IMG/VR virus record: IMGVR_UViG_3300007511_001569
Span: 1-30,239 of that record
DNA from: a virus
Length of the DNA: 30,239 bases
Strand: one strand, 5' to 3'
Both the position numbers and the translations under genes were made by a program. Of this stretch, positions 1 through 30,239 are shown piece by piece (positions within the stretch are counted from its first letter, which is position 1; each line of letters starts with the position of its first letter). The notes beneath the pieces were generated by a model that saw nothing but the letters and a program-made list of their open reading frames with translations, had not been told where the DNA came from and did no database searches.

Positions 1-3000
1 GTCACTGCCCCAGTTCTTCAGGGCTGCGTCCACCACTGTATCTTGCAGGCGCTGGTATTGCATACGTGCCATCCAGTCGGTCTGCATGTCCAGCGGCGTC
101 TGGTTCACCCCGCGCAGGACGGGGCGGAACGCCACTGGCTTCTTCGACTTCCGGTTGCGCGCTTCCATCTGCGACACCGAGACGAGGTCGCCCTTCAGCA
201 GGGTCGGGTCGCCCGCGGGGTCCCGCACCACACCGAGGTTGGTGATGGCACGGATGACCGCCTCGGCGTTCCGCCGCTGGACTCCCGAGTCCTTGTACGC
301 GGTGTGCACCTCATCCGTGAGGTAGTTTCTCACGGTGTTGATGTTGGTCAAAGGCAGAAGCTCGTGCGGGTTGATGGGTCCCGCCGACAGTCTGTCGCCG
401 CGCTTCACGGCCAGGCCCTTGCGCAGGTGGAGGCCGGAGTGGACCAGGTGCTCGGGCACGTAGTGCCGCTTGTCCTCGACCCACACGTTGAGCCCGCCGA
501 CGTCCCGGTCCTTCTCGATCTTGGAGATGCGTCCGCCCCTGCCAGCCAGGGTCGCTGAGTCGGGCAGGGTGGACGGCATCTGCAACAGGTTCTCGACGCG
601 GGTGAACGAGTCGGTGACCTTCCCCTTGGTGCTCGCCACGCCTCCGTGGTGGAACGCCTTCATGGAGAGCTGGGTCGCCGGCTCGCCCAGCGCCTGGGCT
701 GCGATGACGCCGATGTTGGTGCCCGGCTCAGGCAGGCCACCACCAGGCAGCGTCCCGTAGTCCCTGGCGTAGATGCCCTGCGCCGCGGCACTGCGTAGTG
801 GGCTGCGCACCGAGACCTTCTTCGTGCCCGCGTTGCGGATGCGCGTGATGACCTCGGGGGTGAGCTCCGTGTTGCGCGGCAGGGTCTCCCCCGTCCGCAG
901 CTTGGCGGGCTTCGACAGGAACCGGCCGATGATCTCCCGGCTCTCGGTGTCCAGGAAGATCCCGTCCTCGGCGTCGTCCGGGGCGTCGCCCGGGATGACG
1001 AGCATGTTCATGGCCGAGTTGACGATGTCCTTGGTGAGCGCGCCAGGCTTGGCGGTCTCCTTGGTCTTCTGGATCATCGTCTTGCGGGCGCCCTGCATCG
1101 TGGTGAAGTAGCTCGCCGTGTCCAGGCCCTCGGCGTAGCTCTTCGTGATGGGGATGGGGATGGGCCTGTCGGCCGCGTCCTTGATGAGCATCGGGGCCAC
1201 GACGATCTGCCGCAGCTGGTCCCAGTCTCCACGGGCGCCGGAGGACACGAGCTCGAGCGCGTTGTTCTTCTCCCTGGCCAGCTTCGGCTTGAGGATGCGG
1301 GTCAGCTCGTTGGTCGCCTTCTGGTACGCCTCGGCGGCCAGCCGCTCCCTCTTCTCCTCGGAGATGTCGCGCCGCTTGTGGATGGCGGCCACCTCCTTGT
1401 GCGCCGCGTTGACGATGCGGTCGCGGATGTTCCGCTGCGGGGTGAAGTCTCGGAGGCTGACGGAGAAGCCGGACTGGTAGGCGTAGTTGTTCCCCAGGTC
1501 CTTCAGCTGGTTGACCGCATCCCCGAAGTCGTTGGGGTGCTTCTCGGCCAGGGAGGTCAGGAGCTTCCGGGCCTCCCCCTTGTCCAGCAGGTAGCTGGGG
1601 GTGTGCAGGAGCTTCGTGTTCCCCCGCTCCCCCTTCGGCAGCACCCGGTCGATGAGCAGCCGGCCGAGGGTCGTCTCCTTGCCCTTGACCGTGATGACAT
1701 CGGTCATGCCCAGGCCGAGCTCGGCGGCCTCCTTGGCGGCCTCCTTGGTCGACTTGAACTCGTGGCCGGTGCGCTTGCCCCACTTCGTCAGCCGGTACAG
1801 CCCGAGCTGTGCCTCGTGGCCGGGCTGGTACATCAGCCGGCCCGAGGTGGGGCTGAACAGGTTGCGCGAGGGGAACATCTTGTGCGCCTCGCTGACCGCC
1901 TCGTGGGTGAGGGGGACGTAGGCGGACATGGCGTCGCCGTCGAAGTCGGCGTTGTACCCGCCGGTCACCAGCGGGTGGATGCGGATGGCCTTGCCTTCCA
2001 CCACCTTGGGTTGGAAGGCCATGATGCCGAACTTGTGGAGCACGGGGTCGCGCTTCAGCAGCACGGGCCGCTCATCCAGCACCCGCTCCAGGGTGCGGCG
2101 GGCCAGCTCCGTGTCCTTCTCCACTTCCTTCTGGCCCTCGAGCGGGGTGAACCCCTGCTCGGTGCGCAGCTTCCTCACGATGAAGGGCTTGTAGGTCTCC
2201 TTCGCCAGGGAGTAGGGGATGCCCACCTCATCCAGGCCCATCGCGGGCTCGGGGATGATGATGGACCGCATCGACAGGTCCTGCTTGCGGCTGATGAGGT
2301 TCTTCTGGAAGAAGGAGTCCTTGGGCTGGGGCACCCCCTTCATCGTCTCCATCACGCCGCGGTACTGCTGCTTGTTGATGTTCTTGCCCGTCATCGTCAG
2401 GGCACGGAGGTCGTCGTACAGCTCCGCCTGCAGCTTGCGCTTCTCCCCCTCGGGCAGGCCCGGGTCGAACTCCTTGAGCTGCCGGTTGGAGATGGCGAGG
2501 TACTTGTACAGCCCGTTGATGTCGCGGGTGTTGAGGTCGCCCCCGTCCATCACGGAGACCGGCCGCATCGACGGCGGGAGGACGGGCACCACCGACATGA
2601 GGTAGGCGTCGCTCGGCGTCATCTCGTTGGCCTGCAGAGCCTCGAGGTAGCGGGACTCCTTCCTCATCTTGGCCAGGGCTGCCGGGGCGTCGGTCTTCTC
2701 CATCTTCCGGCGGAGCTGCCGCAGCCGCTTGTCGACGTCGATGTCCTTGAGCTTCTCCCGGATGGCCTCGGGCCCGGACTTGCCGTCGAGCTCGTCCTTG
2801 CCCGCCATGATGGCCTGGTACTTCTTGTTGGTCAGCCCCGTCAGCGTGAGGATGGCGCGCTCGAACACCGGGTTGGGCATCGACTCGGCCAGCTCGATGT
2901 GGCTCCACTTCGTGCCGTCGGGGCCGCCGGTGATGCGGGGGTCGAACAGGCCACCTCGCTCGGGCTTCATGTCCTTGCCCTGGAACATCAGCCCCGCGTC

Positions 3001-6000
3001 TGGCAGTGCCCCGTTGGACATCTGGACGACCTGGGCATCGGTCAAGGGGGACAGGTTGATCACGCTGCCCCGCTTCGTGGGGTTGATCCCCATCACGTTC
3101 ATGTACCCCTGGAACTTGTCGTAGGCGAAGGAGGTCGTCGGCGGGGGGAGGGGCTCGCCCGACTGCAGCGCGTCCCACAGCTCGTCGTTGCGCTGGGTCT
3201 TGTAGGTGGCCATCTCCCGGATGTTGGCCTTCGCTCCGTGCGCGAGCATGGCGTACATGCCCAGCGCGTCCATCGCCTGGGCACCGTGGGCACCCCCGCC
3301 CTTGGGCACGCGGTTCACGTCGTAGCCGTAGCCTGTCCCCCCGGACCTGGCCGCAGACTTCTTGGTGACCTGGTGCTTGAGCTTGAGCATGTACTGGTCG
3401 CCCGTCAGGGTGTCGCCCAGCTCGGCGCCAGTCTGAGGGTCGACCAGGGGCTCGGTGTCCTTGACCCCGGCTGCGGCCAGCTCCTTCTTCAGGTCCGAGA
3501 TGTAGTCCTTCTCCCCGCCGGCGAAGTTGTTGACCACGTAGGGCCTGCGCTTCGTGGACAGCTTGCTCGCCGCGGTCTCCAGGACCTGCCCGAGGTTGAT
3601 GCGGCCGGGGATCCCCGCCGGGTTGAGCAGGACGTCGAGCTGTGCGGACCCCTTCTCCGTGGGCCTCGGCATCTCGTGGTCGGGGATGATGGCGGTGATG
3701 ACGCCCTTGTTCCCGTGGCGGCCGACCAGCTTGTCCCCAACGCGGGCGGGCTCCTCGGTGGCGACGTGGACGTCGACGCCCTTGGGGGTCTTCACCACCC
3801 GGATCACCTTGCCGCGGGTGTCGTTGTCCCAGGTGAGCGGCCGCTCGACCAGGTCCTTGACCAGGCTCTTGTGCAGGCGCTCGAGGGCGCGCCGCTCACT
3901 GGTGGGGGCCGGCTTCTTCAGGGAGGCCACCAGGATGTCGCCCTCGGTGACCGTCTCGCCGACCCGGATGATCCCGTCGTCGTCGAGCTTCTTGAGCTTG
4001 GAGTCCGGCGCGCGGTCCGGGGTGGAGTAGGCGCGGAACTTGTCCCGCTTCAGGACCGTGTCCTTGCCGATGGCCAGGTGCTTGCGGTGCATGTGCTGGG
4101 ACGTGAGCTTCTGCGCCCCCGTCTCCGAGACCACGATGCCGTCCTCGAAGTTGTACCCCTTGTACGGGAGGTACGCGACGCGCAGGTTCTTCCCCAGGGC
4201 GAGGGTGCCGCCCTTGGTGAAGTTGGAGTCGGCCACCAGCTGCCCCGACTTGACCTCGTCCCCCACCTTCACGACGGGGTTGGAGTGCAGGACGCTGGAC
4301 GCCTCGTTGAGGGGGAAGTGGTCGTAGAGCTGGACCTCGTGCTTCTTGCGGTCCTTCCCACGGATGACGACGGCGTCGGGCTTGATCTCGATGACCTTGC
4401 CCGCCACCGGAGCGTGGTGCGCGTTGAACCTGCCGAGGGTCTGCTCGAAGGTGCGTCCGCTCTCCGTCTTCACCTGCACCTGGGGCTGCTCGCGGTCGAC
4501 CAGGGGAACGGCCTGCTCCTGCTGGCGCGAGGCCGTCATGGCGCGGACACCCTGGTTGTTCTGGAGGAACGGGATGAGGTTGGAGGACATCCCGAACAGG
4601 GCCTTGGGGGAGCGCAGGACGTAGTCCACGTCCTTGTAGTCGACCGTCTTCAGCTCCCCACCCGGGCCGCTGACCGCCACGCGGCCGGAGGCGTCGGGGG
4701 TTGGCTTCCCACCCTTCCAGGAGAACTGGTCGGGGTAGGCCATCGTGCTGTTGTGCGCCTTGTGGGCGTCGACGTTCTCCATCTTCCCGGTCTTGGTGTT
4801 GTAGGCGCGGATGTAGAGCTTCTTGCCCTTCTTGAGTGCGCCCAGCGGGAGCTGGAGGGTGATGCCCGTCTTGTCTCCCTCGGGAGTCTGGATGGGGTCG
4901 AGGAAGCCCAGGTGGGTCGGGTCGATGAGCCGGACCTCGTCGGTCAGGGTGTGCGTGGTCTTGATCCCACCCTCTCCCATGACCGTGGTCTTGGTCTGGC
5001 CGGACACGAACTCCAGGGGGTTGATCTGCTCGGGCATCTGGGCGAGCTGGCTGGAGGTGAAGAACGAGCGGATGGGCTTGTCGAACAGGTCGGGGGAGAT
5101 GACCTCGCGGACCCGCTTGCCCTTCTTGTCGATGTTGTTGGACAGCTTCGCCTTGATGTCCCGCTGCGCTCGCTGCAGCCGCTCCTCGATGAAGTCCTCG
5201 GTGGAGAGGGCGTCCTTGAAGAACAGGTGCTCGCGGTTGTCTTCGTCCTCCTCACCGCGGGAGATGCGCGCGAGCTTCGCGGCCGAGGCCAGCAGTGCCT
5301 TGGAGCTCACGTGGTCGAACTTCTTGCCCAGGGTGAGCACGGTGCTGTCGGGCCGGAGCTTGGTCTCGGCCAGGGTCTTGGCGATGTGCTCCTCGGCAGC
5401 CTCGATGCTGTCGGCCTGCTTCCCGGTGGACGCCTTGTAGAAGGCGCGCATCGCGACGTCGTGCTTCTCCTTCTTCCCTGCGGTGAGCATCCGACGGCCG
5501 AGCTCGCGCTCGATCTCATCGTCGCCCACCCCCATCGCCTTGAGCACGGGGTACAGGGGGATGTTGGAGTCGCCGTAGTTGATGAGGTAGCGGCGGTTGG
5601 CCGGGTCGAACTTCAGGTCGAAGCCCAGGCCCTTCTCCGCGTTCCACTTCGACACCAGCTGACCCTTGCCTGTGGTGCGGTGGTACACGCCCGACTTCAG
5701 GCGGAACTGGTTGTCGACCTGCCGCTCCTTGCCGTCGACGATGTAGGAGTAGCGGCGGGTGACCTTGGGGAGGTTGGCCACCCGGATGGCCCGGGAGTCC
5801 AGCTCCTTGCCTGACTCCTTGTCGATGAGGCGGACGTCGGCCATGACGGGCACGGTCCAGGACCTGCCCCTCATCTTGGCCTCTTGCTGTGAGCGGATGT
5901 CGTCGATGCTCTTCTTGTCGTCGACCCAGACTCGGTCTACTTCCAGCCTGCGGTCCCGTCCCTCGTAGGGGAAGGTCGACTCGATGGCACCGCTGACACG

Positions 6001-6045
6001 GTCTTTGAGGGCGTCAAACGAGCCCTCTGGGTTCAGCGTTGTCAT
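1..6045 (-). CDS. Fused beta-beta-prime DNA-directed RNA polymerase (partial, C-terminus off the left edge)
   Basis: One uninterrupted minus-strand reading frame of 2015 codons joins both large subunits of a bacterial-type RNA polymerase, beta first. Beta landmarks: VANLPKVTRRYSYIVDGKER near the N-terminus, the rifampicin-region motif FFTSSQL (about 328), GYNFED (E634, D635), VGRHGNKG (about 775) and the C-terminal HGAKANIREMATYKT (about 936-950). Beta-prime starts near residue 1000: ERGGLFDPRITGG (about 1030), VLPPSMRPV with GGDLNTRDINGLY (about 1155-1175), the metal-binding NADFDGDAM (D1367, D1369, D1371), the trigger loop GEPATQLSMKAFHHGG (about 1787-1802) and the beta-prime C-terminal clamp region. 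Every codon row from 2221 to 3240, which spans the junction, was read and has no stop. The beta-prime N-terminal zinc finger is missing. Start: ATG at 6045 with AGGTG upstream. By comparison with beta-prime, probably only some tens of residues are missing. It would transcribe phage genes; whether it acts alone, with a sigma-like factor, or from the virion is not shown. Confidence 0.95.
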   Translation of the reverse strand, partial: MTTLNPEGSFDALKDRVSGAIESTFPYEGRDRRLEVDRVWVDDKKSIDDIRSQQEAKMRGRSWTVPVMADVRLIDKESGKELDSRAIRVANLPKVTRRYSYIVDGKERQVDNQFRLKSGVYHRTTGKGQLVSKWNAEKGLGFDLKFDPANRRYLINYGDSNIPLYPVLKAMGVGDDEIERELGRRMLTAGKKEKHDVAMRAFYKASTGKQADSIEAAEEHIAKTLAETKLRPDSTVLTLGKKFDHVSSKALLASAAKLARISRGEEDEDNREHLFFKDALSTEDFIEERLQRAQRDIKAKLSNNIDKKGKRVREVISPDLFDKPIRSFFTSSQLAQMPEQINPLEFVSGQTKTTVMGEGGIKTTHTLTDEVRLIDPTHLGFLDPIQTPEGDKTGITLQLPLGALKKGKKLYIRAYNTKTGKMENVDAHKAHNSTMAYPDQFSWKGGKPTPDASGRVAVSGPGGELKTVDYKDVDYVLRSPKALFGMSSNLIPFLQNNQGVRAMTASRQQEQAVPLVDREQPQVQVKTESGRTFEQTLGRFNAHHAPVAGKVIEIKPDAVVIRGKDRKKHEVQLYDHFPLNEASSVLHSNPVVKVGDEVKSGQLVADSNFTKGGTLALGKNLRVAYLPYKGYNFEDGIVVSETGAQKLTSQHMHRKHLAIGKDTVLKRDKFRAYSTPDRAPDSKLKKLDDDGIIRVGETVTEGDILVASLKKPAPTSERRALERLHKSLVKDLVERPLTWDNDTRGKVIRVVKTPKGVDVHVATEEPARVGDKLVGRHGNKGVITAIIPDHEMPRPTEKGSAQLDVLLNPAGIPGRINLGQVLETAASKLSTKRRPYVVNNFAGGEKDYISDLKKELAAAGVKDTEPLVDPQTGAELGDTLTGDQYMLKLKHQVTKKSAARSGGTGYGYDVNRVPKGGGAHGAQAMDALGMYAMLAHGAKANIREMATYKTQRNDELWDALQSGEPLPPPTTSFAYDKFQGYMNVMGINPTKRGSVINLSPLTDAQVVQMSNGALPDAGLMFQGKDMKPERGGLFDPRITGGPDGTKWSHIELAESMPNPVFERAILTLTGLTNKKYQAIMAGKDELDGKSGPEAIREKLKDIDVDKRLRQLRRKMEKTDAPAALAKMRKESRYLEALQANEMTPSDAYLMSVVPVLPPSMRPVSVMDGGDLNTRDINGLYKYLAISNRQLKEFDPGLPEGEKRKLQAELYDDLRALTMTGKNINKQQYRGVMETMKGVPQPKDSFFQKNLISRKQDLSMRSIIIPEPAMGLDEVGIPYSLAKETYKPFIVRKLRTEQGFTPLEGQKEVEKDTELARRTLERVLDERPVLLKRDPVLHKFGIMAFQPKVVEGKAIRIHPLVTGGYNADFDGDAMSAYVPLTHEAVSEAHKMFPSRNLFSPTSGRLMYQPGHEAQLGLYRLTKWGKRTGHEFKSTKEAAKEAAELGLGMTDVITVKGKETTLGRLLIDRVLPKGERGNTKLLHTPSYLLDKGEARKLLTSLAEKHPNDFGDAVNQLKDLGNNYAYQSGFSVSLRDFTPQRNIRDRIVNAAHKEVAAIHKRRDISEEKRERLAAEAYQKATNELTRILKPKLAREKNNALELVSSGARGDWDQLRQIVVAPMLIKDAADRPIPIPITKSYAEGLDTASYFTTMQGARKTMIQKTKETAKPGALTKDIVNSAMNMLVIPGDAPDDAEDGIFLDTESREIIGRFLSKPAKLRTGETLPRNTELTPEVITRIRNAGTKKVSVRSPLRSAAAQGIYARDYGTLPGGGLPEPGTNIGVIAAQALGEPATQLSMKAFHHGGVASTKGKVTDSFTRVENLLQMPSTLPDSATLAGRGGRISKIEKDRDVGGLNVWVEDKRHYVPEHLVHSGLHLRKGLAVKRGDRLSAGPINPHELLPLTNINTVRNYLTDEVHTAYKDSGVQRRNAEAVIRAITNLGVVRDPAGDPTLLKGDLVSVSQMEARNRKSKKPVAFRPVLRGVNQTPLDMQTDWMARMQYQRLQDTVVDAALKNWGSD
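385..397 (-). repeat. Copy 1 of the near-palindrome CGACAGACTGTCG
   Basis: This copy lies inside the beta-prime coding part (encoding part of GDRLSAG) and reads on the minus strand. It is identical to the copies at 7356-7368 and 12976-12988. Confidence 0.6.
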
Positions 6046-6066
6046 GAAGACACCTATTTGGTCCCC

Positions 6067-6096
6067 AGGCTACCCCTGCAAGGGGCTCAGTGGCAA
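6067..6096 (-). promoter_or_regulatory. Candidate sigma70-like promoter for the RNA polymerase gene
   Basis: Read on the minus strand, TTGCCA (6096-6091) is followed after 18 bp by TAGCCT (6072-6067), a TANNNT-type -10 box common in high-GC bacteria. It lies about 20 bp ahead of the polymerase start codon. An inverted repeat CCCCTGCAAGGGG (6073-6085) sits in the spacer and could be an operator. If real, the host polymerase would transcribe the phage polymerase gene. Inferred from pattern only. Confidence 0.35.
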
Positions 6097-6106
6097 CTGT
6101 CATAAG
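6095..6106 (+). promoter_or_regulatory. Shared leader motif AACTGTCATAAG, candidate plus-strand promoter
   Basis: The sequence AACTGTCATAAG lies 32 bp ahead of the first plus-strand gene of the small-gene cluster. A near copy, AACCTGGCATAAG, occupies the equivalent place at 12369-12381. Both read TGnCATAAG, like an extended -10 box, and no convincing -35 box lies 16-18 bp upstream. A start about 6-7 bp downstream would leave a leader holding the whole Shine-Dalgarno sequence. Confidence 0.35.
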
Positions 6107-6138
6107 GGGGATGAACCTACAATGCTGGAGGAATGTGT

Positions 6139-6315
6139 ATGACCTACTTGGACGACGACCTCGGGGCCTACGCCGGCCCCGAAGACGACGATGACGACAC
6201 CAACGACGAGGAGGACACGCCGGCCGAGGACGAGGACGTCGTCGACGACCCCGACGAGGACCAGTCCTCCGTCGAGGAGTTCGACGACAACATCATGGAG
6301 GACGTGGGGTACTGA
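6139..6315 (+). CDS. Small, extremely acidic protein (58 aa), function unknown
   Basis: About half of the residues (28 of 58) are Asp or Glu, and there is no Lys, Arg or His at all. The start ATG at 6139 is preferred over the ATG six bases upstream because GGAGGAA (6127-6133) then has normal spacing. There is no membrane segment and no cysteine. It is the first gene of a plus-strand cluster divergent from the phage RNA polymerase. Such composition is typical of DNA-mimic or polymerase/nucleoid-binding inhibitors made by phages (Ocr and similar proteins are highly acidic), but no sequence family is recognised, so the role is only a suggestion. Disordered acidic spacer proteins are the alternative. 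Confidence 0.75.
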   Translation: MTYLDDDLGAYAGPEDDDDDTNDEEDTPAEDEDVVDDPDEDQSSVEEFDDNIMEDVGY

Positions 6316-6316
6316 C

Positions 6317-6421
6317 GTGGAGGAGTTCGTGGTCATCTTCGGCCTCGGCTTCATCGCCGGCATGCTCCTGTTCCTGCGCGACATCCTCGCAGACTGGGAC
6401 ATGAGCCGGCAGGCGACCTGA
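6317..6421 (+). CDS. Tiny single-pass membrane peptide (34 aa)
   Basis: A GTG start two bases after the previous stop gives a 34-residue product. Residues about 4-21 form one hydrophobic helix (FVVIFGLGFIAGMLLFL), followed by a charged cytoplasmic-type tail (RDILADWDMSRQAT). GTGGGG just upstream is a weak ribosome site, and tight spacing suggests coupling to the acidic protein gene. It has no recognisable family. Small membrane peptides in early phage clusters can act in superinfection exclusion or on host membrane proteins, but nothing here shows which. Confidence 0.6.
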   Translation: MEEFVVIFGLGFIAGMLLFLRDILADWDMSRQAT

Positions 6422-6432
6422 CGGAGGCCCAC

Positions 6433-6837
6433 ATGGAGTTCCCCGACGGGCTCGTCGCACTCGCCTACTGCCCCTTGTTGGCGCACTGGATCTGGGAGCT
6501 TGAGGGGTGCCCGACCGGGGCCTTCCTCATCACCTGCGACGAGGTCGACTGCACCAACTGTGCCCGCATGGGGGAGTTCCTGGGCGAGCACTCCCGCGGC
6601 CACGCGTGGGTCTGCCACGTGTGCGCCGACACCTTCGAGACGCACGTCGGCTTCTGGGTCGACGGGTACTGCGACGTCTGTGGGGGAACGATCAAGGGCC
6701 CATCCACCGGGCAGATCGTGGCCCAGGACGTCACCCTACAGCTGGTCGAAATCAATCCGGGGCTCCTCGAGGAGCTCCAACGGAAGCACCGCATCGTGGA
6801 GGAGCACTATGTCCCCGCCGACTCTGAGATTCGCTGA
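6433..6837 (+). CDS. Cys-rich putative zinc-binding protein (134 aa)
   Basis: The product has seven or more cysteines, including CxxC pairs at about 61/64 (CHVC) and 80/83 (CDVC), which together look like a zinc ribbon. Earlier cysteines at about 26, 35, 40 and 43 could hold a second metal. GGAGG (6423-6427) precedes ATG 6433. The N-terminal half is hydrophobic and Trp-rich without a clear membrane span. It overlaps the next gene by 29 bp. No family is recognised. The position among small plus-strand genes suggests an early or host-takeover role, which is inference. Confidence 0.75.
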   Translation: MEFPDGLVALAYCPLLAHWIWELEGCPTGAFLITCDEVDCTNCARMGEFLGEHSRGHAWVCHVCADTFETHVGFWVDGYCDVCGGTIKGPSTGQIVAQDVTLQLVEINPGLLEELQRKHRIVEEHYVPADSEIR

Positions 6838-7117
6838 CCGCATCCAGCAGCGCGCAGAGGAGGACGAGGGATGGGACGACGCGCTCGGACAAGTCCGGCC
6901 TCGTTGCTCCTACTGCGAACAGCCCATCCGACCTGGCGATGTCGTACTCCAGGTCCAGCAGTTCGAGGTCCTCTTCTCCCGCAAGTCCAAGCAGGACGTC
7001 TACCAGGACGTGCACATGGAGGACGGGGACCCGGAGAAGTTGTTCCACCTGGCATGCCTCGCGACTCTCGTACCGGCACACGTGCTCGGCGCGGAGCACC
7101 ACCATGCTGACGTGTGA
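6809..7117 (+). CDS. Small C2HC-type zinc-finger protein (102 aa)
   Basis: A CSYC pair at residues 33/36 is followed about 45 residues later by FHLAC, giving a C-x2-C ... H-x2-C arrangement of the treble-clef or LIM-like kind. The start ATG 6809 is chosen because GGAGGAG (6798-6804) stands just before it; the gene overlaps its upstream neighbour by 29 bp and the downstream one by 14 bp. The tail ends in a His cluster (HHH). The next gene has the same finger layout, so the two may be diverged duplicates. No function can be assigned. Confidence 0.75.
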   Translation: MSPPTLRFADRIQQRAEEDEGWDDALGQVRPRCSYCEQPIRPGDVVLQVQQFEVLFSRKSKQDVYQDVHMEDGDPEKLFHLACLATLVPAHVLGAEHHHADV

Positions 7118-7343
7118 CTACTGCTGCGAGGAGTTCGACTTCGACGACGAGGTGTTCGTCCTGACCGGCGGACGCTACGGCATCTCACCTCGCACCGGGA
7201 ACGGGACCCTGGTGGACGAGGCGGAGCCCATGCACTACCACGCGCACTGCCTCATCCACTCCGTCATGGAGTCCGGGGCGGCACAGGAAATGCTCCAAGG
7301 GTTCACCGAGGAGATCCAGGAGGACGTCCTTCGGGCGCTCTGA
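7104..7343 (+). CDS. Small C2HC-type zinc-finger protein (79 aa)
   Basis: The protein begins MLTCDYC and carries HYHAHCL about 40 residues later, repeating the CxxC ... HxxC layout of the preceding gene. ATG 7104 has GGAG at 7093-7096 and overlaps the previous stop by 14 bp, so translation is probably coupled. The C-terminal half is acidic and helical (EEIQEDVLRAL at the end). It is the last gene before a hairpin at 7351-7373. Function unknown; zinc binding is inferred from the residues. Confidence 0.75.
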   Translation: MLTCDYCCEEFDFDDEVFVLTGGRYGISPRTGNGTLVDEAEPMHYHAHCLIHSVMESGAAQEMLQGFTEEIQEDVLRAL

Positions 7344-7350
7344 CTGGGGT

Positions 7351-7373
7351 GGGTGCGACAGACTGTCGCGCCC
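7351..7373. terminator. Hairpin between convergent genes, candidate bidirectional terminator
   Basis: Ten-base arms 7351-7360 and 7364-7373 pair with one G-T wobble around a 3-base loop. It lies 8 bp past the zinc-finger gene stop and 16 bp past the portal gene stop on the other strand. There is no T-run on either side, so either it acts in another way or termination is inefficient. Its core is the 13-mer found three times in the window. Confidence 0.5.
7356..7368 (+). repeat. Copy 2 of the near-palindrome CGACAGACTGTCG
   Basis: This copy is intergenic and forms the core of the hairpin at 7351-7373. Identical 13-mers lie at 12976-12988 (plus) and 385-397 (minus orientation). Confidence 0.6.
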
Positions 7374-7388
7374 ATCATTAGCCCTGAA

Positions 7389-9380
7389 CTACACGATGGC
7401 CTTGCCCTCGGGCCGGCGCGGGGGCTTCACCTGGGGGAGCGGCTGCTGCATGGGGTTGAGCGTGTCTCGCTCGCCGCCACCGCCCTCGGACAGCTGCTGC
7501 ACGACCATCTCGTACAGCTGGGGGCTGCCCATCTTCAGCCGCTGGATCGCCTGGCCGTAGGCGGCCGGGTTCTCCCGCTCGAGCTTGCGCAGGTGCGCCG
7601 CGATGCGCTGGGCGACCTTGCGGATGTCCAGCTGCCCGGACTGGCCGGGGTAGCTCGGGGCCTGCGCCATGGCCATGGGGTCCTGCGCGTTCTCCGGGTA
7701 GACCGCCACCTCGTTGGGCACCCCGGGGGCGATCTCCTCACCACGCAGGGACTTCGGCGTGCTGGCCGGCCCCTCGGCGTAGTCGGGTGGCGTGTCCTGC
7801 GGCTGCTGCAGGGACATCTGCAGCTCCTGGGCCTGCATCTGGTAGCGCAGAGCCGCCAGCTGCGACTCGCCCTGGGCTGCTGCCTGAGCCACCATCATCT
7901 TGCGGTTGGCCGTCACCTGCTTGGCCAGCTCGCCCTGCTTGCGCTCCTCCTCGACGTCCAGGTCCTCGCCCAGCTCACGGAGGAGGGTCCGGTCGGAGAG
8001 CTTGCCCATCTGGTTGGCCTGGAAGTAGATCATCAGGCGCTGCAGGTCGTCGGCCATCTTGAAGCGCTCGAAGCGCACGCCGACGCGCGGCCACCCGAGG
8101 TGGTCGCAGATCTGCCCCATGATGAAGTCGCGGACCATGCGCTTCTGGTCCTCGCGGTACCCGATGAACTGGTTCTCCAGGATGCGCATGGAGATGTTGG
8201 TGCCGGAGTACTGCAGGCCACCGAAGATGAACTCCAGGGGGACGTTCATGCCCGCGATGATCTGCTCGCTCCAGACCCGCAGCTCCTGGTGCAGGATGAG
8301 GGCGCGCCCCTGGCCGCCGATCATCTCGTGGCCGATGGGGATGGGCATGATGGGGACGTAGTTGGGGTCCTGCCGCCACCGCGCCACCTCGTCCTCGATC
8401 TGGGTGCGCCACTGGCTGAGGTTCACCATGCTGTAGGGGTCGCTGGTGTTGCTCCCAGCCTGGGGGAAGAGGACGCGGAAGGGCACGATGTGCTCCTGCG
8501 CAATCATCTCCTGCCCCTTGCGGAGGATCTGCAGGTAGAAGATGTCCTTGAGCACCGGCAGCACCAGGGGCATGCCCCAGCCCTGGTCCTTCTGCGCGAT
8601 GATGGGCCGCTTCAGGTGGAAGATGCGGTCGTTCGCGAACACGACGGCCTTGTTCTTCCGCATCGCCTGGATGAAGGTGTCCGAGATCTGCTCCACCACC
8701 CGCTTGCGTCCGACACGGATGCGGTTCTTCAGGCGGCGGGGGATCTTGTAGTAGTAGACGGGGTCGGTCAGGCCCTCGTTGTGCTCGATCTCCACCCGCT
8801 CCGGGTCCCACCGGATGAGCCGGATGCCCTTGGGGCTGCGGAGGGTCTCGTCCCGCACCCGGGCGGCCGCGTGATGCCCGCACTTGGGGCAGCGCAGCAT
8901 GAACTTCAGGTCGGAGAAGCGGTAGTGGGGGCGGAGGTCCTTGGCCGGGGCCTCGTGCCCACACTCACGGCACTCCAGGAACTTGACGAAGGGGAAGTGG
9001 ACGGAGACGAAGGCGTTGCCGAAGTTGTAGTAGTCCAGCCCCACCTCGATCTGGAACTTCCGGATCTGGAGCTGGTCCTCGAACAGGTGGCGGTACCGCT
9101 CCTGGACCTTCTTCTCCTTGGTGTCGTAGACGATGGGGGTGATGGGGTACTCGGCCAGCTTGTAGACCACCGCGTTGATGAGCGGGTTGGTGAAGAAGAA
9201 GTACCGGCACCACCGCAGCATCTGCTTGAGGCGGCTGGGGAAGTAGGTCTGCGCCGCGTCGAAGAACGGGTTGGGGTAGGGCACCCCGATCTTCTCGTAG
9301 CCCATCGTCCCGCCGGGGCGGGAGGACAGCTGCATGGGCTGGGTCCCATAGGCCGTGTTCTGGAAGCCGATTCCCTGCAT
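7389..9380 (-). CDS. Putative portal protein with inserted zinc ribbon (663 aa)
   Basis: Length and layout resemble phage portal proteins, the dodecameric ring through which DNA enters the head. An alpha/beta N-terminal half with YYNFGNAFVSVHF (about 117-129) matches the usual portal YGNAF-type segment. The central part has NMPLEF-like sequence (NVPLEFIFGG) and a long helical stretch, then a Gln-rich coiled C-terminal region (about 470-560). CxxC pairs at 137/140 and 164/167 form a zinc ribbon set into the N-terminal domain. It starts at ATG 9380 with AGAGGTGAGG just upstream, and its first base overlaps the TAA of the gene before it. The assignment rests on remembered family features, so a similarity search is needed for certainty. 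Confidence 0.7.
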   Translation of the reverse strand: MQGIGFQNTAYGTQPMQLSSRPGGTMGYEKIGVPYPNPFFDAAQTYFPSRLKQMLRWCRYFFFTNPLINAVVYKLAEYPITPIVYDTKEKKVQERYRHLFEDQLQIRKFQIEVGLDYYNFGNAFVSVHFPFVKFLECRECGHEAPAKDLRPHYRFSDLKFMLRCPKCGHHAAARVRDETLRSPKGIRLIRWDPERVEIEHNEGLTDPVYYYKIPRRLKNRIRVGRKRVVEQISDTFIQAMRKNKAVVFANDRIFHLKRPIIAQKDQGWGMPLVLPVLKDIFYLQILRKGQEMIAQEHIVPFRVLFPQAGSNTSDPYSMVNLSQWRTQIEDEVARWRQDPNYVPIMPIPIGHEMIGGQGRALILHQELRVWSEQIIAGMNVPLEFIFGGLQYSGTNISMRILENQFIGYREDQKRMVRDFIMGQICDHLGWPRVGVRFERFKMADDLQRLMIYFQANQMGKLSDRTLLRELGEDLDVEEERKQGELAKQVTANRKMMVAQAAAQGESQLAALRYQMQAQELQMSLQQPQDTPPDYAEGPASTPKSLRGEEIAPGVPNEVAVYPENAQDPMAMAQAPSYPGQSGQLDIRKVAQRIAAHLRKLERENPAAYGQAIQRLKMGSPQLYEMVVQQLSEGGGGERDTLNPMQQPLPQVKPPRRPEGKAIV

Positions 9381-10360
9381 TACGCCTCACCTCTCGGCCG
9401 CAGCACGACCTGTCCCGCTGGCTGTGGGCCCGAACGGTACCCCTTCGGATCGAAGAGGGGCAACTCCGTGTAGGGGGGCCCCGCGGGCTGGGGGTTCTGC
9501 AGGCGCTTGCGCAGCTTCCCACGTTCGATGAGCTTGTCGATGCCCTTGCCCGGCAGCCCCATGGCCTTCGCGCCGAGCTCCCAGCCTCCGAAGAAGCCGG
9601 CGAAGCCGGTGGGCATGCTGGCCACGAGACCCAGGTTGCCACCCAGGTGCTCACCGATGCGCTCGAAGCGTCCCTTGCCGTCGCCGTGCGGATCCTTCTT
9701 CGCCACGGCGGGGATGGTGAACCCCGCACCCAGGCCGGTCACGATGCCCTTGCCACCCCAGGGGATGTACCTCCCGATCTGGCCCTGGCCTGTCCACCCA
9801 CGGCGCGACAGCTCCTCTGCCAGCACCTTCGGGTCACGCACGGCCTGCATCAGTGGGATGCTCGGCTCGTACAGGTGCGCCTTGGCCGCCTGTCCCTCCA
9901 GGGACTTGGCAGCCCCGCGTGCGCCCGTACCTCCCAGCATCCTGGACCTGCCGGCCCACCGGCCCTGCTCGGCGGCAGTGCGCTGCGCTGCGGGGAGGGC
10001 GGCGCGCGCCGCGCGCACCTGCTCGAGCCCGCGGGCGTGTACGGCAGCAGCCGGATCCATGGGCAGGCCCCTCGCCCTCGCGAAGTCCTCCCAGGTCGTA
10101 CCCAGCCGCTTCACCTCCTTGAGGAGGCTCTGGGTCTCCGCGCCCGCCGGTGTCATGTGGTGCCAGCCCTTGCGGAGGATGCCGCGGGTCTGTCGCGGGT
10201 CGATCAGGCGGGCCGTGGTGCTCAGACCTCCGGCCAGGCTGCCCGGGACCTCGGCCATCAGCCTGCCGAGGCGGCCCACCAGGTTCACCGGGTTGGCCTG
10301 CTTCTCCAGCTCGCGGTGGAACGCGGCCATGCGCTCTGGCGTCATGACACGAGAAGCCAT
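9380..10360 (-). CDS. Unknown protein of the head module (326 aa), Gly-rich hydrophobic segments
   Basis: No family is recognised. The N-terminus is helical and charged (MTPERMAAFHRELEKQ from residue 6), the middle is Ala/Arg-rich and basic, and two Gly-rich apolar segments follow at about 215-240 (GKGIVTGLGAGFTIPAVA) and 255-285 (GLVASMPTGFAGFFGGW), suggesting membrane or capsid-interior contact. ATG 10360 is preferred because GGTGAGG stands before it, although an ATGA start at 10345 also overlaps the upstream stop. It lies directly upstream of the portal candidate and shares its transcript, so a virion or injection role is plausible but unproven. Confidence 0.7.
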   Translation of the reverse strand: MASRVMTPERMAAFHRELEKQANPVNLVGRLGRLMAEVPGSLAGGLSTTARLIDPRQTRGILRKGWHHMTPAGAETQSLLKEVKRLGTTWEDFARARGLPMDPAAAVHARGLEQVRAARAALPAAQRTAAEQGRWAGRSRMLGGTGARGAAKSLEGQAAKAHLYEPSIPLMQAVRDPKVLAEELSRRGWTGQGQIGRYIPWGGKGIVTGLGAGFTIPAVAKKDPHGDGKGRFERIGEHLGGNLGLVASMPTGFAGFFGGWELGAKAMGLPGKGIDKLIERGKLRKRLQNPQPAGPPYTELPLFDPKGYRSGPQPAGQVVLRPRGEA

Positions 10361-11217
10361 GGCCTCACCATCTTCAGCTGCTGGGCCAGCTGACGCTGCC
10401 GTAGGTTCATGTAGTCGGTGGCCACCATCAGGCGGGCCACGCACACATCGACCTGTGTCTCCTGGAGGGTGGCTCCCTCCGACTTGACCTCAGCATACCG
10501 CACGCGCACGGGGTCGGGGTCGTTCTCCTTGTACAGGCGGAGGTTCCGGCCTTCCCCGCGGTGAGCGGTGGCCGAGTCGGGGGAGGGCTTCCCGTCGATG
10601 TTCTTGGTCCCCGCCCAGCGGCCGGAGCACACGTCGCAGAGGCCGTCCTCGGGGTGGCCCGGGCCCACGTTCCCGCAGTCCTTGCACTCGTACTTGGGGA
10701 TAGCGGCATGGATCTGCGCGAAGTCCAGGGGCGGGGGGAGGTACCAGACCCCATCGTTGAGGCACGAGGCCGCCACGAAGCGGGCGACCTCCTCGGAGAA
10801 GGAGTGCCGGACGACGGAGTTGGCGATGTCGATCCCCGCCATCAGCTGGGCGGTGGTCGGAGCCTGGAGCACGTCGAAGCGGGGGATGTTGTTGACCAGG
10901 GGCTGCAGGGTCGGGGCGAAGACCTCCCACCCCTTCCAGAAGCCGTCGCTCCCGTGGAGGACCTTGACGGCCTGGATCTTGTTCTTGTTCAGCTCGCTGA
11001 TGTTGATGCCGGTGCCGCGGCCGGTCTTCGGACCGAAGTACTGGGTGATGGCCTCCCAGATGGTGTCCGCGTCCCACTCCCACCAGTCCTTCTGGAAGGC
11101 AGTGATCATCAGGGCGTCGAGGACCACCGGGTGGGCGTCGTGGTGGGCAAAGATGGTCGCGGGCGTCAGCTTGGTGGACGCCGTGGGGGTGAGGTCGCTG
11201 GTCCCGACGTCAACCAT
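10342..11217 (-). CDS. Unknown head-module protein with C4 zinc ribbon (291 aa)
   Basis: A zinc ribbon is formed by C178, C181, C194 and C197 (CKDCG ... CDVC). The remainder is mixed alpha/beta with Trp-rich patches (KDWWEWDADTIWEAI) and no membrane span. The start ATG 11217 is chosen because it overlaps the upstream stop as ATGGTTGA; a more upstream in-frame start at 11244 lacks a ribosome site. The downstream gene begins inside its last codons. Its position between the large upstream gene and the portal suggests a virion component, and the portal carries a similar ribbon. No named family is recognised. Confidence 0.7.
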   Translation of the reverse strand: MVDVGTSDLTPTASTKLTPATIFAHHDAHPVVLDALMITAFQKDWWEWDADTIWEAITQYFGPKTGRGTGINISELNKNKIQAVKVLHGSDGFWKGWEVFAPTLQPLVNNIPRFDVLQAPTTAQLMAGIDIANSVVRHSFSEEVARFVAASCLNDGVWYLPPPLDFAQIHAAIPKYECKDCGNVGPGHPEDGLCDVCSGRWAGTKNIDGKPSPDSATAHRGEGRNLRLYKENDPDPVRVRYAEVKSEGATLQETQVDVCVARLMVATDYMNLRQRQLAQQLKMVRPWLLVS

Positions 11218-12289
11218 GAGCCGGGGAGAACCCCGAGTCGGCACCCAGCCGTGCGAGGATCACCTTGGTGGGATCCGGCATGGACTTGAACACGCCGACC
11301 GGGTCCTTCGTGAACTGGTCCGTGAAGTCGTCGCCGAAGTGGCTGCGGAGTGCCTGCACGGAGTTGGCGGCGAGCCCCTTGAGGTCGCTCTCCGTCACGC
11401 GCTCGGCACCCTCCGTCCAGATGTACTCCTCGGCCGTCTTCACCTCGCCCAGCATGGTGTAGTAGGGGTCCACCACGTGCTGGTCCCACAGGTGGGACAG
11501 CCCGGTGGCCTCGTCGAAGCCGCACAGGGCCTCGGCCACGGTGCGGGGGTCCTCCCCTCCCATCTCGGAGGCGAACTTCTCCAGCGCGGGCTGGTAGCTC
11601 TCGGGGAGGTACTCCTTGCGGGCGAGCACGTACATCTTGGCGTCCGGGGCGCGCTCGTCGGAGGCGTACTTGACCACCGACCCCTCCAGCCGGACGTCCA
11701 GCTGGTCCGCACGCTCCGCCAGCTTGGTGGCGAACTCGCGCCGCTCCCGGGGGTGGAGCAGCAGGCAGCGGTCGGCGAAGAAGGCCGCGGCCGTCTTCAC
11801 CTCTTCGTAGGTCCGGACGGGGAACTGGCCCAGGATGAGCTGGTCCTCGGCCACCTTCTCCTGCTCGAAGACCGCGGCGGGCTCCTGCCCGGTGACGTCG
11901 GCCATCGCTGCATCGTCCGCGTCGGCCTGCAGGTCCATCGCGACCTTCACCAGCTCCTGTGGCGGGGGCATGTGGTGGGCATCGTGGGCACCCAGCAGCC
12001 GCGCGGCCACGTGTGCCTGGGCTGTCTTGGGCAGGTAGTCCCTCTGGCTCAGGAAGTACTGCGTGCTGAACCAGGTGTTGCCCGGATCGACCGTGGCGAA
12101 CTTGCGCAGGACGGTGTCCCCGTCGATTGCGGCCAACGCGAAGGCGTCGTTGGGCAGCTCGAGGAGCTGTTCGGGCTCGAGTACCGCCGCCTCCTTGGCG
12201 AAGTCGGGGATGTCTTCCGCGCTGGCGAGCTTGGGGAGCAGAGCCCCGCGGTCATCGTACATGTCCAGGACGACTCCAGCCGTCTTCAT
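11210..12289 (-). CDS. Unknown acidic protein, first gene of the head module (359 aa)
   Basis: The ATG at 12289 sits six bases after a strong GAGGAGG site and about 25 bases after the predicted transcription start, so the in-frame extension to 12724 is rejected. The protein is mostly helical, acidic and Ala-rich. Two segments look like a repeated motif: one around FPVRTYEEVKTAAAFFADRC and one around LGEVKTAEEYIWTEGAERV. It has no signal peptide, zinc site or enzyme motif. Leading the operon that makes the portal, it may be a structural or scaffold-type protein; this is context only. Confidence 0.75.
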   Translation of the reverse strand: MKTAGVVLDMYDDRGALLPKLASAEDIPDFAKEAAVLEPEQLLELPNDAFALAAIDGDTVLRKFATVDPGNTWFSTQYFLSQRDYLPKTAQAHVAARLLGAHDAHHMPPPQELVKVAMDLQADADDAAMADVTGQEPAAVFEQEKVAEDQLILGQFPVRTYEEVKTAAAFFADRCLLLHPRERREFATKLAERADQLDVRLEGSVVKYASDERAPDAKMYVLARKEYLPESYQPALEKFASEMGGEDPRTVAEALCGFDEATGLSHLWDQHVVDPYYTMLGEVKTAEEYIWTEGAERVTESDLKGLAANSVQALRSHFGDDFTDQFTKDPVGVFKSMPDPTKVILARLGADSGFSPAHG

Positions 12290-12321
12290 GCGGGCCTCCT
12301 CAAGGGACGTGTTCAGCCTGC

Positions 12322-12351
12322 ATCGTAGGCATCGGCCTGGCGCATAGTCAA
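12322..12351 (-). promoter_or_regulatory. Strong sigma70-like promoter for the head module
   Basis: On the minus strand, TTGACT (12351-12346) and TACGAT (12327-12322) are separated by 18 bp, close to TTGACA and TATAAT. The expected start near 12315 leaves a short leader with GAGGAGG before ATG 12289. This is the best promoter match in the window and suggests that host-type holoenzyme reads the minus-strand head genes. Confidence 0.6.
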
Positions 12352-12368
12352 GCGAAACACCTGCCGAA

Positions 12369-12381
12369 AACCTGGCATAAG
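12369..12381 (+). promoter_or_regulatory. Shared leader motif AACCTGGCATAAG, candidate plus-strand promoter
   Basis: This near copy of the motif at 6095-6106 again lies 30-40 bp ahead of the first plus-strand gene of a divergent pair. TGGCATAAG could act as an extended -10 box; no good -35 box is seen. The intergenic region (12290-12418, 129 bp) contains only this motif, the minus-strand promoter and ribosome sites. Confidence 0.35.
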
Positions 12382-12418
12382 ACGACCAAGATGTAACCCA
12401 GAAAACGCCGGAGAATCT

Positions 12419-12778
12419 ATGCCAGGAACACTGCGATTCAGGGACCTCAACACGCAGCAGGTAGGGCGCCCAGCCTGCTTCGGGAAGGAGTACGACGACT
12501 CGACCTACGAGTGCCGGTACTCCTGCGGCCACAAGGGCGCATGCGGACCCGTGTTTCGGGCACGACACGGGGCAGCAGCCAGCAGCCAGGTGCCCGCAGA
12601 GCTCCCGCAGGAAGAAGACCTCCCTGCGGTGCAAGAGATCGACAGCGAGGAGGAGACCTTCTTCACCAAGCTGGCGTACAATACTGGCATCCAGACCCTG
12701 GATGCTCTCATCCGGGAACTCCACTACGCAGTGCGCAGCGTTCCCCGGAAGCGGTACTTCCCACAGAGGGATCGGTGA
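12419..12778 (+). CDS. Small Cys-containing protein (119 aa), function unknown
   Basis: Four cysteines lie close together at about 21-43, including C-x3-C-x5-C (CRYSCGHKGAC) with a nearby His, suggesting a metal site. The C-terminal half is helical and acidic, then basic (VPRKRYFPQRDR). GGAGA at 12410-12414 precedes ATG 12419. Third codon positions are noticeably less GC-rich than in the neighbouring helicase gene, hinting at a different origin. It is the first gene of the long plus-strand unit and is translationally coupled (TGATG) to the HTH gene. Confidence 0.7.
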   Translation: MPGTLRFRDLNTQQVGRPACFGKEYDDSTYECRYSCGHKGACGPVFRARHGAAASSQVPAELPQEEDLPAVQEIDSEEETFFTKLAYNTGIQTLDALIRELHYAVRSVPRKRYFPQRDR

Positions 12779-13170
12779 TGCCCAGCGTCAGCACCATGTT
12801 CAAGGAGATCCGGAACCGGGCCCACTACGCGAGCCACGCGAGCCTGGCCAAGGCCATGGGCTGCTCCACCGAGTACATCCGACTCATCGAGAACAAGGGG
12901 AGGCTGCCCAGCGACAAGTTCCTCACCCAGTTCCTCCGCACGTGCCGCCCGCCAGCCAGCCTGGCGGCCGAGATACGACAGACTGTCGCGGAGCAGCGGC
13001 TGCAGCGGAAGCACGGCCAGGACCTCAAGGACTACAAGGGCTCGGCTGAGGTGGGGCTCCGCATCTGCCGCGAGATCACCCCCACGCTCACCGACGTCGG
13101 CCTCGAGGGGGAAGACCTCGACCACGTGCTGGGGCGCCTCCGCGACATCCTCACGGCTGAGCTGCGATGA
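12778..13170 (+). CDS. XRE/Cro-like helix-turn-helix DNA-binding protein (130 aa)
   Basis: Residues about 20-60 follow the XRE pattern: HASLAKAMGCSTEYIRLIENKG has the helix-turn-helix spacing with the typical second-helix YIRLIE. The C-terminal part is helical and may mediate oligomer formation. ATG 12778 overlaps the preceding stop by one base, and the stop overlaps the next start (ATGA). The gene probably regulates early phage transcription. The near-palindrome CGACAGACTGTCG lies inside this gene (12976-12988), which makes self-binding a testable idea. It may be a lytic switch rather than a lysogeny repressor, since no integrase is visible. Confidence 0.75.
   Translation: MPSVSTMFKEIRNRAHYASHASLAKAMGCSTEYIRLIENKGRLPSDKFLTQFLRTCRPPASLAAEIRQTVAEQRLQRKHGQDLKDYKGSAEVGLRICREITPTLTDVGLEGEDLDHVLGRLRDILTAELR
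12976..12988 (+). repeat. Copy 3 of the near-palindrome CGACAGACTGTCG
   Basis: This copy lies within the HTH gene coding sequence (encoding part of IRQTVA). The match to the intergenic copy at 7356-7368 extends to 15 bases. Confidence 0.6.
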
Positions 13171-14522
13171 GGTTCCTCTCCCTCCACCCGGACAAGGCAT
13201 ACCGGGGGTCCATGCTGTGGGTCCCCAAGGCCCTCATCCCCCTCGACGCCCTCGAGGCATCGCTCACCTACTGGTTCACCGAGAAGACGAGCTCCGGCGA
13301 GTTCGTGGCCCGGTCCGTGCGCGTCTGGGAGGAGGAGGTGCACCACATCGCACTCCCGAGGGAGTTCCCGCAGGAGCGGGTCCCCTGTGAGGTCATCGAC
13401 CTCGCGCCACCCACAGAACGCATCGGCTACAACTCCACCATCCGCCCCCGGGACGAGATCCAGGCGGCGGCCATGCACGCGATGCGGTCCAGCCACTCTG
13501 GCATCCTCAACCTGGGGTGCGGCCGCGGGAAGACGGTTGTTGGGCTGGACCGCATCGCCTTTGGTCAGGGGCCCGCCCTGGTCATCGTGAACGACAACGG
13601 ACTGCTGGAGCAGTGGCACGAGGAGGTCCTCGACAAGCTGCAGATGAGCGACGACGACATCGGGCACGTGGTGGGGCCCAAGGCCGAGTGGGATCGCCCC
13701 ATCGTCCTGGCCACCGTCCAGACCCTGTGGCGCCGCATCAAGGACAACCTCGTCCCCGAGTGGGTCCGGCGCCGCTTCGCCACGGTGCTCTACGACGAGG
13801 CCCACCACATGGCCGCGATGGAGTTCAACCGCGTGGCCTCCTTCTTCACCGGGGACCGCTACGGCCTGACCGCCACCAGGCGGAGGACCGACGGCAACGA
13901 GCGCTTCTTCGAGATTCACCTCGGGAAGGTGGTCTACACCGACCTCTCGGTGGACGTACCCCCCGTGGTCTACCTGGCGCACACCGGCCTGACCCCCACC
14001 GCGGAGGAGCGCGACGGCTTCTACGTCAACGACAACATCCACGTCGTCAAGGTACGGCAGTGGCAGGCGAAGCACCCCACCCGCAACGGCATGATCGCGG
14101 GCCTCGCGCAAAACGCGCAGGAGGTTGGGCACAAGGTACTCGTCCTCTCCCATCTACGTGACGATCACATCCCCCGCCTGCAGGAGGTCCTGCCGGGCTG
14201 CGGGGTGATCTCGAGCAAGGTGAAGGGCAAGAAGCGGCTGACCAACCTGACCGAGAACGACATCGTCGTGGGCACCATGGGTGCCGCTCGGGAGGGGCTG
14301 GACCGGCCGGACCTGAGCGTGGGTATCTTCACCACCACCTTCGCCAACGAGAACGACTTCCAGCAGGCCACGGGTCGGCTGGCGAGGGCCTACGCGGGGA
14401 AGGTCTCCTCCGAGGCCATCTTCATCGTGGACAACATCCCCAAGTGCTTGGACCACGCCAAGCAGATCGAGCGCTTCGCGAGGAAGCGTGACTACAAGGT
14501 CGAACATTTCAAGCTGGAGTAA
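13167..14522 (+). CDS. SF2 DNA helicase, UvsW/RecG-like (451 aa)
   Basis: This is a superfamily 2 ATPase: Walker A GCGRGKT at 117-123, motif II DEAH at 210-213, motif III TATR at about 235-238 and motif VI QQATGRLAR near residue 400. The size and compact N-terminal domain resemble T4 UvsW, which unwinds R-loops and branched DNA and moves phage replication from origin-dependent to recombination-dependent mode. It starts in an ATGA overlap with the HTH gene. The presence of RecA-like and resolvase genes further along the same strand fits such a role. The specific UvsW assignment is inference; the helicase class is clear. Confidence 0.92.
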   Translation: MRFLSLHPDKAYRGSMLWVPKALIPLDALEASLTYWFTEKTSSGEFVARSVRVWEEEVHHIALPREFPQERVPCEVIDLAPPTERIGYNSTIRPRDEIQAAAMHAMRSSHSGILNLGCGRGKTVVGLDRIAFGQGPALVIVNDNGLLEQWHEEVLDKLQMSDDDIGHVVGPKAEWDRPIVLATVQTLWRRIKDNLVPEWVRRRFATVLYDEAHHMAAMEFNRVASFFTGDRYGLTATRRRTDGNERFFEIHLGKVVYTDLSVDVPPVVYLAHTGLTPTAEERDGFYVNDNIHVVKVRQWQAKHPTRNGMIAGLAQNAQEVGHKVLVLSHLRDDHIPRLQEVLPGCGVISSKVKGKKRLTNLTENDIVVGTMGAAREGLDRPDLSVGIFTTTFANENDFQQATGRLARAYAGKVSSEAIFIVDNIPKCLDHAKQIERFARKRDYKVEHFKLE

Positions 14523-14524
14523 CC

Positions 14525-14917
14525 GTGAGCAAGATCATCGTCAACCCGGACGTGAAGGACGCACCCGAGCCTCCCTTCCCGGCCGAGAACCTCGTCATCG
14601 TCTGCGCCTCGCCCTCCTACGGGTACATCGGGGTGGCAGACTTCCAGTCCGGCCAGCTCATGCGGCTGGAGCACGCTCTCGCCCTCGTGCCCGTGCAGGT
14701 GCGCAGCCAGCTCGCAACGCCGGGCGGGGCCCCCACCCAGGACACGGCCCTCATGCCCATCATCGGTGGGAAGTCCGGCAGCGTGTCGAGCCTGAACCTC
14801 CCCGCCGGGCTCCCCTGGTACCGCGTGGGCAACATGCACCCGAGCGACCGCGACACCATCTACGGCGCCTACATGGACATGACCCAGGATGTCTGGCCCA
14901 ACCCGTCCGACGCGTGA
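14525..14917 (+). CDS. Conserved-looking phage protein of unknown function (130 aa)
   Basis: GTG 14525 follows the helicase stop by two bases, with GGAG at 14516-14519. The protein is Pro-rich with mixed beta strands and has no cysteine pair, membrane span or catalytic motif that I recognise. Its last 29 bases overlap the uracil-DNA glycosylase gene. Codon use matches neighbours, supporting a real gene. The location between a helicase and a repair enzyme suggests DNA metabolism, but this is weak. Confidence 0.65.
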   Translation: MSKIIVNPDVKDAPEPPFPAENLVIVCASPSYGYIGVADFQSGQLMRLEHALALVPVQVRSQLATPGGAPTQDTALMPIIGGKSGSVSSLNLPAGLPWYRVGNMHPSDRDTIYGAYMDMTQDVWPNPSDA

Positions 14918-15716
14918 CGACTGGGCGCGCCTGCGCCTGGACAAGCTGGAGGAGCAGTACGCGGAGTGCGAGCTCTGCCCCGACCTCGTGGACACCGGCT
15001 GGTGGACGCGCAACAACATCGTGTTCGGCGAGGGCATGGCCAACGCCGACGTGCTGTTCGTGGGCATCGCTCCGGGCCAGCGCGAGGACGCGGCCGGGCT
15101 CCCCTTCGTGGGCCCGACGGGGCAGCTGCTCGACGACATGCTCATGCACATGGTCCCGCACGAGGACCTCAAGCCCTTCTACAACACCCGCAAGAACATC
15201 ACCGCGGAGCAGTGGCGGGCCATCCGGCACACCCTCTGCGAGGCTGAGCGCTTCTTCTACACCAACGCCGTGCTCTGCCGGCCGGTGAAGCAGGAGTGGG
15301 ACGACCGCCGGGAGGTGATGCGCCTGCAGAACCGCGACCCGACGCTCCTCGAGTGCAAGAACTGCGCGGACAGGCTGCGCCAGACCATCCGCATCACCGA
15401 CCCCACCATCGTCGTCTCCCTGGGTGCGCCGGCACTGCACTCGCTGCTGGCCATCGACACGAAGTGGAAGGGGAGCCGCCCCAGCGTCCTGGAGATGACC
15501 GGGTCCATCCTGGACCTGCACATCGAGGGCGAGGTCACCACCATCCGGTACCCACTGCTGGTACTGCCTCACCCCGCATACCTGCTCCGCTTCTGGGACA
15601 TCGACGACCAGGGCGGGTGGGTGCAGCGGACGGTCAAGCACCTGAAGCAGGCCCTCCGCATCGTCGATCTGACCCGCAACACCCTGTACCGAACCCCCCT
15701 ACCGAAGAGGAAGTGA
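14889..15716 (+). CDS. Uracil-DNA glycosylase superfamily, family-4-like with Fe-S cluster (275 aa)
   Basis: The catalytic motif reads GIAPGQREDAAGLPFVGPTG (59-78), close to the family-4 GEAPG...EDxxGxPFVGxAG, with Ile replacing the usual Glu. The second motif is PHPAYLLR near residue 225. Four cysteines sit where family 4 holds its 4Fe-4S cluster: C27 and C30 (CELC), C130 in NAVLCRP, and C156 or C159. The enzyme would remove uracil from DNA or recognise phage DNA bases. ATG 14889 lies within the previous gene. The Glu-to-Ile change in motif 1 may alter substrate range, so a non-uracil role cannot be excluded. Confidence 0.88.
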   Translation: MSGPTRPTRDDWARLRLDKLEEQYAECELCPDLVDTGWWTRNNIVFGEGMANADVLFVGIAPGQREDAAGLPFVGPTGQLLDDMLMHMVPHEDLKPFYNTRKNITAEQWRAIRHTLCEAERFFYTNAVLCRPVKQEWDDRREVMRLQNRDPTLLECKNCADRLRQTIRITDPTIVVSLGAPALHSLLAIDTKWKGSRPSVLEMTGSILDLHIEGEVTTIRYPLLVLPHPAYLLRFWDIDDQGGWVQRTVKHLKQALRIVDLTRNTLYRTPLPKRK

Positions 15717-15719
15717 TCT

Positions 15720-16178
15720 GTGGACCCCGAACTGAAGAACCAGCTGTGGGCTGACGCCCAGCGAGCCGTGGACGCCTTCGTCTCGGCCGACGAGCAGTAC
15801 CGCGAGACCCTGGCCGAGATCGAGGCGGAGATGCCCGAGGCCTTCGAGGAGCTGTGGGACCTGCTCGAGAAGCGCAACGTCGCCGTCGTCGACGCGCGGA
15901 AGAAGGTACGCGCCGCCCGCGCGAAGATGGCCCCCTTCCGCACCCAGACCCGGCAGTCGGTCATCTACGACCCCGACGGCTTCATCCAGATGGCGCGCGA
16001 GGCCGGCCAGTACGAGGACCTCTGCGACGCCGGCATCATCAAGACCGCCATCGACGCGTCCAAGCTCAAGGACCACGTCGACGCTGCCACCATGGTCAAG
16101 TACAAGGAGGGCTGCGCCACGGTCGTCGAGACCGGCGCGGCCGTGTATGGCCCCAAGGAGCTGAGCGGTCTGAAGTGA
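15720..16178 (+). CDS. Coiled-coil phage protein of unknown function (152 aa)
   Basis: GTG 15720 has GAGGAAG just upstream. Residues about 5-80 form a long charged helix with heptad character, and the C-terminal half is a compact domain ending in GAAVYGPKELSGLK. The shape recalls phage Gam-type or other helical DNA-end proteins, but I cannot confirm a family. The gene is linked by a GTGA overlap to the next one, in the block of small genes following the glycosylase. Confidence 0.7.
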   Translation: MDPELKNQLWADAQRAVDAFVSADEQYRETLAEIEAEMPEAFEELWDLLEKRNVAVVDARKKVRAARAKMAPFRTQTRQSVIYDPDGFIQMAREAGQYEDLCDAGIIKTAIDASKLKDHVDAATMVKYKEGCATVVETGAAVYGPKELSGLK

Positions 16179-16552
16179 CAGGCCTCACTCGGCGACAGCA
16201 ACCGTCCCTGGCCATCACCAGGGTGGCCAAGCTCAACCCCGACTCCCCCGAGGTCATGGAGACGTACCATGACCCGTCCGAACCCGTACCCCAGGAGGTG
16301 ATGGAAGTGCTCGACAAGTTCGTGTCCCCCAAGACCAAGTCCCCCGCCCGGCTCCGGCTCGGCGGCGACCTCGCAGCCAAGGACTACGGCTCCGGCTTCG
16401 GCGTGTTCGTCAGCCTGGAGTTCGACGTGGACCCCGACATCCAGACCATCGACATGGCCGTCGAGGAGGTGGGCCAGCTGGTCCGCAACTACCAGGCCGA
16501 GCAGATCGTTCACTCCGAGGCGCTCTACCGCGAACTGGCCATCAGGGTCTGA
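16175..16552 (+). CDS. Unknown small protein (125 aa)
   Basis: It starts at GTG 16175 in a GTGA overlap; an ATG at 16256 is the alternative start, giving 98 residues. The second half holds a beta-alpha unit (GSGFGVFVSLEFDVD followed by DMAVEEVGQLVRNY) typical of a small conserved phage fold, while the N-terminus is basic and probably flexible. No motif points to an activity. It is the last gene before the 111-bp gap with the internal promoter. Confidence 0.65.
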   Translation: MTGLTRRQQPSLAITRVAKLNPDSPEVMETYHDPSEPVPQEVMEVLDKFVSPKTKSPARLRLGGDLAAKDYGSGFGVFVSLEFDVDPDIQTIDMAVEEVGQLVRNYQAEQIVHSEALYRELAIRV

Positions 16553-16594
16553 TCCAAGTGCTTGGGATTGCTGGGGAAATCCGCCGCTGATCCA

Positions 16595-16609
16595 CCTTGA
16601 AATTCAAGG
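16595..16609. promoter_or_regulatory. Perfect palindrome CCTTGAAATTCAAGG, candidate operator
   Basis: Seven-base arms flank a single central A. It overlaps the -35 box of the candidate promoter at 16597-16625, the classic place for a repressor site. A second, smaller inverted repeat, CCAAGTGCTTGG, lies at 16554-16565. Confidence 0.5.
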
Positions 16610-16625
16610 CTGAGAGAGGTAGTGT
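16597..16625 (+). promoter_or_regulatory. Candidate sigma70-like promoter for the replication operon
   Basis: TTGAAA (16597-16602) and TAGTGT (16620-16625) are 17 bp apart. The predicted start near 16632 is about 32 bases ahead of the helicase GTG. This is the only gap over 100 bp in the long plus-strand unit. Confidence 0.45.
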
Positions 16626-16663
16626 GGAGGTGTTCCCAGCCTCCCCAACCACTGGAGATATTC

Positions 16664-18052
16664 GTGGCAAGCCCGGAGATCATTCTGCTCACGAAGGTAG
16701 TCGAAGACGGGAACTTCAAGATCCTCAAGGACAACGAGATCGACCAGTCGTTCTTCACGACCATGGAGGGTCGCGCCGTCTACACCTACCTGCACCAGCG
16801 CTTCCACGACCGGGACAACTGGGGGTCCGTACCCTCCATGGACCTCGTCCGACACGTCGTCCGCGACTTCTCCCCGGTGCACACCAGCGACAGCATCGAG
16901 CAGCTCGTCCGCATCGTCACGGAAGAACGCACCCGCGGCGAGCTGCTGCAGCTGAGCGACGAGATCCAGGAGCTGGCCGAGGACGGGTCTGTCGAGAAGG
17001 CCATCCACCGGCTGCTCACGAAGTCTGGGAAGTTCGCCCGAGTCAAGTCGGGCACCCGGGACCTCGACCTCGCTCAGCACGCAGGCGTCATCCGTGAGCG
17101 CTACGACGTCGTCCGAGGGGGCCAGGGGATCATCGGGATCCCCACCCCCTGGCTGCCCCTGACCGAGGAGACCCTGGGCTGGCAGCCTGGTCAGCTCATC
17201 CTCATCTACGGCCGCCCAGGCACGATGAAGACCTGGTCGGCGCTGAACGTCGCCATCCACGCCTACCTCCACGCCAACGCGCGGGTGCTCATCTACTCCC
17301 GCGAGATGACCGAGGAGGAGATCCTCATGCGCTGCGCCGCGCTCATCGCCGAGGTGGACTACGGTCCCTTCCGCAAGGGGCGCCTGCAGCCTGCGATGGA
17401 GGAGCAGGTCTTCGACATCCTCGAGGGCCTGGTGCAGGACGAGGAGATCATCGCGGAGACCACGGGGCTGCACAAGTGCCTCAAGGTCACCACGGCGGCC
17501 GACCTCCCCCGCACCGGCCACACCATCGAGGGCATCCGTGCCAAGGCCGAGGAGTACAAGGCCGACATCGTCATCGCCGACGGCATCTACCGGATGGGCG
17601 ACATCCGTACCGGCAAGCAGTCCATCGAGTGGCAGAGCCTGACCCACGTGGTCCAGGACCTCAAGGAGACGGCCAAGCAGCTCCGGGTCCCCATCATCGG
17701 GGTCACCCAGGCCAACAAGCAGCAGGACCTCGCGTTCGCTGACGCCTTCCTCCAGGAGGCTGACCTCACGCTCCGCATCATCCTCAACGACGAGGACCAC
17801 GAGCTGGTGTGGGTCTGCCCCAAGATCCGAGAGGGTGAGCTCCGAGCGTTCACCACCCACGCCTACCCCGCATCCAACTTCCACCTGAAGGCCGAGCTCG
17901 ACGCCGAGGAAGCCATCCGGCTGAAGAACCTCGACGACCAGGGCAAGGACCCCAAGGGGCAGAAGAAGGGTGGAGGTGGCCGCGGCGGTGGCGACAAGGA
18001 CGCCGACGGACGCAACCCCCCGCGGGTGACCCAGAAGGCCTTCCGCGGATGA
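16664..18052 (+). CDS. Replicative DNA helicase, DnaB-type (462 aa)
   Basis: This is a RecA-fold hexameric helicase that would unwind DNA 5' to 3' at the fork and recruit primase. The N-terminal helical domain (1-125) is followed by the motor: Walker A GRPGTMKT at 183-190, Walker B DIVIADG (301-307), and the sensor-like GVTQANKQQ near 345-353. The Walker A has Met where Gly normally precedes Lys. The tail after about 425 is Gly/Lys-rich and probably disordered. GTG 16664 with GGAGAT before it is preferred over an upstream GTG at 16622 lacking a site. The stop overlaps the primase start (ATGA). Confidence 0.93.
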   Translation: MASPEIILLTKVVEDGNFKILKDNEIDQSFFTTMEGRAVYTYLHQRFHDRDNWGSVPSMDLVRHVVRDFSPVHTSDSIEQLVRIVTEERTRGELLQLSDEIQELAEDGSVEKAIHRLLTKSGKFARVKSGTRDLDLAQHAGVIRERYDVVRGGQGIIGIPTPWLPLTEETLGWQPGQLILIYGRPGTMKTWSALNVAIHAYLHANARVLIYSREMTEEEILMRCAALIAEVDYGPFRKGRLQPAMEEQVFDILEGLVQDEEIIAETTGLHKCLKVTTAADLPRTGHTIEGIRAKAEEYKADIVIADGIYRMGDIRTGKQSIEWQSLTHVVQDLKETAKQLRVPIIGVTQANKQQDLAFADAFLQEADLTLRIILNDEDHELVWVCPKIREGELRAFTTHAYPASNFHLKAELDAEEAIRLKNLDDQGKDPKGQKKGGGGRGGGDKDADGRNPPRVTQKAFRG

Positions 18053-19155
18053 ACGACGTCCACTCCCTCGTCACACAGATTGCGGACAAGTACCTGGGGC
18101 ACTGGAAGCCCTCGGGCGACACCGACATTCTGGTGAACTGCCCCTTCCACCCGGCCGAGTTCGGCAGGCACACCCACACCCTCGCCATCAGCACCGAGCA
18201 TGGCGCCTGGCTGTGCTACTCCTGCGGGGCCTCCGGTGGTCTGCCCTACCTGCTCAAGCAGCTGAAGATCCCGGTGTCCCGCCGGGAGATGCTGCTGGAG
18301 CCGGTGAGGCACGCCGTGGAGAGGCAGAGGGAGCGCGTCCGCACACCCAAGGCGTTCGACTACATCACACCGACTCCCCTCCCCGAGGTCATGCTGGGCA
18401 TCTACCAGCACTGCCCCTCGGAGCTGGTGGCCGCAGGCTTCGACCCAGACGTCATGTACGAGTACGACGTGGGGTACGACCACACCCACCACCGCATCAC
18501 GTGGACCGTGCGGGACAACGAGGGCAACCTCGCGGGCATCCACGGTGGGTCCTCCCACGCCAAGCCCAAGTACCTCCCCTACGAGCTGAAGCACTTCGAC
18601 CCCGAGGTGCGCCGGCGCATCAAGCAGTACGAGTACAAGAAGTCGCTCTACCTGTGGAACATGGACCGCGTGTGGGCCATGGGCTACCACGACCATGGCA
18701 TCCGCGTGAACCTCGTCGAGGGGTTCAAGGCTGGCCTGTGGTGCATCCAGCACGGCTTCCCCAACACCGTCGCCATCATGGGCAGCCGCCTCAGCGCCCG
18801 CCAGGCCGAGTGGCTCAAGCGGCTCGGCGCCGAGGTCGTCCTCTTCCTGGACAACGACAAGGCCGGATGGAGCGGCGCCTGCGCCGCCTACAAGATGCTC
18901 ACCCCTGGGTGCCGCGTTCGCTTCGCGATGTACCCAGAGCCCTACTACCCAGACGGCTACGACCCCGAGGGCGAGCCGTTCGTCTTCCACCAACCTGATG
19001 ACCTCGATGGATACGAGGTCGAGAGGGCTCTGACGGAGCCCGTCCTGAAACCCCAGTGGCTGAAGATACCAGTCCACAAGGACGCATGGAGGATCGTGCA
19101 TGAGCAGTTTTCGTCGAAGCGTAGGGCGCGAGAAGCGCCCCGGTCGCCGCGGTAG
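18049..19155 (+). CDS. DNA primase, DnaG-type zinc-finger plus TOPRIM (368 aa)
   Basis: It makes RNA primers at the phage fork. The N-terminal CHC2-type zinc site uses C31, H34, C56 and C59 (CPFHP ... CYSCG). The TOPRIM core follows: E224 in VEGFKAG, and D268/D270 in FLDNDKAGWSG, which bind the catalytic metals. It is shorter than bacterial DnaG (about 580 aa) and lacks the C-terminal helicase-binding domain, as in many phages. It starts in an ATGA overlap with the helicase gene and its end overlaps the next gene by 56 bp. Confidence 0.93.
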   Translation: MNDVHSLVTQIADKYLGHWKPSGDTDILVNCPFHPAEFGRHTHTLAISTEHGAWLCYSCGASGGLPYLLKQLKIPVSRREMLLEPVRHAVERQRERVRTPKAFDYITPTPLPEVMLGIYQHCPSELVAAGFDPDVMYEYDVGYDHTHHRITWTVRDNEGNLAGIHGGSSHAKPKYLPYELKHFDPEVRRRIKQYEYKKSLYLWNMDRVWAMGYHDHGIRVNLVEGFKAGLWCIQHGFPNTVAIMGSRLSARQAEWLKRLGAEVVLFLDNDKAGWSGACAAYKMLTPGCRVRFAMYPEPYYPDGYDPEGEPFVFHQPDDLDGYEVERALTEPVLKPQWLKIPVHKDAWRIVHEQFSSKRRAREAPRSPR

Positions 19156-20269
19156 CCGCGGCGGCTTCCGCAACAGGTACATCGCCCCCAAGGACAACAT
19201 CGGATCCCCGGTGGTGTTCCTGCCTGGCGAGTACCCCGACCCCCGCCCGGACCAGCAGGTGGGCGGCCGTCCGCCCGCCAACCCCTACTTCCTGTCCCGG
19301 GATCACCGCAAGGGGATCAAGGGCGGGCAGTCCGCCATCATCGACCTGTGCAGCGCCGGCTGGGACCCGGCCAACCCGCAGCCCTGCGTGTGGTGCCACG
19401 AGAAGCAGGCCGGCGACAAGAACATCGACAACGGTCGCGACGCGCGCCAGGTGTTCACCCTCAACCTGGTCCACCTGGTGCCCTACCACCTGGCCCCGGC
19501 CGTGGACCGCCAGTCCGGCCAGGTCCGGCTCAACCCCAAGACCAACGAGCCCTACATGAACAAGGTCATGTGCGAGGGCAAGGGCTGCCAGCACTGCCGC
19601 GAGGGCCACGACCTGATGTTCGGTGCCAAGAAGTACCTGAGCGTCGGCCGCAACCACCTCGAGAACCTGCGCACCATCGACGCCGACATCGGCCGCATGT
19701 GCTCCAACTGCCACGAGGGCACCGTCTCCACGGCCTCCTTCGAGTGCGAGGAGTGCGGCCACGTCATCATCGACTGCGTGAACAACGCCTACACGGACAA
19801 GGAGATCGACGGGTTCGCCTCCGAGGTCCTCACCTGCCCCAACTGCCGCCACTCCAGCCTCGCCATCGAGACCACCCTGTGCTCGGAGTGCCAGGACCCG
19901 GAGCGGACCACCCTCTTCGACGTCGTGCTGTGGCTCCGCCGCACCGGCGAGAAGACCGACAGCGCCCTGAGCCTGAACCACCCCTCCCCGAGGGAGTTCG
20001 GCTGGTGCTACCGCAGCGACTTCCTCATCAACGACGACCCGGACCGGCCCCTCATCTCCGGGTTCGAGGAGAAGGAGGGCGGCGTGGTCGTGCCCATCTG
20101 GGACGACGAGGTCTCCAAGATGACCAACCCCTACGACTTCACCGAGATGTTCGGGGTCGGCAAGCCGCGGACGCCCGAGGACCAGGCCAAGCGCCTGCAG
20201 GTCCAGAACCCCTACGCGGGTGCGCCCACCCAGGCCTACGGTGGTGGGCCGGGCTACGCCCGAACCTGA
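19100..20269 (+). CDS. Protein with six CxxC pairs, candidate zinc-bearing ssDNA-binding protein (389 aa)
   Basis: CxxC pairs lie at 96/99, 163/166, 201/204, 216/219, 246/249 and 261/264, enough for about three zinc ribbons. A basic Arg/Gly-rich N-terminus (1-26) precedes them, and the last 45 residues are low-complexity with acidic and Gly/Tyr segments. It lies between primase and DNA polymerase, where phages often encode their ssDNA-binding protein, and no other candidate is present; T4 gp32 also binds zinc. Function is therefore inferred from position and composition, and no OB fold is provable by eye. ATG 19100 has GGAGG (19088-19092) upstream. Confidence 0.75.
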   Translation: MSSFRRSVGREKRPGRRGSRGGFRNRYIAPKDNIGSPVVFLPGEYPDPRPDQQVGGRPPANPYFLSRDHRKGIKGGQSAIIDLCSAGWDPANPQPCVWCHEKQAGDKNIDNGRDARQVFTLNLVHLVPYHLAPAVDRQSGQVRLNPKTNEPYMNKVMCEGKGCQHCREGHDLMFGAKKYLSVGRNHLENLRTIDADIGRMCSNCHEGTVSTASFECEECGHVIIDCVNNAYTDKEIDGFASEVLTCPNCRHSSLAIETTLCSECQDPERTTLFDVVLWLRRTGEKTDSALSLNHPSPREFGWCYRSDFLINDDPDRPLISGFEEKEGGVVVPIWDDEVSKMTNPYDFTEMFGVGKPRTPEDQAKRLQVQNPYAGAPTQAYGGGPGYART

Positions 20270-20280
20270 CCTTCATGCCT

Positions 20281-20306
20281 CCCCTCCCCTCACGCGGCGG
20301 GAGGGG
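20281..20306 (+). other. RNA hairpin ahead of the polymerase gene
   Basis: Arms 20281-20288 (CCCCTCCC) and 20299-20306 (GGGAGGGG) pair perfectly around a 10-base loop, in the 51-bp gap before DNA polymerase. There is no T-run, so it may be a processing or attenuating stem rather than a full terminator. Confidence 0.45.
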
Positions 20307-20320
20307 ACGGCGGAGGCCCT

Positions 20321-22294
20321 ATGCGACTGAATGTTGGACTCCCTGAGCCCACCTTCATCGACACCTACGAGAAGGCACAGGCCTGCCTGGACAAGGTGAT
20401 GCGGGCCGAGCACGTGGGGCTGGACACCGAGACCACGGGCCTGGACACCATCCGGGACCACATCGTGTGCTGGTCGCTCAGCGACGGCGAGGACCGCTGG
20501 TGCATCCTCCGCGAGTTCCTCCCCGTGTTCCTGCCCTTCTTCCACTCCACCGACATCGTCAAGGTCCTCACCAACGTCAAGTTCGACAAGCACATGCTGG
20601 CCAACGCGGGCATCGAGCTGCGTGGCACCCTGTGGGACACGGTGGTCATGGACTGGCTGCTCAACGTCAACGGGCAGCACGGCCTGAAGCAGTGCATCAA
20701 GAAGTACGGCATCCTCAACACCACGGCGATGCAGGAGTTCGCCCAGGTCTTCCTGGTCGACCCCGAGACCGGCAAGCGCCGGGCCAAGAAGAAGGACGAG
20801 GGGCTCGAGGACATCCTGCTGAAGGCGCTGGCCGAGGAGCCGGACAAGGTCATCGAGTACGCCTCGCTGGACGCCTGGGCCTCCCTGCAGCTCGGACTGG
20901 AGCTGCGGGACCGACTGGAGGCACTGCCCTTCGACGACGAGTACTCCGCCTGGGACCACTACATCGAGGTGGAGGAGCCCTTCACCCACGTCCTGTGGCG
21001 CTGCGAGCGCCGCGGCATCTGCGTGGACACCGGGTACCTGGAGGACATCTCCCCCGGCATCCAGCAGACCTTGGTCGACACCGAGAAGCACTTCGGCAAG
21101 ATGGCAGGCCACATGGTCAACCTGCGGAGCCCCAAGGCCCTGCGGGAGCTGTTCTACTCCTACGACGACACCGAGAAGCAGTGGCTGGATCCCTTCGGCC
21201 ACCCGTGCATCCACTGGACCTCGGGCGGGTCGACGGGCAACCGCATGCCGTCCACCGCCAAGCTGGTGCTGGAGAAGTGGGCCGAGGACGGACTCGAGGA
21301 GGCCCAGATCCTGCTGGAGCACCGGCACCTCTCCAAGCTGTACGACACCTACATCAAGAAGATGTCCTCGCTGGTCGACGCCGACGGACGCATCCACACC
21401 TCGCTGAACCAGGCAGGCACCCAAACCGGGCGGCTGTCCAGCAGCGGCCCCAACCTGCAGAACATCCCCACCCCCGACAAGGATGAGTTCGGGCTCCGCG
21501 GCGCCTTCGTCGCCGGCGAGGGCAAGCGCCTGCTGGTCTACGACTACAGCCAGCTGGAGATGCGCATCATGGCTCACATGAGCCAGGACGCTGGGATGAT
21601 CGAGGCCATCAACGCTGGCCTGGACATCCACTGCGACACCGCGGCCAAGATCAACGGCCGGCCCTACGAGGAGTACTACGAGGCCAAGCAGGCGGAGGAC
21701 CCCACGGACGAGCAGAAGCAGCGTCTGTGGGAGAGGAAGCTCGCGAAGAACTCCGGCTTCCTCATCATCTACGGCGGCGGTCCGGCGAAGCTGGCAGTCA
21801 CCGCGGGCATCACCATCCAGGAGGCCAAGCACGCCATCGAGCAGTTCCGCGCTGCACGTCCCGGCATCGCGCGCTACACGGACTACCAGAAGCAGTACGG
21901 GCACGACCACAAGTGCGTGCGTACCCTGGTCGGGCGCTATCGGCACCTGCCCTTCATCGACAGCCGCGAGGACCACGGGATGTCCGAGCGCGCCGCAGTC
22001 AACACCCCCATCCAGGGGAGCGCCGCCGACATCGCCAAGGTCGCCATGCTGTGGGTCGACTCCCTCGAGTCGGACCGCTTCTGTGGGGTGGCCCAGCTGC
22101 TGCTGCAGCTCGACTGCCAGCTGCTGCTGCAGGTGCACGACGAGCTGATGTTCGAGATCCCCGACGACGACGAGGTCGAGGCCGCGTGCTTCGAGCTCAT
22201 CGAGCACGTCATGACTCACCCCTTCCGCGACAACCTGTCGGTCCCGCTGCCCATCGACGGCGGCCCCGGCTACAGCTGGGCGGAGGCGAAGTGA
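20321..22294 (+). CDS. Family-A DNA polymerase with 3'-5' proofreading domain (657 aa)
   Basis: This is the replicative polymerase, T7-like in layout. The 3'-5' exonuclease keeps all acidic residues: D35 and E37 (DTETTG), D89 (NVKFD) and D184 (YASLDAWAS). The polymerase domain has TGRLSSSGPNLQNIP, motif A DYSQLEMR with D408, a fingers helix RKLAKNSGFLIIYG that keeps the Lys, Phe and Tyr of the O-helix, and motif C QVHDEL with D607 and E608. No 5'-3' exonuclease domain is present. GGAGG (20312-20316) precedes ATG 20321. Phe rather than Tyr in the O-helix predicts discrimination against dideoxynucleotides, as in E. coli Pol I. Confidence 0.96.
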   Translation: MRLNVGLPEPTFIDTYEKAQACLDKVMRAEHVGLDTETTGLDTIRDHIVCWSLSDGEDRWCILREFLPVFLPFFHSTDIVKVLTNVKFDKHMLANAGIELRGTLWDTVVMDWLLNVNGQHGLKQCIKKYGILNTTAMQEFAQVFLVDPETGKRRAKKKDEGLEDILLKALAEEPDKVIEYASLDAWASLQLGLELRDRLEALPFDDEYSAWDHYIEVEEPFTHVLWRCERRGICVDTGYLEDISPGIQQTLVDTEKHFGKMAGHMVNLRSPKALRELFYSYDDTEKQWLDPFGHPCIHWTSGGSTGNRMPSTAKLVLEKWAEDGLEEAQILLEHRHLSKLYDTYIKKMSSLVDADGRIHTSLNQAGTQTGRLSSSGPNLQNIPTPDKDEFGLRGAFVAGEGKRLLVYDYSQLEMRIMAHMSQDAGMIEAINAGLDIHCDTAAKINGRPYEEYYEAKQAEDPTDEQKQRLWERKLAKNSGFLIIYGGGPAKLAVTAGITIQEAKHAIEQFRAARPGIARYTDYQKQYGHDHKCVRTLVGRYRHLPFIDSREDHGMSERAAVNTPIQGSAADIAKVAMLWVDSLESDRFCGVAQLLLQLDCQLLLQVHDELMFEIPDDDEVEAACFELIEHVMTHPFRDNLSVPLPIDGGPGYSWAEAK

Positions 22295-23031
22295 GCAGGC
22301 TACTCAGGCTCGGGCCCCTCCTCGGGATGCCTGGGAGCCTCCGCTTCCACACCCCCGCCCTCTTCGAGGTCCCCTTCTTCACCATCGCATCGGAGACGTT
22401 CGAGAAGACCGAGCAGGAGCTGCTCGCATACGAGATGCCCATCACTCAGGTCATCGAGAACAATACGTTGAAGGACCTCCAGGAGATCGAGGACGGCCAC
22501 TCCCTGCAGTGGTGCGCCTGGGAGGACATAGGAATGGGCTTCGGCAACGTCGCCGCGGTCCGCAAGCTGGAACTGTACACCTACCTGCTCGGGCTACCCC
22601 CGGGCGTTGGACTACCAGAAGGAATTTCCGACATGCACATCAACCTGTCTCAGACGTTCGACAAGGCCGAGGTCCTCAAGGTCCTCAAGGAGAACCGCGA
22701 CAAGCACGCCGCGATGGTGCAGGAGGCCCGGGAGGGCTTCGTCGCTGCCGCGCGCGAGAAGCTCAACGCCACCCTGGACCAGCTGGAGGCGGGAGAGCTC
22801 ACGCAGCTCGCCGTCCGCATCGACCCGCCGAAGGACCACACGCGGGACTACGACACCATCATCAAGCAGCTGGAGATGTCCAAGGACGAGACGATGAAGC
22901 TCAACACCGCCGAGGTGCGCACCTTCATCATGGACGAGTGGGACTGGAGCCACCGGGCCATCGCGCACAACGCCCGCTTCTCCCAGACGGCTCGGCTGTT
23001 CGCCGAGGAGCGCGGGTACGGAGACGAGTGA
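22291..23031 (+). CDS. Two-part protein: unknown N-terminal domain joined to a small helical phage protein (246 aa)
   Basis: GTG 22291 starts in a GTGA overlap with the polymerase gene and has GGAGG at 22281-22285. Residues 1-114 form an unrecognised domain. From Met115 the sequence (MHINLSQTFDKAEVLKVLKE onward) resembles a short stand-alone protein seen in many actinophages, helical with a Trp-rich end (DEWDWSH). Just before Met115 come poorly used codons and AAGGAA at 22619-22624, which looks like the start region of a separate gene, yet no stop codon intervenes. The frame is therefore either a true fusion or two overlapping products. Function unknown. Confidence 0.7.
   Translation: MSRLLRLGPLLGMPGSLRFHTPALFEVPFFTIASETFEKTEQELLAYEMPITQVIENNTLKDLQEIEDGHSLQWCAWEDIGMGFGNVAAVRKLELYTYLLGLPPGVGLPEGISDMHINLSQTFDKAEVLKVLKENRDKHAAMVQEAREGFVAAAREKLNATLDQLEAGELTQLAVRIDPPKDHTRDYDTIIKQLEMSKDETMKLNTAEVRTFIMDEWDWSHRAIAHNARFSQTARLFAEERGYGDE
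22619..22635 (+). promoter_or_regulatory. Internal ribosome-binding site and ATG inside the two-part gene
   Basis: AAGGAA (22619-22624) lies eight bases before an in-frame ATG (22633). It could give a separate 132-residue protein from the same message. Confidence 0.4.
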
Positions 23032-23933
23032 ACGACTACGTCCGGCTGAAGATCGGGGAGAGCGAGGCCCAGACCGACCTCGACGCGCCGCTGAAGGTGC
23101 AGAACACCCGCAACGTCGTGGGCTCGTTCTACGAGGCGATGGCCGCTCACCTGTTCGACGCCGTGCACTGGAGAGGCGGGGAGGTCTACCCCTACGAGGC
23201 AGACCGAGGCGTGGCCCTCAACTCCGAGGAACCGCCATGCCTCATCCCCGACCTCGTCCAGCGCGAACGCTCCACCTTCATCGAGGTGAAGGGCGGCAAC
23301 CCCCGCAGCCAGTACAAGATCTACCGCTGGCAGGCAGAGCTGTACGACGCGATCCGCAGGCATGCCACCCGACCGATGTACCGGCCCCGGGTGGAGTACG
23401 CCATCTTCATGCACAACCTGCTCCGGATGACCAAGCGGCAGAAGACGCCCAGGAAGCTCATCTCCGCGCTGGCCCAGAGCACCGAGTGCTGCGTGCTCCT
23501 GGACCTCGACGTAGTGCTGTGCTTCGAGAGGTGGTGCGGGACCGCCGAGTACCTCAACCCGGAGAGCAGGCTGGGCTACCCGGCCTTCTACACGTTCTCC
23601 CCCAGGCACCTGAAGCAGCTCCTGAAGGAACCGCGCCGGGTCCTACAACAGCTGGAGTTGGAGGACTGCGAGGTCGATGGTCAGCACATCGGCCGACAGT
23701 TCAACATGCGGAGGTTCACCGCAGGGGTCGGTCCGAACGGGCCGCTGTTCCACCGCGTGATGGTGGGCGACACCTCCCTGGCCCCGTTCCCCGTCCTGAC
23801 CATCCGGCGCAAGCGGAAGCAGCGGCCGCCCTATCTGGGGCCGGTCGAGCCCTTCCGGCAGGAGCTGCTGATCCCCCCACCCCCAGACCCCCTGTCCGAG
23901 CTGGCCGGGGACGACGAGGACATTCCATTCTGA
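23028..23933 (+). CDS. PD-(D/E)XK-fold nuclease candidate (301 aa)
   Basis: The active-site pattern is present: PDLVQRERSTFIEVKGG places D75, E86 and K88 as the D...ExK metal and base residues, followed by a helix with Gln (WQAELYD). Such enzymes cut DNA ends or branched DNA; RecB-like, exonuclease and resolvase branches all share this core, so I do not assign the substrate. The C-terminal 60 residues are Pro/Arg-rich and end in an acidic tail (GDDEDIPF) resembling SSB or clamp-partner tails. It starts in a GTGA overlap, and its stop is followed by the HU-like gene seven bases on. Confidence 0.7.
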   Translation: MNDYVRLKIGESEAQTDLDAPLKVQNTRNVVGSFYEAMAAHLFDAVHWRGGEVYPYEADRGVALNSEEPPCLIPDLVQRERSTFIEVKGGNPRSQYKIYRWQAELYDAIRRHATRPMYRPRVEYAIFMHNLLRMTKRQKTPRKLISALAQSTECCVLLDLDVVLCFERWCGTAEYLNPESRLGYPAFYTFSPRHLKQLLKEPRRVLQQLELEDCEVDGQHIGRQFNMRRFTAGVGPNGPLFHRVMVGDTSLAPFPVLTIRRKRKQRPPYLGPVEPFRQELLIPPPPDPLSELAGDDEDIPF

Positions 23934-23940
23934 GGAGACG

Positions 23941-24234
23941 ATGACGAAACGAGAACTGGTAGACGCAGTCGTCAGGCGCTGTCGCCGAGGTGGGGTACAA
24001 CTGCCTCGTGCCGTCGCCAAGCCCATCATCGACATGGCCCTCTCCGTCATCGCGGAGGTGGTCTGCACAGGCGAGTCGGTCGAGCTGGCCGGCTTCGGCA
24101 AGTTCACCGTCACCACCCGCAAGGCCAAGAAGGGCTACGACTTCAAGACCGGCGAGACCATCGACCTGCCTCCCAAGGAGGTCGTGGTGTTCACCCCGTA
24201 CCGGGGGTTCCATGCCACGCGTGACGAAGGCTAG
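23941..24234 (+). CDS. HU/IHF-family DNA-bending protein (97 aa)
   Basis: Full-length match to the HU fold: helices 1-2 (MTKRELVDAV onward), the turn GESVELAGFGKFTV (44-57), then the beta-arm TTRKAKKGYDFKTGETIDLP, ending with the usual VVFTP. The arm is KAKKGYD where HU usually has RARNP, so the intercalating Pro at the arm tip appears absent or replaced. It would compact or bend DNA at the fork, in recombination or in packaging. GAGGAG is directly upstream of ATG 23941. It overlaps the next gene by 23 bp. Confidence 0.9.
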   Translation: MTKRELVDAVVRRCRRGGVQLPRAVAKPIIDMALSVIAEVVCTGESVELAGFGKFTVTTRKAKKGYDFKTGETIDLPPKEVVVFTPYRGFHATRDEG

Positions 24235-24733
24235 CCTCGAGCGCTGGGCGGTGGGCTGGGTCCTCCGCCACATCGAGGGCGCTACCGTGGCGGTGCGCGT
24301 CGGGGAGGTGTATGCCTACCCGGGCTTCCGCACCCCGTGGGAAGCGTTCAAGGACGCTGCGGGCACCGGAGGCTGTGCTCTCGACGGCTACATCGCCAGG
24401 CACGGCCCTCACGGCATCAAGGCGTCCGCGGGAGGAGTGGACGTCGACATCTCCTGGAGGAGGGCCGCAGGCATCGCACTCCGGGAGGGACTCATCCTGC
24501 AGGCCATCGCGGAGACGTACCCGAACCGGCGCTTCGTCTTCGCGAAGAACCCAGAGGCACACGGGCGCTTGGTCAAGGCGCGCCGTGCCTCGCCCGAGCC
24601 GGACAACAATGTGGACCTCAGCGAGGTACCACTGTGGGAGGACCCCGATGGACAAGTACAGCGTCGTGACGGACGACGAACTCACGAAGGAAGGGCAGGA
24701 GGGCGCAGCGAAGTGCCCGTCGTGCGGGAGTGA
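24212..24733 (+). CDS. Unknown protein between HU-like and RecA-like genes (173 aa)
   Basis: ATG 24212 follows GGGGG and overlaps the HU-like gene. The first 130 residues look folded, with an aromatic N-terminal helix (LERWAVGWVLRHIEG); the last 35 are Arg/Gly-rich. That tail is encoded where the frame overlaps the next gene by 86 bp, so it is probably shaped by that other frame. No catalytic or binding motif is recognised. Confidence 0.6.
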   Translation: MPRVTKASLERWAVGWVLRHIEGATVAVRVGEVYAYPGFRTPWEAFKDAAGTGGCALDGYIARHGPHGIKASAGGVDVDISWRRAAGIALREGLILQAIAETYPNRRFVFAKNPEAHGRLVKARRASPEPDNNVDLSEVPLWEDPDGQVQRRDGRRTHEGRAGGRSEVPVVRE

Positions 24734-24824
24734 CCAGGTGGACTACACCGGCAACGTCCCCGTCTGCCCCAACTGCGGCACCGAGCCGTGGGAGCGCAAG
24801 CCCGAGGAGGACAAGCGTGGCTGA
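24648..24824 (+). CDS. Mini zinc-ribbon protein (58 aa)
   Basis: Residues 23/26 and 40/43 (CPSCG ... CPNCG) form a textbook C4 zinc ribbon in a 58-residue acidic protein. GGGAGG (24636-24641) precedes ATG 24648. The stop overlaps the RecA-like start by 8 bp (GTGGCTGA), so the two are likely co-translated. A helper of DNA or protein binding is the natural guess, with no direct evidence. Confidence 0.75.
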   Translation: MDKYSVVTDDELTKEGQEGAAKCPSCGSDQVDYTGNVPVCPNCGTEPWERKPEEDKRG

Positions 24825-25986
24825 CAAGGAGCTCACCCGCCAGGAGCAGCTCGACGCTCTCGCCGAGCAGATCACCAAGGGGTCGCGCGGCCGGGCGCGC
24901 CTGTGTCGCGCGAGCGACATCACGCTCCCCTACTACTACCTGCGCCGGCCCTCCGGCCTCATCGACCTCGACATCGCCACGGGTGGGGGGCTCCCCGCCG
25001 GCGGCCTGGTGGAGCTCATCGGACCCGAGGGGTCCTGCAAGTCCTGGCTGCTCAACCAGTACCTCAAGCGCCAGCAGGAGCTCTTCGACAAGGACTTCGC
25101 CGGCGCGGTGGCCATGACGGAGATGCACTACGACAAGCTCTTCGGCAAGATGCACGGCCTCCGCGTCGCGTACAGCGAGGAGGAGATCCAGCGGATGGAG
25201 GCGGTCGAGGACCGGCCGTTCTCCCCCGAGGAGCTGGCCGACCTGCGGGATGAGGTGGGGACCTTCCACACGGTCTTCGCCGACAGCGCCGAGTCGCTGT
25301 ACGACGCCATCCTCGACATGCTCCTGCCCGACCTCTACCACGTCCTCGGCATCGACTCCTGGGGCTCCCTGATGACCTCGGCCGAGGCCAAGAAGGGGAT
25401 GAAGGACAAGACCCGCGGCGGGTCCGCCAAGGTCAACGCCGAGTTCATCCGCCGGTACACGGCCATCATGATGGGCGTGGGCGGGGGAACCCCCGTCTCG
25501 ACCACGGTCATCGGCATCAACCAGATGCGCGACTCGATGGACCCCAAGAAGCTCTACGAGATCCAGGGAGGCTGGGCGCTCAAGCACGGCAAGTTCGTCA
25601 GCATCATGCTGCGGCCGGGCAAGCGGCTGTTCCAGAACCCCAAGGGCGTGGTCACTGAGGGCAAGCCCGAGGGCGCGTCCAAGCTGACCAAGGTCGGCAA
25701 GGTCATCAACTGGGAGATCCTCAAGGGCAAGGCCGGCTGTCACGACGGACCGACGGGCAGCTTCCGGTACTTCTACTCCACCGGCGCCGACCTCGAGCGC
25801 GCCCTCATCATCGCCGCGCAGAAGTGCGGCGTGGTCGAGACCAAGGGCTCCTGGTCCTCCTTCAACGGCAAGAAGAAGCAGGGCATCGACAAGTGGGTCG
25901 AGGCTGCCAGGACGGACCTCGATCTCCGGACCCAGATCGAGACCGCGGTACTGAAGGAACATGGGATTCAGCCCAACTACTGCTGA
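24817..25986 (+). CDS. RecA-like recombinase (389 aa)
   Basis: This ATP-dependent strand-exchange protein matches the RecA/UvsX fold. Walker A is GPEGSCKS (69-76), Walker B VLGIDS with D180, the catalytic Glu falls in AMTEMHYD, and TTVIGINQMRD corresponds to the conserved INQ strand before the L2 loop. The gly before Lys in Walker A is Cys, an unusual change. GTG 24817 with GAGGAGG upstream is preferred over a longer frame from 24730, whose extra residues (MTRWTTPATSPS...) are low complexity. The downstream resolvase, Cas4-like and RusA-like genes make a recombination-dependent replication cluster. Confidence 0.92.
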   Translation: MADKELTRQEQLDALAEQITKGSRGRARLCRASDITLPYYYLRRPSGLIDLDIATGGGLPAGGLVELIGPEGSCKSWLLNQYLKRQQELFDKDFAGAVAMTEMHYDKLFGKMHGLRVAYSEEEIQRMEAVEDRPFSPEELADLRDEVGTFHTVFADSAESLYDAILDMLLPDLYHVLGIDSWGSLMTSAEAKKGMKDKTRGGSAKVNAEFIRRYTAIMMGVGGGTPVSTTVIGINQMRDSMDPKKLYEIQGGWALKHGKFVSIMLRPGKRLFQNPKGVVTEGKPEGASKLTKVGKVINWEILKGKAGCHDGPTGSFRYFYSTGADLERALIIAAQKCGVVETKGSWSSFNGKKKQGIDKWVEAARTDLDLRTQIETAVLKEHGIQPNYC

Positions 25987-26458
25987 CTGCCGGCACTGCG
26001 GGGGCAACTCGTGGCAGCTGGTCACCAACCGGGCTCGGTGCAGGGTCTGCGGGGTCATCATCCCGCGACACTCCATCGAGCTGCCACCCACACGGGAGCA
26101 GAGGCAGGCCGCCTACCAGAGGCGCAACATCCGCCGCGACAGCGACGAGACCGAGACCGAGCACGCCAAGCGGCTCGGCGGCCGCAAGACCCGCGGCTCC
26201 GGCTGTGGCCCCTTCGACAAGGCCGACGTGGACTTCGTCGAGGAGCTCCACGAGCTGAAGGAGACGCGGGCCAAGAGCATCGCACTCACCCTGGCAGACT
26301 GGGTGAAGATTCGAGCGCAGGCGCTCGCACGCGGGAAGGTCCCCGTGATGGCGCTCACGTTCATCCACGGACGAAGTAGAACCCGCCTGGTGGTCATGGA
26401 CATCGACGACTACCAGGCGCTGAAGGAGGCAGCACGTGCAACTGAAGACTCACGCTGA
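25961..26458 (+). CDS. Zinc-ribbon plus PD-(D/E)XK protein, Hjc-like Holliday-junction resolvase candidate (165 aa)
   Basis: An N-terminal ribbon (C10, C13, C27, C30) precedes an endonuclease core: GSGCG, then D89, then E98-L-K100 (HELKET) followed by a Ser-containing helix and a hydrophobic strand (VPVMALTFI), the layout of the Hjc/RecU/T7-endonuclease-I group. It would cut four-way junctions made by the RecA-like protein. It overlaps the RecA-like gene end by 26 bp. The family placement is from motif pattern; a general nuclease remains possible. Confidence 0.75.
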   Translation: MGFSPTTADCRHCGGNSWQLVTNRARCRVCGVIIPRHSIELPPTREQRQAAYQRRNIRRDSDETETEHAKRLGGRKTRGSGCGPFDKADVDFVEELHELKETRAKSIALTLADWVKIRAQALARGKVPVMALTFIHGRSRTRLVVMDIDDYQALKEAARATEDSR

Positions 26459-27242
26459 CCTGGCGAGGTACTCGCCCCAGGAGGTGGAGGCGTTCGTCAA
26501 CTCCATCTCCCCGCTCACCGAGCTCAAGGCGTTCCTCAAGGAGCGCAACGAGCCCCTGGTCGACCTCGCGTACCAGGAGGTCCAGATCGCCCGGGCCAAG
26601 CGCCGCAGCCAGGACACCCCCAAGCTCAGGGAGACCTACCGCATCGAGCCCTCGTCCATCGACGGCTGCGTCCGCAAGCTCTGGTATCAGCTCCAGGGCT
26701 CCCCGAAGAAGGACTACGTCGACGACCGGCTCCGGCTCATCTTCGACACCGGCCACGCCGTGCACGAGCAGCTGCAGAGCTACTTCGAGGCGATGTGGGG
26801 CTGGATCGACCACCCCGACGACGCCGACGAGACCACCGACGCCTTCACCGACGAGGCCAGCGTCATGATCGAGGACAGGTTCATCTCCGGGAGCACGGAC
26901 GGCGTCCGCATCACCCCGGCCTACCGCTACGCCCTCGAGCTCAAGACCATCAACCACGACGCCTTCGGCAAGCTGACCAAGCCCCTGCCCGGGCACCCCA
27001 AGCAGTTCCACTGCTACATGAAGGGCCTGGACGTCCCGTTCGGGTACATCCTCTACTACGACAAGAACAACTCCGCGATGCAGGAGTTCGCCGTGCCCTT
27101 CTCCCAGCCGCTGTGGTCGAGCATCGTGGCGAAGACCGACCCCGTACTGGACGCCGACGACGACGGGCCGGACCCGGACGTCAAGCGCTGGGCCTGCAAG
27201 CAGTGCAACTACAAGGCCATCTGCGAGAAGAGGATGGGCTGA
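26436..27242 (+). CDS. Cas4-like / RecB-type Fe-S nuclease (268 aa)
   Basis: The RecB-family core is present: H110 (GHAVHEQL), D155 (STDGV), E168-L-K170 (LELKT) and Q190 with Tyr nearby (KQFHCYM). One cysteine before the core (C78 in DGCVRKLWYQ) and three at the end (C254, C257, C263) match the four-cysteine 4Fe-4S arrangement of Cas4 and AddB. Such enzymes resect DNA ends. No cas1, cas2 or CRISPR repeat is nearby, so a phage recombination role is more likely than spacer acquisition. AAGGAGG (26423-26429) precedes GTG 26436. Confidence 0.9.
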   Translation: MQLKTHADLARYSPQEVEAFVNSISPLTELKAFLKERNEPLVDLAYQEVQIARAKRRSQDTPKLRETYRIEPSSIDGCVRKLWYQLQGSPKKDYVDDRLRLIFDTGHAVHEQLQSYFEAMWGWIDHPDDADETTDAFTDEASVMIEDRFISGSTDGVRITPAYRYALELKTINHDAFGKLTKPLPGHPKQFHCYMKGLDVPFGYILYYDKNNSAMQEFAVPFSQPLWSSIVAKTDPVLDADDDGPDPDVKRWACKQCNYKAICEKRMG

Positions 27243-27802
27243 TGAGCAAGGCACTGTCGATGTCACGCGACGTGGAGGAGGCTCTCGACCACGCCAAGGT
27301 CATGGACCAGGTGATGGCCAACCTCAAGAAGCGAGGGATCGTCCTCCCGACCGCGCCCGAGTGGGGCGGCGAGCTGTACGCTGGGCAGCTCCCGCCGAAC
27401 AGCTCCAGCATGTCCGACCGGGACATCGGCGAGCTGCTCACCATCACCAACCAGTGGAAGAACTTCCTGCGGGGCCAGCTGTCCTTCTACGAGGGCTGCC
27501 GGGACGAGGCCAAGAAGATGGTGCGCGTCCAGCTGGCCTACCTGCGCAAGCAGCACGCCGACACGGCCAAGACCACCGAGAAGAAGTGGGTGCTCGACGA
27601 TGTGCTGGAGCGGGACGCCCGCGTCCAGGACATCACCCGGGAGCACCTGTACTTCGCCAACCTGGTCCGCATCATCAGCGCCGCCTACGACGCCGCGGAG
27701 TCGGACTTCAACACCATCAGCCGGACCATCACCCACCGCGGGCAGGCCCGGTCTGGGGCGCAGCGAGAGCGGTCCCAGTCCCACCGACGGGCCTCCCTGT
27801 GA
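27242..27802 (+). CDS. Helical protein of unknown function, possible recombination mediator (186 aa)
   Basis: It starts at ATG 27242 in a TGATG overlap with the Cas4-like gene. After a loop-rich first 65 residues, the rest is almost wholly helical and charged, ending in a basic tail (about 165-186). In overall shape and place next to a RecA-like gene it recalls UvsY-type mediators, which load recombinase on ssDNA, but no sequence signature proves this. No catalytic residues stand out. Confidence 0.65.
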   Translation: MSKALSMSRDVEEALDHAKVMDQVMANLKKRGIVLPTAPEWGGELYAGQLPPNSSSMSDRDIGELLTITNQWKNFLRGQLSFYEGCRDEAKKMVRVQLAYLRKQHADTAKTTEKKWVLDDVLERDARVQDITREHLYFANLVRIISAAYDAAESDFNTISRTITHRGQARSGAQRERSQSHRRASL

Positions 27803-28347
27803 CCCAGCCGTCCATCCTCGTGGGGTACGACGAGCTGCCGCCCTCGGCGAACAACGCGTTCTACAACGCGCCGGGTGGCGGTCGTCGGCTCACAACGGCG
27901 GCCAAGAACTGGAAGGCGCGCTTCTCCGCGCACCTGGCTCAGCAGCACCTGTTCACCATCCAGGAGATGAGGAACGCCGTCGCGGAGGGGGCAGTCCTCT
28001 CCGTGGAGATCACCCTGCGGTTCCCCCTCAAGGAGGTGTGCGTGCTGGGGTGGCCCAAGCGGTACAAGAAGGACACCTGGGTCGGGAAGAGGGGCACGAA
28101 GAGCCGGAGGCTGAAGCGCGCCGGTGAGCGCAAGGCAGAGTCCCGCTACCAGAGGATGGACATCTCCAACAGGTACAAGCTGGTCGAGGACGCGGTGGCT
28201 GACACCCTGGGCGTGGACGACCGCTTCAACTTCGTGGTCTCCGGGAAGAAGCTCGTCGACGACGAGAACCCGGGGCTGTCCGTGCTCCTCGTCCTCGACG
28301 ACCCCCGCGCCTTCGGCGTCCCCGAGGAGTTCCTCGGTGCGGAATGA
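27799..28347 (+). CDS. RusA-like Holliday-junction resolvase (182 aa)
   Basis: The RusA signature is seen as RMDISNRYKLVEDAVADTLG, followed by DDRF: D121, N124, K127, D131 and D140/D141 correspond to the metal-binding cluster of the family, with Ser123 where E. coli RusA has Asp. A PPSANNAFYN start (14-23) matches the usual N-terminal strand and loop. An insert of about 30 basic residues lies before the signature. It starts in a GTGA overlap and ends in ATGA. It is a second, unrelated resolvase type in the same operon. Confidence 0.85.
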   Translation: MTQPSILVGYDELPPSANNAFYNAPGGGRRLTTAAKNWKARFSAHLAQQHLFTIQEMRNAVAEGAVLSVEITLRFPLKEVCVLGWPKRYKKDTWVGKRGTKSRRLKRAGERKAESRYQRMDISNRYKLVEDAVADTLGVDDRFNFVVSGKKLVDDENPGLSVLLVLDDPRAFGVPEEFLGAE

Positions 28348-28715
28348 GCGGCATCGTCTTCTGTCCCGGCCCAGACCCCGCAAGGCGGAGTCCGCATCAG
28401 GTCTCGCGCATCAAGTGCTTGCTCATGCCCTTCGACCACTGCGTGGACTGCCCGAACCACTCGTTCCAGGTCCTGCTCCCGGACCTGCGCCGGCTCATCC
28501 CGTGCCCTCTCGGGAAGCTCGCGGCCGAGGCCCGGAGCACCGACCTGGTCTACCGGCTCAAGAGCACGAACCCTGTGCTCGCTCGCGACGTCATCCATGC
28601 GATGAAGCACGGCCTCGACGACACCGAGGTCGACATCCAGCTCTGCAAACTGAAACCGCTGTTCTACACCTGCACCAGCTGCCAGGGGAGAGACACCTAT
28701 GACCCAAGACACTGA
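28344..28715 (+). CDS. Cys-rich putative zinc protein (123 aa)
   Basis: Eight cysteines (7, 25, 33, 36, 54, 101, 110, 113) include CVDC and CTSC pairs that could build one or two zinc sites. It starts in an ATGA overlap with the RusA-like gene and its last 17 bases overlap the next gene. The family is unknown. Three successive Cys-rich products follow each other here, suggesting related roles. Confidence 0.65.
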   Translation: MSGIVFCPGPDPARRSPHQVSRIKCLLMPFDHCVDCPNHSFQVLLPDLRRLIPCPLGKLAAEARSTDLVYRLKSTNPVLARDVIHAMKHGLDDTEVDIQLCKLKPLFYTCTSCQGRDTYDPRH

Positions 28716-29028
28716 GACCTCCGACTTCCTCGAGGAGCTCAACATCAGCGAGCTGGTCAAGCTCGCCGAGGAGCAGGGTCTCGGGCACCTGAGCCCTGCC
28801 CTCTCCCGGTCGCGCCTCAAGCGCATCGTCGCTGGAGAGATCGAGCCCGAGCCCACCGACATGTGCCCCAGCATCCCCAACCGCGAGAAGCTCAGCGCCT
28901 TCGTGGAGCGCCACGCCGACATCGTCCGGAGCCAGCTCCCGCTGTGCGGCGGGTACTGCATGACGCACGGCTGCCCCGTGGGGATCGCCCTGAACTGCTT
29001 CGACGAGAACCGGAAGCATGTACAGTAG
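28699..29028 (+). CDS. Small SAP-like protein with Cys-rich end (109 aa)
   Basis: The first half (ELVKLAEEQGLGHLSPALSR, about 18-37, with RLKRIVAGE following) has the helix-turn-helix shape of SAP-type DNA-binding motifs. The second half holds C56, C83, C87, C92 and C100 (CGGYCMTHGC), a likely metal site. GGGGAGAG upstream supports ATG 28699. The SAP match is by eye and weak. Confidence 0.65.
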   Translation: MTQDTETSDFLEELNISELVKLAEEQGLGHLSPALSRSRLKRIVAGEIEPEPTDMCPSIPNREKLSAFVERHADIVRSQLPLCGGYCMTHGCPVGIALNCFDENRKHVQ

Positions 29029-29722
29029 AGACGATCTTCAACGGGTCACTTGCCTGGACTGCGCCCGTCTGGGAGGATGCTCGGAGGCATACCGCCTGGC
29101 CAAGAACCAGGGACCTCAAGCGCTCCTCGACTACATCTGTCATCAACGCTGGAAGCCATGCAGCCCAGCCGCTACGGCTGCACGATGGGACACACTGGAG
29201 AGCCTCGGGCTGCTGGCTCTCCGGGGAATGATTGAGTCGCAAACCAACACGGAGGACAACGTGACGCGACCGGAACGCGAACAGGAACTGCAGGCCCTCA
29301 ACCGGATGGACCTGCGCAAGGCCGCCATGCAGGCGGGCTACCCCCACAAGGAGTCGCTCAAGGCCAAGTCCGAGGCGATGATCACCTTCATCCTGGAGAA
29401 GGAGTTCCCGGCTGACGAGAAGCCGCCGCCCAAGAAGACCACCACCAAGAAGAAGACCACCAAGAAGAAGGCCGCGGCCAAGCCGGCGCCGGCCCCCGAG
29501 CCCCCCGCGGGCGACCCCCTCGCCGCGCTCGGCGAGGTCCTCGACTCCCACGCCGCCACCCTGGACAGCCTCGTCGCGAACCAGGAGACCATCATCGCCA
29601 ACCAGCTCAAGCTCGGCGCCCTGCTCCAGAACCTGGGGTACGGCATCATGGAGCCCGAGGACTGGGACGCGCTGGTCGCCGACGCGTTCCCGGAGCTCGC
29701 TGACTCGGGGGAAGGCGAGTAG
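29018..29722 (+). CDS. Composite protein: Cys-rich N-terminal part plus SAP-like/H1-like C-terminal part (234 aa)
   Basis: Residues 1-81 contain CLDC, C21, C41 and C48, and use unusually many A/T-ending codons. From residue 82 codon use returns to the local GC-rich norm. The second part has a SAP-like motif (ALNRMDLRKAAMQAG), a Lys/Thr/Ala/Pro tract at about 138-165 like histone H1 tails, then an amphipathic helix region. A GTG at 29261 with a perfect GGAGG (29251-29255) opens the second part, so it may be made separately. DNA binding is likely from the charge pattern; the rest is unknown. Confidence 0.7.
   Translation: MYSRDDLQRVTCLDCARLGGCSEAYRLAKNQGPQALLDYICHQRWKPCSPAATAARWDTLESLGLLALRGMIESQTNTEDNVTRPEREQELQALNRMDLRKAAMQAGYPHKESLKAKSEAMITFILEKEFPADEKPPPKKTTTKKKTTKKKAAAKPAPAPEPPAGDPLAALGEVLDSHAATLDSLVANQETIIANQLKLGALLQNLGYGIMEPEDWDALVADAFPELADSGEGE
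29251..29263 (+). promoter_or_regulatory. Internal GGAGG and GTG start inside the composite gene
   Basis: GGAGG (29251-29255), five bases, then GTG (29261). It lies exactly where codon use changes, suggesting a second start giving a 153-residue protein. Confidence 0.5.
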
Positions 29723-29742
29723 ACCCGAGCGAGTACCTCGCG

Positions 29743-29913
29743 GTGACGGCTGACGAGCTGCGCAAGATGCTCGACGACCCAGACAAGCTCTACAGGTTCG
29801 CCCGCAAGCTCGGGCTGACCGTGGGCGACGGGGACTCCCCGCAGAAGGTCGTGTCGAAGCTGCTGCAGCTGGCCGTCCGGGTCGACAACATCCCCAACTA
29901 CAACGCTCTCTGA
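29743..29913 (+). CDS. Small protein of unknown function (56 aa)
   Basis: GTG 29743 is the first usable start in an open frame that runs to 29913, 20 bases past the previous stop. The product is helical (ELRKMLDDPDKLYRFARKLG) with a short second helix and GC-rich codon use like its neighbours. No ribosome site stands out, which lowers confidence. It is the last plus-strand gene before the strong hairpin. Confidence 0.55.
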   Translation: MTADELRKMLDDPDKLYRFARKLGLTVGDGDSPQKVVSKLLQLAVRVDNIPNYNAL

Positions 29914-29924
29914 GCGCCTGGCCC

Positions 29925-29948
29925 GGCCCCCTCCTTCGGGAGGGGGTC
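29925..29948. terminator. Strong cUUCGg hairpin terminator between convergent genes
   Basis: A 10-bp stem (29925-29934 with 29939-29948, one G-T pair) is capped by TTCG closed by C and G, a very stable tetraloop. It lies 12 bp after the last plus-strand stop and 19 bp from the minus-strand gene's stop. No long T-run follows, as is usual in high-GC bacteria. Confidence 0.8.
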
Positions 29949-29966
29949 GCGGTCCATCCCTCTCGA

Positions 29967-30239
29967 TTAGCCCCAGACTGGTGTGGCCTTGGGGTTGCGC
30001 GCCCACTGCATGAACAGGTCGCGTGGGACGGAGAACTCCCCTGGGTTCAGTGCCATGTCGTCAGACACGGCGGCGACGGACTTCGGGAGGTCCACGGTCA
30101 GCTTGGTTGGGGTACTTCCCCCCTTCGCCGCACGTGCAGCGTACTCCGCCGTGCGTGGCGTACCCTGCGGCGCCATCCACAATGCCCTCCCACCCTGGCC
30201 TGTAGAGCTGGGTCCGTACTTCAGGATGTTCGGGACGTG
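29967..30239 (-). CDS. C-terminal part of an unknown minus-strand protein
   Basis: The frame is open from the right edge to TAA at 29967 and gives at least 90 residues. The visible part is Ala/Gly/Pro-rich with a possible DLPKSVAAVSDDMALNPGEF segment and ends in FMQWARNPKATPVWG. Its strand matches the head module, so it probably belongs to another virion gene, but no family is recognised. The true start is outside the window. Confidence 0.65.
   Translation of the reverse strand, partial: HVPNILKYGPSSTGQGGRALWMAPQGTPRTAEYAARAAKGGSTPTKLTVDLPKSVAAVSDDMALNPGEFSVPRDLFMQWARNPKATPVWG

What the first reader, a model, noticed from the sequence alone, without database searches (positions are those of the whole stretch)
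1..6045. Phage RNA polymerase with beta and beta-prime fused in one polypeptide
Seen: one frame holds all main beta motifs and then all main beta-prime motifs, with no stop at the junction (about residues 955-1000). Known: phage polymerases of this class are usually split (phiKZ-like) or highly diverged single chains (YonO, crAss-like), while natural beta-beta-prime fusions are known in bacteria such as Helicobacter and Wolbachia. Inferred: this is a compact, bacterial-like fused enzyme that could drive a phage transcription programme without host core polymerase.
Basis: partly seen in the sequence, partly recalled or inferred. Interest (0 to 1): 0.85.

Follow-up and report, generated by a model that had tools for sequence, protein, structure and literature searches.

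The report
One-chain bacterial-type phage RNA polymerase
A group of large bacterial viruses makes the two big halves of a bacteria-like RNA polymerase as one continuous protein, and most relatives examined also carry a matching sigma factor (promoter finder), so they may bring a stripped-down transcription machine of their own.

Summary
The fusion is real. On the minus strand (6045 to 1) one frame encodes β then β′; it runs off the record after 2015 aa, and a near-identical contig completes it at 2043 aa. It is not an assembly error: in a non-redundant set of best-scoring relatives, all 128 open frames that reach the β/β′ joint cross it. The joint has no linker: β almost to its end, a tight hairpin, then β′ from about residue 19. 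Two architectures exist: one chain, as here, or β+β′N fused with β′C separate, the match ending at residue 1453-1457 (Salmonella phage Arash, Vibrio phages D69/D181). Both halves fall in one phage clade apart from bacteria. No α or ω model matched in 29 related contigs, but a divergent σ70-type factor did in 25 of 29, in 3 of 3 named fused-RNAP phages, and in 0 of 8 phages with other RNAPs; it was not found in the window or its 74-kb twin. Best reading: a σ-dependent phage core without α or ω, probably of the published mReC clade, whose fusion I found undescribed. Activity is untested.

The parts
1..6045 (-). fused RNA polymerase beta-beta-prime frame, 2015 aa, cut by the end of the record (2043 aa in L004)
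3073..6045 (-). beta part, residues 1-991
   Evidence: Pfam Rpb2_3 and Rpb2_6; alignment to E. coli RpoB; model 1-438/439 aligned to beta chains
3046..3087 (-). joint: hairpin of strands 987-992 and 995-1000
   Evidence: model; E. coli mapping 990 = beta 1338, 995 = beta-prime 19; VIA ranges meet at window 991-998
1..3063 (-). beta-prime part, residues 995-2015 (end missing)
   Evidence: Pfam Rpb1_1 to Rpb1_5
1933..1953 (-). catalytic NADFDGD, residues 1365-1371
   Evidence: aligned to E. coli D460, D462, D464; AD.DGD in 73 of 74 one-chain relatives
1675..1689 (-). place (residues 1453-1457) where the other architecture breaks the chain in two; continuous here
7389..9380 (-). portal-like protein, 663 aa, upstream of the polymerase on the same strand
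   Evidence: PHROG portal protein E 7.6e-5, weak; 67% identical to the G001 gene in the same place; Arash gp204 beside its RNAP is annotated portal
12352..12381 (+). promoter-like motif GCGAA-N17-GGCATAAG, 37 bases before a candidate first gene of the replication module (lead only, mixed statistics)
13167..22294 (+). replication module: helicase, uracil-DNA glycosylase family, DnaB-like helicase, primase, DNA polymerase

Best explanation
It is the catalytic core of a phage-encoded, bacterial-type RNA polymerase of tailed phages, probably of the published mReC clade, made as one beta-beta-prime chain. Covalent joining of the end of beta to the start of beta-prime replaces the assembly that alpha (and omega) give in cells: the two halves fold into the usual arrangement around the two double-psi barrels, and no alpha or omega is needed. 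A phage sigma70-type factor docks on the retained clamp-helix and flap regions and sends the enzyme to phage promoters. Shown: the continuous frame, its conservation, the linkerless joint, the intact catalytic motif, the phage clade, and the association of one sigma family with this RNAP in relatives. Inferred: that alpha and omega are dispensable, that this sigma is the partner, that the window's own phage has it, and that the complex transcribes phage genes.
For: Frame and domains. All 128 non-redundant frames that reach the joint cross it. Joint without a linker. Catalytic aspartates kept. Phage clade in both halves and together. Phage genes around it. Alpha: PF01000 0 of 9, PF01193 0 of 29; omega 0 of 29; control genomes 13, 13 and 14 of 14. 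Sigma family in 25 of 29 contigs (23 of the 27 that did not supply the model), 18 of 19 members match Sigma70_r3 and a PHROG sigma family, 3 of 3 named fused-RNAP phages against 0 of 8 with other RNAP types; Arash gp10 is annotated a sigma factor.
Against: No activity data. The sigma is missing from the window and its 74-kb twin G032, and from G033, G038 and G044. Two of the 25 hits (G036, G043) are short or weak, one (G009) is partial, and the G004 and G041 proteins are identical. Contigs are of unknown completeness and a very diverged alpha would escape Pfam. Sigma70_r2 and r4 are matched by few members (3 and 4 of 19). Some phages carry further sigma-like genes, so host or other sigmas could pair with either core. 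The sigma could also work with the host core.
Confidence: 0.62

Rival explanations
1. It is a virion RNA polymerase, packaged and injected to transcribe early genes (as vRNAPs of phiKZ-like phages), rather than an enzyme made after infection.
For: The frame lies next to a portal-like gene in the window, next to annotated portal and structural genes in Arash, and the Arash sigma lies between structural genes.
Against: No virion proteomics here; gene neighbourhood alone does not show packaging; I found one fused RNAP frame per locus and did not search whole genomes for a second RNAP.
Confidence: 0.3
2. The chain is a precursor cut after translation into separate beta and beta-prime.
For: A two-protein form exists in relatives, though cut elsewhere, in beta-prime; tailed phages often encode proteases (recalled).
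Against: The joint is a two-residue turn inside a confident hairpin with no spare linker, and it is conserved across divergent members.
Confidence: 0.05
3. It is a bacterial rpoBC fusion or host DNA in the assembly.
Against: Both halves lie outside the six bacterial references; phage replication and head genes surround it; the genomes of two of three MAGs with such a contig also have an ordinary bacterial rpoB over the family cut-off.
Confidence: 0.02
4. Sequencing or assembly error hides a stop at the joint.
For: It is a metagenomic contig, and frames broken elsewhere do occur in the set (L075 at about residue 683, L131 at about 496, L132 near 1087-1120).
Against: All 128 non-redundant frames that reach the joint cross it, and so do the isolates Arash and D69.
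Confidence: 0.01

Closest known systems
mReC, multi-subunit RNAP-encoding Caudovirales (Weinheimer & Aylward 2020, PMC7481178; parts 1-3 of 6 of the text read)
   Same: Phage-encoded beta and beta-prime that stay alignable to cellular enzymes, keep NADxDGD, and form a clade apart from cells; found in IMG/VR contigs with tailed-phage genes.
   Different: In its text 'fused' and 'fusion' are used of crAssphage, and 'sigma' and 'split' do not occur. I could not compare its sequences directly, and the TerL and capsid families it reports as typical were not met in G001.
Salmonella phage Arash gp206/gp216 and Vibrio phages D69, D181, D148 (records)
   Same: Same clade, same beta to beta-prime joint, same sigma family (not tested for D148).
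   Different: beta-prime C is a separate gene; about 30-34% identical; annotated only as 'beta subunit' or hypothetical.
phiKZ-like jumbo phage RNAPs (PMC7598289, PMC7824862, passages)
   Same: Phage beta/beta-prime relatives without alpha or omega.
   Different: Split into four or five polypeptides, very diverged, no recognisable sigma; here fused, bacterial-like, sigma family present.
crAss-like, YonO and P23-45 single-subunit two-barrel RNAPs (PMC10770324, section 12 and passages)
   Same: Both barrels in one chain.
   Different: Those belong to a second, highly diverged clade; this one matches Pfam cellular RNAP models strongly. That paper also says the cellular clade includes some derivatives with fused barrels, without naming them in the text seen.
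Bacterial rpoB-rpoC fusions of Helicobacter and Wolbachia (recalled; search listing only)
   Same: beta then beta-prime in one chain.
   Different: Bacterial enzymes; no such sequence was included in my trees.

Membership tests
mReC | beta/beta-prime in a phage clade distinct from cellular RNAP | tested here: met
   SH-aLRT 98, 99 and 100 against bacteria only; no archaea, eukaryotes or published mReC rows were included
mReC | both subunits recognisable, NADxDGD present | tested here: met
   Pfam Rpb2 and Rpb1 domains; NADFDGD at 1365-1371. The paper's COG models were not on hand
mReC | tailed-phage hallmark genes on the contig | tested here: met
   window portal-like match (weak) and, in relative G001, major head protein and terminase
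mReC | reported as typical, not required: capsid PF07068 and terminase PF03237 | tested here: not met
   G001 only: terminase matches PF05876 and the capsid candidate matches no Pfam family at E 0.01
phiKZ-like RNAP | beta and beta-prime each split into two or more chains | tested here: not met
   one frame
crAss-like or YonO single-subunit RNAP | no recognisable sequence similarity to cellular beta/beta-prime models | tested here: not met
   Rpb2_6 193 bits, Rpb1_2 107 bits
Bacterial fused RpoBC | branches among bacteria | tested here: not met
   outside six bacterial references; Helicobacter and Wolbachia fusions were not included
sigma70 family (gene in relatives) | sigma70 region 3 match | tested here: met
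   18 of 19 members
sigma70 family (gene in relatives) | regions 2 and 4 recognisable | tested here: inconclusive
   at E 0.01, r2 in 3 and r4 in 4 of 19
sigma-dependent RNAP | promoter-specific transcription with the sigma | not testable with these tools
   needs biochemistry

The most novel reading that the evidence does not exclude
A large clade of tailed phages carries a natural minimal bacterial-type transcription machine of two genes: a one-chain beta-beta-prime core that needs no alpha or omega, and a dedicated, co-inherited sigma that reads its own promoters (perhaps GCAAA-N15..17-GGNATAAG). Within it, a single switch between one-chain and two-chain forms shows where RNAP tolerates being joined or cut.
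Probability: 0.48. Interest if true: 0.8.

Novelty: new variant of a known kind. Interest (0 to 1): 0.63.

Why it matters
Cellular multisubunit RNAPs assemble on alpha-like subunits (PMC7598289, passage). A phage core that keeps recognisably bacterial beta and beta-prime sequence and the sigma-docking regions, but fuses the subunits and apparently drops alpha and omega, would be a close natural model of a minimal sigma-dependent polymerase. It makes the question what alpha and omega are needed for directly testable, offers a possible single-gene bacterial-type RNAP plus sigma as a tool, and adds an architecture character for the debate on the deep mReC branch.

Tried and rejected
Artefact, bacterial contaminant and phiKZ-like or crAss-like membership were tested and rejected.

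Wrong strand: I first scanned plus-strand ORFs 7353-9473, 9507-10487 and 10568-12328 (no hits). Comparison with G001 showed the genes lie on the other strand; they were rescanned.

Promoter search. In the 67% GC relative G001 only ribosome-binding-site-like words stood out clearly. In G006 a bipartite motif appeared: 8 of 67 upstream regions against 0.01 in shuffles and 0 in coding stretches, but it was derived from the same data. G008 had 0 of 96. Looser forms gave G006 14 against 3.4, another 6 against 3.0. In 155 other held loci (L063 dropped because it is G006; some stretches overlap, identical hits counted once) there were 23 hits against 2.5 from a Markov model, 21 of them on the strand opposite to the RNAP. 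Against it: 40 letter-permuted patterns gave mean 7.8, one of them 23; with only the -35 letters permuted, 25 patterns gave mean 14, maximum 28. For it: spacings 15-17 give 9, 7 and 5 hits against 0-4 at the others. I keep it as a lead only.

Direction of the architecture change is not settled: the two-chain class is one side of a branch (SH-aLRT 93), but in the beta tree Arash and D69 sit among one-chain rows and in the beta-prime tree beside them. All trees are quick searches with SH-aLRT only, with letter-composition warnings, and a long-branch warning (GN1 and Carin-5 with bacteria; RHph).

Folds: Foldseek's 50 shown rows are mostly beta-prime chains at rmsd about 13 over more than 500 columns; the VIA rows separate the halves. 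Nothing is concluded from families not listed. The second structure job was not used, so the sigma has no fold check.

Literature: ten searches. 'Salmonella phage Arash' gave no paper; a six-term search for phage, RNA polymerase, rpoB, rpoC, 'fused into' and sigma factor gave none. Passages of a 2026 jumbo phage review (PMC13282480; 'fused' does not occur) and of PMC12619734 were seen. Supplements could not be read, most subscription papers are not held, so a description elsewhere is not excluded.
Full report
WHAT IS THERE. The window is a whole 30,239-base IMG/VR record. Its minus strand from 6045 to 1 holds one open frame of 2015 aa that ends only with the record. Pfam finds beta domains first (Rpb2_3 at 336-399, Rpb2_6 at 579-904) and then beta-prime domains (Rpb1_1 at 1110-1192 to Rpb1_5 at 1640-1941). 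The best PHROG matches are two families of unknown function, one for each half. The near-identical contig L004 holds the complete protein, 2043 aa; it is 99.9% identical to the window over 28.9 kb.

IT IS NOT AN ERROR. A first scan of IMG/VR gave 10 loci. A wider scan gave 297 relatives of which the best 80 were kept, another 301 with the best 80 kept as 78 loci, one with the separate beta-prime C piece 8 loci, and GTDB genomes 3. Of 170 held loci, 132 remain after removing those whose joint-spanning frame shares an identical 120-aa window with one already kept. In 128 a single frame spans residues 950-1040. The other 4 are contig-edge pieces or beta-prime C only (L006, L167, L198, L204; L167 and L204 are one contig). 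So no frame in the set stops at the joint. The kept hits are the best-scoring ones, so the set leans to long unbroken matches; frames broken elsewhere do appear (L075 at about 683, L131 at about 496, L132 near 1087-1120).

TWO ARCHITECTURES. Seventy-four non-redundant loci have one full chain. Forty-one have beta plus beta-prime N in one frame that is not cut by the contig end and whose profile match ends at window residue 1453-1457 (counted, listed). Where the held DNA reaches it, beta-prime C is a separate frame, mostly of about 590-680 aa, one of 1030. Arash (gp206 1525 aa, gp216 606 aa) and the Vibrio phages D69 and D181 are of this kind, D181 with a further break in beta beside a homing endonuclease gene; D148 is known to me from the search row only. 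The cut corresponds to E. coli beta-prime about 551-569, after the catalytic barrel. PMC7598289 reports a split after that domain in phiKZ-like and cyanobacterial beta-prime (passage). Other phages keep separate genes in the order rpoC then rpoB (Yersinia GN1 and YerA41, Cobetia Carin-5; the order for GN1 and Carin-5 is read from YerA41's labels and the alignments).

THE JOINT. Aligned with E. coli, window residue 990 is beta 1338 (of 1342) and window 995 is beta-prime 19. So only the last few residues of beta and the first dozen or so of beta-prime are replaced. An AlphaFold model of residues 560-1460 from 48 family members has mean pLDDT 85.8 and pTM 0.74; at the joint two strands (987-992 and 995-1000) form a hairpin with a two-residue turn. 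Against solved structures, model residues 1-438/439 follow beta chains (8rdj_C Z 24.0, rmsd 3.7, to chain residue 1071; 6f6w_C Z 23.8, rmsd 3.9, to 1137), and residues from 432-434 on follow beta-prime chains from residue 3-30 (9gdo_D Z 24.6, rmsd 2.2 over 402). The two matches meet at window 991-998.

WHAT IS KEPT AND LOST. The three catalytic aspartates align with E. coli D460, D462 and D464. AD.DGD is present in 73 of 74 one-chain proteins; in the exception, L007, an intein-like insert interrupts it. Against E. coli the window lacks beta 227-348 and 933-1036 and beta-prime 68-99 (the N-terminal zinc ribbon; label recalled), 946-1132 and 1344-1407, besides shorter stretches (the last partly because the record ends). 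The stretches that carry the beta-prime clamp helices and the beta flap tip, the sigma docking sites (positions recalled), are not among the missing ones. The second zinc site keeps its cysteines in L011 but not in the window's subclade.

ANCESTRY. In trees of each half, the 34 fused rows plus Arash and D69 stand together apart from bacteria and from GN1/Carin-5 (SH-aLRT 98 for beta, 99 for beta-prime), and the window groups with L003 and L008 (100) in both. The concatenated tree of 76 rows (56 one-chain, 14 two-chain, 6 others) gives 100 for the fused family and puts the two-chain class on one side of one branch (93), one change of architecture in all. The trees are quick searches with warnings (see Tried and rejected).

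PARTNERS. Pfam alpha models: 0 of 9 contigs (PF01000) and 0 of 29 (PF01193); omega: 0 of 29 (PF01192). The same searches rang in 13, 13 and 14 of 14 control genomes. Weak sigma-region hits in G001 (the 202-kb relative, RNAP 67% identical) and G005 proved to be one protein family, 38% identical. A model of these two finds the family in 25 of 29 contigs with the fused RNAP that I chose, mostly the longest; 23 of 27 without the two that made the model. All 21 contigs longer than 140 kb have it; the misses are G032 (74 kb, the window's phage), G033 (49 kb), G038 (139 kb) and G044 (105 kb). The hits in G036 and G043 are short or weak, that in G009 is partial, and the G004 and G041 proteins are identical. 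It is not in the window. Of 19 aligned members, 18 match Pfam Sigma70_r3 and 18 a PHROG sigma family. As a control with the 19-member model, 3 of 3 named fused-RNAP phages have it (Arash E 1.5e-75, with one stop codon in the matched stretch; D69 and D181 3e-65, these two near-identical in size and place), and 0 of 8 phages with other RNAP types do, at E up to 1. The Arash hit is gp10, annotated RNA polymerase sigma factor, in a stretch with structural genes; in D69 the gene is a hypothetical protein. Arash gp196 and D69_0246 and proteins in G002 and G003 are further sigma-like genes, so some of these phages have two.

HOW IT MOST LIKELY WORKS. Shown: fusion, conservation, linkerless joint, intact active site, sigma co-occurrence in relatives. 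Inferred: joining the subunits takes the place of alpha-guided assembly, and the phage sigma directs this core to phage promoters. PMC7598289 notes that the AR9 core is catalytically active without additional subunits (passage), so doing without alpha has precedent in phages. A promoter-like motif stands 37 bases before a candidate first gene of the window's replication module, but its statistics are mixed.

RELATION TO WHAT IS KNOWN. The mReC paper (PMC7481178; parts 1-3 of 6 of the text read) describes the RNAP clade to which this enzyme most probably belongs. Its search text uses 'fused' and 'fusion' of crAssphage, and 'sigma' and 'split' do not occur. Passages of PMC7598289, PMC7824862 and PMC13282480 do not describe it in what I saw. 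PMC10770324 (section 12 and passages) mentions fused-barrel derivatives within the cellular clade without naming them there. The enzyme clade is thus probably known; its single-chain nature, its two architectures and its sigma association are, as far as these searches go, not spelled out. I file it as a new variant of a known kind.

SCORE. Single-chain two-barrel RNAPs and phage beta/beta-prime are both known, which limits surprise. What raises the score is the bacterial-like sequence, the constancy of the joint, and the sigma association, which together make a minimal sigma-dependent RNAP testable. On rechecking I lowered the best-explanation and novel-case odds slightly, because the window's own 74 kb lacks the sigma and some sigma hits are partial or duplicate.

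Noticed in passing
RNAP frames of L007, L011, L025, L084, L087, L089: Inserts of 353-504 aa with intein-like ends sit at catalytic places: after window residue 389, 773, 1371, 1761 and 1799. L089 (Candidatus Eisenbacteria MAG contig) has four, in a 3777-aa frame. The L007 insert has a LAGLIDADG match.
   Followed up: partly
L007 and L011, catalytic motif: The sequence before the insert reads NADFDGN and the insert's last residue by alignment is D, followed by TMAAF; if spliced at the usual ends the third catalytic Asp would read Asn.
   Followed up: no
G006 (L249-L257); window 12352-12381 (+); 23 places in other loci: Bipartite promoter-like motif GC[AG][AG]A-N15..17-GGNATAAG, with mixed statistics.
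   Followed up: partly
window 14889-15716 (+), 24730-25986 (+), 26436-27242 (+): Uracil-DNA glycosylase superfamily protein, UvsX-like recombinase and a Cas4-domain exonuclease-like protein.
   Followed up: no
L013 (Vibrio phage D181), 4462-5410: The beta part is broken at about window residue 496/497 beside an annotated homing endonuclease gene; L131 breaks at the same residue.
   Followed up: no
phages collection: Acinetobacter phage MD-2021a (L104), Staphylococcus phage SA 1306 Kay (L105), Enterococcus phage Efs 1-1-1 (L107): Records labelled phage hold bacterial-type rpoB and rpoC (beside ribosomal protein genes in L104) and group with E. coli in the trees; they look like host DNA.
   Followed up: partly
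Rhizobium phage RHph_TM30 (L091), Vibrio phage Va2 (L095): Other tailed phages with their own beta-prime-like gene, without an annotated beta in the stretch shown.
   Followed up: no
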